Assembly (NCBI RefSeq): GCF_019039055.1
Contig: NZ_JAHOPB010000002.1
Location: 620,001-684,000, forward strand
From: Reyranella humidisoli
GTDB taxonomy: Bacteria; Pseudomonadota; Alphaproteobacteria; Reyranellales; Reyranellaceae
Direction of reading: 5' to 3'
Length of the DNA stretch: 64,000 nt
In this document: in pieces, positions 1-64,000 of the stretch
Position numbering within the stretch: the first letter of the stretch is position 1
Layout: each line of letters starts with the position of its first letter
The notes under the pieces: model-generated
The model's database searches: none
What the model saw: the letters and a program-made list of their open reading frames with translations, nothing else
Told to the model about the DNA's origin: nothing
Translations under genes and position numbers: made by a program

Positions 1-1
1 G

Positions 2-430
2 CTCGGTTTCAACAAGGTCGCGCCGTATTATTACTACCCCGGCTGGTGGGAAGGCTGTGCGGCGCTCTCGCTCTACTGCGGCGACAAGGCGTTCGATGCT
101 CTGCCGCCGATGTATAAGGAAGCGATCGCCGCCGCTGCGGCTGACGCGGTGAGCTGGTCGGTCGCCAAGTACGACGCCCAGAACCCGCGCGCGCTGCGCG
201 AGCTGGTGGCGGCCGGCACCAAGTTCCTGCCGTTCCCGCAGGCGGTGATGGAGGCCTGCTACAATGCCTCCAACGAGCTCTACGCCGAGACCATCGCCAA
301 GAACCCGAAGTTCAAGAAGGTCTTCGATTCTTGGAAGCCCTTCCGGAACGAGGAGGTTCTCTGGTTCCGCGTCGCCGAGAACACGTTCGACAACTTCATG
401 GCGCGCCAGTCGGCTGCCAACAAGCTCTGA
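2..430 (+). CDS. TRAP transporter substrate-binding protein, C-terminal part (gene enters from left edge)
   Basis: This is the last 142 residues of a periplasmic solute receptor of the DctP/TakP-like TRAP family; the 5' part lies outside the window, so no start can be chosen. The aromatic stretch YYYYPGWWEG near the left edge and the terminal WFRVAENTFDNF block are shared almost word for word with the complete receptor encoded immediately downstream, so the two are tandem paralogues. The receptor captures an organic acid-like ligand in the periplasm and hands it to a DctQ/DctM permease, a pair of which is encoded convergently at 1788-3919. A strong intrinsic terminator follows the stop codon. 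The exact ligand is unknown. Confidence 0.9.
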   Translation, partial: LGFNKVAPYYYYPGWWEGCAALSLYCGDKAFDALPPMYKEAIAAAAADAVSWSVAKYDAQNPRALRELVAAGTKFLPFPQAVMEACYNASNELYAETIAKNPKFKKVFDSWKPFRNEEVLWFRVAENTFDNFMARQSAANKL

Positions 431-451
431 CCCCGGCTTCACGTCGGTTGA

Positions 452-478
452 AAAGCCCCGCTTCGGCGGGGCTTTTTA
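452..478 (+). terminator. Intrinsic terminator of the first TRAP receptor gene
   Basis: A perfect 10-bp stem (AAAGCCCCGC with GCGGGGCTTT) closed by a TTCG tetraloop is followed by a short T run. It starts about 20 bases after the stop codon at 430, so it separates the two tandem receptor genes into different transcripts or attenuates read-through. Confidence 0.9.
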
Positions 479-624
479 TTGCCTGTCCCCGGCGCCGAGG
501 CGCCGAACATTGCAGATATTTAAGGATTTTCCGGCATGCGGGAGCTTTTCAAAGCCATTATCGCATGCCAGTGTTGCAACCGCTGAAGGGGGCCATGAAG
601 GCTACCGTGGGAGGAACAAGGAAC

Positions 625-1728
625 ATGCAGCGTAGAAAATTCATCAGGACCGCAGGCGTAGGTGCCGCGGGTGTTGCGGCGGCGACCACGATCGCCGCGC
701 CGGCCATTGCTCAGAGCATGCCGGAAGTGAAGTGGCGTCTGACGTCGAGCTTCCCCAAGTCGCTCGACACGCTCTACGGCGGCTCGGAACTTTTCGCCAA
801 GATCGTCGGCGAAATGTCGGACGGCAAATTCCAGATCCGTCCCTTCGCCGCGGGCGAAATCGTCCCGGGTCTGCAGGTTGCCGATGCGGTGCAGAACGGA
901 ACCGTCGAGGCCGGACAGACCGCGGCCTACTACTATTTCGGCAAGCATCCGAACTTCGTGTTCGAGACCGGCCTGCCGTTCTCGATGAACCAGCGCCAGT
1001 ATTATGCCTGGCTCGAGTTCGGCGGCGGTCATGAACTGATCAACGACTTCTACAAGGAGTACAACTTCCGCTCCTTCACCTTTGGCGGCACGGGCTGCCA
1101 GATGGGCGGCTGGTTCCGCAAGGAAATCAAGTCGATGGACGACATGAAGGGCCTGAAGTTCCGCGTCGGCGGCTTCGCCGGCCTGATCCTCACGCGCCTC
1201 GGCGTCGTGCCGCAGCAGATCGCCGGCGGCGACATCTATCCGGCGCTCGAGAAGGGTACGATCGACGCCTGCGAATGGGTCGGCCCGTACGACGATGAGA
1301 AGCTCGGGTTCAACAAGGTCGCCAAGTACTATTACTATCCGGGTTGGTGGGAAGGCGCGTCGGTCGGCTCGCTCTACATCAACAACGACGCGTGGGCGAA
1401 GCTGCCGAAGCCGTACCAGGCGATGGTCGAGGCCGCGGCTGGCCGCGTCACCTCGTGGATGGTGCCCAAGTACGATGCCGGCAATCCGCCCGCGCTGCGC
1501 CGCCTGGTGGCTGCCGGCACGGAGCTTCGGCCGTTCCCGCGCGCCGTGCTCGAGCCGTGCTTCCTCGAGGCCTACAAGTACTACGACGAACTCTCGGCCA
1601 AGGATCCGAAGTTCAAGAAGATCTACGACAACATGAAGGCCTTCCGCGCCGACGAGAACCTGTGGTTCCGCGTCGCCGAGAACACCTTCGACAACTTCAA
1701 CTTCTCGATGTCGGCGCAGGGCCGATAG
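625..1728 (+). CDS. TRAP transporter substrate-binding protein (TakP/FcbT1-like)
   Basis: A 367-residue periplasmic receptor of the TRAP (DctP) superfamily. The start is ATG 625, preceded by GAGGAACAAGG; longer in-frame extensions lack a ribosome site. The protein opens with MQRRKFIRTAG, a twin-arginine signal, followed by an Ala-rich hydrophobic stretch and an A-Q cleavage region. Diagnostic family segments are SSFPKSLDTLYGG early on, FRVGGFAG in the middle, and CEWVGPYDDEKLGF. These resemble the branch that includes the 2-oxoacid receptor TakP and the chloroaromatic/mannitol-type TRAP receptors. The C-terminal third is a close paralogue of the partial receptor at 2-430. The likely membrane partners are the convergent DctQ/DctM genes across the shared terminator. 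The ligand is inferred only to be an organic anion. Confidence 0.93.
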   Translation: MQRRKFIRTAGVGAAGVAAATTIAAPAIAQSMPEVKWRLTSSFPKSLDTLYGGSELFAKIVGEMSDGKFQIRPFAAGEIVPGLQVADAVQNGTVEAGQTAAYYYFGKHPNFVFETGLPFSMNQRQYYAWLEFGGGHELINDFYKEYNFRSFTFGGTGCQMGGWFRKEIKSMDDMKGLKFRVGGFAGLILTRLGVVPQQIAGGDIYPALEKGTIDACEWVGPYDDEKLGFNKVAKYYYYPGWWEGASVGSLYINNDAWAKLPKPYQAMVEAAAGRVTSWMVPKYDAGNPPALRRLVAAGTELRPFPRAVLEPCFLEAYKYYDELSAKDPKFKKIYDNMKAFRADENLWFRVAENTFDNFNFSMSAQGR

Positions 1729-1746
1729 AGAGAAGACCACAAAGAG

Positions 1747-1775
1747 AAAGCCCCGCCGGTTGGCGGGGCTTTTTT
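1747..1775 (+). terminator. Intrinsic terminator between convergent TRAP genes
   Basis: A perfect 11-bp stem (AAAGCCCCGCC with GGCGGGGCTTT, loop GGTT) is followed by a T run on the plus strand. It lies 18 bases after the receptor stop and 12 bases before the end of the convergent permease gene. On the minus strand the tail is less T-rich, so termination there may be weaker. Confidence 0.9.
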
Positions 1776-1787
1776 GTTGCCTTCGGC

Positions 1788-3377
1788 CTACTTGAAGACC
1801 GGTGGCGCCGTGTCTTCCGATGGCGGTGCCTGAAGCTCGATCGTCACCTTGCTGGGATCGACGCCGTGCGGCTTGTCGAGGAAGAAGGTCACGGTCTGCG
1901 GCACGAAGATCACGATCGCCACCATGATGAGCTGCAGGACCACCCAGGGGATCGCCCCCCAATAGATGTCCGAACTCTTCACTTCCTTGGGCGCCACGCT
2001 GCGCAGGTAGAACAGCGCGAAGCCGAAAGGCGGGTGCATGAACGAGGTCTGCATGTTCACGCAGAGCATGACGCCGAACCAGATGAGAGCGGCATCGGCG
2101 CCCACGACCGGCGTGAGCAGCTTCTGCGCGACCGGCGCCAGCATCGGGATGATGATGAAGGCGATCTCGAAGAAGTCGAGGAAGAAGGCCAGGAAGAAGA
2201 CGAAGAGATTGACGACGATCAGGAAGCCCCAGACGCCACCGGGCAGACCCGTCAGAAGATGCTCGACCCAGTGGCCGCCGTCGACGCCCGCGAACGAGAT
2301 CGAGAAGCAGGTCGCACCCACCAGAATGAAGGCCACCATCGCGGTGATGCGCATGGTTGCCTGCATGGCCTGGACGATGAGGTCGCGCAGATCCTTCACC
2401 TGCCAGGCCCGCCAGCACAGCCAGATGACCGACGCGAACATGACGGTAAAGGCCACCTTGAACGCGAACGACTTGAAGGCAACGATGCCGATCAGCGAGC
2501 CGATGATGGCAGCGGCGCAACCGCCCAAGAACATCAGGCGGTCGAACTTGGTGAGCGGTGCATTGCGCACCACCGCCAAGACGATCGCACCGATGGTACC
2601 CATCGCGCCCGCCTCGGTGGGAGTAGCCAAGCCCATCATGATGGTGCCGAGCACCAGGAAGATCAGGACCGCGGCCGGGATGATGCCCCACGCGCACTTG
2701 ATCAGGAGCGCCTTGCCAAACAGCGTCCGCGGCACTGGCGGAAGCGCGTCCGGCTTGACCAGCGTCAGATAGAACGTATAGGCGGCAAACAGCGCAATCT
2801 GCAGAAGTGAGGGGCCCCAGGCGCCCAGATACATATCTCCAACCGACCGGCCGAGCTGGTCGGCCAGGACGACGAGCACCAGCGACGGCGGCACGAGCTG
2901 TGTGATCGTGCCAGAGGCGGCGAGCACGCCCGTCGCGTAGCGCATGTCGTACTTGTACCGCATCATCACTGGCAGGGTGATCAGCGCCATGGCGATGACC
3001 TGGGCGGCCACGGTGCCGGTGATCGCGCCGAGGATGAAGCCGACGATGATGGTCGAGTAGCCCAACCCACCCTTCACCGGGCCAAAGAGCTGGCCCATCG
3101 ACTCCAGCATGTCCTCCGCCAGCCCGCATTTCTCCAGGATCGCGCCCATGAAGGTGAAGAACGGGATGGCAAGCAGCAGCTCGTTCGACAGGATCGAGCC
3201 GAAGACACGGCCCGGGATGGCCTGCATGAAGGCCATCGTGAAGTAGTTCATCTCGATCGCGAGGAACCCGAAAAAGAAACCCACGGCGCAGAGCGAGAAG
3301 GCAACGGGGTATCCGATGATCATGAAGACGACGAGGCCGCCGAACATCAGCGGCGGCATCCAATCGAGCGGGATCAT
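1788..3377 (-). CDS. TRAP transporter large permease (DctM family)
   Basis: A 529-residue polytopic inner-membrane protein, the ion-coupled transport subunit of a TRAP system. It has the many hydrophobic helices of the DctM family, including the N-terminal GLVVFMIIGYPVAFSL segment and the GIIPAAVLIFLVLGTIMMGLATPTEAGA-type block that marks the family. It is longer than the common 430-residue DctM and matches the larger class that accompanies TakP/FcbT1-like receptors. Its ATG overlaps the stop of the upstream DctQ gene by four bases (ATGA), so the two are translationally coupled. It converges on the receptor gene at 625-1728, its probable functional partner. Confidence 0.93.
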   Translation of the reverse strand: MIPLDWMPPLMFGGLVVFMIIGYPVAFSLCAVGFFFGFLAIEMNYFTMAFMQAIPGRVFGSILSNELLLAIPFFTFMGAILEKCGLAEDMLESMGQLFGPVKGGLGYSTIIVGFILGAITGTVAAQVIAMALITLPVMMRYKYDMRYATGVLAASGTITQLVPPSLVLVVLADQLGRSVGDMYLGAWGPSLLQIALFAAYTFYLTLVKPDALPPVPRTLFGKALLIKCAWGIIPAAVLIFLVLGTIMMGLATPTEAGAMGTIGAIVLAVVRNAPLTKFDRLMFLGGCAAAIIGSLIGIVAFKSFAFKVAFTVMFASVIWLCWRAWQVKDLRDLIVQAMQATMRITAMVAFILVGATCFSISFAGVDGGHWVEHLLTGLPGGVWGFLIVVNLFVFFLAFFLDFFEIAFIIIPMLAPVAQKLLTPVVGADAALIWFGVMLCVNMQTSFMHPPFGFALFYLRSVAPKEVKSSDIYWGAIPWVVLQLIMVAIVIFVPQTVTFFLDKPHGVDPSKVTIELQAPPSEDTAPPVFK

Positions 3378-3919
3378 TGCGTCGGCCTCTCGTAGTGAGC
3401 TTCAAGACTGTCGACGGCATATCCGTTGAGGAAGGCGACGCGCTTGATGAGTTCGGAAAGGCCCTGCAGGGCGACCAGGGCGAAGCCGATGGGGAGTACC
3501 AGCTTGATCGGCCAGCGCAGGAGGCCACCGGCGTTCGAAGAGTGCTCGTAGACGTTGAACGACTGCATGAAGAACGGCCAGCTCAGCCACGCGAGGATGG
3601 CGCAGGTCGGCAGCAGGAAGACCAGAGCGCCGAGAATGTCGACCCAGAGCTGCCCGCGGCGGCTCAGCGTCATGTAGAGGATATCTACGCGCACATGCTC
3701 GTTACGCTTCAGCGTATAGGCTGCGCCAAACATCACGATGACGGCGAACATGTACCACTGCACTTCGAGCCACGCATTGGAACTCGAGTCGTAGGCGTAC
3801 CGCACCATGGCGTTGCCCGCGCTGACCACACAGGCCAACAGGACAAGCCAGTTGCACACGACACCTATTTTTTCGTTTAACGCGTCGATCAGCGCGCTGA
3901 ATGACAGCAACAAGCGCAT
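3374..3919 (-). CDS. TRAP transporter small permease (DctQ family)
   Basis: A 181-residue membrane protein with four predicted helices, the small subunit that binds the DctM transport domain. The family signature is visible as NAMVRYAYDSSSNAWLEVQWY followed by KRNEHVRVDIL, where the conserved R-x-x-E-H-V-R-V-D block lies between helices two and three. Translation starts at ATG 3919 and ends in a four-base overlap with the large permease. No separate promoter could be defined in the 155 bases up to bpt, which lies upstream on the same strand. Confidence 0.92.
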   Translation of the reverse strand: MRLLLSFSALIDALNEKIGVVCNWLVLLACVVSAGNAMVRYAYDSSSNAWLEVQWYMFAVIVMFGAAYTLKRNEHVRVDILYMTLSRRGQLWVDILGALVFLLPTCAILAWLSWPFFMQSFNVYEHSSNAGGLLRWPIKLVLPIGFALVALQGLSELIKRVAFLNGYAVDSLEAHYERPTQ

Positions 3920-4074
3920 CCCGTCTCCCCTGCTTGCGAGTTCTTATTGGGCCGGCAGTCCGTTCTCGCCGACGGACCAGCTTTATTAACGCGGTCCGCT
4001 GGGCGAGGCCAGAGGCTGCATTTGTTCATTCAGCAGACGAGGTGCGTCAAGTCGCTCCACCACCGATGCAGTGC

Positions 4075-4809
4075 CTATGTTGTAGGCAACTCCACCCAAC
4101 CATCGGGGCCGAAAAACTCCAGCGGGCGGAAAGACTGCTTGTAGGCCATCTTGGTCGAATCGGCGATCCAGTAGCCGAGATAGACATAGGGCAGGCCTCG
4201 CCGGGCCGCGGCGGCGGCGAGCCACAGGATCATGTGCGTGCCGAGGCCGCGCCTCGGATCCTGGGGATCGAAGAAGCTGTAGACCGCCGAAACGCCGCTC
4301 GACAACCAGTCGACGAGACAGCATCCGACGAGCCTGCCGTCCGCCGAATCGTCCCGGAATTCGATGATGGCCGTCTCAACCGGGCTTTCTTCGACCATGG
4401 CGCGGTAGTCGTCGAAATCCATGTCCGCCATGTCGCCGTCGCGATGCCGTGTCAGCACATAGCGTGAAAACAGCGAAAATTGCTCGCCGGTCGCCAGGGC
4501 CTGCACTTCGGTTGAATGGACATGCTCGTTGCGGCGCTGGATACGGCGCTGTGCCCGGCTGGGCTCGAAATCCCGGACCCGGATGCGGACCGGGACACAG
4601 GCTCTGCAACCGTCGCACAGCGGCTTGTAGACGAAATGGTGCGAGCGGCGGAAACCGGCGTCGGTCAGCGTGTCGTGCTGGGAAATGGCATCGGGTCCGC
4701 TCAACTCGGTGACGAGCTTGGTCTCCAGGCGATGTGGCAGGTAGGGGCAACGCATCGCCGGCGTCGTGCGGAAGAACCGAAGGGACTGGATGTTCTGGCG
4801 GATGAACAT
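4075..4809 (-). CDS. bpt: Aspartate/glutamate leucyltransferase (bacterial tRNA-protein transferase)
   Basis: A 244-residue member of the ATE/Bpt aminoacyl-tRNA-protein transferases, which transfer leucine from Leu-tRNA to N-terminal Asp or Glu and mark proteins for ClpAP degradation (N-degron pathway). Visible signatures are the N-terminal CPYLP (Cys21), the CDGCRACVPVR cluster (Cys65, 68, 71), and the C-terminal GNAT-like part with YSFFDP, GLGTHMILW and YVYLGYWI. Family members are about 240-250 residues, so it is complete. The Leu rather than Arg specificity is assigned from bacterial family knowledge, not read directly. It stands alone between the TRAP permease genes and a DUF4126 gene, all on the minus strand. 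Confidence 0.93.
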   Translation of the reverse strand: MFIRQNIQSLRFFRTTPAMRCPYLPHRLETKLVTELSGPDAISQHDTLTDAGFRRSHHFVYKPLCDGCRACVPVRIRVRDFEPSRAQRRIQRRNEHVHSTEVQALATGEQFSLFSRYVLTRHRDGDMADMDFDDYRAMVEESPVETAIIEFRDDSADGRLVGCCLVDWLSSGVSAVYSFFDPQDPRRGLGTHMILWLAAAAARRGLPYVYLGYWIADSTKMAYKQSFRPLEFFGPDGWVELPTT

Positions 4810-4862
4810 GTGATTGCGGTTGCGAGTGTACGCCTCGGACCGGGGAAGGAAAGCGCCAGTTC

Positions 4863-5471
4863 CTAAACCGAAGGTCTATGGCGAGCCCGTGCCATCCGGC
4901 GAAATGGCTTCATTGCCAGTCGGAACAGCCTCGGCAGCAGCCATATGAGCAGAAGGACGAAGACCGCGAGCAGGCACAAAAAAGTGATCGGATGAGCGAT
5001 CGCCAGCGCGAGCCCGCCGAAGACCGTGACGTCCTCGCCCAGCGAGGCGAGGACGTTGGTGAAAGGCTCCGGAGATGTATTGATCAGCGCCCGCGAACCG
5101 GTCTTGGCGACATGCGTGCCGGCGGCCAGCGTTCCGCCCAGCAGGCCGGCGATGATCGCGACTTCGGGGCTGAGGCCGCCCGCCGCGCCATAGGCCAGGA
5201 GGGCGCCGGCCGGAATGCGCACGAAGGTCTGCAGCGCATCGTTGATGCTGTCGACATAGGGAATTTTGTCGGCGAGAAAGTTGAGCGCAAACAGCAGTGC
5301 CGCCACGCCCAGCACCCAGGGCGAGCCTAGGACCAGGAGGTCTTGTGGCAGGGCCACGAGACCAAGTCGCTGTGCGCCTCCCAGGACGAGCACGGCGGCG
5401 TATGCGTTCAGTCCGCTGGCCCAGCCCGCTCCCAGGGCGATGGCGATGGCGGCGAGGGTTTCTGCACTCAT
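4863..5471 (-). CDS. DUF4126 family membrane protein
   Basis: A 202-residue hydrophobic protein with about five predicted membrane segments. It opens with GAGWASGLNAYAAVLVLGG, and the middle contains LADKIPYVDSINDALQTFVRIPAGALL and GGTLAAGTHVAKTGSRALINTSPEP, the hallmark stretches of DUF4126. Its biochemical role is unknown. It sits between bpt and recR on the same strand, nine bases downstream of recR, so it may be co-transcribed with the recombination genes. A basic tail (RRMARARHR) predicts a cytoplasmic C terminus. Confidence 0.85.
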   Translation of the reverse strand: MSAETLAAIAIALGAGWASGLNAYAAVLVLGGAQRLGLVALPQDLLVLGSPWVLGVAALLFALNFLADKIPYVDSINDALQTFVRIPAGALLAYGAAGGLSPEVAIIAGLLGGTLAAGTHVAKTGSRALINTSPEPFTNVLASLGEDVTVFGGLALAIAHPITFLCLLAVFVLLLIWLLPRLFRLAMKPFRRMARARHRPSV

Positions 5472-5480
5472 GCGAGATCT

Positions 5481-6074
5481 CTAGAGCGCGCGCCGCGCCT
5501 TGAATGCGGTGGCCAGCGTACCGTCGTCGAGCCAGTCCAGTTCACCGCCGACCGGTACGCCGTGCGCCAGGCGGGTCAGGGGCACTTCGTGCTCGGCCAG
5601 CCGCTCAGCGAGGTAATGGGCCGTCGTCTGTCCATCGACCGTGGCGTTGGTCGCCATGATGACCTCCCGCACGCCACCGGCGGCGACGCGCCTCACGAGC
5701 GAGCCGATATTGAGTTCCTCCGGACCGATGCCATCGAGCGCCGACAGCGATCCGCCCAGCACGTGATAGCGGCCGGAAAAGATGCGCCCACGCTCCATGG
5801 CCCACAGGTCTCCGACATCCTCGACGACGCAGATGAGGCCGGCATCGCGGCGGGGATCGGCGCAGATCGAACAGGGGTCGATCGTGTCGAGGTTGCCGCA
5901 GACGCCGCAGGCGCGGATGGCGCGCGCGGCATCGGCCAGCGCCGCGCCCAGGGGCTGCATCAGGGTCTCGCGCTTCTTGAGCAGATGCAGCGCCACCCGG
6001 CGCGCCGAGCGCGGTCCGAGGCCCGGCAGGCGGCCGAGGAGCTGGATCAGCCGCTCGATCTCCGGCCCGTTCAT
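5481..6074 (-). CDS. recR: Recombination mediator protein RecR
   Basis: A 198-residue recombination protein that, with RecF and RecO, loads RecA at gapped DNA. Start ATG 6074 gives the canonical [26 protein letters not shown], a helix-hairpin-helix; an upstream in-frame extension lacks family similarity. The C4 zinc finger is Cys56, Cys59, Cys68 and Cys71, followed by the Toprim domain with [12 protein letters not shown] and [15 protein letters not shown]. It starts ten bases after ybaB, in the conserved dnaX-ybaB-recR order. Confidence 0.97.
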
Positions 6075-6084
6075 CGGCGATGTC

Positions 6085-6414
6085 CTAGAGCTTGAAGCCC
6101 GGCGGCAGCGGCAGGCCGCCGGTGATGTCCCGCATCTGCGCCTGGACTGTTTCCTCGACCTTGCCGCGGGCATCGTTGGCGGCCGCCACGATCAGATCCT
6201 CGACCACGCCCTTGTCCTCGGGCTTGAACAGCGAGGCGTCGATCTCGATCCTGCGGGTCTCGTTCTTGCCGTTGACCGTCACCTTGACGAGGCCCGCGCC
6301 GGAGGAGCCCACGATCTCCAGGCGCTCGAGCGCCACCTGCAGGTCCTGCATCTTCTGCTGCATCTGCTGGGCCTGCTGCATCAGGCCGCCAAGGTCCTTG
6401 AGCTTGTCGAACAT
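6085..6414 (-). CDS. ybaB: YbaB/EbfC family nucleoid-associated protein
   Basis: A 109-residue DNA-binding protein that dimerises into a tweezer-like structure. The N-terminal Gln/Met-rich helix ([16 protein letters not shown]), the central [15 protein letters not shown] strand pair and the C-terminal [11 protein letters not shown] tail are all diagnostic. Its ATG overlaps the dnaX stop by one base (TGATG), so translation is coupled to dnaX. It is almost always found between dnaX and recR, as here. Confidence 0.96.
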
Positions 6415-8174
6415 CAGTACTCGCTTTCCGGGATATCGTCGTCGGCGGGGTATTCTTCGGCGGGAGGCGGCTCGTCGGCCGTGAAATCACCCAGGCCGGA
6501 GACCAGGGAAGTCTCCTCGCCCTTGCGTCGCACGGCATCGAGTTTGGCGCCGGGGAACGTCTTCAATATGGCCATGACCAGTTCGTTGTTCTCGGCGGAA
6601 CTGCGCAGCCCGTCGGCCTTGTCGGTCTTCTGCTGGGTGAGAGTCGGCTTGCCCTCGGCGCTGGAGACCGACGCGATCCATCGGCGACCGGTCCACTGGC
6701 CGAGCAGCTCGCTGAGGCGCGGCGCGAGATCGGCCGGTGCCCTCGGTTCGGGCCGGAATTCGATCAGGCCGGGCTCGCAGCGCACTTCGTGAACATGGTG
6801 CATCAGGCTGTGCACCAGCCGCGCCTCGCGCTTCGTCTCGAACAGCGCCACGACCTCGGTAAAGTTGCGCGGCGCTGGCATCGCCGGTTGGGTGGCAACG
6901 GCGGTCACGGGCTGGGTCGCGAGGCGCGCGGCGGCTCCGCCACCGCCGCCATTGGGCCGGGGTGCCATCGGTGCAGCCGCGCCGGCTGGAACGCCGCCGC
7001 CATTCTGCAGCGCCTTGATCGCGTCGCCGGGTGAGGGGAGGTCGGCCACGTAGCAGAGACGGATCAGCGCCATCTCGGCAGCTCGCAGCGGCGAAGGTGC
7101 GGCCAGCGTCTCCTGGAGGCCCTTGAGCAGAAGCGTCCAGGCCCGCGTCAGCGAGGCCATGCTGAGCTTGGCGGCCATGGCGAGACCCTGGGCACGCTCG
7201 CTGTCGGCCGTCGCGGCGGCGGCCTCGGGCGCCACCTTGAGGCGCGTGACCCAGTGGGTGAGTTCGAGCAGGTCCTGCAGGACGACGACGGGGTCGGCGC
7301 CGGAATCGTGCATCTCGCCGAGCGAGGCCACGACCGAGGGGGCATCGCCGCGCATCACCTTCTCGAACAGTTCGAGCACGCGGCTGCGGTCGGCGAGGCC
7401 CAGCATGTCGCGCACCTGCGCGGCATCGACGACACCGCCGCCATGGGCGATCGCCTGGTCGAGCATCGAGAGGCCGTCGCGCACCGATCCGTCGGCGGCG
7501 CGTGCCAGCAATGCCAGCGCCTCGGGCGATATCTCGACCTTCTCGGCCTGCGCGATCTTGCCGAAATGCTCGACCAGCGTTTCCTGCGGCACGCGCTTCA
7601 GGTCGAAGCGCTGGCAGCGCGACAGCACGGTCACCGGCACTTTGCGGATCTCCGTTGTCGCAAACAGGAACTTCACGTGCGGCGGCGGCTCTTCCAGCGT
7701 CTTCAGCAACGCGTTGAAGGCCTTCTCCGACAGCATGTGCACTTCGTCGATGATGTAGACCTTGTAGCGTGCCGAGACCGGGCGGTAGCGCACGCCCTCG
7801 ATCAACTCGCGCACATCGTCGATGCCGGTGCGGGACGCCGCGTCCATCTCGATCACGTCGACATGGCGGTCCTCGGTGATGGCCTTGCAGTTGTCGCAGA
7901 CGCCGCAGGGATCGACCGTCGGGCCGCCTGTGCCGTCGGCACCCACGCAGTTCAGCGCCCGGGCGATGATGCGCGCGGTCGTCGTCTTGCCGACGCCGCG
8001 CACCCCGGTGAGCATGAAGGCATGGGCGATGCGGCCGGTGGCGATGGCATTGCGCAGGGTGCGCACCATGGCTTCCTGGCCGACCAGGGTCGTGAAATCG
8101 ACGGGACGGTATTTCCGGGCGAGGACGCGATAGGGGATTGCCGGGTCTTCGGAGCCCTTGGTGGCCTTCGCCAT
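6414..8174 (-). CDS. dnaX: DNA polymerase III subunits gamma/tau
   Basis: The clamp-loader ATPase. It opens with PYRVLARKYRPVDFTTLVGQ and carries Walker A GVRGVGKTT, a zinc cluster (CGVCDNC), the DEVHMLSEKAFNALLKTLEEPP Walker B region and the sensor-1 FATTEIRKVPVTVLSRCQRFD. A Gly/Ala/Pro-rich linker leads to a C-terminal tau-like domain. ATG 8174 is preferred; an in-frame GTG three codons upstream (8183) is the alternative, and neither has a strong ribosome site. The SRP RNA gene lies about 100 bases upstream on the same strand, a typical alphaproteobacterial neighbour. No obvious A-rich slippery site for a gamma frameshift was seen. Confidence 0.97.
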   Translation of the reverse strand: MAKATKGSEDPAIPYRVLARKYRPVDFTTLVGQEAMVRTLRNAIATGRIAHAFMLTGVRGVGKTTTARIIARALNCVGADGTGGPTVDPCGVCDNCKAITEDRHVDVIEMDAASRTGIDDVRELIEGVRYRPVSARYKVYIIDEVHMLSEKAFNALLKTLEEPPPHVKFLFATTEIRKVPVTVLSRCQRFDLKRVPQETLVEHFGKIAQAEKVEISPEALALLARAADGSVRDGLSMLDQAIAHGGGVVDAAQVRDMLGLADRSRVLELFEKVMRGDAPSVVASLGEMHDSGADPVVVLQDLLELTHWVTRLKVAPEAAAATADSERAQGLAMAAKLSMASLTRAWTLLLKGLQETLAAPSPLRAAEMALIRLCYVADLPSPGDAIKALQNGGGVPAGAAAPMAPRPNGGGGGAAARLATQPVTAVATQPAMPAPRNFTEVVALFETKREARLVHSLMHHVHEVRCEPGLIEFRPEPRAPADLAPRLSELLGQWTGRRWIASVSSAEGKPTLTQQKTDKADGLRSSAENNELVMAILKTFPGAKLDAVRRKGEETSLVSGLGDFTADEPPPAEEYPADDDIPESEY

Positions 8175-8270
8175 GGCGATCACCCGCTATTCTGCGCCGT
8201 GGCCCCATTCAGGCCCGGCGGTCATCGCGCCCGGGCCGCCCGCCCTCCGCGGCGGCGCGCGCAGGGGAAC

Positions 8271-8366
8271 GGGTGAGAGACCGACATGACCCGAAGCGAA
8301 TTCGTTACGGCTGCTTCCTTCCGGATCTGACCGGGTTGGCGACTGCTCCGCCCACATCGGCCCCTC
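8271..8366 (-). ncRNA. ffs: Signal recognition particle RNA, small bacterial (4.5S) type
   Basis: The minus strand contains the near-invariant SRP domain IV core GGTCAGATCCGGAAGGAAGC at about 8332-8312. The flanks form a long helix: GAGGGGCCGATGTG at the 5' end pairs without a break (using G-U pairs) with CATGTCGGTCTCTC at the 3' end. The RNA is about 95 nt. It binds Ffh and recruits signal-sequence-bearing ribosomes to FtsY. The ends are deduced from the helix and the promoter and may be off by a few bases. Confidence 0.94.
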
Positions 8367-8372
8367 GAGGCC

Positions 8373-8403
8373 GTTATATCAGGAGTCCGGCCGTCCGGCG
8401 CAA
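8373..8403 (-). promoter_or_regulatory. ffs: Predicted promoter of the SRP RNA gene
   Basis: On the minus strand a TATAAC -10 element (8378-8373) lies seven bases before the predicted 5' end of the SRP RNA, with a weaker TTGCGC -35-like hexamer at 8403-8398 (spacing 19). A good -10 placed right at the RNA start supports the mapped 5' end; the -35 assignment is tentative. Confidence 0.6.
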
Positions 8404-8462
8404 GGGCCGAGTGTGTGGTTGGGATAAGTTCAGTCAAACCATTGATTTACAATGGTCTTTTG

Positions 8463-9770
8463 TCAACCACGACGGTCGGCGGGGCGCCCCAGTCCCAGGT
8501 GGTCGCGCAATGTGGTGCCGGTGTAATCGGCGCGGAACAGTCCGCGCTCCTGCAGGATCGGCACGACGCACTGGGCGAAGGCGTCGAACTGGCCGGGGAA
8601 GAACGGCGGCATGACATTGAACCCGTCGGCGCCGCCCTCGCGGAACCACCGCTCCAGCACGTCCGCGACCTGGCTCGGCGTGCCGATGGGCAGCAGATGG
8701 CCGCGCGCCGCCGCGACCCGATGGTACAGTTCACGCAAGGTGAGGTTCTCCCGTCGCGCCATCTGGATCAGCAGGGCCGCGCGGCTTTTGAGATGCTCGG
8801 TCTCCGGCACGGCGGGCACCGGCCCGTCGAGCGGATGCACCGACATGTCGGCGCCCAGCCGTTCCGACAGGACGGTGAAGGCCTGTGCCGTAGCGATGTT
8901 GCGATTCAGTTCGGCGAAGATTTCCCGCGCCTCGCGCTCGGTCCGGCCGACGACCGGCATCACACCCGGCATGACCAGCGCGGCATCGGCGGTCCGTCCG
9001 CACTCCGCAAGCTGCGCCTTCACGCTGCGGTAGAAGGCCTGTGCCTCGCTGAGGTCGTTCTGGGCCGTGAACACCACGTCGGCGATTCGCGCCGCGAGCG
9101 CCTGGCCAGGACCGGAGGAGCCCGCCTGGATCAGGACGGGATGGCCCTGTGGCGGCCGCGGCACGTTGAGCGCGCCCTGGATCGAGAAGTACTTTCCCTC
9201 GAAAGCCGGCATGTGGAGGCTACCCGGGCGCACGAAGAGGCCGGCATGCTTGTCGGCAATGAAGGCGTCGTCATCCCAGCTGTCCCAGAGCAGGCGGCAG
9301 GCTTCGACGAATTCCCCGGCCATAGCGTATCGCTCGGCATGCGGCGGATGCTGGCGGCCGAACACGGCGCTCGATTTCGAATAGGCCGTCGTCACCACGT
9401 TCCACGCCGCGCGGCCGCCCGAGAGATGATCCAGCGAAGCGAAGGCGCGGGCCACGTGATAGGGCTCGGCGTAGGTCGTCGAGGCGGTTGCGGCGAGGCC
9501 GAGCCGCGTCGTGCTCATGGCCAGCGCCGAGAGCAGGCCCAGCGGTTCGAACTTGCCGATGGTCGACGGGTGCTCGCCGTAGCCCGTGGCGAAACCGTCG
9601 CCCAGGAAGAACATGTCGAATTTCGCCGCCTCGGCCGTGGCGGCGATGTGCTGCATCAGCGCCAGGTTGGGCGTGCGCGCATCGGCGTCGGGATGGCGCC
9701 ATCCACCGACGTGATGGCCCGGCGTCTGCACGAAGACACCGAGGCGCAACTGGCGGGCCGATGGCTGCAT
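8463..9770 (-). CDS. FMN-dependent monooxygenase, NtaA/SnaA/DszA family
   Basis: A 435-residue luciferase-like TIM-barrel flavin monooxygenase. Family signs are the N-terminal LGVFVQTPGHHVGGWRHP, FFLGDG, TTYAEPYHVARAFASLDHLSGGRAAWNVVT, and VLIQAGSSGPGQALAARIADVVF. Members oxidise nitrilotriacetate, dibenzothiophene sulfone, pristinamycin precursors and alkyl sulfides using FMNH2 from a separate reductase. No flavin reductase gene is adjacent. It follows a PCuAC-like gene by five bases and probably belongs to a three-gene minus-strand operon starting with the SDR at 10971. The substrate cannot be read from sequence. Confidence 0.9.
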   Translation of the reverse strand: MQPSARQLRLGVFVQTPGHHVGGWRHPDADARTPNLALMQHIAATAEAAKFDMFFLGDGFATGYGEHPSTIGKFEPLGLLSALAMSTTRLGLAATASTTYAEPYHVARAFASLDHLSGGRAAWNVVTTAYSKSSAVFGRQHPPHAERYAMAGEFVEACRLLWDSWDDDAFIADKHAGLFVRPGSLHMPAFEGKYFSIQGALNVPRPPQGHPVLIQAGSSGPGQALAARIADVVFTAQNDLSEAQAFYRSVKAQLAECGRTADAALVMPGVMPVVGRTEREAREIFAELNRNIATAQAFTVLSERLGADMSVHPLDGPVPAVPETEHLKSRAALLIQMARRENLTLRELYHRVAAARGHLLPIGTPSQVADVLERWFREGGADGFNVMPPFFPGQFDAFAQCVVPILQERGLFRADYTGTTLRDHLGLGRPADRRG

Positions 9771-9775
9771 GGCCG

Positions 9776-10222
9776 TCAGGCGCTCAGGGCGGCGTATCCC
9801 ACGACGCCGGAAGCTTCCACGGCGAAATCCACGGTGACGGTGCCGGCTTTCTCGAAGACGAGGGTGACGGGCAGCGTGGCGCCGGCGACCAGAGGTGCCG
9901 TGAGGCCGAGCATCAGCAGGTGATACCCGCGCGGCTTCAGGACCTGCTGATTGGCTGGCGGAATAACGAGGCCGCCTTCGATCGGCTGCATCTGCAGCCG
10001 CGGTCCCTTGACCCGGATGGCATGGATCTCGATCGACGTGGCGGCCGGGCAGGAGGCCGACATCAGCCGGTCGGTCTCGCCTTCGTTGACCACGGTCATG
10101 AAGCCGCCAGCGATGTCCGACTGGGTTGAGGACGAGCGTGCCCAGGGTTTCACGATCTGCAATGACCCCAGGCTTGCGGCCGGAACTTCCTTTGGCTCAG
10201 AACGACGAAGCCACTTCAGCAA
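9776..10222 (-). CDS. PCuAC-like copper-chaperone-domain protein, apparently without signal peptide
   Basis: A 148-residue protein whose body matches the PCuAC (DUF461) fold: GGFMTVVNEGETDRLMSASCPAA, EIHAIRVKGPRLQM, LKPRGYHLLML, and VTLVFEKAGTVTVDF. PCuAC proteins carry Cu(I) in the periplasm to cytochrome oxidase through an H-x10-M-x21-H-x-M site. Here H-x10-M is intact, but the second half reads H-L-L-M after 22 residues. The best start is TTG 10222, five bases after GGAGGA; no ATG in frame fits. From there the N terminus is LLKWLRRSEPKEV, with no obvious export signal, unlike normal PCuAC proteins. It starts 17 bases after the SDR stop. Confidence 0.8.
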   Translation of the reverse strand: MLKWLRRSEPKEVPAASLGSLQIVKPWARSSSTQSDIAGGFMTVVNEGETDRLMSASCPAATSIEIHAIRVKGPRLQMQPIEGGLVIPPANQQVLKPRGYHLLMLGLTAPLVAGATLPVTLVFEKAGTVTVDFAVEASGVVGYAALSA

Positions 10223-10239
10223 TCCATCCTCCGCCGCAC

Positions 10240-10971
10240 CTAGTGCGCGAAATAGTGCATGCCACCATCCACCGGAACGACCGCACCCGTGATGTAGCGC
10301 GCCGCCGGGGAGGCGAGAAAGGCGACGAGATTTGCCACATCCTCCGGCTCGCCGAAATACCCGATGGGGATGTTTCGCTCGATGAAGCTGCGGCGTGCTT
10401 CCTCTGTCGGATGGAGTTTCTGCAGGATCTGTTCGCTGTTGATCCGCCCTGGCTGAATCGTGTTCACCGTCACGCCGTCGGCGGCCACGTCGCATGACAG
10501 GCCCTTGGCCCACAGGTGCAACGCGGCCTTGGCGGCGATGGCGGCGTTGAGGCCGCGCGGCTCCATGGAGCCGCTGATGTTGACGACCCGGCCCCATTTG
10601 CGCGCCCGCATCGCCGGCAGCAGGGCCTTGGTGAGCAGGCGCGCGGCCGTGAAGTTGAGCGCGAAGGCTTCCTCCCAGATGTCCTCGCCGGCATCCGGCC
10701 CGGTCGGCCGCGAGCCGCCGGCGCAGTTCACCAGGATGTCGATCGGGCCGAGTGCCTTGATCGCCTCGGCGGCGATGCGCGCCAGGTCGGCCGTGTCGGT
10801 CACGTCGCCGGCGACCACCGTCACCCCATCGAGCCGCTCGATCTTCTCGGCGCGCCGCGCCGTGGCGATGACGCGTGCGCCTTGCTGAGCCAGGAGCCTG
10901 ACGACACCGGCGCCGATCCCGGAGCTTGCGCCGGACACGAGGCAGGTCCGGCCTTCCAGTTGGTAATCCAT
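10240..10971 (-). CDS. SDR-family protein with the catalytic tyrosine replaced
   Basis: A 243-residue Rossmann-fold short-chain dehydrogenase/reductase. ATG 10971 follows a CAAGG ribosome site and gives MDYQLEGRTCLVSGASSGIGAGV; longer starts look spurious. The NAD(P) motif GASSGIG, the LVNCAGG strand and the catalytic serine region (NISGS) are present. In the usual YxxxK site the sequence reads GLNAAIAAKAAL: the lysine is there but the position of the tyrosine is an alanine. The C terminus ends GAVVPVDGGMHYFAH. It is the probable first gene of the set SDR, PCuAC-like, monooxygenase. Activity is uncertain because of the missing Tyr. Confidence 0.88.
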   Translation of the reverse strand: MDYQLEGRTCLVSGASSGIGAGVVRLLAQQGARVIATARRAEKIERLDGVTVVAGDVTDTADLARIAAEAIKALGPIDILVNCAGGSRPTGPDAGEDIWEEAFALNFTAARLLTKALLPAMRARKWGRVVNISGSMEPRGLNAAIAAKAALHLWAKGLSCDVAADGVTVNTIQPGRINSEQILQKLHPTEEARRSFIERNIPIGYFGEPEDVANLVAFLASPAARYITGAVVPVDGGMHYFAH

Positions 10972-11045
10972 CGTGCCTTGATGGAGCAGAAGTCGCATTC
11001 TGCCAATAGACACATCGTAAGACATGGGATTTGTGGGAGCACGCG

Positions 11046-11798
11046 ATGGCGACGAGATTTGAGGGGCAGGTGGTGCTCGTCACCGGCGGCAACAGCGGGT
11101 TGGGGCTGGCATCGGCCAAGGCCTTCGCCGACGAAGGCGCGGAAGTCGTGATCTCCGGCCGCGACCGGGCGAAGCTGGATGCCGCGGTTGCCGAGATCGG
11201 TACGAAAGCGATCGGCATCGTGGCCGACGTTTCGCGCGTGCCGGATATCGCGGCCCTCATGCGCGAGATCGAGAGTCGCAAGGGACGGATCGACGTGCTG
11301 TTCGCAAATGCCGGAATCGCGCGCTTCGCGTCGATCGATTCGGTGACCGAGGCCGACTGGGACGGCTTGATGGGGACAAATCTGAAGGGCCTGTACTTCA
11401 CGGTCCAGCAGGCCTTGCCGTTGATGCGGCGGGGCGGCGCCATCGTCCTCAATGCCTCGCTGGCGGCCAGCAAGGGAGTGCCGAACGCGTCGGTCTACTC
11501 GGCAAGCAAGGCCGCAACCCGCTCGCTGGGACGCAGTCTCGGGGCCGAACTCGTCGACCGCGGCATCCGGGTCAACGTGGTCAGTCCCGGTCCCATCGAC
11601 ACACCGATCTTCGAGACCTTCGCCACGGGCGCCGACGAGGTCGCCGCGACGAAGCGGCAATGGTCCGGCGACAATCCCATGAAACGGTTCGGCACGGCCG
11701 GGGAGGTGGCGCGTGCCGTCCTTTTCCTTGCGTCGACCGAAGCCAGCTACATCACAGGCATCGAGCTTGCCATCGACGGCGGCGCCGCGAGCTTTTGA
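11046..11798 (+). CDS. SDR-family oxidoreductase
   Basis: A 250-residue classical short-chain dehydrogenase. ATG 11046 follows GTGGGAG; an upstream in-frame ATG-less extension of five codons is less likely. It has the cofactor motif TGGNSGLG, the NAG motif (FANAGIAR), the catalytic Ser in LNASLAAS and an intact YSASK. The RVNVVSPGPIDTPIF segment and the ITGIELAIDGGAASF end are typical. It is divergent from the SDR at 10971, with 74 bases between them holding both promoters. The substrate is unknown; the nearby monooxygenase suggests a small organic molecule. Confidence 0.92.
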   Translation: MATRFEGQVVLVTGGNSGLGLASAKAFADEGAEVVISGRDRAKLDAAVAEIGTKAIGIVADVSRVPDIAALMREIESRKGRIDVLFANAGIARFASIDSVTEADWDGLMGTNLKGLYFTVQQALPLMRRGGAIVLNASLAASKGVPNASVYSASKAATRSLGRSLGAELVDRGIRVNVVSPGPIDTPIFETFATGADEVAATKRQWSGDNPMKRFGTAGEVARAVLFLASTEASYITGIELAIDGGAASF

Positions 11799-11807
11799 CC
11801 GAGAGGC

Positions 11808-13601
11808 CTATCGCCTGTCTCGTGCCCTCTGCGTCGCCGCGGGATCGATGGCGCCTTTGGCCGACACCACCACGCCATAGTCCCTGAGCGCGGTCTCGAC
11901 TGAGATCATGCCGTCGAGCACATCGTCCGCCACCTTGGCGGGATCGCGCTCCAGCGGGTTGCCGTAGCCGCCGCCGGCCGGGCCGTAGCAGACGAAGCGT
12001 CCATCCTTGCCGATGTTCATGTGCGGCACCTTCGAGGGCAGCGCGCGGTCGGCCTGGCCGGGCACCATCAGGTCGAGCCTGGCCGGCATGCCCTCGCTGC
12101 CACCGAGGAACCCCCAGGGCCGGTAACGATGGCCTTCGCCTTCGACCGAGGCGCCGCCGTCGCTCAGGAAGGCGAACTCGCGGACCGATCCCAGGCCGCC
12201 GCGCCATTTGCCGGCGCCGGCCACGTCCTCGCGCAGTTCGTAGCGCAGCACACGAAGCGGCAGGTGGGTCTCGATGTCCTCGATCGGGTTGTTGCGCGTG
12301 TTGGCGTAGAGCGTGTCGACGGCATCCATGCCGTCCTTGCCGAGGCGTCCGCCGTAGGAGCCTTCGAAGATCTCCATGTGCACCCAGTGCGTCTCGTCCT
12401 TGAGGCCGGAGAAGGCGATGACCTTGAGGTTGCCGATGCCGGCCGAGACGTTGCCCGGCATGGCCTGCGACAGCGCCTTCATCACCGTGTCGGCGAGCTG
12501 GTTGCCGGGGCAGAAGCGCGCGATGGTCGGGGCGGGGAAGGTTGGGTTGGCGAGGCAGCCCTTGGGCGCCACGATGGTGATCGGCCGCAGGAGACCCGCA
12601 TTCACGGGAATGTGGCCGTGGACTTCGGTGTCGAGCAGCACCGATCGGATGGTGAGCCAGATCGCGATGTCGGCGGTGCCCTCGAGCGGCATGTTGATCG
12701 GCCGGTCGGGCACCTGCGGCGCCGTGCCGGTCAGATCCACCACCAGGGATTCGTCCTTCTTGGTGATGGTGACGACGATCGGGAGTTCCTTCTTGGAGGG
12801 ATCGTCGCTGTCCAGATAGCCGTCGATGGCGGTCTCGGCGCGATAGATGCCGTCGGGCAGTTTGGCAATCGCCTGACGCATCAGCCGCTCGGCATGATCC
12901 ATCAGCGCGTCGCAGGCCTGCTCGAAGGTTTCGAGCCCGTAGCGTTCCACCAGTTCGACCATGCGCTCCGCGCCGATGCGGGCGGCGGCCACCTGGGCAT
13001 CCATGTCGCCGACCACGAGGTCGGAGGCGCGGATATTGTCGCGCACGATCTGCCACACCGCGTCGTTGCGGACGCCGCGGTCGTAGACCTTGATCGCCTT
13101 GAACTGCAGGCCCTCGGCATAGGCGTCGATCGCCTCGACGATGCCGCAGGAGCCGGGCGACAGCGCGCCGATGTCGAGATGATGCGCCGTCGTTGCGGCG
13201 AAGGCGATGAGCCGTCCTTGCACGAAGACAGGCACGATGAAGGCGACGTCGGGTCCGTGGCTGGCGCCGGAATAGGCATCGTTGTGCATGATGACGTCGC
13301 CGGGCCGTATCGTGTCGCCGCGCTTCTTCAGGATACGCTGGATGCCCCGCACATAGCCTGGGATCGGACCCGACTGCAGCGGCGTCGATTGCGCCGATTC
13401 GGCAAGACCTCTGCCTTCTGCGTCGACGAGGGCTGCCCCGAAATCCTCCGACTCGCGGATGATCGAGGAGTAGCTCATGCGCATCAGCTTGTAGCCCATC
13501 TCGACGGCGATATTTTCGAGCGCGCCCTGGATCACGCTACTGGTGATCGGGTCGATGCGGTCGGGCTTGGTGGCGGGCTGGCGGATGGCGGCGGTGCTCA
13601 T
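11808..13601 (-). CDS. hyuB: Hydantoinase/oxoprolinase subunit B (HyuB)
   Basis: A 597-residue B subunit of an ATP-dependent hydantoinase/5-oxoprolinase/acetone-carboxylase-like enzyme. Family blocks include the N-terminal DPITSSVIQGALENIAVEMG, the IRESEDFGAALVD segment, GDVIMHNDAYSGASHGPDV, HHLDIGALSPGS, FPAPTIARF and GGGYGNPLERDP near the end. With HyuA it cleaves a ring amide coupled to ATP hydrolysis. Its ATG overlaps the hyuA stop by four bases (ATGA), so the subunits are coupled. It converges on the SDR at 11798 with nine bases between. Which cyclic amide is used cannot be told from the subunit alone. Confidence 0.93.
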   Translation of the reverse strand: MSTAAIRQPATKPDRIDPITSSVIQGALENIAVEMGYKLMRMSYSSIIRESEDFGAALVDAEGRGLAESAQSTPLQSGPIPGYVRGIQRILKKRGDTIRPGDVIMHNDAYSGASHGPDVAFIVPVFVQGRLIAFAATTAHHLDIGALSPGSCGIVEAIDAYAEGLQFKAIKVYDRGVRNDAVWQIVRDNIRASDLVVGDMDAQVAAARIGAERMVELVERYGLETFEQACDALMDHAERLMRQAIAKLPDGIYRAETAIDGYLDSDDPSKKELPIVVTITKKDESLVVDLTGTAPQVPDRPINMPLEGTADIAIWLTIRSVLLDTEVHGHIPVNAGLLRPITIVAPKGCLANPTFPAPTIARFCPGNQLADTVMKALSQAMPGNVSAGIGNLKVIAFSGLKDETHWVHMEIFEGSYGGRLGKDGMDAVDTLYANTRNNPIEDIETHLPLRVLRYELREDVAGAGKWRGGLGSVREFAFLSDGGASVEGEGHRYRPWGFLGGSEGMPARLDLMVPGQADRALPSKVPHMNIGKDGRFVCYGPAGGGYGNPLERDPAKVADDVLDGMISVETALRDYGVVVSAKGAIDPAATQRARDRR

Positions 13602-15676
13602 TGCTTGGCCTCCTTGCGGATCATGAGATTGCCGGCCGTGTCGGCCTCGAAGCTGAAGTGTGGCGGCACGACGGTCGTGGTGTCCATCTGGAGCACGATG
13701 GCGGGGCCGGGAATGCGCTCGCCGACCGGCAGCAGGTCGCGGCGATAGAAGGTCGTGGGGTAGTCGGCGAGCTTGCCGTCGACGCGGAAGGTGCCATTGC
13801 CGAAGCTGACCGTCGCTGCTGCGAGCGAGCGGGCGCCATCGAGGACGGGTTTGGCGATGGTGGCGGCGCTGGCCGCACCCACAAGGCGCAGGTTCACGAT
13901 CTCGATCGCGGAGTCGGCGAAGTGATGGCCGTATTCCCGCTTGTGGACCTCGTGGAAGGCCTCAAAGGCCTTTGCGAGGGCAACCTCGTCGATAATCCCT
14001 TGGGGGAAGGTGACCCGGAGTTCGTAGCCCTGACCGACATAGCGCAGGTCGCCGCGTCGCTCGAACGTCACCTTGGCGAGATCGATGCCGTCGGCGGTGA
14101 AGCGCCCGGCCAGTTCCCTGGTCATGGCATCGAAGTCGGCGTTGATGCGTGCGAGATCGGCGGCGCCCGACACCTGGAAGGAGGTCCGGATGGCGTCGTA
14201 GCGCAGGTCGCTGATCAGCAGGCCGACCGCCGACGTGATGCCCGGATGCGGCGGCACGATCACCTCGGTCACGCCCAGCATGTCGGCCACTTCCGCGCCA
14301 TGCAGCGGCCCGGCACCCCCGAACGCCACCAGCGTGTAGTTGCGTGGATCGATGCCCTTCTGGACCGTGCGAGAGCGGATGGCGTTGGCCATGTTTGCGT
14401 TGATGAGCGTGATGACGCCCTCGGCGGCCTCGCGATCGGGAAGGCCGAGTTCGCGCGCCAGCTCGCCGATCACGCGACGGGCCGCGATCTCGTCGAGCGA
14501 CATGCCGCCGCCCAGGAAGTTGCCGCCGTCGAGCCGGCCCAGCACGACGTTGGCGTCGGTCACCGTGGCGCGCGTGCCGCCACGGCCGTAGGCGGCGGGG
14601 CCGGGTACGGCGCCGGCCGAGCGCGGACCGACCTTGAAGGCGCCGGCCGGGTCGACGAAGGCAATGGAACCGCCGCCGGCGCCGATCGTGTGCACGTCGA
14701 TCATGGGCACCAGCACGGGGAAGCCCGCGATCCAGGTGTCGCGCGCCGTCGCCTCGCCGAAGCCGCCTTCGGTGACGATGCCGATGTCGGCCGAGGTGCC
14801 GCCGACGTCGAAGGTGATGAGGTTGCGCTTCTCCGACAGCGCGCCGGCCCAGTCGCCGCCGATCACGCCGGCGGCCGGACCCGAGAGGAGGGTGAGCACC
14901 GGCCGCTCGGCCACCATGGCCGGCGTCGCGACGCCGCCGTTGGAGGCCATGATGCGCAGGTCGGCCTTGAAGCCCGAAGCCTCGATCTCCGATTCGAGGC
15001 GCGTCACGTAATTGCGCACCTTGGGCCCGACGAAGGCGTTCATGGCCGTCGTCGTGAAGCGCTCGAACTCGCGGAACTGCGGCGACACCGAAGAGGAGGT
15101 GGTGGCGAAACACTCCGGATACTCCTCGCGCACGATCTCCATGGCGCGCGCCTCGTGGCTGGCGTTCAGATAGGAGAAGAGGAAGCAGATCGCGATGGCC
15201 TGCACACCGGCTTCCTTGAGTTCGCGCACGGCCTGGCGCACGCCGTCCTCGTCGAGCGGCTCCAGCACCTCGCCGCGTGGCGGCACGAGGCGCTCGGTGA
15301 CAGTCTTGCGATGGCGCCGTTTCACCAGCGGCCGGTCCTGCCAGGGAATGTCCTGCATGATGGAGTAGTGCTGCGGCCGCTGATGGCGGCCGATATGCAG
15401 GATGTCGCGGTAGCCGCCGGTGGTGATCATTCCCGTCACCGCGCCGTCATGCTCGAGAATCGCGTTGGTGGCGATGGTCGTGCCGTGGAACACCGTGTCG
15501 ATCGTCTCGCGCGCGATCGAATACTTGTCGCAGAGGGCCATTAGCCCCTGCACGACGCCACGCGAGGGATCGTCCGGCGTGGTCGAGATCTTGTGCACGC
15601 CGGTGCGGCCGGCCTCGGTGTCGGCAAAGACCAGATCCGTGAAGGTGCCGCCCACGTCCACGCCGATCAACCGCAT
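13598..15676 (-). CDS. hyuA: Hydantoinase/oxoprolinase subunit A (HyuA)
   Basis: A 692-residue ATP-binding subunit of the hydantoinase A/oxoprolinase family. ATG 15676 is preceded by AAAAGGAGG and gives MRLIGVDVGGTFTDLVF, the ASKHA-type phosphate-1 motif; an upstream in-frame extension is not family-like. Other family features are FHGTTIATNAILEHDG, LLSGPAAGVIGG, ITFDVGGTSADIG, IGAGGGSIAFVD and the FGGAGPLHG motif. It is translationally coupled to hyuB and transcribed away from the ABC importer starting at 15799, with a 122-base shared promoter region. The divergent pair suggests common regulation with the importer and the ring-opening amidohydrolase downstream of it. Confidence 0.94.
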   Translation of the reverse strand: MRLIGVDVGGTFTDLVFADTEAGRTGVHKISTTPDDPSRGVVQGLMALCDKYSIARETIDTVFHGTTIATNAILEHDGAVTGMITTGGYRDILHIGRHQRPQHYSIMQDIPWQDRPLVKRRHRKTVTERLVPPRGEVLEPLDEDGVRQAVRELKEAGVQAIAICFLFSYLNASHEARAMEIVREEYPECFATTSSSVSPQFREFERFTTTAMNAFVGPKVRNYVTRLESEIEASGFKADLRIMASNGGVATPAMVAERPVLTLLSGPAAGVIGGDWAGALSEKRNLITFDVGGTSADIGIVTEGGFGEATARDTWIAGFPVLVPMIDVHTIGAGGGSIAFVDPAGAFKVGPRSAGAVPGPAAYGRGGTRATVTDANVVLGRLDGGNFLGGGMSLDEIAARRVIGELARELGLPDREAAEGVITLINANMANAIRSRTVQKGIDPRNYTLVAFGGAGPLHGAEVADMLGVTEVIVPPHPGITSAVGLLISDLRYDAIRTSFQVSGAADLARINADFDAMTRELAGRFTADGIDLAKVTFERRGDLRYVGQGYELRVTFPQGIIDEVALAKAFEAFHEVHKREYGHHFADSAIEIVNLRLVGAASAATIAKPVLDGARSLAAATVSFGNGTFRVDGKLADYPTTFYRRDLLPVGERIPGPAIVLQMDTTTVVPPHFSFEADTAGNLMIRKEAKQ

Positions 15677-15798
15677 CGCTGCCTCCTTTTGCCTGCGCTG
15701 GCCACAGGCGAGCAAGAGCCGCGCCAACGCCCTGCTGTCGCCGCCCTCCGTGCCCGGGAATTCTACAGTGCTGGCATGGGGCTTGCTTGCCACTGGGC

Positions 15799-16821
15799 AT
15801 GGCCAAGCCGCCGGACATTGAACTCGTTTCCCTGACCAAGCGCTACGGTGATACGGTGGCGGTCGATTCGATCGGCCTGCGCATCCCCGCCGGCTCCTAC
15901 TGCTGCCTGCTCGGCCCCAGCGGCTGCGGCAAGACCACGACCCTGCGCATGATCGCGGGCCACGAGGAGGTCTCCGAGGGCGACATCATCCTCGGCAGCG
16001 AGAACATCACCGTGCTCCCTCCGGCGGCACGCGGCACCGCGATGATGTTCCAGAGCTACGCGCTCTTTCCGCATCTCGATTGCACCGAAAATGTAGCCTT
16101 CAGCCTCAAGATGCGCGGCGTCGACAGGGAGACGCGCCGGTCCCGCGCGCTCGACATGCTGAAGCGTGTCCACATGGAGGCCTATGCCGGGCGCCTGCCG
16201 TCGCAACTCTCGGGCGGCCAGCAGCAGCGCGTGGCGCTGGCGCGGGCGCTGATCACCGATCCGCAGGTCCTGTTGCTCGACGAGCCGCTGTCGGCGCTCG
16301 ATCCCTTCCTGCGCATCCGGATGCGGGAGGAACTGAAGAGCCTGCAGACGCGGCTGGGCATCAGCTTCATTCATGTGACCCATAGCCAGGACGAGGCGAT
16401 GGCGCTGGCCGATCTCGTCGTGGTGATGAACGGCGGCAGGATCGAGCAGGCAGCGCCGCCGCGTGAAGTCTTCAACAGGCCGGCCTCCGCCTTCGTCGCC
16501 AAGTTCATCGGCGGCCACAACGTGCTGCCCGCGGCCGTCGCTCGCGCAGGCGCGGGCGAGGGGCCGTTCGTCGCCATCCGCGCCGACCGGATGTCTGTGC
16601 AGGCGGGCACTTCGGGAGAGGCCGGCGTCACGTCGCTGCAGGGCGTGACGCGCTCCGTCGAATATCTCGGGTCGACCGTGCAGGTCGGCATCGATGTCAC
16701 CGGGCTCGAAACGCTGTCGGCCACGCTGTCCGAGGCGCGCTTCGATGCTTCGCCGGTGCGGCCCGGCGAGCCCGTCATTCTGTCGTGGAAACCCGAGGAC
16801 GTTCACGTGCTGGGACGTTGA
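15799..16821 (+). CDS. ABC transporter ATP-binding protein, spermidine/putrescine (PotA) type
   Basis: A 340-residue ATPase of the CUT1/PotA-like importers. Walker A GPSGCGKTT, Q-loop FQSYALFPH, signature LSGGQQQRVALARAL, Walker B VLLLDEPLSALD and the H-loop HVTHSQDEAMALAD are complete. A C-terminal TOBE-like regulatory domain follows (about residues 245-340). ATG 15799 begins MAKPPDIELVSLTKRYG; a TTG four codons upstream is the only alternative. It is the first gene of the set ATPase, receptor, two permeases, ring-opening amidohydrolase and PLP enzyme. Confidence 0.94.
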   Translation: MAKPPDIELVSLTKRYGDTVAVDSIGLRIPAGSYCCLLGPSGCGKTTTLRMIAGHEEVSEGDIILGSENITVLPPAARGTAMMFQSYALFPHLDCTENVAFSLKMRGVDRETRRSRALDMLKRVHMEAYAGRLPSQLSGGQQQRVALARALITDPQVLLLDEPLSALDPFLRIRMREELKSLQTRLGISFIHVTHSQDEAMALADLVVVMNGGRIEQAAPPREVFNRPASAFVAKFIGGHNVLPAAVARAGAGEGPFVAIRADRMSVQAGTSGEAGVTSLQGVTRSVEYLGSTVQVGIDVTGLETLSATLSEARFDASPVRPGEPVILSWKPEDVHVLGR

Positions 16822-16873
16822 GGGGTCGTTGAGGGAGACGGCCCCGCGCCGTCGCAGTTGAAGGAGGAACGAG

Positions 16874-18163
16874 ATGGCTCGGAAATCGAATGGCGGCATC
16901 GGCCGTCGCAGGATGCTCAAGGGCGCGGCTGGCATCGCGGGCGCGGCCGTCGGCAGCGGCGCGATCACCGGCTTTCCGGTGATCTGGGCCCAGAACAACA
17001 AGAACATCGTTCTGCGCCAATGCGGTACCGGCGTGTCGGCGATCAACGAGATCGCGGAGAAGTGCAAGGCCGATCTCGGCATCACGCTCCAGATGACGGC
17101 GTTGGACTCCGACGCCGTCGTGCAGCGCGTCGTGACGCAGCCCAACTCATTCGACATCGGCGACATCGAATACTGGATGATCAAGAAGGTCTTCCCGGCC
17201 AACACGCTGCAGGCGATGGACGTGAAGAAGATCAAGCTGTTCGACAAGATCGTGCCGATCTTCACCACCGGCAAGCTGAAGGCCGACAGCGTCATCGCCC
17301 AGGGCACGGCGCCGAGCACCGTCAGCTTCGTGGAAGGCGCGGGCTCGACCAAGTTCGCCAAGGGCCAGACCCAGTGGTTCACCGCGGTTCCGACGATCTA
17401 CAACGCCGACACGCTGGGCATCCGTCCCGACCTGGTCGGCCGCAAGATCGAGAACTGGAAGGACATTCTCGATCCGAAGTTCAAGGGCAAGACCTCGATC
17501 CTGAACATCCCGTCGATCGGCATCATGGACGCCGCGATGATCTGCGAATCGGCCGGCATCGTGAAGTACGGCGACAAGGGCAACATGACCAAGGCGGAGA
17601 TCGACAAGACCATCGATTTCCTGATCAAGACCAAGAAGGAGGGGCAGTTCCGTGCTTTCTGGAAGACCTTCGACGAATCGGTCAACCTGATGACCTCGGG
17701 CGAAGTCGTGATCCAGTCGATGTGGTCGCCGGCCGTCTCCGCCGTGCGCGGCAAGGGCGTGCCCTGTGTCTATCAGCCCCTGAAGGAAGGCTATCGCGCC
17801 TGGGGCGGCGGTCTGTCGCTGGCCAAGCATCTGCAGGGCGCGCAACTCGACGCCGCCTATGACTACATCAACTGGTACCTGTCGGGCTGGGTGGGCGCGT
17901 TCCTCAATCGCCAGGGCTACTACTCGGCGGTGCTGGACACGGCCAAGGCCAACATGACGGCCGACGAGTGGGGTTTCTGGATGGAAGGCAAGCCCGCCCA
18001 GGGCGACATCAAGAACCCGCAGGGCCAGGTCGTCGAGAAGGCCGGCGCGGTACGCGACGGTGGATCGTTCTACGACCGCATGGGGGCCGTCGCCTGCTGG
18101 AACGCGGTGATGGATGAGGACCGTTACATGGTCCAGAAGTGGAACCAGTTCATCGCGGCCTGA
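16874..18163 (+). CDS. ABC transporter periplasmic substrate-binding protein, PotD-like with Tat signal
   Basis: A 429-residue extracellular solute-binding protein. It begins with a twin-arginine signal (GRRRMLKGAAGIAGAAVG) and an A-Q cleavage region about 40 residues in. The fold-defining stretches FTAVPTIYNADTLGI, WKDILDPKFKGKTSILN and WGGGLSLAKH match the PotD/spermidine-putrescine-like cluster. AAGGAGGAACGAG precedes ATG 16874. The ligand is unknown; the amidohydrolase and hydantoinase genes around it suggest a small N-rich ring compound rather than a polyamine. A strong inverted-repeat element follows before the permease gene. Confidence 0.92.
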   Translation: MARKSNGGIGRRRMLKGAAGIAGAAVGSGAITGFPVIWAQNNKNIVLRQCGTGVSAINEIAEKCKADLGITLQMTALDSDAVVQRVVTQPNSFDIGDIEYWMIKKVFPANTLQAMDVKKIKLFDKIVPIFTTGKLKADSVIAQGTAPSTVSFVEGAGSTKFAKGQTQWFTAVPTIYNADTLGIRPDLVGRKIENWKDILDPKFKGKTSILNIPSIGIMDAAMICESAGIVKYGDKGNMTKAEIDKTIDFLIKTKKEGQFRAFWKTFDESVNLMTSGEVVIQSMWSPAVSAVRGKGVPCVYQPLKEGYRAWGGGLSLAKHLQGAQLDAAYDYINWYLSGWVGAFLNRQGYYSAVLDTAKANMTADEWGFWMEGKPAQGDIKNPQGQVVEKAGAVRDGGSFYDRMGAVACWNAVMDEDRYMVQKWNQFIAA

Positions 18164-18183
18164 AGTCGAAGCCCCTTCATATT

Positions 18184-18274
18184 CCTCTCCCCCGTTAGGG
18201 GGAGAGGTTAGGTGAGGGGGCGAGTCGAAGTGCGTAACCCCCTCACCCATCCTCTTCCCCTGGCGGGGGAGAGG
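18184..18274. repeat. Intergenic palindromic repeat (three nested stem-loops)
   Basis: This 91-base element is a large inverted repeat built from three stems: 18184-18207 (10-bp stem, loop GTTA), an outer 10-bp stem GGTGAGGGGG/CCCCCTCACC (18211-18220 with 18238-18247), and 18251-18274 (10-bp stem with one mismatch). The C-rich/G-rich arms resemble the REP-like palindromes scattered in alphaproteobacterial genomes. It sits between the binding-protein gene and the permease gene, a place where stem-loops protect upstream mRNA from 3' decay. Its last arm supplies GAGGGG, the likely ribosome site of the permease gene. Confidence 0.85.
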
Positions 18275-18285
18275 GGTAAGCAGTG

Positions 18286-19140
18286 ATGAACCGCGTAAAA
18301 GTCTGGGTCACCTATCTGCAGGTCGCGCCGCTCGCGCTGGTGTTCCTGCTGTTCCTCATCGTCCCGATCGCGACGATCGTGGTGGTGAGCTTCTTCGACT
18401 ACAACACGACCCAGATCATCCCGGCCTTCCTGCTGCAGAACTATGAGGAGCTGCTGCTCTCGTCGGTCACGTGGCGCACCTACCAGCAGACCCTCCAGTT
18501 CGCCATCATCACCTGGGCGCTCACCCTGCTGATCGGCTTCACCGTCGCCTACTTCGTGGCCTTCCATGTGCGCTCGTCCACGATGCAGACGGTGCTGTTC
18601 CTGCTCTGCACCATCCCGTTCTGGACCTCGAACGTCATCCGCATGATCTCGTGGATCCCGTTCCTCGGCCGCCACGGGCTCGCCAACACCACGCTGATGA
18701 ACCTCGGCCTGATCAACCAGCCGCTCGAATTCCTGCTCTATTCCGACTTCTCGGTCGTGCTGGCGTATGTGCACCTCTACACGCTGTTCATGGTGGTGCC
18801 GATCTTCAACTCGATGATGCGCATCGACCGCAGCCTGCTCGAAGCGGCGCGCGATGCCGGTGCGACCGGCTGGCAGACGCTGGTCAACGTAATCCTCCCG
18901 TTGTGCAAGCCGGGCATCGCCATCGGCTCGATCTTCGTGGTCACCATCGTCATGGGCGACTTCGTCACCGTGCGGATGATGAGCGGCGGGCTCAGTGCCT
19001 CGGTCGGCCTGATGATGGCGAACGCCATGTCGCTGCTGCAGTATCCGGCCGCCGCGGCCAATGCGGTCGTGCTGCTGCTGCTGGTACTCGGTATCGTCGC
19101 GGCCATGATGCGCATGGTCGACATCCGCAAGGAGCTGTGA
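18286..19140 (+). CDS. ABC transporter permease, PotB-like
   Basis: A 284-residue inner-membrane permease with about six helices. The binding-protein-dependent transport (EAA) loop reads EAARDAGATGWQTLVNVILPLCKPGI. ATG 18286 is directly preceded by an in-frame GTG (18283), either of which could start; the ribosome site GAGGGG comes from the end of the repeat element. It is followed one base later by the second permease. Together they form the membrane channel of the importer begun by the ATPase at 15799. Confidence 0.92.
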   Translation: MNRVKVWVTYLQVAPLALVFLLFLIVPIATIVVVSFFDYNTTQIIPAFLLQNYEELLLSSVTWRTYQQTLQFAIITWALTLLIGFTVAYFVAFHVRSSTMQTVLFLLCTIPFWTSNVIRMISWIPFLGRHGLANTTLMNLGLINQPLEFLLYSDFSVVLAYVHLYTLFMVVPIFNSMMRIDRSLLEAARDAGATGWQTLVNVILPLCKPGIAIGSIFVVTIVMGDFVTVRMMSGGLSASVGLMMANAMSLLQYPAAAANAVVLLLLVLGIVAAMMRMVDIRKEL

Positions 19141-19141
19141 C

Positions 19142-19984
19142 GTGCAGCACGGCAAGCGCGGTCCTGCCTTCTGGCTCCTCGGCGCCTTTTTCTGCCTGTT
19201 CGTGCTGTTTCTCTACGGGCCGACGCTGACGATTCTGATCCTGTCGTTCCAGGGACCGTCGGGCGGGCTCACCTTCCCGATGAACGGCGTGTCGCTGCAC
19301 TGGTTCAGGAACCTTTTCGAGAAACAGATGGTGGGCGACTTCGCGGGCTCGCTGCAGCGCTCCCTTCTGCTGGGCGTGGCCGTCATGCTGGTGACCGTCG
19401 TCGCGTCCTTCTCGGCGGGCCTCGCCTTCCGCTCGCGCTTCCGCGGTTCGGGCATCCTCTTCTATCTCGCCATCGCCAGCCTGATCGTGCCTTCGATTCT
19501 GATCAGCCTCGGCATCGGCCTGCTGTATCGCGTGTTGGGCTGGGATCCTGCCTGGTACAGTTCCGCCTTCGGTGCGCATCTGACGTGGACGCTGCCGTTC
19601 GGCCTGCTGATCATGTTCGCCGTCTTCAACCGGTTCGATCGCCGCTACGAGGAGGCCGCGCGCGATCTCGGCGCGACCTCGTGGCAGACGATCCGGCATG
19701 TCGTCGTTCCGATCCTGCTGCCCAGCCTGATCGGCGTCGGCCTTTTCGGCTTCACGCTGTCCTACGATGAGTTCGCCCGCAGCCTCTATACGGCGGGCAC
19801 CTTCAACACCCTGCCGCTGGAGATCTACGGCATGACGACCAACGTGACGACGCCCGTGCTCTACGCTCTCGGGACCGTGACGACGGGCGTCTCGTTCGTC
19901 GTGATCGCCCTGTCGCTTCTGTCCGTTACCTGGCTTCGCCGACGCCGCGCGCGCCATGGCAGCGATGCCGGAAAGGCTGCTTGA
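19142..19984 (+). CDS. ABC transporter permease, PotC-like
   Basis: A 280-residue permease starting at GTG 19142, one base after the stop of the first permease. It has six hydrophobic segments and the EAA motif [42 protein letters not shown], whose final SYDEF stretch is typical of PotC-like subunits. It forms a heterodimer with the preceding permease. The gene for the ring-opening amidohydrolase begins two bases after its stop, showing a single operon. Confidence 0.93.
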
Positions 19985-19986
19985 GA

Positions 19987-21051
19987 ATGACCCGTCGAAC
20001 CAGGGTGTTGCGCCTTCCGACCGCCGGCCCACAGGATACGGCGCCGCTCGCCGCCGCCATCGCGGCAGGCGACGTCGACGCCAGGAGCATCGTGGCCATC
20101 GTCGGCAAGACCGAGGGCAATGGTTGCGTCAACGATTTCACCCGGGGCTACGCCACGCTGGCGCTGAAGCTGTTGCTGGCGGAGTCGCTGAACTGTCCGC
20201 TCGCGGAGATCGAGAAGCGGGTTGCCATCGTCATGTCGGGCGGCACCGAAGGCGGGCTGTCGCCGCATCTGCTGATCTTCTGTCGCGAGGAGGTGTCGTC
20301 GCCCGCTCCGGCAGGACCGCGGCTCGCCATTGGCGTCGGCCTGACGCGGCCCTTCAAGCCCGAGGAGATCGGCCGGGCGGCGCAGATCGAGGATACGGCA
20401 ACGGCGGTGACGCTGGCTCTCAGGGACGCCGGTATTTCCGGGCCTTCCGACGTGCATTTCGTGCAGATCAAGTGTCCGCTGCTGACCAAGGAGCGGATCG
20501 AGGAAGCGGCCCGCCGTGGCGCTGTGACGGCCACCGCCGATACCTATCATTCGATGGCCCTGTCGCGCGGTGCCTCGGCGCTGGGTGTCGCCCTGGCGCT
20601 CGGCGAGATCGGGGAGGCGCCGGAAGAGGCGGTCTGCAAGGACTGGTCCCTGTTCTCGCGTGTTGCCAGCACGTCGGCGGGCGTCGAGCTGCTGCGCAAC
20701 GAGATCGTGGTGTTGGGCAATGCAACGGGCTGGGCGGGCGATCTCGTGATCGGCCACGATGTCATGAGCGATGCCATCGACGCCGACGCCGCGCGGCGCG
20801 TGCTGGCGAACCTCGGCGGGGAGACGGTCGCGGTGCTGGCCAAGGCCGAGGCCTCGCCGACCGGCGAGATCCGCGGCCGGCGGCATACGATGCTGGACGA
20901 CAGCGACATCCATTCGACCCGCCATGCGCGCGCCCTCGTGGGCGGTGTGCTGGCCGGCGCGATCGGCGACACGATGCTCTACGTCTCCGGTGGCGCCGAG
21001 CACCAGGGCCCGGCCGGCGGCGGCCCCATCGCGATCATTGGGCGGGTCTGA
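19987..21051 (+). CDS. Ring-opening amidohydrolase (barbiturase / cyanuric acid amidohydrolase family)
   Basis: A 354-residue member of the rare AtzD/barbiturase family, which hydrolyses cyanuric acid or barbituric acid rings. The fold has three homologous domains, each giving one Ser-Lys pair. All are visible: Lys41 (VGKTEGNG) with Ser84 (MSGGTEGG), Lys162 (QIKCPLL) with the Ser in SRGASALG (about 193-197), and Lys286 (LAKAEAS) with Ser334 ([10 protein letters not shown]). ATG 19987 lies two bases after the permease stop; a TTG two codons earlier would overlap it. Barbiturase and cyanuric acid hydrolase cannot be separated by eye. The gene is the clearest clue to the substrate of this operon. 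Confidence 0.93.
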
Positions 21052-21073
21052 TCGGCTGGGCTAAGCTCGCCGC

Positions 21074-22264
21074 ATGAGCGAGACGAATCCCTACGAACTT
21101 CTCGGCGTGCGCCGGCGCATCAATGCCGCCGGCGCCCTGACGCGGCTGGGCGGCGCGGTGATGGCGCCCGAAGTCGTGGCCGCCATGGCCGCAGCGTCGC
21201 GGGCCTCGGTCGACATCGGCGAACTCCAGGACGCCGCCAGCCTGCGTATCGCCGAAGCGACGGGCGCCGAGGCGGGGCTCGTCACGACCGGTGCGGCGGC
21301 GGCGCTCACGCTTGCGGCGGCGGCCACGATCGCGCGCTGGGACATCGCGAAGATGGCGGCGCTTCCTCATGCCGGGGCGTTCCCCCACGACATCCTGATC
21401 CCGCGTACCCAGCGGACCGGTTACGCTCATGCTCTTGCCGCTTCCGGGGCTCGGCTCGTCGACATCGGCCACAACGATCGTGGCACCGGCGCGGGCGTGC
21501 GCGGCCTCGAGGCCTGGGAGATCGAAACGGCGATCACGCCGTCGGTAGTGGCGATGGCCTTCTCGGTCAATACCGGCAGCATCGTCGACCTGCCGACCGC
21601 CATCGCGACCTGCCGCGCCAACGGCATTCCGCTGATCGTCGATGCGGCGGCGCAGCTTCCACCGAAGGAGAACCTGCGGCGCTTCATCGACATGGGCGTC
21701 GATCTGGTCGCCTTCTCCGGAGGCAAGGCGCTGGGCGGGCCGCAGGCTTCGGGCATCCTCGCCGGCCGGCGCGACCTCGTGGCCTCGGCCTTGCTGCAGC
21801 AGCTCGACATGGACGTGGCGCCCGATACCTGGACGCCACCCAGGCTGGTCGATCGCGCCAATCTGCGCGGCGTGCCGCATCATGGGATCGGTCGCGGCTT
21901 CAAGGCCGGCAAGGAGGAGATCGTCGGACTGCTCGTGGCGCTGGAGCGCTTTGTGAAGGCCGACGATGCCGCTGCCAACGCGGCATTGCAGTCGCGGCTG
22001 GAAGCGATCGCGGCATCGTTGAGCGGCTTCGACGTGAAGCTCCTGCCCGCCACACAGACTGGCCGCGTACCGGTCCTGGAAATCACCGTGGCCGACGCGC
22101 TCGCCGTCAGCGCGAGGCTGCAGCGCGGCGACCCGCCGGTTCACCTGTCGGAGCGGCACGCCGCGCGGGGCGTGCTCACGCTCGATCCCCAGGTCCTGCT
22201 GCCCGAGCACGATGAGCCGCTGGCGGCGGCGCTTCGTGAGACGCTTCAGTCGACCGTGGCCTGA
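21074..22264 (+). CDS. SelA-like PLP-dependent enzyme
   Basis: A 396-residue fold-type I PLP enzyme of the SelA/DgaE-like group (L-seryl-tRNA selenium transferase-like, but found in many bacteria as catabolic lyases or aldolases). It opens YELLGVRRRINAAGALTRLGG, has GLVTTGAAAALTLA, the cofactor Asp190 in IVDAAAQ, and the Schiff-base Lys218 in FSGGKALGGPQASG. No selenocysteine context is seen nearby, so a role in C-N or C-C bond cleavage of a ring-opening product is inferred. It lies 22 bases after the amidohydrolase, and its 3' end overlaps the convergent ABC ATPase gene by 19 bases. Confidence 0.87.
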   Translation: MSETNPYELLGVRRRINAAGALTRLGGAVMAPEVVAAMAAASRASVDIGELQDAASLRIAEATGAEAGLVTTGAAAALTLAAAATIARWDIAKMAALPHAGAFPHDILIPRTQRTGYAHALAASGARLVDIGHNDRGTGAGVRGLEAWEIETAITPSVVAMAFSVNTGSIVDLPTAIATCRANGIPLIVDAAAQLPPKENLRRFIDMGVDLVAFSGGKALGGPQASGILAGRRDLVASALLQQLDMDVAPDTWTPPRLVDRANLRGVPHHGIGRGFKAGKEEIVGLLVALERFVKADDAAANAALQSRLEAIAASLSGFDVKLLPATQTGRVPVLEITVADALAVSARLQRGDPPVHLSERHAARGVLTLDPQVLLPEHDEPLAAALRETLQSTVA

Positions 22265-23355
22265 CCGTCGTCCCGGTAGGCCCAGCAGCTGTCGGGCGGC
22301 AGGGTGAGTGCGACCTCGCCGTCGTTGTGACGGGCCGCCGTGCCGAGTTCCAGCACTTCGACTTTCTGTCCGCCGAACTCGACGTCGTAGATGGTCTGCA
22401 TGCCCTGATAACGCCGCTCGATCACCTTTCCCGTGAAGCTGTTGGCCGGGCCACGCTCGCCGAGGCGGATGTTCTCGGCGCGCAGCGCGACATGGGCATT
22501 GTCGCCGGCTGCAAGAGGCTGCGGCGTCCAGGCTTCGATGCGGCCGGCAGCGCCCAGGTCGATGACGACCTGCTCGCCCTTGCGCTCCAGCACCTTGCCC
22601 TTGAGCACGTTTGCGGCGCCCGTGAAGTTGGCGACGAACGAATCAGCCGGCCTGTTGTAGATTTCGCCCGGCGGCGCCATCTGCAGCAGCTTGCCGTCCT
22701 TCATGACGCCGATCCGGTCGCCCAGCACCACGGCCTCGGACTGATCGTGCGTCACGTATAGGCCGGTCATGCCGGTCATCTTCAGGATGCGGCGCAACTC
22801 GTCGCGCAGGCGGATGCGCAACTTGGAATCGAGATTGGACAGGGGCTCGTCGAGCAGCAGCAGCTGCGGCCGGTAGACGAGGCTGCGCGCCAGCGCGACG
22901 CGCTGCATCTGCCCGCCCGACAGCGACGTCACGGGCCGCTGGGCGTATTCGCCGAGGCCGACCAGCTCAAGCGTCTCGCGGACCTTGGTGTCGATGTCGG
23001 CGCTGCCGCTGGTGTTCTTGCGGCGATACTTCAGCGGATAGGCGACGTTCTGGTGCACCGTCATGTGCGGCCACACCGCATAGGACTGGAAAACCATGCC
23101 GATGTCGCGTTCGCGCGGGCTCACCAGCGTGCCGCGTTCTGGTTCCGACACGACGCGGCCGCCGATCGAGATGCGGCCGCCGGTCGGATGTTCGAGGCCG
23201 GCGACGCAGCGGAGCGTCGTGGTCTTGCCGCAGCCCGAAGGCCCCAGCAGAACCACGATCTCGCCCGCCGGCACGTCGAAGTTCACGCCATCGACGGCCG
23301 CCTTGCCGGTCCCGAACTTCTTGACCAGGTTCTCGACGAGGAGCGCAGCGCTCAC
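22246..23355 (-). CDS. ABC transporter ATP-binding protein, FbpC/PotA type
   Basis: A 369-residue importer ATPase. Walker A GPSGCGKTT, FQSYAVWPHM, signature LSGGQMQRVALARSL, Walker B LLLLDEPLSNLD and YVTHDQSEAVVLGD are complete, with a C-terminal TOBE-type domain. The start is GTG 23355, whose GTGA overlaps the stop of the upstream receptor gene by four bases; this overlap decides the start because no ATG fits. The operon order is permease, receptor, ATPase on the minus strand. The 3' end overlaps the convergent SelA-like gene by 19 bases. Confidence 0.93.
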   Translation of the reverse strand: MSAALLVENLVKKFGTGKAAVDGVNFDVPAGEIVVLLGPSGCGKTTTLRCVAGLEHPTGGRISIGGRVVSEPERGTLVSPRERDIGMVFQSYAVWPHMTVHQNVAYPLKYRRKNTSGSADIDTKVRETLELVGLGEYAQRPVTSLSGGQMQRVALARSLVYRPQLLLLDEPLSNLDSKLRIRLRDELRRILKMTGMTGLYVTHDQSEAVVLGDRIGVMKDGKLLQMAPPGEIYNRPADSFVANFTGAANVLKGKVLERKGEQVVIDLGAAGRIEAWTPQPLAAGDNAHVALRAENIRLGERGPANSFTGKVIERRYQGMQTIYDVEFGGQKVEVLELGTAARHNDGEVALTLPPDSCWAYRDDGQATVD

Positions 23356-24380
23356 TGGCGGTACCCGTAGGTCTTGTTCCACTCTTCCATCCACGAGTTG
23401 CGCAGCTTGCTGAACTCGTCGAACTTCGGCACCCAGACCTTGACGACCTTGGGATCCCAGCCCTTCGGGTAGGCCGGCGGCTCCTTGAGGGACGTGATGT
23501 TGCCCAGCTTGTTGATCATGAAGGTCTGGCCTTCCTTGGAGAGGCGCCAGTTCATGAACAGCTTGGCGGCGTTCGGGTTCTTGGAAGCCTTGGTGACGCC
23601 GTCGGCGTAGGGAACGATGGGGACGCCCTCGGGGGCGAAGATCGCCTCGGCCGGGGCGCCCTCGACGATCTTGGTGTAGATGATGTTGTACAGCAGCGGG
23701 GCGATCGACACCTCGCCGCGGACCAGCGCGTCCGAGAGCGGAGCGCCCGACGGATAGAGAGCGATGCCGAGTTCGGCCTGCTTCTTCCAGTAATCCTCGC
23801 CGAGCACCTGACGCTCGAACATGATGCGGGTCCAGGTCGTGCCGCCCGACGGCCCGATCACCTGGCCGATCTGCTTGTTCTTGTACTCGGGCTTCGTGAG
23901 ATCCATCCACGTCTTGGGCGCGTTCTTCACGAGCTGCGTATTGTAGGCGATCGCCCAGCCCAAGGTGACGCCGGGCCACAGCTTCGGCGAGACCAGCGAG
24001 TCGGGGCGATAGTCGGCAGCGTTCGGCGGCGCGTAATCCTGGAAGAGATCGGCGATATCCAGCATCAGGCCGCGGTCGGAATGGTTGACGACGTCGGCAC
24101 CGAGTTTGTCGGCCGCGGCTTCCGTCTTGATGCGGGTGATGAGCTGGCCGCCGGGCGCACGGACCATCGCGACCTTGATCTTAGGGAAGCGCTTGTTGAA
24201 TTCCTTGATCACTTCCTGCTGCGTCTCGGCGAAGTCCGCCGTGTACAGGGTCAGTCCGCCTTCCTTTTCGGCGGCGGCGATCAGCTCCTTGGAGCCGAAC
24301 TGGTCCTGCTGGGCCCGGGCGGGGAGCGCGGCGGTTGCGGCGGCGCCGGCAATGCCGGCCAGGACGGTTCTACGCTTCAT
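23352..24380 (-). CDS. ABC transporter substrate-binding protein, iron/thiamine (FbpA-like) type
   Basis: A 342-residue periplasmic receptor. ATG 24380 is preceded by GGAGGAATGAGAAG and gives MKRRTVLAGIAGAAATAALPARAQQ, a signal peptide with an ARA-Q cleavage site. Segments LTLYTADFAETQQEVIKEFNKRFP, LGWAIAYNTQLVKNAPKTWMDL and GVPIVPYADGVTKASKNPNAAKLFMNW match the FbpA/AfuA-like cluster. These bind ferric iron, but many soil paralogues bind phosphonates, sugars or thiamine; the paired tyrosines of iron binders were not verified. Translation of the ATPase gene is coupled to its stop codon. Confidence 0.91.
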   Translation of the reverse strand: MKRRTVLAGIAGAAATAALPARAQQDQFGSKELIAAAEKEGGLTLYTADFAETQQEVIKEFNKRFPKIKVAMVRAPGGQLITRIKTEAAADKLGADVVNHSDRGLMLDIADLFQDYAPPNAADYRPDSLVSPKLWPGVTLGWAIAYNTQLVKNAPKTWMDLTKPEYKNKQIGQVIGPSGGTTWTRIMFERQVLGEDYWKKQAELGIALYPSGAPLSDALVRGEVSIAPLLYNIIYTKIVEGAPAEAIFAPEGVPIVPYADGVTKASKNPNAAKLFMNWRLSKEGQTFMINKLGNITSLKEPPAYPKGWDPKVVKVWVPKFDEFSKLRNSWMEEWNKTYGYRQ

Positions 24381-24409
24381 CTTCTCATTCCTCCGATTGT
24401 TGTCGTTCG

Positions 24410-26173
24410 TCAGCCGGCGCGGGCGCTGCTCTCGGCAGCTCCGCGGGAAAGCCAGGTCGTGATGCCGAGCAGCACCGCGAGAATCACGGTCTGCACGAGA
24501 CTGAAGGCGGCCGTCTTGCCGACGTTTCCGCCTTCGTAATAGTCGAGCAGCAGCACGGCCATCACGGTCGTGTCGCTGGTGTAGAGGAACAGGGACGAGC
24601 CCAGTTCGCGCACCGACAGCACGAACAGCAGCGTCATCGAGGCGACGATGCCCGGCCGGGCGAGCGGCACCATGATCGTGCCGATCGTGCTGAGCAGGCC
24701 ACGGCCGCAGATCCAGGCGGCTTCCTCGAGCTCGCGGTGGATCTGCATGAACGAGGTCGACAGCGCCTTGACCGTGTCGGGGATGAAGCGCGCCACGAAG
24801 GCCAGCGCCAGGATCCAGATCGTGCCGTAGAGGCCACCCGGCAGGCCGATCCAGGCCCAGAGATAGGCGACGCCGACGACCAGGCCGGGGATGGCGACCG
24901 GGATCGTCGACAGGAGATCGATGATCTTGCGGCCGGGAACCTGCGTGCGGTTGATCGTGTAACCGATGGCGAAGGCCAGTATGCCGCCGACCACGGCGGT
25001 GATCACGCCGACCTTCATCGTGTTCCAGATGGAGGTCATCGTCAGAGGGTTGTCGAAGATGGAGTTGAAGTGAACCCAGCTGTACGCCTTCATGTCGAAC
25101 ACGGCGTCGAAGTCCTTGAAGAACAGGAACCGGCGGAAGGCCGCGATTACCAGGGCGATCGTGGGCAGCACCACGACGATGAAGAGGTAGGCGAGAGCCA
25201 GGCTGAAGGTGAACCAGCGCCACGGCCCGAGGTTGAGGCTGCGCGGGCGGAAGGCCTTGCCGGCCACGGTGGCGAAGCTGCGGCCCGACAGCACGCGTTG
25301 CTGCGCCCAGACGAAGACCGCCGTGACCATCATCAGCAGGATCGCGACGGCGGCGGCGGTATTGTAGAGAGGCGGGCTCCAGGCGGTGAGCTTGAAAATG
25401 TAGGTCGTGAGCACGCTGATGTTGGCCGGCGCGCCCAGAGCGGCGGGAATGCCATAGATGCCAAGCATCACGACGAAGGACAGCAGCGAACCCGCGAGGA
25501 TCGCCGGCGCGATCAGCGGGAAGGTGACCGTGAAGAGGGTCGTGAAGGCCGAGGCGCCCGAAACCTCGGACGCTTCCTCGAGGCTGGGGTCCATGTTGCG
25601 CAGCGCCGACGCCGTGAACATGTAAACGTAAGGCGCATAGTAGAAGCCGAAGACCAGGATCAGGCCCGACATCGAGTAGAAGTCGAAGCGGAAATCGATA
25701 CCGATCCACTTCAGCGCCGTATTCAGCAGGCCGGTCTTGGGCGAGCCGAGGATGCTCCAGGCGACGCCCGCGACCAGCGGCGGCACGAACAGCGGGATCA
25801 TGCTGGCGCCGGCGATGAAGCCCTTGAACGGCGTGTTCGTGCGCACGACGATCCACGAAAAGGCGAGGCCGATCACGACGGCGAGGATGGTTCCGCCGCC
25901 GCAGGCCGCCAGTGCATTGAAGAAGGCCAGCCGGACATTCTCGTTGCCCAACACGGCCAGGAAGTGCTCCAGCGAGGGATTGAACTTGCCGAAGCCGTCG
26001 ATCACCGGATTGGAATCGCTGATGGCGCCGAAGAACAGCATCAGCAGAGGGTAGATGACCAGGAACGTCAGGATGAGCAGAAGGGCGCCGACCCACAACG
26101 GCACGGCGAACCGGCGCGCGATGGGCGCGGCGTCTGTCGTTACAGGCAAAGCGGCAGCACTCGTCGCCGTCAA
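24410..26173 (-). CDS. ABC transporter permease with two fused permease domains (FbpB/ThiP type)
   Basis: A 587-residue inner-membrane protein made of two tandem permease modules, each with about six helices and an EAA loop: EEASEVSGASAFTTLFTVTFPLIAPAI in the first half and EEAAWICGRGLLSTIGTIMVPLARPGI in the second. The start is TTG 26173, eight bases after GGAGGAA; there is no ATG with comparable support. It is the first gene of the minus-strand importer (permease, receptor, ATPase), 29 bases ahead of the receptor gene. Fused permeases are typical of iron(III) and thiamine importers. Confidence 0.93.
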   Translation of the reverse strand: MTATSAAALPVTTDAAPIARRFAVPLWVGALLLILTFLVIYPLLMLFFGAISDSNPVIDGFGKFNPSLEHFLAVLGNENVRLAFFNALAACGGGTILAVVIGLAFSWIVVRTNTPFKGFIAGASMIPLFVPPLVAGVAWSILGSPKTGLLNTALKWIGIDFRFDFYSMSGLILVFGFYYAPYVYMFTASALRNMDPSLEEASEVSGASAFTTLFTVTFPLIAPAILAGSLLSFVVMLGIYGIPAALGAPANISVLTTYIFKLTAWSPPLYNTAAAVAILLMMVTAVFVWAQQRVLSGRSFATVAGKAFRPRSLNLGPWRWFTFSLALAYLFIVVVLPTIALVIAAFRRFLFFKDFDAVFDMKAYSWVHFNSIFDNPLTMTSIWNTMKVGVITAVVGGILAFAIGYTINRTQVPGRKIIDLLSTIPVAIPGLVVGVAYLWAWIGLPGGLYGTIWILALAFVARFIPDTVKALSTSFMQIHRELEEAAWICGRGLLSTIGTIMVPLARPGIVASMTLLFVLSVRELGSSLFLYTSDTTVMAVLLLDYYEGGNVGKTAAFSLVQTVILAVLLGITTWLSRGAAESSARAG

Positions 26174-26433
26174 CGCGTTCTTCCTCCCGGCTCGTCCGCA
26201 GCCTGGAAGGGTGCGGCTTCTTCATTAAGACTGCGATGCTAGCCCATCTGTTGCTCCGGCGCTACGTCCCGCTGATGCGCGAAGTCGTCGCCTGTCGATA
26301 TGAAGTCCGTCCTGTTCGTAGCCGTTGGCGCTGGTCAGGAACCTTTCCGAATGGAAATTCCTGATCTCGTGCCAGCTCATATCGAGCATGGCTAACCGTG
26401 GCCCTTCCTGGCTTGCGGCGCTAATTTGGCGGA

Positions 26434-27324
26434 ATGGAACTCAAGACGCACAATCGTTATGCCTACGCACCCCTGCGGGGCCGCGCGGACTACACCTGGC
26501 CGGCTGGCCGACGGCTCGCGGTCTACTTTGCCCTCAACCTCGAGCATTTTTCCTACGGCGAGGGGCTTGGTGCGGAACTGGCGCCTGGTGGTCCGCACCC
26601 CGACGTCCTCAATTATGCTTGGCGCGATTATGGCAATCGCGTCGGCGCCTGGTACATGCTCGAGGCCTTCGATGCCTTGCGGCTGCCGATGGCCGCTTTG
26701 GTCAACAGCGCGATGTACGACTATGCGCCGGACCTAGTCGCAGCCTGCCGGGCGCGCGGCGACGAGATCGTGGGCCATGGCCGTACCAATGCCGAGCGAC
26801 AGGGCGTGCTCGACGAAACGGGCGAGCGGGCCCTCATTCGCGATGCGACGGCGCGGCTGGCGGAGGCCGAAGGCCACCCGCCGGAGGGCTGGCTCGGACC
26901 GTGGATCTCCCACAGCCACGTCACGCCCGATCTGCTGGCCGAAGCGGGGTATCGCTACCTGCTGGACTGGTGCATGGACGACCAGCCCATCTGGTTCCGT
27001 TGCCGCGACGACAAGCGCATCCTCGCGATGCCCTACCCGCAGGAAGTAAACGACATTCCGCAGATCGTGGGCCGCAAGATCGGCGGCGACGCATTCGCTG
27101 ACATCATCGTCGACCAGTTCGACGAGATGCTGGAACTGTCGCGGGAGCGGCCGCTGGTGATGGGCATTGCGCTTCATGCCTACATCGTGGGCCAGCCGCA
27201 CCGGCTGCGGCATCTCAAGCGCGCACTTCGCCATATCGCCCGACATCGCGACTCGATATGGCTGACAACGCCCGGCGCCATCGCCCGGCATTGCGCTTCT
27301 CTTCCCGACGGCATCGTCCCCTAG
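26434..27324 (+). CDS. Polysaccharide-deacetylase-family (PuuE-like) hydrolase
   Basis: A 296-residue protein of the NodB-like deacetylase superfamily, in the branch that includes PuuE allantoinases and related cyclic-imide hydrolases. Visible features are the N-terminal RLAVYFALNLEHF, WRDYGNRVGAWYMLEAFD, the metal-site region IVGHGRTNAERQG, GWLGPWISHSHVTPDLLAEAGYRYLLDWCMDDQP, and HAYIVGQPHRLRHL near the end. It starts at ATG 26434 in a 260-base gap divergent from the ABC permease, and seven bases before the M81 peptidase gene, so the two are co-transcribed. Likely substrates are N-acyl or cyclic amide compounds. Confidence 0.85.
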   Translation: MELKTHNRYAYAPLRGRADYTWPAGRRLAVYFALNLEHFSYGEGLGAELAPGGPHPDVLNYAWRDYGNRVGAWYMLEAFDALRLPMAALVNSAMYDYAPDLVAACRARGDEIVGHGRTNAERQGVLDETGERALIRDATARLAEAEGHPPEGWLGPWISHSHVTPDLLAEAGYRYLLDWCMDDQPIWFRCRDDKRILAMPYPQEVNDIPQIVGRKIGGDAFADIIVDQFDEMLELSRERPLVMGIALHAYIVGQPHRLRHLKRALRHIARHRDSIWLTTPGAIARHCASLPDGIVP

Positions 27325-27331
27325 GAGCACC

Positions 27332-28804
27332 ATGCGTCTTTTCTCGGCCACGCTGGCAACCGAAACCAACACCTTCTCCCCCTTGCCGACGAGCCTGGAG
27401 AATTATCGCGAATCGGTATTTTTCCGAGCTGGCGAGCATCCCGCCGATGCGCCCCGCATGTGCACCGCACCGCTCTTCGTCGCGCGCGCCCGTGCCAGGC
27501 AAGAGGGCTTCGAGCTGATCGAGGGAAGCTGCTTTGCGGCCAGCCCCGCCGGCACGACCAACCGTGCCGACTACGAGACCATGCGGGACGAGATCCTGGG
27601 CCAGCTCGAGGCGGCGCTGCCGGTCGACGGCCTGTTGCTGGGCCTTCACGGCGCAATGGTGGCGCACGGCTACGACGACGTCGAAGGCGACATCATCGAG
27701 CGATGCCGCGCGATCGCAGGGCCCAAATGCGTGATCGGAGTAGAGCTCGATCCGCACTGCCATCTCACGATGAAGCGCGTCTCGAACGCCGACATCATCG
27801 TCCTCTACAAGGAATTCCCCCATACCGACGTCGTCGAGCGCGCCCAGGATGTGCTCGACCTCGTGCTGGCGACGCTGCGCGGCAAGGTGAAGCCCGTCAT
27901 GTCGGTCTATGACTGCCGCCAGATCCAGAGCTACCCGACGACGATGCAGCCGATGCGCGGTATCGTCGACCGGATCATGGCGATGGAAGGCAAGAACGGG
28001 ATCCTCTCGGTGTCGATCGCCCACTGCTTTCCCTACGGCGACGTTCCGGAGATCGGCACGCGGGTGCTGGTCATTGCCGACGGCGACAAGAAAAAGGCCG
28101 ATGCGCTTGCGACGCAGTTGGGTGAGGAGCTGGTCGGCTTGCGGGGCAAGACCGCGCCGCAGGCGCTCGGCGTCGCGGCCGGTATCAGTGAAGGCGTGGC
28201 CTTCAACGACCTGCCGGTCGTCATTGCCGATCCTTCGGACAATGCCGGCGGCGGCGCGCCTTCCGACAATACCGACATCCTGAAGCACCTCATCGAGAAG
28301 AACGTCGAGAGCGCTTGCCTCGGCCCGATCTGGGATCCCATCGCGGTTCGCATCTGCTTCGACGCCGGGCTGGGCGCCCGCATCGGCCTGCGCTTCGGCG
28401 GCAAGATCGCGCCCAGTTCGGGCCAGCCTGTCGATGCCGAGGTCGAGATCATCGGTCTGAAGCGTAACGCCTGGCAGAGTTTCGGACCGACGCAGGTGCC
28501 GGTGGGAGATTGTGCGGCGGTACGCATCGGCGGGGTCGAGGTGGTCCTGATTTCGAAGCGGACGCAGGCGACCGGCCTGGAGCTTTTCACGAACGTCGGG
28601 ATCGATCCGACCCAGCGGAAGCTCGTCGTCGTGAAATCGACGAATCACTTCATGGCGGCCTACGGTCCGATCGCCAAGAAGGTGATCTACGTCGAATCGA
28701 CCGGTCCGCTACCGCGGGACCACCGCAAGGTACCGTACACGAAGGCCCAGCGCCCGATCTGGCCGCTCGACGAAGACGCCAAGCCGCGCGGGCTGATCTA
28801 CTAA
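27332..28804 (+). CDS. M81 family metallopeptidase (MlrC-like)
   Basis: A 490-residue metallohydrolase of the MlrC/microcystinase-C family. The N-terminal LATETNTFSPLPTSLENY, the central DGLLLGLHGAMVAHGYDDVEGD, the metal-binding ELDPHCHLT, and the C-terminal MlrC domain (DNAGGGAPSDNTDILKHLIE) are diagnostic. MlrC cleaves the linear tetrapeptide from microcystin; most soil homologues have unknown substrates. AGGAGC precedes ATG 27332. It lies between a PuuE-like deacetylase and an oligopeptide-type ABC importer, which suggests a role in breaking down imported modified peptides or amides. Confidence 0.93.
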   Translation: MRLFSATLATETNTFSPLPTSLENYRESVFFRAGEHPADAPRMCTAPLFVARARARQEGFELIEGSCFAASPAGTTNRADYETMRDEILGQLEAALPVDGLLLGLHGAMVAHGYDDVEGDIIERCRAIAGPKCVIGVELDPHCHLTMKRVSNADIIVLYKEFPHTDVVERAQDVLDLVLATLRGKVKPVMSVYDCRQIQSYPTTMQPMRGIVDRIMAMEGKNGILSVSIAHCFPYGDVPEIGTRVLVIADGDKKKADALATQLGEELVGLRGKTAPQALGVAAGISEGVAFNDLPVVIADPSDNAGGGAPSDNTDILKHLIEKNVESACLGPIWDPIAVRICFDAGLGARIGLRFGGKIAPSSGQPVDAEVEIIGLKRNAWQSFGPTQVPVGDCAAVRIGGVEVVLISKRTQATGLELFTNVGIDPTQRKLVVVKSTNHFMAAYGPIAKKVIYVESTGPLPRDHRKVPYTKAQRPIWPLDEDAKPRGLIY

Positions 28805-28961
28805 GGTTAGATTCATCCGCCGTCTCGACCGGAGCGCGCAGCGCGGAGTGGAGAGGCGACGGGTTTTGTTTGGGAATCTTCGATCTTCTTGCAGCAGCGT
28901 CGCGCTGGACAAGTCGGATCGCAGCTTTGCATACTCTCTGCGGGGAGTAAGGGAGTTTACA

Positions 28962-30542
28962 ATGTTCAAACGCATCTTCGCGGGCGCGCTCGCGCTGGCC
29001 GTTCCTTTTGTCGCGGGCCCGGCGCTCGCGCAGGAGAAGGTCCTCAAGGCCGTGATGCACGCGGACGTGCGCGTCATCGATCCGATCTGGACGACCCAGA
29101 CCATCGCCAACATCCATGGCGCGCTGATCTATGACACCCTGTTCGGCAACAACGCCGACCAGAAGCCCCAGCCACAGATGGTCGGCAAGTACGAGGTCAG
29201 TCCCGACAAGCTTACCTATACGTTCACCCTGCGCGACGGCCTCAAGTTCCACGACGGCTCGCCGGTCACGACCAAGGATGTCATTGCCTCGCTGAAGCGG
29301 TGGGGCGCCAAGGACGGCGTCGGCCAGCGCCTGATGGGCTTCGTCACCAAGATGGAGCCGGTCGACGACAAGACCTTCACCATGGTGCTCCGTGCACCCT
29401 ACGGCATGGTGCTCGAGTCGCTCGGCAAGACCTCCAGCTCCATTCCCGCGATCATGCGCGAGAAGGACGCGCTGACCGATCCGCAGCAGCAGGTGAAGGA
29501 GGCGGTTGGGTCCGGCCCCTATATCTTCGCCAAGGACCAGTGGGTTCCCGGCAGCAAGGCCGTCTATCTCAAGAACAAGGACTACCAGCCGCGCACCGAG
29601 CCGCCGTCGTCCTTCGCCGGGGCCAAGGTTCCGGGCGTCGACCGCATCGAACTGGTCTGGATCTCCGATCCGCAGACCGCGATGTCGGCCCTGATCAACG
29701 GCGAGATCGATTTCTACGAAGCGCCGACCAACGACTTCTTGCCGCTGCTGGAGAAGGCCCGCGGCGTGAAGCTGATGAAGACCGGCAAGATCGACAGCAC
29801 GCAGGGCTTCATCCGCCTCAACCACCTCCAGCCGCCGTTCGACAACGTGAAGGCACGGCAGGCGATGTACTACCTGATCAACCAGGAAGACTTCCTGCGC
29901 GCCATCGTCGGCAACCCGAAATATTACAAGGTCTGCCCGGCGCTCCTGACCTGCGGCGGCCCGTACGAGAGTGCCGGCGGCCGCGAGTGGATGAAGGAGT
30001 ACAACCCGAAGAAGGCGCTGCAGCTCCTCAAGGAGGCCGGTTACAAAGGTGAACCGATCACCGTCCTGTCGGCGACCGACCACGCCACGATCACGCCGGC
30101 GACGCAGGTGCTGATCCAGGCGATGCGCGAGGCCGGCATCAACGTCGACGCGCAGTCGATGGACTGGGGCTCGGTGGTCTCCCGCCGCGCCAAGAAGGAT
30201 CCGCCGGCGCAGGGTGGCTGGAACATCTTCGTCACCACTTCCGGCGGCGTCGGCTCGGCCAATCCCGTGCTGCACACCTGGATTGGCGCGGCCTGCGACA
30301 AGGGCCTGTTCGGCTGGCCCTGCGACGCCAAGATCGAGGAGCTGCGCAATGCCTTCGGCATGGCGCAGACCGAGGAGGAGCGGAAGAAGATCGCCAACGA
30401 GCTGCAGGCCCGGGCGATGGAGCAGGTCGTCTATATCCCGTTCGGCCAGTGGGACACGCCGCTCGCCTATCGCGCCGACCGGATCGACGGCATCGTGCCG
30501 AACACGGGTCTCGCCGTTCTCTGGGGGATCACGAAGAAGTAA
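28962..30542 (+). CDS. ABC transporter substrate-binding protein, family 5 (peptide/opine type)
   Basis: A 526-residue periplasmic receptor of the DppA/OppA cluster. ATG 28962 gives MFKRIFAGALALAVPFVAGPALAQ, a Sec signal with an ALA-Q cleavage site, and follows GGGGAGTAAGGGAG. Family stretches are TYTFTLRDGLKFHDGSPVTTKDV, GSGPYIF, and QGFIRLNHLQPPFDNVKARQAMYYLI. It starts the importer operon receptor, two permeases, two ATPases (28962-34445), and lies 157 bases downstream of the M81 peptidase. A strong hairpin follows the stop codon before the first permease gene. Confidence 0.94.
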   Translation: MFKRIFAGALALAVPFVAGPALAQEKVLKAVMHADVRVIDPIWTTQTIANIHGALIYDTLFGNNADQKPQPQMVGKYEVSPDKLTYTFTLRDGLKFHDGSPVTTKDVIASLKRWGAKDGVGQRLMGFVTKMEPVDDKTFTMVLRAPYGMVLESLGKTSSSIPAIMREKDALTDPQQQVKEAVGSGPYIFAKDQWVPGSKAVYLKNKDYQPRTEPPSSFAGAKVPGVDRIELVWISDPQTAMSALINGEIDFYEAPTNDFLPLLEKARGVKLMKTGKIDSTQGFIRLNHLQPPFDNVKARQAMYYLINQEDFLRAIVGNPKYYKVCPALLTCGGPYESAGGREWMKEYNPKKALQLLKEAGYKGEPITVLSATDHATITPATQVLIQAMREAGINVDAQSMDWGSVVSRRAKKDPPAQGGWNIFVTTSGGVGSANPVLHTWIGAACDKGLFGWPCDAKIEELRNAFGMAQTEEERKKIANELQARAMEQVVYIPFGQWDTPLAYRADRIDGIVPNTGLAVLWGITKK

Positions 30543-30577
30543 TGCCGTCCCGAGTACGCGTAGCCGTTGCACGCAAG

Positions 30578-30606
30578 GAGGCCTTGCCTGATCCGGGCAA
30601 GGCCTC
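30578..30606 (+). promoter_or_regulatory. Intercistronic stem-loop between receptor and permease genes
   Basis: An 11-bp perfect stem (GAGGCCTTGCC with GGCAAGGCCTC, loop of seven) ends four bases before the permease ATG. The only Shine-Dalgarno-like sequence upstream of that gene, AAGGAGG at 30575-30581, overlaps the 5' edge of the stem. The hairpin may protect the receptor mRNA from 3' decay and also lower permease translation; it lacks a T run, so it is not a classic terminator. Confidence 0.7.
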
Positions 30607-30609
30607 GTC

Positions 30610-31551
30610 ATGACCGCCTATATCGTCCGCCGTCTCTTCGCCACGCTGCCCGTCATGGCCGTGGTGGCGCTGTTCGTCTTCTTCCTGCTGCGCTTCGCAC
30701 CGGGTGACCCGGCGGCGATCATCGCCGGCGAGGACGCCACGTCGGAAGCGATCGCCGCGGTGCGCGCCAAGCTCGGCCTCGATCGGCCGATGGTCGAGCA
30801 GTTCTTCGTCTGGACGCTGCAGCTCGCGCGGGGCGACATGGGTGTGTCGATCTTCTCCAACCTTCCGGTTACGCGGCTGATCTCGCAGCGCCTCGAGCCG
30901 ACGGTTGCGCTGACGCTATCGACCCTGTTCGTGGCTGTGGCGATGGCCATTCCCATCGGCGTGCTGGCGGCGTGGAAGGCACGAAAACTGCTGGACCGGC
31001 TGGTCATGGGCTTTGCCGTGCTGGGCTTCGCCATGCCGGTCTTCGTGCTGGCCTACATCCTGATCTATTTTTTCGCCGTGAAATGGCAGCTCCTGCCGGT
31101 GCAGGGCTACCAGCCGATCAAGGAAGGCTTGTGGCCCTTCGTCCAGAGCCTGATCCTGCCGTCGATGGCGCTGGGCATCACCTACATGGCGCTGATCGCC
31201 CGCACCACGCGCGCGTCGATGCTGGAGGTGCTGGCGCAGGACTATATTCGCACCGCCAATTCCAAGGGCCTGGCGACCAATCGCGTCCTGCTGCTGCACG
31301 CGCTCAAGAACGCGGCGGTTCCGATCGTCACGGTGATCGGCATCGGAATCGCGCTGCTGATCTCCGGTGTCGTCATCACCGAGACGGTGTTCAACATCCC
31401 GGGCCTCGGCCGGCTCACCGTCGACGCCGTGCTGAAGCGCGACTATCCGGTGGTACAGGGTCTGATCCTGGTCTTTGCCGGCGCCAAGGTGCTGGTGAAC
31501 CTGATCATCGACATTTCCTACGCCTTCCTCGATCCGCGGATCCGGTACTGA
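30610..31551 (+). CDS. ABC transporter permease, DppB type
   Basis: A 313-residue inner-membrane permease opening MTAYIVRRLFATLPVMAVVALFVFFLLRFAPGDPA, the DppB/OppB N-terminal signature, with the EAA-type loop TTRASMLEVLAQDYIRTANSKGL. About six membrane helices are predicted. ATG 30610 lies four bases after an intercistronic hairpin and 28 bases from the nearest AAGGAGG, so its translation may depend on folding of that hairpin. It pairs with the DppC-type permease next door. Confidence 0.94.
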   Translation: MTAYIVRRLFATLPVMAVVALFVFFLLRFAPGDPAAIIAGEDATSEAIAAVRAKLGLDRPMVEQFFVWTLQLARGDMGVSIFSNLPVTRLISQRLEPTVALTLSTLFVAVAMAIPIGVLAAWKARKLLDRLVMGFAVLGFAMPVFVLAYILIYFFAVKWQLLPVQGYQPIKEGLWPFVQSLILPSMALGITYMALIARTTRASMLEVLAQDYIRTANSKGLATNRVLLLHALKNAAVPIVTVIGIGIALLISGVVITETVFNIPGLGRLTVDAVLKRDYPVVQGLILVFAGAKVLVNLIIDISYAFLDPRIRY

Positions 31552-31552
31552 C

Positions 31553-32428
31553 ATGGCCGTAGTCACTGACGACCTCGCTCTGCCGCCCGCTCGCCGCTTC
31601 TCACTGTGGCGGGCGGTCCGGCGCAATCCGACGATCGCGTTTGGCGGGGTGCTGCTCGGTATCCTGATCGTGATGGCGGTATTCGCACCGCTCATCGCCA
31701 CCAGCGACCCGTTCAAGATTGCGCCGGTCAACCGGCTGCGCCCGCCCTCGGAACGCTGGTGGTTCGGCACCGACCAGTTCGGCCGCGACGTGTTCTCCCG
31801 CACCGTCTACGGCGCTCGCGTGTCGCTGATCGTCGGCCTCTCGGTGGCGGCCTTCTCGAGCATCCTGGGCCTCGCGCTCGGTCTGGCGTGTGGCTACTTC
31901 CGCAAGGTCGATGCGCTCGTCATGCGCGTCATGGACGGGTTGATGGCCATCCCCTCTATCCTGCTGGCCATCGCGCTGATCACCCTGTCGCGGCCGGGCC
32001 TCGGCATCGTGATCGTGGCCATCATCATTCCCGAGGTGCCGCGCATCGTGCGCGTGGTTCGCGCCGTCGTGCTTTCGATCCGGGCCCAGCCCTATATCGA
32101 GAGCGCCATCGCCGGCGGCACGAAGAACTGGAAGCTGCTGACGCGCCATATCCTGCCCAACACGCTGGCGCCGCTGATCGTGCAATCGACCTATGTCTGT
32201 GCCTCGGCCATGCTGGTCGAAGCGGGCCTGAGCTTCCTGGGTGCCGGCGTGCCGCCGGAAGTGCCGAGCTGGGGCAACATCATCGCCCAGGGCCGCACCT
32301 TCTTTCAGATCGCCCCCTGGACCATCATGATCCCCGGCGCCTTCCTCGCGGTCACGGTCCTGGCCGTGAACCTGCTGGGCGACGGCCTGCGCGACCGGCT
32401 CGATCCCCGACTGGCGAGGCGGCTATGA
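31553..32428 (+). CDS. ABC transporter permease, DppC type
   Basis: A 291-residue permease. The N-terminal [26 protein letters not shown], the [24 protein letters not shown] block and the [18 protein letters not shown] loop are characteristic of DppC/OppC. It begins one base after the DppB stop. Its own stop overlaps the ATPase ATG by four bases (ATGA), so the operon is tightly coupled. Confidence 0.95.
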
Positions 32429-33438
32429 GCGGCAATGCGAGCGCGATCCTCGAAGTTCGCGATCTCCACACCCAGTTCAGCACCCTGGACGGCGTCGTGC
32501 GCGCGGTCGACGGCGTGTCGTTCGACGTGGCGCGCGGCGAGACGCTGGGCATCGTGGGCGAATCCGGCTGCGGCAAGTCGGTGACGGCCATGTCGATCCT
32601 GCGGCTGATCCCGCCGGAGACCGGTCGCATCGCCTCGGGCTCGATCAAGTTCGAGGGCGAGGAGCTCACGACGCTCTCCGAGGAGGAGATGAAGCGCCTG
32701 CGCGGTCATCGCATCTCGATGATCTTTCAGGAGCCGATGACCAGCCTCAACCCGGTGCTGACGGTCGGCACGCAGATCGCCGAGAACGTCGTGCGTCATC
32801 TCGGCGTGTCGTGGAAGGCGGCCCGCGAGCGTGCCTTCGAGATGCTCGACCTGGTGCGCATCGCCGACGCGCGCCGCCGGCTCGACGAATATCCGCACCA
32901 GCTCTCGGGCGGCATGCGTCAGAGGGTCATGATCGCCATGGCGCTCTCCTGCGATCCGCAGGTGCTGATCGCCGACGAGCCGACCACGGCTCTCGACGTC
33001 ACCATCCAGGCGCAGATCCTGGACCTGATGATCGAGCTCAAGGAAAAGACGGGCACCGCCATCGTGCTCATCACCCACGATCTCGGCGTCGTCGCCGAGA
33101 CGACCGAGCGCGTCGTGGTGATGTATGCCGGCCGCAAGGTCGAGCAGGCGTCAGTAGATGCGCTGTTCGAGGAGCCGTTGCATCCCTACACGCGGGGGCT
33201 GATGCGGGCGATCCCGCGCCTCGATGTCGAGGCCGATGCCGCGGGAACCCGGCCGCGCCTGCAGGAGATTCCAGGTCTGGTGCCGATTCTCACTCAGCCG
33301 ATCGTTGGCTGCGCCTTCGCGCCGCGCTGCGGCTTCGCCACCGACCGGTGCCGTCGAGAAAGACCGCCCTTGGTCGATGCCGGGGCCGGGCATCTGGTCG
33401 CCTGCTGGGAGATCGACAGCGTGAGGAAGGCGGCATGA
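32425..33438 (+). CDS. ABC transporter ATP-binding protein, DppD type
   Basis: A 337-residue ATPase of the peptide/nickel importer class. Walker [20 protein letters not shown], signature [15 protein letters not shown], Walker [14 protein letters not shown] and [21 protein letters not shown] are present. The C-terminal oligopeptide-transport domain contains [14 protein letters not shown] and [15 protein letters not shown] with its conserved Fe-S-type cysteines. It overlaps both neighbours by four bases. ATG 32425 is set by the ATGA overlap. Confidence 0.95.
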
Positions 33439-34445
33439 GCGACGCACCCGTCCTGCAGGTCGAAGGACTCGTGAAACATTTCCCGATCCACGGCGGCCTG
33501 CTGCAGCGCCGCGTCGGCGAGGTGAGGGCGGTCGATGGCGTCACCTTCTCGATCCGCCGCGGCGAGACGCTGGGCCTTGTGGGCGAGTCGGGCTGCGGCA
33601 AGTCGACGATCGGCAAGGTCGTGCTGAAGCTGATCGAACCGACGGCGGGCAAGATCGTGCTGGCGGGCGAAGACGTCACCGCGCTCAAGCCCGGTGCGAT
33701 GTGGCCCCATCGCCGGCGCATCCAGACGATCTTCCAGGATCCGTACTCCTCGATGAACCCGCGCCTGCCCTCGGGCACGATCGTGGGCGAGCCGCTGGAG
33801 AATTTCGGTATCGCCCGGGGCGCCGAGCGTGACGAGCGGGTGGCGCAGCTCTTCCAGCGCGTCGGCCTTCGCCCCGAGGCGATGCGCAAGTTCGCGCATG
33901 AATTTTCCGGCGGCCAGCGTCAGCGGCTGGGCATCGCCAAGGCCCTGTCGGTCAATCCCGACGTGATCGTGGCCGACGAGCCGGTATCGGCGCTCGACGT
34001 CTCGGTGCAGGCGCAGGTGCTCAACCTGCTGATCGACCTGCAGGAAGAGTACGGTCTTGCCTACCTGTTCATCAGCCACGACCTCGCGGTCATGCGGCAC
34101 ATCAGCCATCGCATCGCGGTGATGTACCTCGGCCGCATCGTCGAACTGACGGACAAGCGCACGCTGTTCACGCAGCCGCTCCATCCCTACACCGAGGCCC
34201 TGCTGTCGGCCGCGACCGCGCCCGACCCGAAGCGCCGCCGCAAGCGCAAGAAGATCGTTCAGGGCGACGTGCCGAGCCCGGCCAATCCACCGCCCGGCTG
34301 TCATTTCCACACACGCTGCGTCTATGCGACGGCGGAGTGCCGCGTGACCGCACCGCCGCTCATCGAGGTGGCCCCCGGCCATCACGTCGCGTGTCTGCGC
34401 CGTCCGGTTGGCGGCGACCCGGGACCGCTCTCGATTCCGGGCTAA
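33435..34445 (+). CDS. ABC transporter ATP-binding protein, DppF type
   Basis: A 336-residue second ATPase of the peptide-type importer. Walker [56 protein letters not shown] and the LYLGRIVE strand are complete. The C-terminal domain carries [10 protein letters not shown] and [15 protein letters not shown]. The ATG at 33435 overlaps the DppD stop. Its own stop overlaps the end of the convergent GST gene by four bases. It closes the operon. Confidence 0.95.
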
Positions 34446-35086
34446 CGCTGCGGCGTCTCGGCCGGTTCGGTCGCCTTCATCGAGGGGCGTTGCGCAACGG
34501 TGTCGTACCAGGCGACGAGCTTCGGTGTCGCCTCGCGCCAATCCGGCCCGTAGCGCCACTCGTCGTAGCCACAGGCGACGGCCGTCGTGATCTGCGCCAG
34601 ACCGAAAATGTCGCCGAACGACGACACTTTCTTTTCCAGCGCCGCGAAGCAGCGCAGTCCGCGGTCGCGCATCTTGGCGATGAAGTCGTCGGAGCGGTCG
34701 GGGCCGGTGCGCAGCAGCTCGGCGCGGCGCATGATCTGCGCTTCGATGATGGCACATGCCAGGGCGTTCGTTTCCAGCGCACGCCACCGCTCGGGGCCGT
34801 CCGCCGCGAGCAGCCGGTGGTCGCCGAACCTGTCGTCGATGTAGTCGCAGATCGAATGGGAGTCGGTCAGCGTGACGTCGTCGGCGACGAGCGCAGGGAT
34901 GCGCACGACCGGCGTCGCCTGCACGAAATCGGCGGGCATCTCCACCGTCCGCGTACCCCAGGCATGCGGCCACTTCGTCTGGACATACTCGAAGCGGTCG
35001 CCGATCCCTAGCTCATCGATGCAGATCCTGACACGCCGGACCCAGGGCGAGGCCGGCGTGACGTAGAGGCGCATCCGCTCAGCCAT
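34442..35086 (-). CDS. Glutathione S-transferase family protein
   Basis: A 214-residue two-domain GST-like protein. The N-terminal thioredoxin-like part reads [23 protein letters not shown] with the P-x-S-P-W-V-R glutathione-site loop, then the cis-Pro region [27 protein letters not shown], followed by a helical C-terminal domain. ATG 35086 overlaps the stop of the upstream aminotransferase gene; MRLY at 35074 is an alternative start closer to the family N terminus. It probably shares the aminotransferase transcript. The substrate is unknown. Confidence 0.88.
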
Positions 35087-36275
35087 TGCGTGCGCCGGGG
35101 GCGGTGTCGCGCAGATAGGTGAGGGCGGCCTGCACGCCGCCCGCCTTGTGCGGCACCCTGGCGAGGCCGAGTGCCATCTCGACACCCGAGAGCGTGCCCA
35201 TCAGCATCAGGTCGTTGAAGTCGCCGAGGTGGCCGATTCGGAAGACCTTGCCCGCGACCTTGGTGAGGCCCTGGCCCAGCGACATGTTGAAGTTCTCGAG
35301 CGCGACCTTGCGGAAGGCATCGGCGTCGTGGCCTTCGGGCATGACGATCGCCGTCAGGGAGCCCGAATAGGCCTTGGGATCGCTGCACAGGATCTCGAGG
35401 CCCCAGGCGGTGACGGCGGCACGCGTGGCCTCGGCATGGCGAGTGTGGCGCGCAAAGACCGCGTCGAGCCCTTCCTCCAGCAGCATGTCGCAGGCTTCGC
35501 TGAGGCCGTAGAGCAGGTTGGTGGCGGGCGTGTAGGGGAACCAGCCGTTGGCATTGGCCGTCAGCATCTCGTCCCAGTTCCAGAATGCCTTCACCATCTT
35601 CGACGACTTGGAGGCTTCGATCGCCTTCTCGCTCACCGCGTTGAAGGAGAGGCCGGGCGGCAGCATCAGGCCCTTCTGCGAACCTGCCACCGTGACGTCG
35701 ACGCCCCAGGCGTCGTGGCGATAGTCGACCGATCCCAGCGAGGAAATCGTATCGACCAGGAGGAGAGCCGGGTGCTTGGCCGAGTCGATGGCCTGACGAA
35801 CGGCCGAAATGTCGCTCACCACGCCCGTGGAAGTCTCGTTGTGGACGATGCAGACCGCCTTGATGGCGTGCCCGGTGTCTTCCTTCAGGCGCTTCTCGAT
35901 GGCTTCGGGATCGGCCGGCTTGCGCCAATCACCGCCCATGAATTCTGATTTGATTCCAAGCTTTTCGGCCATCTTCTTCCAAAGAGATGCGAAGTGGCCG
36001 GTCTCCCACATCAGCACCAGGTCGCCAGGCGACAGGGTGTTCACCAGGGCTGCTTCCCAAGCTCCGGTACCCGATGCGGGGAAGATGATAACCGGTTGTT
36101 TTGTCTGGAAAATCTGGCGGGCGGAGCGGAGTACTTTCTTCGCCAGCGCGTTGAACTCGGGACCGCGATGATCGATCGTCGGGTAATCCATCGCGCGAAG
36201 AATGCGGTCCGGGACGTTGGTGGGACCTGGAATTTGCAGGAAATGACGTCCGGCGGGATGTGAATTCAGGCGCAT
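35079..36275 (-). CDS. Serine-glyoxylate / alanine-glyoxylate type aminotransferase
   Basis: A 398-residue class V PLP aminotransferase. It opens RHFLQIPGPTNVPDRILRAMDYPTIDHRGPEF, typical of serine-glyoxylate aminotransferase, with FPASGTGAWEAALVNTLSPGD, LLVDTISSLGSVDYRHD and the Schiff-base lysine in AGSQKGLMLPPGL. In methylotrophs and many soil bacteria this enzyme makes hydroxypyruvate and glycine from serine and glyoxylate. ATG 36275 follows AAAGGAAG. It is divergent from a GntR regulator whose operator lies about 30-50 bases upstream, so it is very likely regulated by that protein. Confidence 0.92.
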   Translation of the reverse strand: MRLNSHPAGRHFLQIPGPTNVPDRILRAMDYPTIDHRGPEFNALAKKVLRSARQIFQTKQPVIIFPASGTGAWEAALVNTLSPGDLVLMWETGHFASLWKKMAEKLGIKSEFMGGDWRKPADPEAIEKRLKEDTGHAIKAVCIVHNETSTGVVSDISAVRQAIDSAKHPALLLVDTISSLGSVDYRHDAWGVDVTVAGSQKGLMLPPGLSFNAVSEKAIEASKSSKMVKAFWNWDEMLTANANGWFPYTPATNLLYGLSEACDMLLEEGLDAVFARHTRHAEATRAAVTAWGLEILCSDPKAYSGSLTAIVMPEGHDADAFRKVALENFNMSLGQGLTKVAGKVFRIGHLGDFNDLMLMGTLSGVEMALGLARVPHKAGGVQAALTYLRDTAPGARNG

Positions 36276-36303
36276 GCGGAAACTTCCTTTCGGCTTCTCT
36301 GTT

Positions 36304-36323
36304 GCATTTTGTATACAATATGC
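36304..36323. promoter_or_regulatory. Predicted GntR-family operator
   Basis: A 20-bp near-perfect palindrome with core TTGTATACAA (36309-36318); the full arms GCAT and ATGC match and only one pair differs. The core is identical to the centre of the known B. subtilis GntR operator, and FCD-type regulators often use TTGT-N2-ACAA sites. It lies between the divergent aminotransferase and GntR genes, so binding could repress both. The AT-rich core stands out from the GC-rich surroundings. Confidence 0.75.
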
Positions 36324-36342
36324 CAAAGTGAGTCCAGAGAAG

Positions 36343-37041
36343 ATGGATGGTTCGACTTTCCCGATCGCGCGTCTGACGCTGCCCGAGGCGGCGGCCGAGC
36401 GCCTGCGCGTCCTCATCATCGAAGGCGAATTGGCGCCGGGCGCCAAACTCAATGAGCGCGAGCTGAGCGAACGTCTGGGTGTGTCGCGCACCCCCTTGCG
36501 GGAAGCGTTCCGCATGCTGGCGGCCGATGGCCTGCTGATCCAGCTCCCCAACCGCGGCGCGCAGGTCGTCGCCCTGTCGCGCGAGGATGTGCGTGGCGCC
36601 TTCGAGGTAATGGGCGCGCTGGAGGGGTTGGCGGGCGAACTCGCGGTGGAGCGGGTGACGGATGCCGACGTCGCGGATTTGCGCACCCTGCAGGAGCAAA
36701 TGGAGGTCGCCCATGCCGCCCACGACCTTCCGGCCTATTACCGGATCAACCGCGCCATCCACGACCGGTTCAACGCCATCGCCGGCAATGCCATCCTGGG
36801 GCAGACCTACCGCACGCTCAACGCGCGGCTGCATGCCCTCAGGTTCCGTTCCAACCTGAACCCGGCCAAGTGGGCTCTGGCGGTCTCTGAGCATCGTTCC
36901 ATGATTGCAGCCCTTGCGGCGCGCGACGGCGCTGCGCTACGTGGTCTGCTGGTCGGGCATCTGCGTGCCAAGCAGCAGGCGGTACTCGATTCAATGGACA
37001 ACAGAGACGACAAGAACCTTCAGGGAGGAACAGAACCATGA
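36343..37041 (+). CDS. GntR-family transcriptional regulator, FCD (FadR) subclass
   Basis: A 232-residue regulator. The N-terminal winged helix-turn-helix is plain in LIIEGELAPGAKLNERELSERLGVSRTPLREAFRMLAADGLL (about residues 22-70), and the C-terminal all-helical FCD ligand domain holds the expected histidines in HDRF, SEHRSMI and LVGHLRAKQQ. ATG 36343 follows AGAGAAG; an in-frame start upstream would run through the operator. Its stop overlaps the TctC-type receptor gene by four bases, so regulator and receptor are one transcript. The ligand is probably a small organic acid. Confidence 0.93.
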   Translation: MDGSTFPIARLTLPEAAAERLRVLIIEGELAPGAKLNERELSERLGVSRTPLREAFRMLAADGLLIQLPNRGAQVVALSREDVRGAFEVMGALEGLAGELAVERVTDADVADLRTLQEQMEVAHAAHDLPAYYRINRAIHDRFNAIAGNAILGQTYRTLNARLHALRFRSNLNPAKWALAVSEHRSMIAALAARDGAALRGLLVGHLRAKQQAVLDSMDNRDDKNLQGGTEP

Positions 37042-38030
37042 CGACGACTTTTTCGACGTCGCGACGCAATGCCCTCAAGCTCGGCCTCGCCGCCACCCTG
37101 GCGGCTCCCGCCGCGGCCCGTGCCCAGCAGGGATGGCCGAACGGCCCGATCACGTGGGTCAACCCGTTCCCGGCCGGCGGCGGCACCGACGTCTTCGCCC
37201 GCCCGCTGGCCGCGCAGGTCGGCGAGCAGCTCGGCGTCCAGATCCTGATCGACAACAAGGGCGGCGCGGGCGGCACGGTCGGCGCCTCGCAGGCGGCCAA
37301 GATGAAGCCGGACGGCCAGACCTTCTTCGTCGGCGCGATCCATCACACGATCGCCCCGTCGGTCTACAAGAACCTCGACTACGATCTCGAGAAGAACTTC
37401 GAGCCGATCACCATGATCGCGCTGGTGCCGCAGGTGATCTCGATCAACCCGAACAAGGTTCCGGTGAAGACCGCGGCCGAGTTCATCGCCTACCTGAAGG
37501 CCAACCCGAACAAGGTGAATTACGCCTCGCCCGGCGCGGGCACCGCCCATCACCTCGCCGGTGAGCTGTTCAAGCTCGAGACCAAGACCGAGATCGTCCA
37601 CGTGCCGTATCGCGGCGCGGGCCCCGCCATGCAGGACCTGCTCGCCGGCAACACCGACATGATGTTCGATGGCATGGGCACGTCGGCGCAGCAGATCAAG
37701 GCCGGCAAGCTCCTCGGACTGGCTGTCGCCACGGACAAACGCTCCCCCGAGTTCCCCAACATCCCGACGGCGGCCGAGATCGGCGTGCCGTCCTGGCTCG
37801 TGTCGACCTGGTACGGGGTCTGGGCCATCAAGGGAACGCCGGAGCCGATCGTGAAGCGCATGTACGACGAGATCGTGAAAGCGCTGGCCGTTCCCAAGCT
37901 CCAGACGATCTGGAAGGAGCAGCTGGCGCAGGTCGGCGGCGAGGCCCCGGCCGACTTCGCAAAGCGCATCCGCGCCGAGATCGAGAAGTGGCAGAAGGTC
38001 GTCGCGGCGGCCGGCGTGAAACTCGACTGA
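37038..38030 (+). CDS. Tripartite tricarboxylate transporter receptor (TctC/Bug family)
   Basis: A 330-residue periplasmic binding protein. The signal is Tat-like (SRRNALKLGLAATLAAPAAARAQ). Family markers are ITWVNPFPAGGGTDVFARPLA, VDNKGGAGG-type (IDNKGGAGGTVGA), YASPGAGTAHHLAGELFK and VPYRGAGPAMQDLLAG. TctC proteins bind carboxylates and normally work with TctA/TctB permeases, which are absent here; orphan Bug receptors are common and may sense ligand or use a distant permease. It is coupled to the GntR gene by ATGA and lies 95 bases upstream of a 2-hydroxyacid dehydrogenase. Confidence 0.93.
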   Translation: MTTTFSTSRRNALKLGLAATLAAPAAARAQQGWPNGPITWVNPFPAGGGTDVFARPLAAQVGEQLGVQILIDNKGGAGGTVGASQAAKMKPDGQTFFVGAIHHTIAPSVYKNLDYDLEKNFEPITMIALVPQVISINPNKVPVKTAAEFIAYLKANPNKVNYASPGAGTAHHLAGELFKLETKTEIVHVPYRGAGPAMQDLLAGNTDMMFDGMGTSAQQIKAGKLLGLAVATDKRSPEFPNIPTAAEIGVPSWLVSTWYGVWAIKGTPEPIVKRMYDEIVKALAVPKLQTIWKEQLAQVGGEAPADFAKRIRAEIEKWQKVVAAAGVKLD

Positions 38031-38125
38031 AGATGGTGATGCGTCTGCCTTCACCATCCATGACCATGTCCTTCTTCGCCGGCATATGAGCGTGCGGAGA
38101 GGGCGTTTTTTGGACGTCTGTAGGC

Positions 38126-41050
38126 ATGAGCAAGCTTGAACAAAATCTGCGTCGCACGCTGAAGGGCGAGGTCCTGTTCGACAGGGCCTCGCGCGGGCGC
38201 TACTCGACCGATGCGTCGATCTACCAGGTCGAGCCGGTGGGCGTGGTGGTGCCGCGCGACGAGGCCGATCTGGCGCTCGTCGTCGACGTGGCGCGCGACG
38301 CCAAGGCGGCGATACTGCCGCGGGGCGCGGGCACGTCGCAGTGTGGGCAAACGGTCGGCGACGCGCTGGTGATCGACTGCTCGAAGTACCTGCGCGAGAT
38401 CGTGGGCTTCGACAAGAACAAGGCGCAGGTGACGGTCCAGCCGGGCGTCGTGCTCGACCAGCTCAATGCCTGGCTGAAGCCGCACGGCCTCTGGTATCCG
38501 GTCGACGTCTCGACCTCGGCGCAGTGCACGCTGGGCGGCATGGCCGGCAACAATTCCTGCGGCTCGCGCTCGATCCGTTACGGCAACATGGTGCACAACG
38601 TGGCGTCGATCGACGCGCTGCTGGCCAATGGGCAGCGGGCGCGTTTCGGATCCGCCCGGCCCGAGCACATGTCCGGCGGCGTGCGTGCCATCGCCGACAA
38701 GGTGGCCGAGCTGGCCTTCGCCGAGCGCGACGAGATCGAGCGCATGTACCCGCATGTCATGCGCCGGGTCGGCGGCTACAATCTGGACATCTTCTTCCCG
38801 CAGTCGGAGCGGCCCTACACGAGCGACAATTCGGTGAACCTCGCGCACCTGCTGGTCGGCAGCGAGGGCACGCTGGCGGTGACCGAGCGGCTCACGCTCA
38901 ACCTCGCGCCGCTGCCCAAGCACAAGACGTTGGGCGTCGTGAACTTCTCGAGCTTCTACAAGGCGATGGACAGCGCCCAGCACATCGTGAAGCTGAAGCC
39001 GACCGCTGTGGAGCTGGTCGACCGCACGATGATCGAGCTGGCGCGCGCCAATCCCGCCTTCCGGCCGGTGATCGAGCGGGCGCTGATCGGCAAGCCCGAA
39101 GCGATCCTGCTGGTCGAGTTCGCGGGCGAGGAGCGCCAGGACCAGCTGCGTGACCTGGCGCGTCTCGTCGAGCTGATGGCCGATCTCGGCCTGCCCGGCA
39201 GCGTCGTGGAGATGCCGGAGCCGAAGGCGCAGTCGGAGCTGTGGGAAGTTCGCAAGGCCGGCCTCAACATCATGATGTCGATGAAGGGCGACGGTAAGCC
39301 GGTCTCCTTCATCGAGGATTGCGCCGTCCCACTGGAGCATCTCGCCGACTACACGCAGCGCCTGACCGACGTGTTCGGCAAGCATGGCACGCGCGGCACC
39401 TGGTATGCCCACGCCTCGGTCGGCACGCTGCATGTGCGGCCGATCCTCGACATGCGCCGCGAGGGCGCCGAGAAGATGCGGGCGATCGCCGAGGAAGCCT
39501 CGGCGCTGGTGCGCGAATACAAGGGCGCCTTCTCGGGCGAGCATGGCGACGGGCTGGTGCGCTCGGAGTGGGTGGCCTGGCAGTTCGGGCCGCGCCTCAC
39601 CCGGGCTTTCGAGACAGTGAAGGACCTGTTCGATCCCGAGAACATCCTGAACCCGGGCAAGATCGTGCGTCCCAGCCGCATGGACGACCGTTCGCTGTTC
39701 CGCTTCAAGCCGGGATACGAGTCGATCAAGTACGAGCCGGCGCTCGACTGGTCGGCGTGGAACGTCCAGACCGATCCGGTCACCGAGATCTCGACCGCGC
39801 CCGGCACCGGCGGCGACCCGGCCGGCGGCTTCGCGAAGGCTGCCGAGATGTGCAACAACAACGGGCATTGCCGGAAGTTCGACGCCGGCACGATGTGCCC
39901 GTCCTTCCGCGTGACGCGCGACGAGAAGCATCTCACGCGCGGCCGCGCCAACACGCTTCGCCTGGCCTTGTCCGGACAGCTCGGATCGGAGGGGCTGCGC
40001 TCGGACGCGGTCGCGGCGGCCATGGACCTGTGCGTGAGCTGCAAGGGCTGCAAGCGCGACTGCCCGACCGGCGTCGACATGGCGCGCATGAAGATCGAGG
40101 TGAAGTCGGCGCGCCGCATGGCCAAGGGCCTGAGCTGGCGCGACCGGCTGGTGGGCGCCACGCCGTCGATGGCGCCGTGGGCGCGACGTATGCCGTGGCT
40201 GTTCAACGCCGCCTGGTTCGTCCAGTCCTACCTGGGATTCGCCAAGCAGCGCCGGCTGCCGCAGTGGCGCGGCGATACCTTCCTGTCGACCACGGACGTG
40301 GACGACGGCGACGCAACGGTGGTGATCTTCGCCGACACGTTCTCGAATAACTTCGAACCCGAGATCCTGCATGCCGCCCGCCGGGTATTGACCGCCGCGG
40401 GGCATCGCGTCGCCGTCGCCTGGCCCACGCTCGGCGCGCCGGCCCTGTGTTGCGGCCGTACCTATCTGGCGACCGGCCAGGTAGAGCGGGCGAGGGGAGA
40501 GGCACTGCGCACGCTGAATGCGCTGCGGCCGTTCGCACAGAAGGGCGTCCCGATCATCGGGCTCGAGCCGTCCTGCCTGTTCACGTTGCGGGACGAGTTC
40601 CTGGCGCTGGGCCTCGGCGAGGACGCCGAAGACGTTGCCGCCCACGCCATGCTGTTCGAGGAGTTCCTGGCCCGCGAGCAGCGGGCAGGGCGCCTCACGC
40701 TCGACCTCAAGCCGCTCGCCGAGAACAAGGCCCTGCTTCACGGCCACTGCCACCAGAAGGCGTTCGGCGCCATGAGCGCCGTGCAGGAAGTGCTGTCGCT
40801 CGTCCCCGATCTCGCCGTCACGCCCATAGAATCGAGCTGCTGCGGCATGGCGGGCAGCTTCGGCTACGAGGCCGAACACTACGAAACGTCGATTGCCATG
40901 GCCGAGCTGTCGCTTCTGCCGGCGGTGCGCAAGGCGGATGCGGAGACCTTGGTCGTGGCCGACGGCACTTCATGCCGCCACCAGATCGCCGACGGGTCCG
41001 ACCGTCAGGCGATACACGTGGCGCAGGTCCTGGATCGCGCTCTAGCGTGA
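38126..41050 (+). CDS. FAD-linked 2-hydroxyacid dehydrogenase fused to Fe-S/CCG domains (YdiJ-like)
   Basis: A 974-residue fusion enzyme. The N-terminal FAD-PCMH domain carries ILPRGAGTSQCGQTVGDALVID and TLGGMAGNNSCGSRSIRYG; the FAD-oxidase C domain contains GEHGDGLVRSEW and FDPENILNPGKIV. A ferredoxin-like part has CNNNGHCRKFDAGTMCPSF and CVSCKGCKRDCP, binding two 4Fe-4S clusters. Two CCG motifs end the protein (CCGRTYLATG and SSCCGMAGSFGYE). This is the architecture of YdiJ, a D-2-hydroxyglutarate dehydrogenase, and of related D-lactate/glycolate dehydrogenases. The physical link to a glyoxylate aminotransferase suggests work on a short 2-hydroxyacid. Confidence 0.93.
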   Translation: MSKLEQNLRRTLKGEVLFDRASRGRYSTDASIYQVEPVGVVVPRDEADLALVVDVARDAKAAILPRGAGTSQCGQTVGDALVIDCSKYLREIVGFDKNKAQVTVQPGVVLDQLNAWLKPHGLWYPVDVSTSAQCTLGGMAGNNSCGSRSIRYGNMVHNVASIDALLANGQRARFGSARPEHMSGGVRAIADKVAELAFAERDEIERMYPHVMRRVGGYNLDIFFPQSERPYTSDNSVNLAHLLVGSEGTLAVTERLTLNLAPLPKHKTLGVVNFSSFYKAMDSAQHIVKLKPTAVELVDRTMIELARANPAFRPVIERALIGKPEAILLVEFAGEERQDQLRDLARLVELMADLGLPGSVVEMPEPKAQSELWEVRKAGLNIMMSMKGDGKPVSFIEDCAVPLEHLADYTQRLTDVFGKHGTRGTWYAHASVGTLHVRPILDMRREGAEKMRAIAEEASALVREYKGAFSGEHGDGLVRSEWVAWQFGPRLTRAFETVKDLFDPENILNPGKIVRPSRMDDRSLFRFKPGYESIKYEPALDWSAWNVQTDPVTEISTAPGTGGDPAGGFAKAAEMCNNNGHCRKFDAGTMCPSFRVTRDEKHLTRGRANTLRLALSGQLGSEGLRSDAVAAAMDLCVSCKGCKRDCPTGVDMARMKIEVKSARRMAKGLSWRDRLVGATPSMAPWARRMPWLFNAAWFVQSYLGFAKQRRLPQWRGDTFLSTTDVDDGDATVVIFADTFSNNFEPEILHAARRVLTAAGHRVAVAWPTLGAPALCCGRTYLATGQVERARGEALRTLNALRPFAQKGVPIIGLEPSCLFTLRDEFLALGLGEDAEDVAAHAMLFEEFLAREQRAGRLTLDLKPLAENKALLHGHCHQKAFGAMSAVQEVLSLVPDLAVTPIESSCCGMAGSFGYEAEHYETSIAMAELSLLPAVRKADAETLVVADGTSCRHQIADGSDRQAIHVAQVLDRALA

Positions 41051-41093
41051 TCCAATTGCGGTGGCGGCGGGCGTGTGGCACGGTCCGCGGCTT

Positions 41094-42023
41094 ATGAGAA
41101 ACCCAAGAAATCCCTATTCCAGCGCCGAAATCGACCGTGCCAGCCATGAGCGCGAGGACGATGAACGGATGATCGAACTGGCCTCCTCGGGGGCCGCACG
41201 CTTCGTGCCGATCGACACCGAGAAGAACCTGGTGAAGACCGGCGGCAATCCGGAAGCCGTCTTCCTTCAGGGCATGATGGGCCGCGCCGTGGCCAATTCG
41301 AGCGACGTCCAGATCTTCCTGGGCTACGTCGAGGGCACGCCCTACTTCGCGGTCGACGTGACCGGCAAGGACACGCCGCTGAAGGACCTGGGCGAGTTCG
41401 TCGACCTGCGCCAGGTCGGGCCGCTGCTCTTCGCGCGCGAGGGCTCGATCCTCGCTTACGCCCGCGGCATGACCTACTGGCATCGCCGCCACCGCTATTG
41501 CGGCGTCTGCGGAGCCACCACCAAGGTGACGCGCGGCGGCCACGTGCGCATGTGCACCAACGAGAACTGCAAGACCGAGACCTTCCCGCGCACCGATCCC
41601 GCGGTGATCATGCTGGTCCATCATGGCGACAAGTGTCTGCTGGGCCGTGGCAAGCATTTTCCGCGCGGAATGCACTCGACCCTGGCGGGCTTCGTCGAGC
41701 CCGGCGAGAGTTTCGAGGACGCCGTTGCGCGCGAGGTCTACGAGGAAGTGAAGGTCAAGGTGAAGGACGTGATCTATCGCTCGTCCCAGCCTTGGCCGTT
41801 TCCGGCTTCGGTGATGATCGGCTTCCACGCCGAGGCCGAGTCGATGGACTTCAGCGTGAACGAGTCCGAACTCGAGAGTGCGCGCTGGATGAGCCGCGAG
41901 GAACTGCGGACCGAAAACCTTCCCAAGGACGGCTCCTTCTTCATGCCGCGTCGCGATTCGATCGCCCGCCGCCTGATCGAGGAATGGCTTGGCCACGAAG
42001 CCGGACCGTCGATCAACGGCTGA
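41094..42023 (+). CDS. nudC: NAD(H) pyrophosphatase NudC
   Basis: A 309-residue Nudix hydrolase that splits NADH and removes NAD caps from RNA. The zinc ribbon is CGVCGATT...CTNENC, followed by the Nudix box GFVEPGESFEDAVAREVYEEVKV and the NudC-specific SQPWPFPAS motif. In the Nudix box the usual glycine after the EE pair is lysine (EEVKV); the metal-binding glutamates are intact. ATG 41094 has only a weak ribosome site; a GTG-free extension upstream is not family-like. The next gene follows in 17 bases. Confidence 0.94.
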   Translation: MRNPRNPYSSAEIDRASHEREDDERMIELASSGAARFVPIDTEKNLVKTGGNPEAVFLQGMMGRAVANSSDVQIFLGYVEGTPYFAVDVTGKDTPLKDLGEFVDLRQVGPLLFAREGSILAYARGMTYWHRRHRYCGVCGATTKVTRGGHVRMCTNENCKTETFPRTDPAVIMLVHHGDKCLLGRGKHFPRGMHSTLAGFVEPGESFEDAVAREVYEEVKVKVKDVIYRSSQPWPFPASVMIGFHAEAESMDFSVNESELESARWMSREELRTENLPKDGSFFMPRRDSIARRLIEEWLGHEAGPSING

Positions 42024-42040
42024 TCTTTTCAAGGAATCCC

Positions 42041-43177
42041 ATGACCGCCCAACTCTTCACCCCAGTCGAGCTCGGCGGCGTTACGCTGCCCAACCGCATC
42101 ATCGTTTCGCCGATGTGCCAGTACTCGGCGGTCGACGGCAGCGCCCAGCCCTGGCACCAGGTGCACTACGGCATGCTCGCCATGTCGGGTGCCGGCCTGC
42201 TCTGCCTCGAAGCCACGCATGTCGAGCGCGAGGGCCGCATCACGCAGGGCTGTCTCGGCCTCTACAGCGACGAGAACGAGGCGGCGCTGAAGCCGGTCAT
42301 CGACTGGGTGCGCGGCTGGATGCCCGGCGTGAAGCTCGGCGTGCAGCTCGCCCATGCCGGCCGTAAGGCCTCGGCGCAACGCCCCTGGAAGGGCGGCGGT
42401 CCGCTGACCCAGGCCGACGCGCCCGATCTCCCCTGGACGACCTACGGTCCCTCGGCGCTGGCCTACGATCCGGCCGCCAGGTGGCATACGCCGGTGGCGC
42501 TGGACGCCGTTGGCCTGAAGCGCGTGAAGCAGGCCTTCGTCGAGGCCGCCGAGCGCAGCCTGCGGCTGGGCTTCGACGTGGTCGAATTACATGGCGCCCA
42601 CGGCTACCTGCTCAGCCAGTTCCTCTCGCCGCTCAGCAACCAGCGCAGCGACGAATATGGCGGTACCGCCGACAAGCGCCGGCGCTTCCCGCTCGAAGTG
42701 TTCGAGGCCGTACGCAGGGTGTGGCCGGCCGAGAAGGCACTGGGCATGCGGCTTTCGGCCGTCGAATGGGTCGAGGGCGGTGTGACCATCGAGGATACGA
42801 TCGAGACGGCGCGGCAGCTCAAGGCGCTGGGCTGCGATTTCGTCGATGTCAGCTCGGGCGGCAACGCACCCGGCCAGAAGATCACGCTGGGTCCGGGCTA
42901 TCACGTGCCGTTCTCGGCGCGCGTTCGCAGGGAAGCCGGCATCAAGACCTGGGCGGTGGGTCTCATCACCGAGCCCGAGCAGGCCGAAAAGATCATCGCC
43001 TCGGGCGAGGCCGACTGCACGGCGCACGCCCGGCCGTTCCTGCTCGACCCGCGCTGGGCGTGGAATGCGGCGCGGACGCTCGGCGTGGAAACCCCACCCT
43101 TGCCGTTACCCGCGGCGCGCGCGACAACCATCCTGCCGTTCAAACCGCAGACCAGCATGGCCAAAGCGGCAGAGTAG
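42041..43177 (+). CDS. NADH:flavin oxidoreductase, old yellow enzyme family (YqjM-like)
   Basis: A 378-residue FMN-binding TIM barrel that reduces activated C=C bonds. It opens FTPVELGGVTLPNRIIVSPMCQYSAVDG, with the YqjM-class cysteine in PMCQYS, then GVQLAHAGRKAS, the ligand-binding pair in ELHGAHGYLLSQFLSPLSNQRSDEYGG, and a C-terminal phosphate-binding ARPFLLDPRWAWNAA. CAAGGAATCCC precedes ATG 42041. It lies between nudC and a response regulator in the same direction. The physiological substrate is unknown, probably an electrophile. Confidence 0.94.
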   Translation: MTAQLFTPVELGGVTLPNRIIVSPMCQYSAVDGSAQPWHQVHYGMLAMSGAGLLCLEATHVEREGRITQGCLGLYSDENEAALKPVIDWVRGWMPGVKLGVQLAHAGRKASAQRPWKGGGPLTQADAPDLPWTTYGPSALAYDPAARWHTPVALDAVGLKRVKQAFVEAAERSLRLGFDVVELHGAHGYLLSQFLSPLSNQRSDEYGGTADKRRRFPLEVFEAVRRVWPAEKALGMRLSAVEWVEGGVTIEDTIETARQLKALGCDFVDVSSGGNAPGQKITLGPGYHVPFSARVRREAGIKTWAVGLITEPEQAEKIIASGEADCTAHARPFLLDPRWAWNAARTLGVETPPLPLPAARATTILPFKPQTSMAKAAE

Positions 43178-43186
43178 GGCTGTTGC

Positions 43187-43543
43187 ATGTCGAGTGTTCT
43201 GCTGGCTGAAGACGAATTCCTGATCCGCGCCGTTCTGGTCGATTCGCTGGCGGACGTCGGCATTGAGTGTATCGAGGCGGCGACGGGCCAGGAGGCTCTC
43301 GATGTCGTCCGGGGTGACAAGCCGCTCGTGGCGGTCATCGTCGATATCGGCCTGCCCGACATGTCGGGCGAGAAGGTCATCGAAGCGGCCGCGCATTACC
43401 GACCGGACGTGCCGATCATCCGCTGCTCGGGTGCGTCGGCGCCGAGCAGCCTGCCGTCGGGCATCAAGATGCATTCTTTTCCCAAGCCCTACAGCGCTTC
43501 GGAGCTGTCGGCCTTCGTGGCTTCCCTCGTCCGAAAGGGATAG
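43187..43543 (+). CDS. Stand-alone response regulator receiver domain
   Basis: A 118-residue CheY-like receiver with no output domain. The acidic pair is AEDE (residues 7-10), the phospho-acceptor is Asp53 in VIVDIGLPDMSG, and the conserved lysine is Lys100 in FPKPY. It starts nine bases after the reductase gene and ends ten bases before a hybrid histidine kinase. It is therefore likely to be a phosphorelay partner of that kinase, either receiving phosphate or acting as a sink. Confidence 0.94.
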   Translation: MSSVLLAEDEFLIRAVLVDSLADVGIECIEAATGQEALDVVRGDKPLVAVIVDIGLPDMSGEKVIEAAAHYRPDVPIIRCSGASAPSSLPSGIKMHSFPKPYSASELSAFVASLVRKG

Positions 43544-43552
43544 TAGGCGCGC

Positions 43553-45730
43553 GTGCGGCGGCTCCTCAAACTCCAGACCTGGACGCTGCGCGGCACGACC
43601 GCGGCGGATGCCTCCTTCGTCCTTCTGGCGGCGACCGTCCTCGTACCACTTCTGCTCTTCGCCGGGGCAAGCTGGATGGCCTACGGGGAGACGCAGCGCC
43701 AGTATGAGGAGCGCGTCTCGCGGACGCTCGACCTTCTCTACGTGGGCGCGCGGGCAACCTTCGAAACGCAGCAGCTTGTCGTCAGCAATGTGCTGGGTCT
43801 CATCGACGACCTCAACGACGGGGAAATTCGGCAGAACGAGGCCAAACTTCACGAACAGCTCCAGCATCTCGTGCGGAAGCTGCCCCAGGTCGAGGACGTG
43901 TTCGTCCTCGACAAGGACGGGCTGCCGCTCGTGGCGGCCAACGTCTTCCCCTTGCCGGCCAATGTGTCGGCGGCCGACCGGCCTTATTTCATCGCCCATC
44001 GCGACGCCAAGGAGACGCGCTACGTCAGCGAGACGTTCCGCAGCCGGATCAAGGGCTCTGAAGTATTCCAGTACAGCGAGCGACGACAGAGGCCGGACGG
44101 GGGCTTCGACGGTGTCGTGCTCGTGGCGATCCCGCCTGCTTATTTCGCCAAGCTGTTCGAACACGCGTCCGAGCCCGACGAATATACGACGTCGCTCATT
44201 CGCGCCGACGGCGAGTTGCTGGCGCGCTTTCCGGCATATGCTGGAAGTACGACGCGCCTCGAACCCGGTTCTGCCTTCATGCGGGCGATCGCGGCGGATC
44301 GCGACAGCGGTAGCTACAACACGCGGAGCGGGAGTTTCGATGGCGTCGCGCGAACGGTCGCTTATCGAAAGCTGCCGGATCTGCCGGTCTATGTCGCGGT
44401 CGGCGTCGCCAGGGACGCCGTAAGGCAGGCCTGGTTGCACCGGATGGGCTCGCACCTGCTGTTCGGCCTGCCGGCCACGCTGGCGCTGTTTGCCCTCGCG
44501 TTGCTCGCGTCCCGGCGGGCGGCCAGCCAGGGCGAAACGCTCGAGCGGTTGCGCGAAGAGCAGATCAAGCGCACGGCGGCCGAGGAGAGCCTGCGCCAGT
44601 CGCAGAAAATGACTGCGGTCGGCCAGCTCACCGCCGGTATTGCGCACGACTTCAACAATCTGCTGACGGGCATTGGCGGGGCGATCGAGATGATCGGCCG
44701 GCGGGTCCAGCAGCCGACGCCGGAAGTCGTACGCTTCCTCGACCTCGCCCGTACCGGCGTGGCCCGGGCCGCAACGCTCACCCAGCGCATGCTGGCGTTC
44801 TCGCGGCAACAGCCGTTGCAGATCGAGTCGATCGACGCCAACCGGCTGGTGACCGGGATGTCCGAGCTGCTTCGCCGCACCCTGGGCGAGACCGTCGCGA
44901 TCGAGACCGTACTGGGCGGTGGCCTGTGGCGAGCCAAGGCCGATCCTGCGCAGTTGGAGGCGGCGGTCCTCAATCTTGCGATTAATGCGCGTGACGCGAT
45001 GCCGGGCGGGGGCACGCTCACGATCGAGACCGCGAACGCGCATCTCGACGATGCCTATGCGGCGGCCAATGTCGAGGTGACGCCCGGCCAGTTCGTGATG
45101 ATCGCGGTATCCGACACCGGCACGGGCATGGACCAGCAGACCATCGCGCGGGCCTTCGAGCCGTTCTTCACCACCAAGGAGCGCGGCCAGGGGACGGGCC
45201 TCGGCCTCAGCATGACCTTCGGCTATGTGAAGCAGATCGGCGGTCACCTGAAGATCTACAGCGAGCTGGGGCATGGAACGACCGTCAAGCTGTACCTGCC
45301 GAGAGCCCATATGGAGGTCGGGGCGGTACCCGAACCCGCGCCATCCGTCAGCATTGCGGCCGGCAACGGACCGATCGTGCTGGTCGTCGAGGACGATCCC
45401 GTGGTTCGGGACTTTGCCGTCGCCGCCTGCCGCGAATGCGGCTGTAGCGTCTACGAGGCAGGCGACGGGGAGCAGGCGCTGCGCCTGCTGGAACAGCACA
45501 CCGATATCGAGCTCCTCTTCACCGATGTCGGGTTGCCGGGAGGCATGAACGGCCGCCAGCTGGCCGGCGCGGCGACGGCGCGGCGTCCCGATCTCAAGGT
45601 GCTCTACATGACCGGTTACACGGCCAACGCGATCGTGCATCACGGGGTCATCGATGCCGGGGTCAACTTCCTCGGCAAGCCGTTTTCGGTGACCGCGCTG
45701 GCGGCCAAGATCAAGGGCATGGGCTTCTAG
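43553..45730 (+). CDS. Hybrid sensor histidine kinase with periplasmic Cache-type domain
   Basis: A 725-residue membrane sensor starting at GTG 43553. A first helix (about residues 20-42) and a second (about 297-320) flank a periplasmic dCache_1-like domain containing YFIAHRDAKETRYVSETFRS. The HisKA dimer domain has the phospho-acceptor His365 in TAGIAHDFNNLL, the ATPase domain has NLAINARDAMPGGG and GTGLGLSMTFG, and a C-terminal receiver has Asp658 in LLFTDVGLPGG. Cache domains of this type often bind small organic acids or amino acids. No output regulator is adjacent beyond the single-domain receiver. Confidence 0.93.
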   Translation: MRRLLKLQTWTLRGTTAADASFVLLAATVLVPLLLFAGASWMAYGETQRQYEERVSRTLDLLYVGARATFETQQLVVSNVLGLIDDLNDGEIRQNEAKLHEQLQHLVRKLPQVEDVFVLDKDGLPLVAANVFPLPANVSAADRPYFIAHRDAKETRYVSETFRSRIKGSEVFQYSERRQRPDGGFDGVVLVAIPPAYFAKLFEHASEPDEYTTSLIRADGELLARFPAYAGSTTRLEPGSAFMRAIAADRDSGSYNTRSGSFDGVARTVAYRKLPDLPVYVAVGVARDAVRQAWLHRMGSHLLFGLPATLALFALALLASRRAASQGETLERLREEQIKRTAAEESLRQSQKMTAVGQLTAGIAHDFNNLLTGIGGAIEMIGRRVQQPTPEVVRFLDLARTGVARAATLTQRMLAFSRQQPLQIESIDANRLVTGMSELLRRTLGETVAIETVLGGGLWRAKADPAQLEAAVLNLAINARDAMPGGGTLTIETANAHLDDAYAAANVEVTPGQFVMIAVSDTGTGMDQQTIARAFEPFFTTKERGQGTGLGLSMTFGYVKQIGGHLKIYSELGHGTTVKLYLPRAHMEVGAVPEPAPSVSIAAGNGPIVLVVEDDPVVRDFAVAACRECGCSVYEAGDGEQALRLLEQHTDIELLFTDVGLPGGMNGRQLAGAATARRPDLKVLYMTGYTANAIVHHGVIDAGVNFLGKPFSVTALAAKIKGMGF

Positions 45731-45757
45731 CGCCCGGCGCGTTACTTTCCGAAGGCC

Positions 45758-46900
45758 ATGCCACCAGACGCGACCCCGTCCGGACGGACGTCAGATACCG
45801 CGCCGACCGCACCGGCGTCGGCTGCCGTCGCGTCCCAGCCGTCGGCACCCGTTGCGACACCTGAAGCCACGGTGGCGGCCGCGCCGGTGCCTGTTTCCCC
45901 GGCGGGATCGGCAAGGCCGAAAATCGAGACGAGCCGCCTTCATCGCCTGCTCACGGTCGGGGGCACGATCCTCGCTCTGTTCATCCTCTACGAGGTGTTC
46001 ACCTATTTCGTCGCCTATACTGACGATGCCTATGTCAGGTCCGACCTCGTGGCGGTGGCGCCCCAGGTCACGGGGCAGATCATCGCGGTCCACGTCGTCG
46101 ACAATCAGGAAGTCAAGATCGGCGACAAGCTGTTCACGATCGACCCCGAACCGTTCCAACTCGTGGTCAACCAGTGGAAGGCGCAGATCGATCGCGCCAC
46201 GGCACAGCTCAAGGTCGCAAGGGAGGAACTGGCGGTCGCCCAGGCGGCCTTGCAGGTCTCGACCTCGAGCCACACCTACGCCGTCCAGGAACAGAGCCGG
46301 TTTTCCGATCTCGCCAAGCGCCAGTTCGCGCCCGTCGCGGAACTCGACCGCGCCAACGACGCACTGCGGCGATCCCAGGCTGAGATGACGATGTCCACCG
46401 TGGCCATTGCCAAGGCGCAGACCGACATCGGCGCCCACCAGGCGGCCCTGGAGCTTGCCCAGGCGCAACTGGCGTCGGCCCAGTGGAACCTCGACCGCAC
46501 GGTCGTCCATGCGCCGAACAACGGGCCGATCACCAATCTCACGGTCCGCAAGGGCGACATGGCCACGATCAACGTGCCGATCATCGGCATCGTCGATGCC
46601 GATGCCTGGCGCATCATGGCGAACTACAAGCAGTACTATATTCGCGACTTCAAGGTCGGCGACACCGCCTGGGTCTGGCTCGACAGCGCACCGTGGCATT
46701 TCCACAAGGGCCGCATCACCGGCATCGCCCGGGGCTTCAGCCGCAACCCCGGCATCGACAAGCTGCTGCCCTATGTTGCGCCGACAACCGACTGGATTCG
46801 CCTGCAGCGCCGGATTCCGGTGACGATCGTGCTGGAGGAGCTGCCGCCCGGCTACAAGCTCTACATGGGTGCCGACGCGCGCACCGTCATCTTCCCGTGA
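45758..46900 (+). CDS. Membrane fusion protein, HlyD/EmrA family
   Basis: A 380-residue periplasmic adaptor anchored by one N-terminal helix (LLTVGGTILALFILYEVFTYF) after an unusual Ala/Pro/Ser-rich cytoplasmic stretch of about 60 residues. The barrel-sandwich halves are YVRSDLVAVAPQVTGQIIAVHVVDNQEVKIGDKLFTID and VVHAPNNGPITNLTVRKGDMATI, separated by a coiled-coil hairpin. It resembles AaeA/EmrA proteins that work with FUSC-type pumps. Its stop overlaps the FUSC gene by four bases (GTGA), so the two form one efflux system. Confidence 0.93.
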   Translation: MPPDATPSGRTSDTAPTAPASAAVASQPSAPVATPEATVAAAPVPVSPAGSARPKIETSRLHRLLTVGGTILALFILYEVFTYFVAYTDDAYVRSDLVAVAPQVTGQIIAVHVVDNQEVKIGDKLFTIDPEPFQLVVNQWKAQIDRATAQLKVAREELAVAQAALQVSTSSHTYAVQEQSRFSDLAKRQFAPVAELDRANDALRRSQAEMTMSTVAIAKAQTDIGAHQAALELAQAQLASAQWNLDRTVVHAPNNGPITNLTVRKGDMATINVPIIGIVDADAWRIMANYKQYYIRDFKVGDTAWVWLDSAPWHFHKGRITGIARGFSRNPGIDKLLPYVAPTTDWIRLQRRIPVTIVLEELPPGYKLYMGADARTVIFP

Positions 46901-48048
46901 GCCGCGGCCTCGGCATCGCGCGCTATGGACGGGCCGTCGTGGAGGACTTCCGCGAGGGCGCCCGGCTTCTCGACCGGACGCTGACCGGGTTCTGGCGCGA
47001 ACTGGCCGACATCGGCAGCCGGCCTACCCAATCGCGGATGGGGGTGGTAGCCGCGGTCTCGGTGGTGCTGACCACGAGTGTGGCGCTGCTGATGCAGCTC
47101 GATGCGCCCTGGTGGGCCGCGGTCAGCGGCTACATGTCCCTGATGTCGACCGGTGCGGGTTCCGTGCGACGCGGTCTGCTGCGGCTCAGCGGCACGATCG
47201 TGGGCGCGTTTGTGGGCTTCGTGATGGCGCGCTGGCTGCTCTATGACCAGGTCGCGCTCTGCCTGTTCCTGGGGGTTGCCACCATGGCCGGCGTCGTGGC
47301 GATGCAGGTGAGTCCGCATGGGCTGGCGTGGCTCTTCATGGCGATCACCTCGAGCCTCGTGCTGCTGATGAGCCTGAACGACCCGACGCTTGCATTCCAG
47401 GTCGCTTGTGACCGCACAATCGACGTGGCGGTCGGTGTGTCCTGCGCAATGGTGACCGCCAAGGTCCTGCAGGACTGGCACGCCGAGCCGCCACCGACGG
47501 CGCCGGGCTGGCGGCACCTGCTCGGCGCGCAGTGGCCTTCGCTGTTGCACGGGGTTCGGGCGGGCATCTCGGTGGTGACCGTGCTGCTCGTCTGGACGAT
47601 GGTCGATCTGCCGGACGTCGGCCAGATGGCGGTCACGATCGCCGTCGTGATGGCGGCGCCGCTGATCGCCGACGGCGGCACCTCGACGCGCCATCTCGTG
47701 GCGGAGAAGTCGTTTCACCGCTTCATGGGGTGCCTGCTGGGCGGCCTCGTCGCGCTGGCCTGCCTTGCCCTGCAGGTCGAATCGCTCTTCTGGTGGCTGG
47801 CCATGATCGGCGGCGTCGTGTGGGTCGGCATGCACATCCAGATGGGGCGGCACGGCATCCCCTATGTCGGGACGCAGTTCGCCTTCGTCTACGTCATCAC
47901 GATGGTGCAGGGATTGGCGCCGCCGGAAAGCATCATGCAGGGTGTCGACCGCTTTGCCGGCATCATCGGCGGCCTCGGCATATTGATGATCGTGTCGCTG
48001 CTGCTGTGGCCCAACGACCAGGAACTGAAGAACGAGCTTCGCACCTGA
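46897..48048 (+). CDS. FUSC-family aromatic-acid-type efflux permease
   Basis: A 383-residue polytopic protein with about ten membrane segments in two repeats, of the FUSC/AaeB/YccS type. The N-terminal VVLTTSVALLMQLDAPWWAAVSGYMSLMSTGAGSVRRGLLRL and the second repeat starting at GISVVTVLLVWTMVDLPDVGQMAVTIAVVM are typical. It is shorter than E. coli AaeB (about 650) and lacks the large cytoplasmic insert. GTG 46897 is set by the GTGA overlap with the adaptor gene. The pump probably exports aromatic or other hydrophobic acids. Confidence 0.88.
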   Translation: MSRGLGIARYGRAVVEDFREGARLLDRTLTGFWRELADIGSRPTQSRMGVVAAVSVVLTTSVALLMQLDAPWWAAVSGYMSLMSTGAGSVRRGLLRLSGTIVGAFVGFVMARWLLYDQVALCLFLGVATMAGVVAMQVSPHGLAWLFMAITSSLVLLMSLNDPTLAFQVACDRTIDVAVGVSCAMVTAKVLQDWHAEPPPTAPGWRHLLGAQWPSLLHGVRAGISVVTVLLVWTMVDLPDVGQMAVTIAVVMAAPLIADGGTSTRHLVAEKSFHRFMGCLLGGLVALACLALQVESLFWWLAMIGGVVWVGMHIQMGRHGIPYVGTQFAFVYVITMVQGLAPPESIMQGVDRFAGIIGGLGILMIVSLLLWPNDQELKNELRT

Positions 48049-48111
48049 AGCATCCTGCGTATTGCATGCCATCCCCCGGAAGGACCTATGCGCTCCGGAC
48101 GACCGCTTAGT

Positions 48112-48135
48112 CCCCGCCTGCACTTGTTGGCGGGG
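48112..48135. other. Short inverted repeat between efflux and EamA genes
   Basis: CCCCGCC and GGCGGGG form a 7-bp stem with a 10-base loop, 64 bases after the FUSC stop and 23 bases before the EamA ATG. There is no T run, so intrinsic termination is not supported. Confidence 0.4.
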
Positions 48136-48158
48136 CCGGGCACGGTAAGTTGCAGGCG

Positions 48159-49058
48159 ATGACCGCAAAAGCGCCCCCGCCGACCGACCGTATCCTGCGG
48201 GCGATCCTCTCGATCATTTTCTCGGTCCTGTGCTTTTCCGTCCTGAACGCCATGTCCAAGACGCTGAGCCAGACCTATCCGGTCATCGAGGTCATCTGGG
48301 GCCGCTACGTCTTCGCCTTCGTCTTCATGATGGCGATCTTCCTGCCGAGGGCCGGCCTCGCGCTGTTCCGCTGGCACAACGTGCCCAGCCAGGTCGTGCG
48401 CGGCCTGTTGCTGTTCTTCTCCTCGTTCCTTTATTTCCACGGCATCGTCGACATGCCGCTGGCCTCCGCGGCCTCGATCTCGCTTACCAGCCCGCTGATC
48501 GTGACGGCGCTGTCCGCGAAGTTCCTGGGAGAGCCGGTCGGCCCGAAACGCTGGGCAGCCGTCATGGTCGGCTTCGTGGGTGCCCTGATCGTGGTGCGCC
48601 CGGGCTCCGCGCACTTTGAGTGGCATTCGCTGTGGATCGTCGGCAGCACGATCTCTAGCTCGCTCTACCAGCTTTTCTCGCGGCGCTACGGACAGGCCGA
48701 GCGGCCCGATGCCTCGGCCACCATGGCCACGATCGTGGGTACCGCGGTGGCCCTGCCGATGCTGCCGCTCGAATGGGTGACGCCCACCCTTGGGTGGCAC
48801 TGGGTCCTGTTCGTCGGCATGGGAATCATGGCCGGTGTTGGCCATTACTTCCTGACCATCGCCTATAGCCAGGCGCCGGCGGCCGTGGTGGCGCCCTTCA
48901 ATTACGTGCAGCTTCTGGGAGCCGCCCTGCTGGGCTATCTAGTGTTCGGCGACTTTCCCGACTTCTGGACCTGGATTGGTGCCGGCGTGATCATCTGCTC
49001 GGGTCTCTATCTCGGGCACATCGAACGGCAGCGACATCGGGCGCTGGTCAAGAAATAG
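48159..49058 (+). CDS. EamA/DMT-superfamily transporter
   Basis: A 299-residue protein with about ten predicted helices in two EamA repeats; the first contains VIEVIWGRYVFAFVFMMAIFLPRAG and LASAASISLTSPLIVTALSAKFLGEPVGPKRW, the second FLTIAYSQAPAAVVAPFNYVQLLGAALLGYLVFGDFP. These are drug/metabolite exporters or nucleotide-sugar-like carriers with unknown cargo. ATG 48159 is chosen over an in-frame TTG three codons upstream; neither has a strong ribosome site. Confidence 0.92.
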   Translation: MTAKAPPPTDRILRAILSIIFSVLCFSVLNAMSKTLSQTYPVIEVIWGRYVFAFVFMMAIFLPRAGLALFRWHNVPSQVVRGLLLFFSSFLYFHGIVDMPLASAASISLTSPLIVTALSAKFLGEPVGPKRWAAVMVGFVGALIVVRPGSAHFEWHSLWIVGSTISSSLYQLFSRRYGQAERPDASATMATIVGTAVALPMLPLEWVTPTLGWHWVLFVGMGIMAGVGHYFLTIAYSQAPAAVVAPFNYVQLLGAALLGYLVFGDFPDFWTWIGAGVIICSGLYLGHIERQRHRALVKK

Positions 49059-49133
49059 CGCACCTGATCAGGAATTGACCTGAGGCCGCGCCGCCACGCG
49101 GGCGATTCGTGCGCCTTTGCTGCTTTCGGGCAG

Positions 49134-49149
49134 TGGCACACACCTTGCT
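49134..49149 (+). promoter_or_regulatory. Predicted sigma-54 (RpoN) promoter
   Basis: TGGCAC-N5-TTGCT matches the -24/-12 consensus at every conserved base with the exact spacing. It lies 171 bases upstream of the ATG of an ABC-importer operon for a nitrogen compound. RpoN promoters need an enhancer-binding activator such as NtrC, so nitrogen limitation is the likely signal. No NtrC site was identified by eye. Confidence 0.75.
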
Positions 49150-49165
49150 TCGAAAATGGCAGCGC

Positions 49166-49187
49166 AGAATCGCGCTAGCGCGATTCT
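49166..49187. promoter_or_regulatory. Perfect 22-bp palindrome downstream of the sigma-54 promoter
   Basis: The arms AGAATCGCGCT and AGCGCGATTCT are exact inverted copies with no spacer. It starts 17 bases after the -12 element, in the 5' leader. It may be an operator or a leader hairpin; there is no following T run beyond TT. Similar CGCTAGCG-centred palindromes occur as dispersed repeats in some alphaproteobacteria. Confidence 0.6.
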
Positions 49188-49319
49188 TCTCGGTTGGCGT
49201 GCCGGCATCTTTTGATGGCGGTCGCGGACGAAAGCGACCGGCAGGGAGTTGTCAGTCGCAGACTCGCCAGAACCCAGCAGTTCCAGTTCAAAAATCTCCG
49301 CTGCCCGAGGAGGCTCTCC

Positions 49320-50402
49320 ATGTGTGAACGCATTGGCTGTACGCATTTCCCCAATCTCTCCAGCATGAATTTCGCCGGCGCCGTTGCGCCTTCACGACGA
49401 GGTTTCCTGAAGGGCGTGGCCGCCGTCTCGACCATCACCATGGCGGCCGGTCCGGGTATGCTTGTGGGTGGGCCCGCCCACGCCGCCGCGGGACTCAAGT
49501 CGACGCACGGCACCGGCTTCTGCAATCTCAATCTCTTCCTTGCCCATTCGCGCCAGTACGCCAAGGCGAGCGGCACGGAACTCATCTTCGTGAACACGCC
49601 GACCTCCGCCGAGATGGTGACGTTCCTCGGCATGGGGCAGGTGGATCTCGGGCTCATGCCCTACACCAGCTTCATGGCGCTCCATGACAAGGGCGCACCG
49701 GTCAAGATCGTGGCCGGCGGCGGCGTCGAAGGCTGCGCCATCGTGGCGAGACCCGGCCTCGACACGCCGGAGAAGCTCAAGGGAAAGACGCTCGGCACCT
49801 TCCAGATGGATACGCTGGAGGTCATGCCCTACGACTACCTGAAGAAGCACAACATCGCCTTCAAGGACGTCAAGGTCCGCTACATGGGCAACACACCGGA
49901 GGCGGTCGAGGCCTTCAAGGCCGGCGCCATCGACTGGATTTGCACGATCGAACCCTATGCCTCGGCACTGGTGAACGACGTCAAGGGCGCGGTCATGTTG
50001 ACCAACGGCGTCGATCTCTACGGCAAGGGCTACACGGACTGCGTGCTGGCGGCGCGGTCGAGCCTGATCAAGGACAACCCGGCCGGGCTGAAGGCGATCA
50101 TCAAGAGCATGATGCAGGCCCAGTACGACGCCGAGACCCAGACTGAGGCGGTGCTGAAGGAACTGGTCGGCAAGTACTACAAGACCTCGATGGAGAACGC
50201 CAAGATCGCCCAGGGCAAGCAGCCCGCGGTGGTCGATGCGCGCAGCCAGACCGACTTCATCCTGCAGCGCACCGACAGCGTCATGGAGATGGGCTACATC
50301 AAGAAGAAGCCCGGTCGGGATGCCATCGACTGGACCATGCTCGAGGCGGTGATCAAGGAGAATCCCGACCTCTACGGCAAGCTCAAGTACAAGTCTGCCT
50401 GA
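49320..50402 (+). CDS. ABC transporter substrate-binding protein, NMT1/NrtA-SsuA type
   Basis: A 360-residue periplasmic receptor with an SRRGFLKGVAAVSTITMAAGPG Tat signal starting about residue 26. The start ATG 49320 is eight bases after AGGAGG. Segments NLFLAHSRQYAKASGTELIFVNTPTSAEMVTFLGMGQVDLGLMPYTSF, GTFQMDTLEVMPYDYLKKHNI and EAFKAGAIDWICTIEPYA fit the nitrate/sulfonate/taurine/pyrimidine-precursor receptor group. The 261 bases upstream hold a sigma-54 promoter and a palindrome. The downstream amidohydrolase suggests a heterocyclic or amine-substituted ligand. Confidence 0.91.
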   Translation: MCERIGCTHFPNLSSMNFAGAVAPSRRGFLKGVAAVSTITMAAGPGMLVGGPAHAAAGLKSTHGTGFCNLNLFLAHSRQYAKASGTELIFVNTPTSAEMVTFLGMGQVDLGLMPYTSFMALHDKGAPVKIVAGGGVEGCAIVARPGLDTPEKLKGKTLGTFQMDTLEVMPYDYLKKHNIAFKDVKVRYMGNTPEAVEAFKAGAIDWICTIEPYASALVNDVKGAVMLTNGVDLYGKGYTDCVLAARSSLIKDNPAGLKAIIKSMMQAQYDAETQTEAVLKELVGKYYKTSMENAKIAQGKQPAVVDARSQTDFILQRTDSVMEMGYIKKKPGRDAIDWTMLEAVIKENPDLYGKLKYKSA

Positions 50403-51334
50403 TGGCTGTCGTCGCACGCGACAGCGAGCCGGGCGCTGCCGCCGGGGCATCCCGCCCGGCGGCGGCCTCGCGGCTGATGGCCTCGATGGTGGGGCTGGAC
50501 TGGCTGGCCAGGATCTGGTGGGCCTTCCTCTCGATCAGCCTGTTCGCGGGTCTGTGGGAACTGTGCTGGGCGATGGGCTGGGCAGACGAGAAGCTGCTGC
50601 CGCCACCGCACATCTTCCTCGACAACATCGCCGAGCAGGGCAGGTACTTCAACACCGCCACGCGCTGGCAGGTCGGCCAGTCGATGACCGAGGGGCCGTC
50701 GGCCTTCGAATCGATGCTGATCACCGGCGCCGCCACCACGGCGCGCGTGTTCGTCGGGCTGATCATCGCTTCGGTACTGGCGATCGGGGTCGGCGTGCTG
50801 ATCCGCTACTACCGCTTCTTCGACCGGCTGGTGCTACCCACCATCACCCTGCTGTCGCCGGTGTCGCCGATCGCGTGGCTGCCGGTCGCGATCTTCCTGT
50901 TCGGCATCGGCAACGCACCCGCCATCTTCATGGTGGTGGTGGCGCTGTTCTTCCACATGGTGCTGGCGACCATCAATCAGATCGACACGGTCAACACCAA
51001 CCTGATCAACGTGGCGCGCACCATGGGCGCTTCCAAGGCGCAGATCTATGCGCGCGTCATCGTTCCTGCGATCCTGCCCGGCATGCTCCAGGTGCTGCGC
51101 ATGAACCTGTTCGGTGCCTGGATGGTGGTACTGGTCGCTGAATCTACCGGCGTCGGGTACGGCATGGGCCAGGTGATCATGCTGGCGCGCAACACCTTCA
51201 ACCCGTCGCTGGTGTTCTTCACCATCGCCGTGATCGGCGTGCTGGGCTTCACCTTCGACTGGCTGCTGCGTCTGGCGCAGCGCCGCATCCTCTACTGGCT
51301 GCCCGATACCGTGGAGAGACTGCGTGTCCTCTGA
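50402..51334 (+). CDS. ABC transporter permease, SsuC/NrtB type
   Basis: A 310-residue inner-membrane permease with about six helices and the EAA-like loop VARTMGASKAQIYARVIVPAILPGMLQVLRMNLFGAWMVVLVAE. An N-terminal Ala-rich cytoplasmic tail of about 30 residues precedes the first helix. Its ATG overlaps the receptor stop by one base (TGATG). It is longer than SsuC by an insert near residues 65-95 (QGRYFNTATRWQVGQSMTEG), which may be periplasmic. Confidence 0.92.
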   Translation: MAVVARDSEPGAAAGASRPAAASRLMASMVGLDWLARIWWAFLSISLFAGLWELCWAMGWADEKLLPPPHIFLDNIAEQGRYFNTATRWQVGQSMTEGPSAFESMLITGAATTARVFVGLIIASVLAIGVGVLIRYYRFFDRLVLPTITLLSPVSPIAWLPVAIFLFGIGNAPAIFMVVVALFFHMVLATINQIDTVNTNLINVARTMGASKAQIYARVIVPAILPGMLQVLRMNLFGAWMVVLVAESTGVGYGMGQVIMLARNTFNPSLVFFTIAVIGVLGFTFDWLLRLAQRRILYWLPDTVERLRVL

Positions 51335-52151
51335 AGATGCCCCGCATTTTTCCTCAAAGGACGCCGTGGTCTGCCGCGGCGTCGGCAAGACCTGGGCGGC
51401 TGGCACGAAGCGAGCGCACAACGCGCTGACGGACATCGACCTCGATGTCGCGCCGGGCGAGTTCGTGGTCTTCCTCGGCCCCTCGGGCTGCGGCAAGAGC
51501 ACGTTGCTCTACCTGATCGCCGGCCTCGAGGACGCGACCGAGGGCAAGCTCTGGTCGTTCGGCGACCTGGTGGAAACACCATCGCCCGAGCGCAGCCTGA
51601 TCTTCCAGGAGACCTCGCTCTTTCCGTGGCTGACGGTGTGGGAAAATGTGAGCTTCGGCCTGTCGATCCGCGGCGCGAGCAAGGACGAACGCCGCACCGT
51701 CGCAGCGGAAGCCCTGCAGCGGGTCGGCCTGAAGGCGGCCATGGACAAGCGGCCCGACGAGCTGTCAGGCGGCATGCGCCAGAGGGTCGCCGTGGCCCGC
51801 GCGCTCGCCATGCGGCCGAAGGTCCTGCTGATGGACGAGCCCTTCGCGGCCCTGGACGTCCAGACGCGCGCGCGCATGCAGGATTTTCTGCTCGACGTGT
51901 GGCGCGATTCGGCCGCCTCGGTGCTGTTCGTCACCCACCATATCGACGAGGCGGTGGCGCTGGCCGACCGGGTCGTCGTCTTCACGTCGCGGCCGGGCCG
52001 CATCAAGACCATCGTGCCGATCGATATGCCCCGGCCGCGCAATCTCTTCTCGCGCGAGGCGGAGGCTCTCCGCATCCAGCTCACCGACCTGCTCCGCGAC
52101 GAAGTCGATCGTGCCTTCGCCGAGCAGGAAGCGCTCACCGCCACCGCCTGA
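51324..52151 (+). CDS. ABC transporter ATP-binding protein, SsuB/NrtD type
   Basis: A 275-residue ATPase. Walker [53 protein letters not shown], Walker B VLLMDEPFAALDVQTR and VTHHIDEAVALADRVVV are complete. The start is GTG 51324, inside the permease gene (11-base overlap), the earliest start that keeps the N-terminal strand. It completes the receptor-permease-ATPase importer and is followed 31 bases later by the amidohydrolase gene. Confidence 0.93.
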   Translation: MSSEDAPHFSSKDAVVCRGVGKTWAAGTKRAHNALTDIDLDVAPGEFVVFLGPSGCGKSTLLYLIAGLEDATEGKLWSFGDLVETPSPERSLIFQETSLFPWLTVWENVSFGLSIRGASKDERRTVAAEALQRVGLKAAMDKRPDELSGGMRQRVAVARALAMRPKVLLMDEPFAALDVQTRARMQDFLLDVWRDSAASVLFVTHHIDEAVALADRVVVFTSRPGRIKTIVPIDMPRPRNLFSREAEALRIQLTDLLRDEVDRAFAEQEALTATA

Positions 52152-52182
52152 TTCAAGAGTCCCAGACAAAGGAGAAGCCGAT

Positions 52183-53724
52183 ATGGCCACCAGCCTGATC
52201 CGTAGCCGCGCAGCCATCACGGGCACCAAGGACCGTTTCACCTGGAACGAGATCAAGGACGGCGCCGTTCTGCAGGAAGACGGCGTCATCGTCGAGGTCG
52301 GCACCTACGACGATCTGCATGCCAAGCATCCGACGGTGCCGGTGATCGGCACGGGCAAGGAGATCCTGCTGCCGGGCTTCGTCAACGGTCATCACCATGT
52401 CGGGCTGACGCCGGTCCAGCTCGGCTCGCCCGACATGCCGCTGGAGCTGTGGTTCATCACCCGCATGGTGATCCGCAACCTCGACCTCTATCTCGATACG
52501 CTCTACTCGGCCTTCGAGATGATCGGCTCGGGCATCACCACCGTGCAGCACATCCAGGGCTGGATGCCCGGCACCCTGCCCGACGTCGAGAAGCGCGCAA
52601 CCGAGACCATCAAGGCCTATGAAGATGTCGGCATGCGCGTCAGCTACTGCTATGCGGTGCGCGACCAGAACCGTCTCGTCTACCAGGCCGACGAGGAGTT
52701 CGTGCGCAGCCTGCCGCCGGAGCTGCGCGGCCCGATGCAGCGCTGGTTCGACCGCTTCAAGATGAGCCTCGACGATGCGATGGACATGTTCAAGTCGTTC
52801 CATTCGCAGCACCACAACAAGCGCCGCGTGAAGATCCAGCTGGCGCCGGCCAATCTGCACTGGTGCTCGGATCCCGCGCTCACCAAGCTCAGCGACGCGT
52901 CGGCCAAGTACAACGTGCCGATGCATATGCACCTGCTCGAGACCGCCTATCAGAAGGAATATGCCTGGCGGCGGGGCAACTGCACCGCGCTGGAATACAT
53001 CGATCGCTTCGGGATGGTGAACGAGCGGCTGACCCTGGGCCACGGCGTTTGGCTGAACGAGAAGGACATCGACCGGCTGGCCGAGGCCAAGGGCTGCGTC
53101 TGCCACAATTGCTCGTCCAACTTCCGCCTGCGCTCCGGCGTCGCTGCGCTCAATCACTTCGAGAAGAAGGGCATCAACACCGCGATCGGCCTAGACGAGG
53201 CCGGCATCAACGACGATCGCGACATGCTGCAGGAGCTGAAGCTGGTGCTGCGCGCGCATCGCGTGCCGGGCATGGTCGAGGCCGACGTGCCGACCATGGC
53301 GCAGGTGCTGCGCATGGCGACCGTCGGTGGGGCGAAGACGACGCCGTTCGGCGATAGCATCGGCACGCTGGAGGTCGGCAAGGCCGCCGACATGGTGCTG
53401 ATCGACTGGGATAGCGTGGCCTATCCCTATCTCGACGAGATGACCCCGACGCTCGACGCGGTCGTGCAGCGCGCCAAGCAGCAGGCCGTCACGATGACGA
53501 TGTGCGACGGCGAGGTGATCTACAAGGACGGGCTCTTCACCAAGGTCGACAAGACCGCCGCGCTGAAGGCGCTGCACGACGATCTCAGCAAGGCCCTGGC
53601 CGACGACGAGGTCGAGCGCCGCAAGCTCTCGGTCGCGCTGCTGCCGCACGCCCGCAAGTTCTACGAGAACTACATGGACCCGTCGAAGCACCAGCCGTTC
53701 TACAGCCCGAGTTCGCGAGTGTGA
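52183..53724 (+). CDS. Amidohydrolase-superfamily deaminase/hydrolase (TRZ/ATZ-like)
   Basis: A 513-residue metal-dependent hydrolase. ATG 52183 follows AAAGGAG. The beta-strand 1 metal pair is in FVNGHHHVGLTP (His70/His72), further ligands are in MHMHLLET and LGHGVWL, and the catalytic Asp is in IGLDEAGINDD. The C-terminal sandwich includes TLEVGKAADMVLIDWDSVAYPYLDEM. This is the subclass of s-triazine, guanine, cytosine and 8-oxoguanine deaminases. It is the last gene of the importer operon, so it probably acts on the transported compound in the cytoplasm. A C-terminal extension of about 60 residues is longer than in most relatives. Confidence 0.91.
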   Translation: MATSLIRSRAAITGTKDRFTWNEIKDGAVLQEDGVIVEVGTYDDLHAKHPTVPVIGTGKEILLPGFVNGHHHVGLTPVQLGSPDMPLELWFITRMVIRNLDLYLDTLYSAFEMIGSGITTVQHIQGWMPGTLPDVEKRATETIKAYEDVGMRVSYCYAVRDQNRLVYQADEEFVRSLPPELRGPMQRWFDRFKMSLDDAMDMFKSFHSQHHNKRRVKIQLAPANLHWCSDPALTKLSDASAKYNVPMHMHLLETAYQKEYAWRRGNCTALEYIDRFGMVNERLTLGHGVWLNEKDIDRLAEAKGCVCHNCSSNFRLRSGVAALNHFEKKGINTAIGLDEAGINDDRDMLQELKLVLRAHRVPGMVEADVPTMAQVLRMATVGGAKTTPFGDSIGTLEVGKAADMVLIDWDSVAYPYLDEMTPTLDAVVQRAKQQAVTMTMCDGEVIYKDGLFTKVDKTAALKALHDDLSKALADDEVERRKLSVALLPHARKFYENYMDPSKHQPFYSPSSRV

Positions 53725-53730
53725 GGGCTC

Positions 53731-55020
53731 CTACGCGGTGAGTCGCGCGACGTAGAAGCCGTCGAGGCCGCCACGGTCGGCCCACATGAAGGGCAGGGTG
53801 CGGAGGTCGCCTCGCGGGGTGATGGCGTCCTCTAGGCCCGGGACTTCCGCCGGCGTGACACGCACGCGCTTCACCTGCGGATTGCGGACGAGCACGCCGT
53901 TGATGCGCTCGATTCCTTCGTCCTCCTGCAGGGAGCAGACCGCATAGACCAGGGTGCCGCCGGGCTTCAGCATATCGAGTGCGCGCATCAGCAGGCGATC
54001 CTGCGTGACAGTCAGTCGCGCGACATCCTCCTCGTCCTTGAGCCAGGCAATGTCGGGATGGCGGCGCAGTGTGCCGGTGCCCGAGCAGGGCGCGTCGAGC
54101 AGGATGGCGTCGAACTTCTCCTCGGGCATCCACTTGCTCGCATCCGCCGTCACGAGATTGGCCGACAGGCCGGCCCGGGCGAGATTTTCGCCGAGGCGCG
54201 TCATGCGGCGGGCCGAGATGTCGACGGCGGTGACCTGGGCGCCCGCGGCGCAGAGCTGCATCGTCTTGCCGCCGGGCGCGGCGCAGAGATCGGCGACCCG
54301 CTTGTCGGTGACGTCGCCCAGCAGCCGAGCGGGCAGGGCCGCGGCGGCGTCCTGCACCCACCAGGTGCCCTCGGCGAAGCCCGGCAGTTCGGCGATGTGG
54401 CCGCCGCCCTTCCGGCGGAGCGTTCCCGTGGGCAGCTTCTCGGCCTCGAGCTGGCCGGCCCAGTGATCGGCATCCCGGCGGACGGTGATGTCGAGCGGCG
54501 CCTCCTGGAGGTGGGCCGACGCGATGGCGCGCGTCGTGTCCTCGCCATAGGCGTGGATCCAGCTTTCCCACAGCCAGCGCGGTGTGTTGAGGCGGGCGGG
54601 ATCGCGATCCACCAGCAGGGCATCGCCGTCCCGCGAAATACGGCGCAGCACGGCGTTCACCAGGCCCTTGAGGTGATGCAGGCCGGCATCCTCTACCAGG
54701 CGCACCGAGGTATCGACGGCGGCATGCGGTGGCGTTCCCAGGAACATCAGCTGGGCGGCACCCAGGCGGAGGACCTGGCGGCCGACCGCATTGGCGCCCT
54801 CGAGCGGCTTGGTGATCAGACCAGAGAGCACGCCCTCGATCTCGCCCAGGTGGCGCACCGTCGTGGCCAGCAGCAGCCGCACGAAGGCGCGGTCGCGCGG
54901 ATCGAGGGCGGTGAAGCCGCGATGGCCGGCCAGCGCGTCGTCGAGCGGCTGGCCCTTGTCGAGGCACGCCATCAGCACATCGACTGCGGCGCGGCGGGAA
55001 GCGAGCGGGGTAACGTCCAT
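53731..55020 (-). CDS. rsmB: 16S rRNA (cytosine-C5) methyltransferase, RsmB/NOP family
   Basis: A 429-residue enzyme with an N-terminal NusB-like helical domain (ASRRAAVDVLMACLDKGQPLDDAL, DPRDRAFVRLLLATTVRHLGEIEGVL) and a C-terminal SAM-dependent Rossmann domain. Motif I is LCAAPGGKTMQL, the cysteine motif IV is LDAPCSGTGTLRRHPD, and the catalytic-site cysteine motif VI is VYAVCSLQEDEG. It methylates C967-equivalent cytosine. It converges on the amidohydrolase, with six bases between stops. Confidence 0.93.
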   Translation of the reverse strand: MDVTPLASRRAAVDVLMACLDKGQPLDDALAGHRGFTALDPRDRAFVRLLLATTVRHLGEIEGVLSGLITKPLEGANAVGRQVLRLGAAQLMFLGTPPHAAVDTSVRLVEDAGLHHLKGLVNAVLRRISRDGDALLVDRDPARLNTPRWLWESWIHAYGEDTTRAIASAHLQEAPLDITVRRDADHWAGQLEAEKLPTGTLRRKGGGHIAELPGFAEGTWWVQDAAAALPARLLGDVTDKRVADLCAAPGGKTMQLCAAGAQVTAVDISARRMTRLGENLARAGLSANLVTADASKWMPEEKFDAILLDAPCSGTGTLRRHPDIAWLKDEEDVARLTVTQDRLLMRALDMLKPGGTLVYAVCSLQEDEGIERINGVLVRNPQVKRVRVTPAEVPGLEDAITPRGDLRTLPFMWADRGGLDGFYVARLTA

Positions 55021-55101
55021 CGTGCGGCGCTATAGCCGCCGCGAGCGCCGTTGTCATCGTCGCCCTGTCTCGGCAGTGTGCCGCCCGAAAGGATTTCCTG
55101 C

Positions 55102-56817
55102 ATGAAGAGCGTGAGTTCCTACCTCGGCGACTGGTGGCGGCTGGTCCTCCCCTATTTCCGCTCCGAGGAGCGCTGGATCGCCATCGGCCTGCTGGTCGGC
55201 GCGATTGTGCTCACGCTGGCAGCGGTGACGGTCAACGTCGCCTTCAGCGAGTGGAACCGGCGCTTCTACGACAGCCTGCAGAACAAGGACGAAGCTGCGT
55301 TCTGGACCGAGATGGTCAATTTCGGCTGGATCGCGGCGCTCGCCATCGCCTTCGGCGTGGCACGGGGGCTGGTCAGCCCCTACCTGCGCCTGCGGTGGAG
55401 GCGGTGGCTGACCGGCCACTATCTCTCGCACTGGCTGGACGGCCGCGGCTATTACCGTATCGAGCTCGAACGCAAGGTCGACAATGCCGACCAGCGCATC
55501 GCCGAGGATCTGCGGCTGCTCGGCTTCTACACGATGACCTTGCTGCTGGGATTGATCAGCGCAGTGGCGACGCTCGTGTCTTTCCTGTTCATCCTGTGGC
55601 AGCTCTCGGGACCGATTTCGCTGTCGTTCATCGGCCTCGACGTCGTCATACCGGGCTACATGGTCTGGGCGGCGCTGATCTACGCCTTTCTCGGCACCTG
55701 GCTGGCCAACCTGGTGGGCCGGCGACTGATTCCGCTCAACTTCCTGCAGCAGCGCTACGAGGCGAACTTCCGCTTCGGCCTGATGCGGGTGCGCGAGAAT
55801 GCCGAGGGCATCGCTCTTTATCGCGGCGAGCCGCGCGAGAACGAGGTGCTGGAAGCCAAGTTCACCGACGTGTTCAACAACGCCTGGCGCGTGCTGGTGA
55901 CCGAGATGCAGCTCGTCTTCTACCAGATCGGCTATGGCCAGCTCGCGATCATCTTCCCCTATATCGTGACGGCGCCGCGCTTCTTTGCCGGTGCGATCAC
56001 GCTGGGCGTCGTCATGCAGACGGCGCAGGCGTTCGGGCAGGTGCAGACAGCGCTTTCCTTCTTCATCGACAACTACACCAACGTGGCCGAGCTGCGTGCC
56101 GTGATGGACCGCCTGAAGGGTCTGCAGGACGCCATCGAGGAGAAGCCGGCGGAGAACATCACCGTCGCCGCCGAGCCGGGCCGGGCGGATGTCGGCACCA
56201 GCGGTCTCGACCTGGCGCTGCCCAACGGCCAGACCTTGCTCAAGGATCTCGACCTCGTGCTGCCGAAAGGCACCTCGACCCTGATCACCGGGACGAGCGG
56301 CTCCGGAAAGAGCACGCTGTTCCGGGCGATGGCGGGCATCTGGCCCTTCGGCCGCGGGCGGATCCTGATTCCGGCAGGGGCGCGCGTGCTGTTCCTGCCC
56401 CAGAAACCCTACATTCCGATCGCGACCTTGCGCGATGCCGTGAAGTATCCGGACGAAAACTCCACCGCGACCGATGCCGACATCGTGAGCGCGCTGGAGG
56501 CGGCACGGCTCGGGCATCTGGCGAGCCGTCTCGACGAGGAGGTGCACTGGAGCAATACCCTGTCCGGCGGCGAACAGCAGCGGCTGGCGATCGCCCGGGC
56601 GCTGGTGTTCAGGCCCGACTGGCTGTTCCTCGACGAGGCCACGGCCTCGCTCGACGAGGCCAACGAGGCCGCGGTCTACGGTGGGCTGAAGGAGCGCCTG
56701 CCGGGAACGACGATGATCTCGATCGGCCATCGACCGTCATTGAGGCAATGGCACGAGCAGCGCCTCGAACTGAAGCGGGCGCCGGGCGAGACGGGGAGCC
56801 TAAACGTCGTAACCTGA
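55102..56817 (+). CDS. ABC transporter ATP-binding/permease protein, SbmA/YddA type
   Basis: A 571-residue fused membrane-ATPase half-transporter. The N-terminal six-helix SbmA/BacA-like domain contains FSEWNRRFYDSLQNKDEAAFW, RWRRWLTGHYLSHWLDGRGYYRIEL and DNADQRIAEDLRLL, which are family landmarks. The C-terminal ATPase has Walker A GTSGSGKSTLFRAMAGIWP, signature LSGGEQQRLAIARAL and Walker B WLFLDEATASLDEANE. Members transport peptide- or vitamin-like cargo. ATG 55102 follows AAAGGA. Its end overlaps an unknown gene on the other strand by 18 bases. Confidence 0.94.
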   Translation: MKSVSSYLGDWWRLVLPYFRSEERWIAIGLLVGAIVLTLAAVTVNVAFSEWNRRFYDSLQNKDEAAFWTEMVNFGWIAALAIAFGVARGLVSPYLRLRWRRWLTGHYLSHWLDGRGYYRIELERKVDNADQRIAEDLRLLGFYTMTLLLGLISAVATLVSFLFILWQLSGPISLSFIGLDVVIPGYMVWAALIYAFLGTWLANLVGRRLIPLNFLQQRYEANFRFGLMRVRENAEGIALYRGEPRENEVLEAKFTDVFNNAWRVLVTEMQLVFYQIGYGQLAIIFPYIVTAPRFFAGAITLGVVMQTAQAFGQVQTALSFFIDNYTNVAELRAVMDRLKGLQDAIEEKPAENITVAAEPGRADVGTSGLDLALPNGQTLLKDLDLVLPKGTSTLITGTSGSGKSTLFRAMAGIWPFGRGRILIPAGARVLFLPQKPYIPIATLRDAVKYPDENSTATDADIVSALEAARLGHLASRLDEEVHWSNTLSGGEQQRLAIARALVFRPDWLFLDEATASLDEANEAAVYGGLKERLPGTTMISIGHRPSLRQWHEQRLELKRAPGETGSLNVVT

Positions 56818-57729
56818 CGAACGCTCGATGGTGAGGCCGGGCACGCGCGCCAGGGCGTGGACGGCCTCCTCGATGGCACGCGATTTCCAGGCGTCACGCG
56901 CCCACCAGCCTCCGATCTCGATGGAAGAGAAGCCACCGCCGCGCGCCGGCTCGACACTGGCGATCCTGACCCGTGAGGTTTCCCGCCCGCCCAGCACGAT
57001 CGTGCAGGCCGAGGTCGAAAGGTGCCAGCGCGTACCCGCCGCGTCGCTCCACAACGCGAAGCCGCGCTCGCCAAGGCCGTGCGCAATCGAGCGCGGCGTG
57101 TCGAGTAGTTCCGGTGCCTTGAGGCACCGATTGGCGATGCGCAACGGCTCGTGGGCGTCGCTCGCCCGCACGTCGTAGCCGACACTGAACCGCTCGATCC
57201 TGCCGGGCGACTGCGCGGCCTGCGCGACTTCGTCGTTGGCGGCATGCCATTCGTCGATCCACGGCGCGGCGGCCGCTTCGAGATCGCCCCAGCTGAGGTA
57301 GAGCGAGCCGGCGCTGTGGCCGAACCGGGTGGTCCGCGGCGCACCGTAGAGCGAAAGGCCGATGGGAATGCCGTCGGCCGTCTTCCAGTTCGCATAGAGG
57401 ACGACATGGTCTGGCGAGCTTGCATGGGGCGAAAGTTCGTCGCGCTCGATCGTCCGGGGTGACCCGAGGCGCATCACGAGCGGGGCGAACAGGTCCCGGG
57501 CGGGACTGGCGGTGGCGGCCAGCTCGTAGGTCACGGTCAGGACCGGTCGATCGGGTCGTGGCGCCGAAGGCTCCGCCGAGCGGGTCGCGAAGCCGTAGGC
57601 CTCCCTGCAGGGCAGGGACCGGCTTGCATAGCCCGGCCCCTCGAAGTCGCGGACCACGGCGTCGAAGCGCGTGCCCCACGGGAAGAATCCGGCCTCGCCA
57701 AGGCGAAACCCTGTCGCGGTGTCGTCCAT
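56800..57729 (-). CDS. Hypothetical protein
   Basis: A 309-residue protein I do not recognise. It has no signal peptide, no membrane helix and no motif I can name; the sequence mixes small residues with Trp/Arg and has WGTRFDAVVRDFEGPGY near the start and GGWWARDAWKSRAIEEAVHAL near the end. Repeated W-G-x patterns suggest a mixed alpha/beta soluble protein. The start ATG 57729 is within 85 bases of the divergent regulator at 57813, so the two share a promoter region. Codon use is in line with its neighbours, so it looks real. Its 3' end overlaps the ABC gene by 18 bases. Confidence 0.65.
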   Translation of the reverse strand: MDDTATGFRLGEAGFFPWGTRFDAVVRDFEGPGYASRSLPCREAYGFATRSAEPSAPRPDRPVLTVTYELAATASPARDLFAPLVMRLGSPRTIERDELSPHASSPDHVVLYANWKTADGIPIGLSLYGAPRTTRFGHSAGSLYLSWGDLEAAAAPWIDEWHAANDEVAQAAQSPGRIERFSVGYDVRASDAHEPLRIANRCLKAPELLDTPRSIAHGLGERGFALWSDAAGTRWHLSTSACTIVLGGRETSRVRIASVEPARGGGFSSIEIGGWWARDAWKSRAIEEAVHALARVPGLTIERSSGYDV

Positions 57730-57812
57730 GAACGGGAGCCTACGCGATTCTCGTGTCTGCCAGTAGAGAAAGAAAACTTGCCTTGTGTGAAAGTCCGGTC
57801 CATCAGTGGAGG

Positions 57813-58460
57813 ATGAGCAGATCAGCCGAACGCATTGCCGAGACCACCCGCGACATCGGCCGCCGCCTGCGGGCCGCGCGGGCGGGGGCCGGCCTCACCC
57901 TGGCACAGGTCTCCCGCCGGGCTGGTGTTTCCGAGGGCTTCCTGTCGAAGCTCGAGCGCGGACAGGCGGCGGCCTCAATCGCCAACCTCATTCAGCTGGC
58001 CGACGCCCTGCGGCTCGGGTTGCACGAGCTCTTCCCCAGCGAGGCGGCGCCGGCCAAGACGATGGTCGCCGTGCACAGGGCCGACGAGGGCGGGCTGCAG
58101 GAGGTCGCGGCGACGGGCTATCGCTGGCGTCATCTGGGCGGTGGCGCGCCGCTCGACCGGATGGAGGTGTTCCACCTGGTCTTCCCGCGCGCCAAGGGCA
58201 TGGAAGCGACCGTATCCCATCCCGGCCAGGAGCACTGCTACGTGCTGTCAGGGGAGGTGATGTTCCATGTCGGCGACGCGCAATACCGGCTGAAGGCGGG
58301 CGATGGCATCCTCATCGATTCGCAGCAGCCGCATCGCGCCGAGAACGCCGGCCGCGGCCAGGCGCAGGTGCTGATGTCGGTGGCGAAGCCGGCCGATGCG
58401 GCCGACGTGCCGGACTGGTGGCGTCTCTCGTCAATGAAGAAAGAGGAAAGCACGGCATGA
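57813..58460 (+). CDS. XRE-family regulator with C-terminal cupin domain
   Basis: A 215-residue regulator. The helix-turn-helix is GRRLRAARAGAGLTLAQVSRRAGVSEGFLSKLERGQAAASIANLIQLADAL (about residues 15-66); the cupin fold is about 115-190 (FPRAKGMEATVSHPGQEHCYVLSGEVMFHVGDAQYRLKAGDGILIDSQQPHRAEN). Such XRE-cupin proteins regulate polyamine, amino-acid and sugar-catabolic genes. The ATG at 57813 sits directly on GGAGG, giving almost no Shine-Dalgarno spacing, so an upstream in-frame start within 60 bases is possible. It overlaps the downstream cupin gene by four bases. Confidence 0.92.
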   Translation: MSRSAERIAETTRDIGRRLRAARAGAGLTLAQVSRRAGVSEGFLSKLERGQAAASIANLIQLADALRLGLHELFPSEAAPAKTMVAVHRADEGGLQEVAATGYRWRHLGGGAPLDRMEVFHLVFPRAKGMEATVSHPGQEHCYVLSGEVMFHVGDAQYRLKAGDGILIDSQQPHRAENAGRGQAQVLMSVAKPADAADVPDWWRLSSMKKEESTA

Positions 58461-58942
58461 GCAAGCATGTTCCCGACACGGCGGTGGCCAATGCGGCGCT
58501 GGGCACGACGCGCGAGGCCTCGCGTCGCGACCACAAGCCCTACCAGGTGCGCCATCTCGACGAGATCGAGTGGGAGACGATCCGCTGGCCGGGCGAGACC
58601 GGCAAGATGCTGTTCCATCCGCGGCCGGAGGACCCGACGCAGCCGAACGCCGGCATCCTGCGGCTGGAGCCGGGTGCTTATCACCCGGAGCACTATCATG
58701 GCTTCGCGCAGGTCTGGCTGGTGCTGAAGGGCGACTTCGTGATCGACGGCCGCATCTGCATGCCGGGCACGATGCTCTATCATCCCGATCCGCATTTCGA
58801 GGGCGAGTTCAGGACCGAGACCGGCGGCGAGATCCTGATCGTCCAGTATCCCGGCCCGACGACGGGCGAACGCCCGATCTATGCCGGCCGCTTCAACATG
58901 GAGACCCGCAAGTCGGTCGCCGAAGAGCGCGTCGACCTATAG
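58457..58942 (+). CDS. Cupin-domain protein
   Basis: A 161-residue single-domain beta-barrel protein. The metal-binding half reads LEPGAYHPEHYHGFAQVWLVLKGDFVIDGR with three clustered histidines, then the second cupin strand set MLYHPDPHFEGEF. Its ATG overlaps the XRE-cupin stop by four bases (ATGA), so it is the regulator's operon partner and probably a small dioxygenase or isomerase on its pathway. The enzymatic activity is unknown. Confidence 0.88.
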   Translation: MSKHVPDTAVANAALGTTREASRRDHKPYQVRHLDEIEWETIRWPGETGKMLFHPRPEDPTQPNAGILRLEPGAYHPEHYHGFAQVWLVLKGDFVIDGRICMPGTMLYHPDPHFEGEFRTETGGEILIVQYPGPTTGERPIYAGRFNMETRKSVAEERVDL

Positions 58943-59038
58943 CGGGCAGAGCCAGAAGCCAGAAAAAAGACGTAAGAATAGTGTAACATTCCATCTATTT
59001 TCACGTGTATTGTGATCGGCAGCATTGTGGGGGACGCA

Positions 59039-60799
59039 ATGAATACTGCATATCAAGTCATAGGTGCGAACAAGTCGGCGCCGTTCTCGCTGAAAATTCA
59101 CCGCGGCGACGGGATGGCGCTGCTTGCAATGAATTGGGTCGGCGGCAAGCCGCCCGGCAATTTCGTGGGCTTCGCGATCGAATTCAAGGAGCCGGGCGGC
59201 AGCCAGTTCTGGCCGGTGAAGAATCGCATCGGATTTCCGGGCCAGCGAAAAAAAGCGTCCGACCCGTCGATCACGAGCCTCGAGGCGCCGTTCCAGAAGT
59301 TCCGCTGGGTACATTTTCCCCGCGACGCGGACAAGTCGGGCAAGTTCACCTATCGCGTCACGCCGATCTTCATGGACGAGGCCGGCGTGACGAGCCGCGG
59401 CGAGGCGCAGACGGCGGCTCTCGCTCTGATGCGTGAAACTATCCCTGGCAAGATCAATGTCGCCTTTACGCGGGGCTATGTTTCTTCGCAGTCCTTCGTG
59501 GCGAACTTCGCGCCCGACCGGAACCTGTCGACGCTTTTGCCGGACAAGGCGAACGAGGGCCTGTCGTTTGTGCCGACGCACAAGAAAGCCGACGACGCGC
59601 TCGCCTGGATGGGGTTCGAGGCACGGGCCGTGATCTGCGAGGCGCTCGACGAGGCTATTAAGAGTAAGGCCGAGGTCCGGGTGATTGCCTACGACCTCAA
59701 CCTGCCGGAGATCCTCTCGCGGCTCGTAAAGCTGAAGTCCCGCCTGAAGGTCATCATCGACGACTCCCCGCCGACCCACAGGAAACCCGATTCGCCGGAG
59801 AGCGAGGCCGCAGAGATACTCAAGAAGAGTGCCGGCAAAGCAAATGTCGTGCGCCAGCACATGGCCGGACTGCAGCATCACAAGTCGATCGCGATCTCGG
59901 GCAAGGGGGTGAATAAGGTCATCTACGGCTCGACCAATTTCACTTGGCGCGGCTTCTACGTGCAGTCCAACAACGCCGTAATCGTGACCAGCAAGAAGGC
60001 GGTGGATGACTATTTCCGCGTCTTCGACACCTACTTCACGGCTGAGAAGGCCGATGCGTTCCGCAAGTCCGCAGCATCAGGGCGCTGGCACAAGCTCGGC
60101 GTACCGGGGATCGACGCGCAAGTCGGCTTCTCGCCTCACACCGTAGAGAAGGGCCTGCTGGAGCCGCTAGGAAAGGACTTGGCGAAGGCAAAGACGAGCA
60201 TCTTCTTCTCGTTGGCGTTTCTCGGACAGATGAAGAACGGACCGATCGGTCCGGCCCTTGGCAAGAAGATCAAGGACAAGAATGTGCACACGCTCGGTAT
60301 CGCCGACGCGAGCGTCAAGGCGGGTAATCTTGGCGTCACTGTGCTTACACCGGACAACAAGCGCCGGGTCGTTCGCGCTTCAGCCCTGACCGGCGGCGTG
60401 CCGGCGCCTTTCAGTACCGAGCCGTCCGGCCTCTCTGGCAATGCTGGCCACCACCGCGGCACTCGCATGCATCACAAGTTCGTCGTGATCGACTTCGACA
60501 CCAAGGATGCCCGCGTCTACCTGGGATCATACAACTTTTCCGAGCCGGCAGATCGGGAGAATGGCGAGAACTTGGTCATGATCAAGGACCGCACCGTGGC
60601 GACGAGCTACATGATCGAGGCAGTGCGGCTCTACGACCACTACCGGTTCCGTAGTGTACAGGAAGACACGAAGAAGTTGGGGAAGAACAAGAAAGTCATC
60701 GAGTTGCAGCCCGCACCGAAAAAGCCCGGCGAAAAGCCGTGGTGGGATCGGCACTGGACCGACTCCATCCGCAAGCGCGAACGGGAGCTTTTCGCCTGA
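59039..60799 (+). CDS. Phospholipase-D-superfamily protein with N-terminal beta-rich region
   Basis: A 586-residue soluble protein. ATG 59039 is close to GGGGGA; an in-frame GTG nine codons upstream is an alternative. The N-terminal 130 residues (FSLKIHRGDGMALLAMNWVGG, FTYRVTPIFMDEAG) look like a beta-sandwich. Two PLD repeats follow: the first HKD is HHKSIAIS (His280/Lys282, with Ser where Asp is usual) followed by GSTNF; the second is complete, HHKFVVID (His478, Lys480, Asp485) followed by GSYNF. There is no signal peptide. The less GC-rich 5' region and isolated position suggest an acquired gene. It could be a phosphodiesterase, nuclease or effector-like enzyme. Confidence 0.85.
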   Translation: MNTAYQVIGANKSAPFSLKIHRGDGMALLAMNWVGGKPPGNFVGFAIEFKEPGGSQFWPVKNRIGFPGQRKKASDPSITSLEAPFQKFRWVHFPRDADKSGKFTYRVTPIFMDEAGVTSRGEAQTAALALMRETIPGKINVAFTRGYVSSQSFVANFAPDRNLSTLLPDKANEGLSFVPTHKKADDALAWMGFEARAVICEALDEAIKSKAEVRVIAYDLNLPEILSRLVKLKSRLKVIIDDSPPTHRKPDSPESEAAEILKKSAGKANVVRQHMAGLQHHKSIAISGKGVNKVIYGSTNFTWRGFYVQSNNAVIVTSKKAVDDYFRVFDTYFTAEKADAFRKSAASGRWHKLGVPGIDAQVGFSPHTVEKGLLEPLGKDLAKAKTSIFFSLAFLGQMKNGPIGPALGKKIKDKNVHTLGIADASVKAGNLGVTVLTPDNKRRVVRASALTGGVPAPFSTEPSGLSGNAGHHRGTRMHHKFVVIDFDTKDARVYLGSYNFSEPADRENGENLVMIKDRTVATSYMIEAVRLYDHYRFRSVQEDTKKLGKNKKVIELQPAPKKPGEKPWWDRHWTDSIRKRERELFA

Positions 60800-60850
60800 C
60801 GGCGGACGATTGGCGCATGCTCACGCCAACCATTAGCCAAGGCATCTCCG

Positions 60851-61135
60851 TCAGGCTTCAGGCGGGCGGGTGGGCGCAGGCTTCCAGGAGCGGAGGAGCA
60901 GCCAGCCGCCGAGACCGAAGCCCAGCACGCTACCCAGCGGCAGGCCGACAGCGACACCGCCCATCGCGGCCGAGCCCTCGAACGAACCGCCGATCGCGGT
61001 GAAGAGGAGGCCGAGCCCCATGGCCATCACGCCGGCGCCGATACAGGCGCCGACCAGAGCCGCCAGCAGGGCGACCAGCCAGCGGATCAGCGCAGGCTCG
61101 CGTTGATCTTGTCGAGCGCCGAGGTGCCCGGGCAC
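60851..61135 (-). CDS. Small membrane protein
   Basis: A 94-residue protein with two or three predicted helices: LIRWLVALLAALVGACIGAGVMAMGLGLLFTAIGG and GVAVGLPLGSVLGFGLGGWLLL. Its only upstream ATG (61135) lies 49 bases inside korB; translation may instead begin at a CTG just after the korB stop, which would trim the first 16 residues. It follows korB on the same strand and may be its operon mate. No family recognised. Confidence 0.6.
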   Translation of the reverse strand: MPGHLGARQDQREPALIRWLVALLAALVGACIGAGVMAMGLGLLFTAIGGSFEGSAAMGGVAVGLPLGSVLGFGLGGWLLLRSWKPAPTRPPEA

Positions 61136-62142
61136 AGCTCCGGGGCGTTCAGCGTGTTCAGCGGCACGTCGACCGTGTTGAGGTTGGCGTGCAGGTCGCT
61201 CGGCACGGGATCGACGTAGAGCAGGCCGGTCACGACCTCGCCGGCGTGCATGCCTTCCTGGATGCGCTTCATCGCCGAGACCTTGTCGGACGGATCGTAG
61301 TCCTCGCCGAGCTTACGCAGCCGTAGGATCGAACCGTCATGCTGCTGCACCGTCTTCGTCGTGCCGGGTTCGTAGGAGGTGGTGATCTCCTCGCGGCTCT
61401 CGATGAAGTCGATCCGGTTCAGCGCCTCGTTGTGCTCGCGCACGTAATCGTAGCTCTTGGTCGAGCCCGGATGGTTGTTGAAGGCCACGCACGGGCTGAT
61501 GACGTCGAGGAAGGCCGCACCCTTGTGATCCATCGCCGCCTTGATCAGCGGCACGAGTTGGTGCTTGTCGCCGGAGAAGGAGCGGCCGACGAAGGTGGCG
61601 CCCATCAGGATGGCCAGCGACACCATGTCGATCGAGGAGTCTGAGTTGGCGACGCCCTTCTTGCTGATCGAGCCCTTGTCGGCAGTGGCCGAGAACTGTC
61701 CCTTGGTCAGGCCGTACACGCCATTGTTCATGACGATGTAGGTCATGTTCACGCCGCGGCGCATGACATGGGCGAACTGGCCGAGGCCGATCGAGGCGGA
61801 GTCGCCGTCGCCCGACACGCCCATGTAGATCAGGTCGCGGTTGGCGAGGTTGGCGCCGGTCATCACCGACGGCATGCGGCCGTGCACGGTGTTGAAGCCG
61901 TGGCTGGCGCCCACGAAGTAGGTCGGCGACTTGGACGAGCAGCCGATTCCCGAGAGCTTGGCGACCTGGTGGGGCAGGATGTCGAGCTCGTAGCAGGCCT
62001 GGATGATCGCGGCGCTGATCGAATCGTGGCCGCAGCCGGCGCAGAGCGTCGAGACGGCGCCCTCATAGTCGCGTCGGGTGTAGCCGGCCTTGTTCTTGAC
62101 CAGCGACGGATGATGGAGGCGGGGCTTTGCGATGTAGGTCAT
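61087..62142 (-). CDS. korB: 2-oxoacid:ferredoxin oxidoreductase subunit beta (KorB)
   Basis: A 351-residue TPP-binding subunit of a 2-oxoglutarate-type ferredoxin oxidoreductase. The 4Fe-4S ligands are Cys34 and Cys37 (CAGCGHD), Cys68 (GIGCSS) and Cys218 (SPC). TPP/Mg binding is in GDGDSASIG and NNGVYGLTKGQ. It decarboxylates a 2-oxoacid and passes electrons to ferredoxin, giving acyl-CoA. ATG 62142 overlaps the korA stop by four bases, so the two subunits are made in equal amounts. Confidence 0.96.
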   Translation of the reverse strand: MTYIAKPRLHHPSLVKNKAGYTRRDYEGAVSTLCAGCGHDSISAAIIQACYELDILPHQVAKLSGIGCSSKSPTYFVGASHGFNTVHGRMPSVMTGANLANRDLIYMGVSGDGDSASIGLGQFAHVMRRGVNMTYIVMNNGVYGLTKGQFSATADKGSISKKGVANSDSSIDMVSLAILMGATFVGRSFSGDKHQLVPLIKAAMDHKGAAFLDVISPCVAFNNHPGSTKSYDYVREHNEALNRIDFIESREEITTSYEPGTTKTVQQHDGSILRLRKLGEDYDPSDKVSAMKRIQEGMHAGEVVTGLLYVDPVPSDLHANLNTVDVPLNTLNAPELCPGTSALDKINASLR

Positions 62143-63983
62143 GACGCGGCCTTGTCGAACGAGACAATCTTGAACTGACCGAGCTTGGTGGCGATGTCGG
62201 TCGCGATGAAGCGCGCCGTGATCGGCGTGCCGTCATAGTGCAGGACGGGCACGATCTTGCGGGCGTCGAGCGTGTATTCGCTGAGCAGCATGGTGCGGAG
62301 TTGGCCGTCGCGGTTCTGTTCCACGATGAACACGCGGTCGTGCTCGTGGATGAAGTCTTCGACGCTCTGCGCGAACGGGAAGGACCGCACGCGCAGCGCG
62401 TTGACGTGATGGCCCTCGGCCTCGAGATGGTCGAGCGCTTCGTCCATCGCCGGGCTGGTCGAGCCGAAATAGATCACGCCGAAGCGGGTCGGCTTGGGTG
62501 AGGAATAGCGCAGCGGCTGCGGCGCGATCTTCTTCGCGGTCTCCCACTTCTTCTGCAGCCGCTCCATGTTGCGCACATAGACCGGCCCTTCCTCCGAATA
62601 GCGCGCGTACTCGTCCTTGGTCGTGCCGCGCGTGAAGTAGGAGCCCTTGGTCGGGTGCGTGCCGGGATAGGTGCGGAACGGGATGCCGTCGCCGTCAACG
62701 TCGAGGTAGCGGCCGAAATTCTTGCCCGCCTCGAGATCCTCGGCGGTCATCACCTTGCCGCGGTCGAGGACGCGGTTCTCGTCCCAGGCAAACGGCTTGC
62801 ACAGGCGATGGTTCATGCCGATGTCGAGGTCGGTCATAACGAACACCGGAGTCTGGAGCCGGTCGGCGAGGTCGAGCGCGTCTGCGGTGAACTCGAAGCA
62901 CTCGCGCGGATCCTCGGGGAACAGCAGCACGTGCTTGGTGTCGCCGTTGGAGGCGTAGGCGCAGCCCAGCAGGTCCGACTGCTGCGTGCGCGTTGGCATG
63001 CCGGTCGAGGGACCGCCGCGCTGGACGTTCACCAGCACCGCCGGCACTTCGGCGAAGTAGGCGAGGCCGATGAACTCGGTCATCAGCGAGATGCCGGGAC
63101 CGGAGGTCGCAGTGAAGGAGCGCGCGCCGTTCCAGGCGGCGCCGATCACCATGCCGATCGAGGCCAGCTCGTCCTCGGCCTGCACGATGGCGTACTTGGC
63201 CTTGCCGGTTTCCTTTTCGTGGCGGAACTTCTTGCAATGGGCCTGGAAGGCCTCGGCCAGCGACGAGGACGGCGTGATGGGGTACCAGGCGCAGACCGTG
63301 GCGCCGCCATAGACGGCGCCCAGCGCGGCGGCGCTGTTGCCCTCGACGAAGATGCGGTCGCCGACATTGTCGGCATGCCGAACCTTGATCTTCACCAGGT
63401 CGGGATCGACATGCTGCTTCACCCAGTCACGGCCGAGGTTCATCGCCTTGACGTTCGAGTCGATCAGCTTTTCCTTGCCCTTGAACTGCTCGCCGAACAG
63501 CCGCTGGATCTCCTTCTCGTCGATGTCGAGCAGCACCGAGAGCGCGCCGACATAGATGATGTTCTTGAAGAGCTGCCGCTGGCGGGCATCGGAGTAGGTG
63601 GCGTTGGTGATCGCCGTCAGCGGCACGCCGATCACGTTGATGTCCTCGCGGAACATCGACGACGGCATGGGCTTGGTCGAGTCGTAGAACAGGTAGCCGC
63701 CTGGCGTGATCTCCTTCACGTCCTCGGCCCAGGTCTGCGGATTCATGGCGACCATCATGTCGACGCCGCCGCGCCGTCCGAGATAACCCTTCTCGGTGAC
63801 GCGGACCTCGTACCAGGTCGGCAGGCCCTGGATGTTCGAGGGGAAGATGTTGCGCGGGCTGACGGGGACGCCCATGCGCAGGATCGACCGGGCAAAGAGT
63901 TCGTTGGCCGAGGCCGATCCGGATCCGTTGACGTTCGCGAACTTGACGACGAAATCGTTAACGGCGGCTATTGCTTGCGGCAT
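62139..63983 (-). CDS. korA: 2-oxoacid:ferredoxin oxidoreductase subunit alpha with fused gamma domain (KorA)
   Basis: A 614-residue subunit with a gamma-type domain at the N terminus (GSGSASANELFARSILRMGVPVSPRNIFPSNIQGLPTWYEVRV) fused to the alpha pyrimidine-binding and C-terminal domains (GGATVCAWYPITPSSSLAEAF, VQAEDELASIGMVIGAAWNGARSFTATSGPGISLM, IYFGSTSPAMDEALDHLEAEG). ATG 63983 follows GCGGAG. In aerobic alphaproteobacteria such enzymes can act beside or instead of 2-oxoglutarate dehydrogenase. Its promoter lies beyond the window edge or in the last 17 bases. Confidence 0.96.
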   Translation of the reverse strand: MPQAIAAVNDFVVKFANVNGSGSASANELFARSILRMGVPVSPRNIFPSNIQGLPTWYEVRVTEKGYLGRRGGVDMMVAMNPQTWAEDVKEITPGGYLFYDSTKPMPSSMFREDINVIGVPLTAITNATYSDARQRQLFKNIIYVGALSVLLDIDEKEIQRLFGEQFKGKEKLIDSNVKAMNLGRDWVKQHVDPDLVKIKVRHADNVGDRIFVEGNSAAALGAVYGGATVCAWYPITPSSSLAEAFQAHCKKFRHEKETGKAKYAIVQAEDELASIGMVIGAAWNGARSFTATSGPGISLMTEFIGLAYFAEVPAVLVNVQRGGPSTGMPTRTQQSDLLGCAYASNGDTKHVLLFPEDPRECFEFTADALDLADRLQTPVFVMTDLDIGMNHRLCKPFAWDENRVLDRGKVMTAEDLEAGKNFGRYLDVDGDGIPFRTYPGTHPTKGSYFTRGTTKDEYARYSEEGPVYVRNMERLQKKWETAKKIAPQPLRYSSPKPTRFGVIYFGSTSPAMDEALDHLEAEGHHVNALRVRSFPFAQSVEDFIHEHDRVFIVEQNRDGQLRTMLLSEYTLDARKIVPVLHYDGTPITARFIATDIATKLGQFKIVSFDKAAS

Positions 63984-64000
63984 GCGTGCTCCGCGTGTGT

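Follow-up and report, generated by a model that had tools for sequence, protein, structure and literature searches.

Organization of the locus

The locus occupies positions 11808–22264 of the window, i.e., the whole 64,000-nucleotide stretch of Reyranella humidisoli DNA that was analyzed, and consists of two divergent gene groups separated by a gap of 122 bases (15677–15798). The reverse strand carries hyuB (11808–13601) and hyuA (13598–15676), which overlap by 4 bases and encode the beta and alpha subunits, respectively, of an ATP-dependent hydantoinase. On the forward strand lie the genes of an ABC importer, namely, the potA-type ATPase gene (15799–16821; Pfam ABC_tran and TOBE_2, PotA/PhnT2-like but under the NCBIfam cut-offs), the gene of the substrate-binding protein, sbp (16874–18163; Pfam SBP_bac_8, with relatives in 39 further Alphaproteobacterial genomes sampled), and two permease genes with the Pfam domain BPD_transp_1, the PotB/H-like perm1 (18286–19140) and the PotC-like perm2 (19142–19984). 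The amidohydrolase gene atzD (19987–21051) follows perm2 after a gap of 2 bases, and next to it is a gene for a DgaE/SelA-like PLP enzyme, dgaE (21074–22264), with weak Pfam SelA/Aminotran_5 matches. Open reading frame, Pfam and NCBIfam analyses confirmed all of the gene positions and families given in an earlier, sequence-only reading of this DNA, including the placement of the last gene of a PotA-D-type importer 2 bases before the amidohydrolase gene.

A genome search revealed atzD as the single AtzD-family gene, and the nearest named relatives of its product belong to Reyranella and its relatives. The order hyuBA<>potABCD-atzD is kept in those Reyranella-group loci whose length allows it to be seen. 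The cluster is therefore not a chance one, and the conserved arrangement supports the earlier proposal that an uptake and ring-opening module is encoded here.

Sequence assignment of the amidohydrolase to the cyanuric acid hydrolases

Judged by its sequence, the product of atzD is a cyanuric acid hydrolase (CAH) and not a barbiturase. Its scores were 504 bits with Pfam Amido_AtzD_TrzD and 524.3 bits with the NCBIfam CAH equivalog model NF052395, for which the cut-off is 360, and it is 57–62% identical to four crystallized CAHs (Moorella, TrzD, Pseudomonas sp. ADP and Azorhizobium). All three Ser-Lys pairs noticed in the earlier reading are present, each with its arginine, forming the sets K41/S84/R53, K162/S230/R194 and K286/S334/R312.

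The alternative, a barbiturase in a locus for pyrimidine breakdown, draws on the shared protein family and on a possible ring amidase role for HyuA-like proteins, and we give it practically no credence. Arg194 aligns with Arg188 of the Azorhizobium CAH, a position that is Gln in barbiturases, and neither enzyme accepts the substrate of the other (PMC4051656). Among PDB chains, the CAHs matched AtzD with 371–443 bits, against 274 bits for the barbiturase 5hwe. The phylogenetic comparison with characterized CAHs and barbiturases envisaged earlier was carried through for the CAHs: in a maximum-likelihood tree that held no barbiturase sequence, AtzD fell among them, the Reyranellaceae proteins being sister to the TrzD/Moorella/ADP group (92/95), with the Azorhizobium CAH outside both. 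A barbiturase identity was rejected on the active-site residue, the scores and the tree; the presence of biuH and atzF genes in the same genome also speaks against it.

The remaining genes of the cyanuric acid pathway

The rest of the cyanuric acid route is encoded at two other loci of the same genome. One of them carries an AtzG-like open reading frame, atzE and atzH, divergent from atzF; compared with the proteins of Pseudomonas sp. ADP, AtzE, AtzH and AtzF are 55%, 60% and 49% identical, respectively, the AtzG-like product is only weakly alike, and the allophanate hydrolase AtzF scored 746 bits with TIGR02713, over the cut-off. The other locus carries a gene for BiuH, 76% identical to the Rhizobium leguminosarum enzyme, together with a BMP-type ABC importer and a second cysteine hydrolase (71%), in the order of the R. 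leguminosarum pRL10 operon minus atzD. The catalytic triad and the biuret-binding residues of BiuH, including Gln215 and Lys145, have been described (PMC5806882), and 13 of the 13 active-site residues checked are kept here, including D36, K142, C175, K145 and Q215. The AtzD half of the locus thus belongs to a described pathway, the remaining genes of which are found at other places in the genome, and the earlier statement that no described pathway has this combination is not supported.

Co-occurrence was examined in 61 Reyranellaceae genomes by Fisher tests that ignored relatedness. BiuH of at least 70% identity, counting fragments, was found in 25 of 38 AtzD-positive and 3 of 23 AtzD-negative genomes, leaving 13 of the 38 AtzD genomes without a clear BiuH; AtzF over its cut-off was found in 35/38 and 11/23, and hyuA in 34/38 and 3/23, respectively. 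Note that AtzGEH is weaker evidence for the pathway than BiuH, since AtzGEH clusters are often found without AtzD (PMC6219798).

HyuA/HyuB and the importer

A complete A subunit, with N-terminal, middle and C-terminal domains, is encoded together with a B subunit (Pfam PF05378, PF01968, PF19278 and PF02538; Hydantoinase_A 304 bits, Hydantoinase_B 504.6 bits). The nearest solved structure for both is N-methylhydantoinase 7hk5 (E 3e-140 for HyuB). In the PDB search, HyuA was closer to this hydantoinase (E 1.4e-201) than to oxoprolinase, caprolactamase or carboxylase, the values being 1.8e-113 for 6yra and 3.9e-87 for acetophenone carboxylase.

A racemase-like or N-carbamoyl-amino-acid-hydrolase-like gene stood close to hyuAB in 14 of 20 loci examined, and in 13 of the 20 the importer genes were followed by a gene of the hydantoin/allantoin racemase family. 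These neighbors reached no specific NCBIfam equivalog, and we take them to be racemases and carbamoylases from their PDB relatives and from general knowledge of the families. One locus holds, in a single operon without atzD, importer genes, a racemase gene, a PuuE allantoinase gene (over the cut-off), a GNAT gene and hyuAB. PuuE over the cut-off was present in 56 of the 61 Reyranellaceae genomes irrespective of the AtzD state, and was dropped as an uninformative partner. An N-carbamoylase was present in 61 of 61, which supports only the possibility that the HyuAB product is processed further. In a sample of 385 Alphaproteobacterial genomes, the binding protein was likewise found in 15 of the 19 genomes outside the Reyranellaceae that encode a close HyuB, compared with 24 of the 363 that encode none, relatedness being ignored in this count. 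HyuAB and the importer have an older association of their own.

The ligands of the importer are presumed from its genomic company, as is the substrate of HyuAB, the binding protein itself having given weak PotD-type PDB matches alone, with no clue to the ligand. Cyanuric acid as one of the ligands is favored by the Polaromonas plasmid pE10SP1, on which an AtzD of a different branch is encoded divergently beside the same importer family, the binding proteins being 59% identical over 410 residues. Other CAH genes adjoin importers of the TauABC or BMP type; those beside AtzD in Alloalcanivorax and Betaproteobacteria were rejected as members of the present family, since protein comparison placed them with the TauABC type.

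At the same time, AtzD is absent from most occurrences of this importer family, which raises the possibility that cyanuric acid is not one of its ligands. The importer could transport only hydantoins or allantoin for HyuAB, with AtzD as a passenger inserted in its operon and cyanuric acid entering otherwise, e.g., via the BMP-type ABC importer of the biuH operon. We regard this as unlikely, though deserving serious attention. Class-wide, the importer accompanies a racemase and HyuAB, and, as is the case in R. leguminosarum, the biuH operon includes a separate ABC importer; moreover, at L170 and L172, two loci from another genus of the Reyranellaceae, atzD sits between the last permease gene and a GNAT-racemase pair. 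This position, together with the separate HyuAB-importer association, suggests that atzD was added to a ring-ureide importer operon that already existed. Against a mere passenger stand the location of atzD directly after perm2 throughout the group, the persisting linkage of importer and atzD where the locus has lost hyuAB (L170, L172 and L174), and the Polaromonas case, in which a non-sister AtzD lineage adjoins the same importer family. A shared importer whose ligands would include cyanuric acid is the reading that we prefer.

Gain and loss of the genes

The pattern of gain and loss across genomes is mosaic. The importer occurs with hyuAB and without atzD in two genomes (L165 and L166), and with atzD and without hyuAB alongside in three (L170, L172 and L174), so each amidase can do without the other. 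Their class-wide partners also differ, HyuAB being found with the hydantoin/allantoin racemase and N-carbamoyl-amino-acid hydrolase and AtzD with BiuH, AtzE and AtzF. The co-occurrence of HyuAB with the importer and the racemase and carbamoylase neighbors make it most likely that HyuAB and AtzD act in parallel, on different ring ureides supplied by the shared importer.

The gene for the PLP enzyme follows a different course. In four genomes that lack hyuAB, an importer and atzD of the present type, dgaE keeps its flanking genes, with LLM and SDR genes to one side and a second ABC importer to the other; it is also missing from several module-positive genomes. In one genome, G412, the last 29 codons of hyuB are joined to the last 51 codons of atzD and everything between them is missing; intact dgaE lies on one side of this junction and an SDR gene on the other. 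The scar indicates that the hyuBA-importer-atzD block was lost as a unit and that dgaE was not. The protein has a Lys218 in the motif SGGKAL but stayed far under the cut-off of the DgaE family, with 155 bits against 600 (149 against 385 for the subfamily model). By these comparisons, dgaE is a neighbor that belongs to the flanking locus, outside the module, and its role as a pathway step, in which it was supposed to cleave the opened product, was rejected on the gain and loss pattern. In some relatives, other genes intervene between atzD and dgaE (HNH-type, glyoxalase, dioxygenase and others), but they vary by genome and gave no consistent clue to a pathway.

The sequence-only reading had placed the two ring amidases in series, AtzD and HyuAB successively opening an unknown cyclic imide and the SelA-like enzyme cleaving the product. 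All of these genes are indeed adjacent here and in many Reyranella genomes, but such a pathway is very improbable. The way in which the genes come and go already contradicts it, as each amidase is found with the importer in the absence of the other (L165, L166 and L174) and dgaE is independent of both; furthermore, AtzD has the active site of a CAH, and CAH does not act on the substrate of barbiturase, nor barbiturase on that of CAH (PMC4051656).

Sigma-54 type promoters

The 122-base gap from which hyuA and potA diverge, proposed earlier to be a shared promoter region, bears this out, as it contains two back-to-back sigma-54 type −24/−12 elements (TGGC-N7-TTGC). The element directed toward hyuA, TGGCGCGGCTCTTGCT (15711–15726, reverse strand), stops some 35 bases short of the hyuA start, and that toward potA, TGGCATGGGGCTTGCT (15772–15787, forward strand), some 12 bases short of the potA start. 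Among 35 distinct orthologous gaps, many with little else in common, the strict pattern was present in 34 on the potA side and in 33 on the hyuA side, whereas about 0.1 per strand was expected from shuffled gaps. An AGGAGG ribosome site lies between the hyuA promoter and the hyuA start, and none is visible upstream of the potA start codon; with the promoter so close to that start, a leaderless mRNA is predicted, and the potA transcript may be of this kind.

In 104 kb of sequence from this genome (the 64-kb window and the atzGEH and biuH loci), the fuller sigma-54 consensus occurs only three times, at both sites in the gap and upstream of atzG, and a somewhat less strict match lies upstream of the biuH operon. 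Class-wide, sigma-54 sites were found before potA in 9 of 17 importer operons scanned, and also in Polaromonas. Sigma-54 together with NtrC drives many nitrogen-scavenging operons; among the papers searched, none was relevant to NtrC control of cyanuric acid genes. We infer control by nitrogen status: when nitrogen is limiting, the two divergent operons are probably activated at the same time as those of atzGEH and biuH.

Discussion

We consider it probable that the locus serves nitrogen scavenging from small cyclic ureides, with a shared importer, AtzD and HyuAB working in parallel, a scattered pathway and sigma-54 control. The importer, whose family elsewhere accompanies hydantoin/allantoin racemases, would bring in ring ureides including cyanuric acid. 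AtzD would convert cyanuric acid to carboxybiuret/biuret, which AtzGEH/AtzF and BiuH, encoded elsewhere in the chromosome, would process to allophanate, ammonia and CO2, and HyuAB would use ATP to open a hydantoin-type ring, the resulting N-carbamoyl amino acid passing to carbamoylases encoded elsewhere. Nitrogen limitation would turn on both divergent operons and the atzGEH and biuH operons via the sigma-54 promoters.

A broader proposal, possible although we would not yet bet on it, is that the importer and HyuAB represent a system for ring-ureide salvage in Alphaproteobacteria that is under sigma-54 control and as yet undescribed, made up of the importer, an allantoin/hydantoin racemase, the ATP-dependent hydantoinase and a carbamoylase, in which HyuAB is perhaps an ATP-dependent allantoin/hydantoin opener. 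To this system the Reyranellaceae would have added a CAH, so that one importer would feed two ring amidases of different chemistry.

As a pollutant and a residue of pool chemicals, cyanuric acid is widespread, and to our knowledge, the importer bringing it into cells is not settled; the locus offers a directly testable candidate. It also leads to the prediction that the scattered AtzD, HyuAB, AtzGEH and BiuH genes form one nitrogen-starvation regulon. The apparent addition of a rare enzyme to an existing uptake operon helps to explain how a pollutant pathway is assembled, and the poorly characterized HyuA/HyuB enzymes gain a class-wide context.

Comparison with known systems

The components are of known kinds, i.e., a cyanuric acid hydrolase, an ATP-dependent hydantoinase and a PotABCD-type importer. 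As far as the literature searched and general knowledge show, what is new is that they share one locus, that a candidate importer emerges, and that sigma-54 promoters tie together a scattered pathway; among the papers searched, none linked Reyranella with cyanuric acid. Caprolactamase CapA/CapB is of the same superfamily as HyuA/HyuB by NCBIfam hits, but the scores, 548 and 284 bits, lie below the cut-offs of 1000, and D-glucosaminate-6-phosphate ammonia lyase, DgaE, is of the same PLP family as the neighboring gene, which fell far below its cut-off. Hydantoin utilization systems (HyuA/HyuB, racemase and N-carbamoylase) and N-methylhydantoinase resemble the present case in the best match, 7hk5, and in the orthologues accompanied by a racemase or carbamoylase, whereas here these two are not adjacent and the carbamoylase homologues lie elsewhere in the genome.

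Pseudomonas sp. ADP carries atzDGEHF on plasmid pADP-1, and homologues of its AtzD (57%), AtzE, AtzH and AtzF at 49–60% identity are all present in one genome here, with atzG weakly alike; however, here atzD is located apart from atzGEH/atzF, within an importer operon that runs divergently from hyuAB. The pRL10 operon of R. leguminosarum 3841 encodes BiuH, AtzD, a BMP-type ABC importer, a formamidase and a second cysteine hydrolase. BiuH, the second cysteine hydrolase, the ABC type and the gene order are shared with R. humidisoli, in which, unlike in R. leguminosarum, no formamidase gene is next to biuH, and atzD is found not in the biuH operon but at the hyuAB-importer locus.

Gene neighbourhoods of dgaE and DgaE-like genes

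The gene dgaE, which encodes the DgaE/SelA-like PLP enzyme and was judged a neighbour of the module, is followed in the window by a second ABC importer, consisting of an ATPase, a binding protein and a fused permease (22246-26104), that is convergent to it and that forms part of the locus flanking dgaE in relatives lacking the module. In the region 26434-28804, a PuuE-like polysaccharide deacetylase gene, which at 117 bits scored below the cut-off of 425, precedes an M81-type metallopeptidase-like gene and the genes of a dipeptide-type ABC importer. M81 peptidase and ABC importer genes also occur near a DgaE-like gene of a Mesorhizobium plasmid (L082). Haloarchaeal megaplasmids (L083, L084) encode DgaE-like proteins with 46-51% identity to that of the window, adjoined by RidA-family, mandelate-racemase-family and glucose dehydrogenase genes; these neighbours would fit an ammonia lyase.

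Gene neighbourhoods of HyuAB and AtzD in other replicons

Near-complete hydantoin pathways are encoded at three loci. In each of them an M20-type carbamoylase/allantoate amidohydrolase gene adjoins the ATP-dependent hydantoinase genes hyuA/hyuB, together with a gene for a carbamoylase-like nitrilase in L283 and L284 and with a racemase gene in L286.

FdrA/DUF1116 (oxamate carbamoyltransferase-like) genes adjoin that of the cyanuric acid hydrolase AtzD at ten loci (L033, L034, L037, L041, L043, L046, L049, L055, L058 and L087) in Moorella, Chloroflexi, Enterococcus, Melaminivora and enterobacterial plasmids, often accompanied by carbamate kinase and NCS2 transporter genes, and these neighbourhoods perhaps specify an ATP-yielding route from cyanuric acid. 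On the Citrobacter IncA plasmid NZ_CP042536.1 (L087), copies of IS26 flank the AtzD-NCS2-FdrA block; many enterobacterial plasmids of clinical and shower-drain origin carry AtzD genes with a nearly equal match.

Another genome (G203, locus L192) has two diverged AtzD-family genes approximately 2 kb apart, with ABC importer genes alongside. AtzD-family proteins of L194 and L199 lie on a separate long branch and, at the position of Arg194, carry Asn, neither the Arg of cyanuric acid hydrolases nor the Gln of barbiturases, and therefore, judging from this residue, they perhaps act on a different substrate.

Follow-up and report, generated by a model that had tools for sequence, protein, structure and literature searches.

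NMT1-motif RNAs are small proteobacterial leader RNAs that often stand before NMT1/THI5-like or tauA-type transporter genes (PMC7373994), and amidohydrolases resembling 8-hydroxyguanine/guanine deaminases are also found in their vicinity (Yu and Breaker 2020, PMC7373994). Their core is AGAAGCGUUC ... CGGAAAUUGCUCC, and their fold is a single rod that contains two internal junctions (Xu et al. 2021, PMC8266621). Among known systems, this xanthine riboswitch comes nearest to the Reyranella humidisoli locus described here, which it resembles in its transporter-gene context and in the deaminase-like amidohydrolases nearby, although its core and fold are unlike those of the leader at this locus (CAGCGC-P1-nGGUNGGCGUGCCn). 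Nitrogen-scavenging operons under NtrC and RpoN offer a second comparison: as here, they join a sigma-54 promoter to an importer and an ammonia-releasing type of enzyme, whereas in the present locus a structured leader RNA begins right where transcription is predicted to start.

At the protein level, the importer belongs to the same receptor, permease and ATPase families as TauABC, SsuABC, NrtABCD and the pyrimidine-binding ThiY/Thi5, but it falls below the equivalog cut-offs, its receptor shares 14-20% structural identity with theirs, and its genes form a single string with that of an amidohydrolase. That enzyme has the TRZ/ATZ fold and the metal and catalytic residues of AtzA, TrzN, Vcz and the 8-oxoguanine deaminase PRK08203, yet it scores far below the NCBIfam equivalog cut-offs and bears an extra tail. 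Importer and enzyme are of ordinary families, and the operon belongs to a known kind of system; the most unusual part of the locus is the leader, which is absent from Rfam 15 and tied to this one operon.

The operon and its sigma-54 promoter

The window, by which we mean the whole 64,000-nt stretch of DNA analyzed, contains on its plus strand the genes for receptor, permease, ATPase and amidohydrolase, in the order given by the original prediction (Table 1), and all four products match Pfam families above cut-off (NMT1_2/NMT1, BPD_transp_1, ABC_tran and Amidohydro_1). The receptor ATG is in frame with an open reading frame at 49194-50402, and the Tat signal of its product matches TIGR01409 above cut-off. 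The C-terminal extension ascribed to the amidohydrolase is real: a tail of approximately residues 464-513 is conserved in the subfamily, with F493, Y494, Y497, P505, Y507 and S510 nearly invariant.

The same prediction had placed an exact TGGCAC-N5-TTGCT promoter 171 bases before the receptor and had proposed RpoN control. The site, TGGCACACACCTTGCT (TGGCAC-ACACC-TTGCT), fits the GG-N10-GC arrangement and the pattern TGGCAC-N5-TTGCW exactly at 49134, ends at 49149, 171 bases before the ATG at 49320, and is the sole exact match in the window. Across the 5.5-Mb genome, the exact pattern occurs three times, against five for the reversed control, so a bare match is at chance level and proves nothing alone. 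A scan of genome contigs gave 75 related loci, mostly from Reyranella, with others from Roseomonas, Methylobacterium, Bosea, Rhizobium, Prosthecomicrobium, Vineibacter and Belnapia. Using phylogenetic footprinting over the 60 homologous loci that had an upstream region (about half come from Reyranella, and they are not all independent), we found an exact site no more than 260 nt from the start of the receptor gene in 37, compared with 0.01 in first-order resampled controls; a site with at most one mismatch, keeping GG and GC, was present within the same distance in 48 of the 60, against 0.23 expected from resampled controls. The leader-bearing loci with at most one mismatch use 28 different 5-nt spacers. 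By this computation the promoter is conserved far above controls, indicating that the site is real.

Besides RpoN, the genome encodes four clear activators of sigma-54, among them NtrC and NtrX, which both score above cut-off; an NtrB-like protein adjoining ntrC scores 231 bits, just under a cut-off of 240. The conserved site, together with rpoN, ntrC, ntrX and the ntrB-like gene, supports the proposed RpoN control. By eye, no obvious NtrC-binding sites were seen upstream of the operon; we infer that NtrC is probably its activator.

Table 1. Positions of the operon, its promoter and its leader RNA in the window
Feature	Position	Strand	Basis or remarks
Sigma-54 promoter, -24 TGGCAC, 5-nt spacer, -12 TTGCT; predicted +1 near 49160	49134..49149	+	exact consensus, conserved
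Conserved structured leader RNA, riboswitch-like candidate	49160..49204	+	leaders in 57 loci, covarying stems, models R1-R3, no Rfam match
5' tail CAGCGC, nearly invariant, first base varies	49160..49165	+	alignment
P1 hairpin, AG ... CU, sequence and loop variable	49166..49187	+	compensatory change
P2 hairpin, here CGG-UUGGCGUG-CCG; closing pair covaries, loop nearly invariant	49191..49204	+	
Ribosome-binding site GAGGAGG	49307..49313	+	sequence
Receptor (substrate-binding protein)	49320..50402	+	NMT1/SsuA/TauA fold; Tat signal SRRGFLKG; N-terminus MCER
Permease	50402..51334	+	Pfam BPD_transp_1
ATPase, nitrate/taurine type	51324..52151	+	Pfam ABC_tran
Amidohydrolase, TRZ/ATZ fold	52183..53724	+	Pfam Amidohydro_1; H70, H72, H250, E253, H287, D338 invariant in the subfamily
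Conserved C-terminal tail of amidohydrolase	53572..53721	+	helix at residues 474-493; last 10 residues low confidence

Structure of the leader RNA

Aligning the upstream regions revealed a second conserved block just past the promoter, which consists of CAGCGCAG, a variable stretch and then GGTTGGCGTGCC. The earlier reading of the locus had the promoter and the genes right and overlooked this element, a structured leader at the predicted start. Its general form is a CAGCGC tail followed by the variable hairpin P1 and a P2 hairpin, nGG-UNGGCGUG-CCn, with an 8-nt loop. In 51 of 53 loci the leader starts 11-15 nt downstream of the -12 C, which would make it the first part of the transcript.

Both hairpins are supported by the way their sequences change. 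For P1, the 57 leaders contain 36 distinct interiors, and these form 194 stacked pairs inside AG/CU when counted on untrimmed sequences selected by exact matches to the invariant blocks, compared with 59.8±8.6 for shuffled interiors (highest of 2000 shuffles, 93). The interior between AG and CU ranges from 9 to 62 nt with pairing kept. Cells in which both sides of a P1 pair had changed numbered 19, against 4.9 after shuffling, in a model-fitted alignment. P1 pair counts made with model R1, which was built on sequences trimmed by hand, or with alignment A7, which had been trimmed to suit P1, are biased in favor of this hairpin. For P2, the closing pair in 26 distinct rows, taken from the same untrimmed selection, is C-G in 14, G-C in 6, U-A in 2 and U-G in 1; these four standard pair types account for 23 of the 26 rows (null 13.5±1.9, 0 of 5000). 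Covarying helices in the 5' untranslated region are thus found in association with a single operon, and comparative evidence supports well the view that the leader is a conserved structured RNA.

A further interaction is possible. In the tail, GCGC (49162-49165) could pair with GCGU of the P2 loop (49197-49200), which would give a pseudoknot; because these bases never vary, covariation lends this pairing no support. Two other pairings were considered and rejected: a nested GCGC/GCGU helix around P1, which was used in models R1 and R2, never varies and is not predicted by nearest-neighbor folding, and an alternative CAGC/GUUG pairing is broken in two loci (L015 and L054).

Distribution and possible function of the leader

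Leaders were found in 22 of 61 relatives searched, and all 22 genomes also carry the amidohydrolase; genomes lacking the amidohydrolase lack the leader too. Some assemblies with the amidohydrolase are without a leader, several of them fragmented, and at two loci (L009 and L014) the importer genes are missing and so is the leader. R. humidisoli itself has one copy. Scans of approximately 1,170 further genomes, with overlaps between scans, gave strong matches before this receptor gene wherever the context was read, and the class, phylum and order scans turned up no other genes behind the leader that might serve as a clue to a ligand. The few near-threshold matches had none of the operon genes beside them, where checked, and weaker matches lacked related genes or a stem. 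The leader is therefore restricted, in these searches, to the position before this receptor gene, in alpha-proteobacteria and one beta-proteobacterium, L140, so called from its place in the sampled tree. L140 has a stem of wholly different sequence that nevertheless pairs. Leader-free homologues in Burkholderia, Klebsiella, Sodalis and Rhizobium indicate that the gene set also exists without it. Bacteria that carry promoter, operon and leader together form a group from soil and water.

The conserved block could instead be a DNA operator downstream of the promoter, and its mostly fixed spacing to the sigma-54 site would suit such a role. We consider this very improbable: P1 varies in both sequence and length while keeping its pairing, there is no dyad between the two invariant blocks, and the block is separable from the promoter, as seen on a Salipiger plasmid (L147), where 85 nt separate the leader from the sigma-54 site and approximately 45 nt are added to P1, and in L141, where a leader is present and no sigma-54 site was found. 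The comparison thus favors an RNA element over a part of the promoter or an operator.

The receptor N-terminus MC[DE]R before the Tat signal (49320-49331, codons ATGTGYGA.CG) is nearly invariant in leader-bearing operons. L054 reads MCAR despite its leader; the motif is missing from the leader-free Burkholderia, Klebsiella and Sodalis homologues, and the Rhizobium locus L071 has it without a leader.

By the libraries searched, the leader is an unclassified RNA, which may have been described outside Rfam. Rfam 15 returned no family match at gathering score and no NMT1-motif match at E up to 10, and we found no description of the motif or the operon in the open-licence literature. Identity with the NMT1-motif xanthine riboswitch was rejected, as the core sequence differs and Rfam gave no match. 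Neither a ribosome-binding-site switch nor a terminator is evident after the leader, which lies 116 nt from the start codon here and 55-299 nt from it in other loci; as candidate intrinsic terminators, we found only weak consensus matches (2, against 0.9 expected).

A constitutive 5' element that acts on mRNA stability or translation and binds no ligand would fit this lack of an obvious expression platform, and at the predicted +1, where the leader lies in most loci, a 5' hairpin would protect the mRNA. We nevertheless hold such a role to be fairly unlikely, given that a stability hairpin needs neither an invariant tail nor an 8-nt loop, that the Salipiger leader is internal and that the leader is restricted to one operon. 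The leader might also be bound by a protein. Other nitrogen operons use ANTAR antiterminators of the NasT/AmiR type, whose targets are pairs of hairpins with six-nucleotide loops, and a protein of this kind is one candidate. The leader does have two tandem hairpins in a nitrogen context, and the genome encodes one ANTAR protein (C1:1004837-1004992), but its gene is on a different contig from the operon, the P1 loops vary in length and sequence, the P2 loop has eight nucleotides instead of six, and the invariant tail would be left unexplained. Binding by a protein is improbable in our estimation.

Our best guess is that the leader is a riboswitch for the imported compound. In its fullest form this reading proposes a new riboswitch class that has a pseudoknot between tail and P2 loop, lies at the very start of a transcript made with sigma-54 and would sense either the heterocycle taken up or its product, with general nitrogen status read by the promoter and the specific compound by the RNA, in series; to this specific proposal we give somewhat less than an even chance. 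If the leader is a riboswitch, a ligand screen on the 45-nt RNA would be a direct route to the substrate, in place of guessing enzyme substrates, and the locus would present an aptamer in an unusual place, among the very first nucleotides of a message transcribed with sigma-54.

Candidate substrates and gene neighborhoods

The predicted structure of the amidohydrolase (mean pLDDT 83.6) is closest to AtzA (4v1x), the isocytosine deaminase Vcz (7ww2) and TrzN (4lh8), the TRZ/ATZ matches having TM-scores of approximately 0.77-0.86 (normalized by target) and approximately 20-23% structural identity. The enzyme combines the Amidohydro_1 fold with the HxH, H, E, H and D residues of the TRZ/ATZ family, and its six invariant residues (Table 1) would, by analogy with that family, have metal-binding or catalytic roles. 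It matched none of the named TRZ/ATZ equivalogs (guanine, 8-oxoguanine and MTA/SAH deaminases and AtzA), the best score being 189 bits against an NCBIfam cut-off of 522. The original call of a TRZ/ATZ-like amidohydrolase therefore stands as to fold and residues; its label of deaminase is more tentative, as this fold is shared by AtzA and TrzN, which take off chlorine. The receptor (mean pLDDT 79.2) is closest in predicted structure to TauA, SsuA and Thi5.

Taken as a whole, our explanation is that a sigma-54-dependent, probably NtrC-activated operon imports an amino-substituted nitrogen compound from which the amidohydrolase frees ammonia, with the leader adding control at the RNA level; we judge it about as probable as its negation. 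Under low nitrogen, NtrC would become active and drive sigma-54 transcription, a step that the conserved promoter supports. The transcript would open with the two-hairpin leader (CAGCGC tail, variable P1, and P2 with its loop UNGGCGUG), which would adjust expression, in the simplest case through binding of the imported compound or of its product. The importer would then take up the compound, and the amidohydrolase, to judge from its fold, would release ammonia. Alternatively, the enzyme may remove another leaving group or open a ring, in an operon serving carbon use or detoxification and not nitrogen. Its fold is the same as that of the dechlorinases AtzA and TrzN, and some lineages add amide and C-N hydrolases, but sigma-54 control with ntrC present favors nitrogen, and we regard this alternative as fairly unlikely. 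Nitrogen scavenging is a plausible role for the operon.

Neighboring genes differ between lineages. Elsewhere, recurring neighbors encode a CN hydrolase, an Asp/Glu/hydantoin racemase, an AMDase (arylmalonate-decarboxylase)-like protein, an AS amidase, a PuuE-like allantoinase relative, an M20 hydrolase and a dihydropyrimidinase. Such neighbors, from the breakdown of cyclic ureides, pyrimidines and amides, point to a cyclic ureide, a pyrimidine or a similar amino-heterocycle, and we infer that the most probable substrate is a small ring resembling a pyrimidine, a hydantoin or a purine.

Several homologous loci depart from this arrangement. In Roseomonas, L040, L042, L045, L059 and related loci encode amidohydrolase orthologues with 73-74% identity, without the ABC importer; beside them lie nitrile-hydratase-like alpha and beta genes, an SDR gene and a tripartite-transport receptor gene. 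As a clue to the substrate, the nitrile hydratase genes are a lead only. On a plasmid of the cyanobacterium Leptolyngbya (L143, 6639-10545), a 52% identical amidohydrolase is encoded beside an AMDase-like protein and an amidase, with neither importer nor leader. In the Burkholderia, Paraburkholderia and Klebsiella plasmid versions (L142, L144 and L145), a second receptor-like gene and one for a GntR regulator are present in the leader's stead, and at L142 and L144 a sigma-54 site with one mismatch still precedes the first receptor gene. At L147 (5046-12062) and L148 (5237-16452), the operon is found close to genes for a spermidine/putrescine-type importer, a PuuE-like protein and a GntR regulator, surroundings that possibly constitute a combined degradation island.
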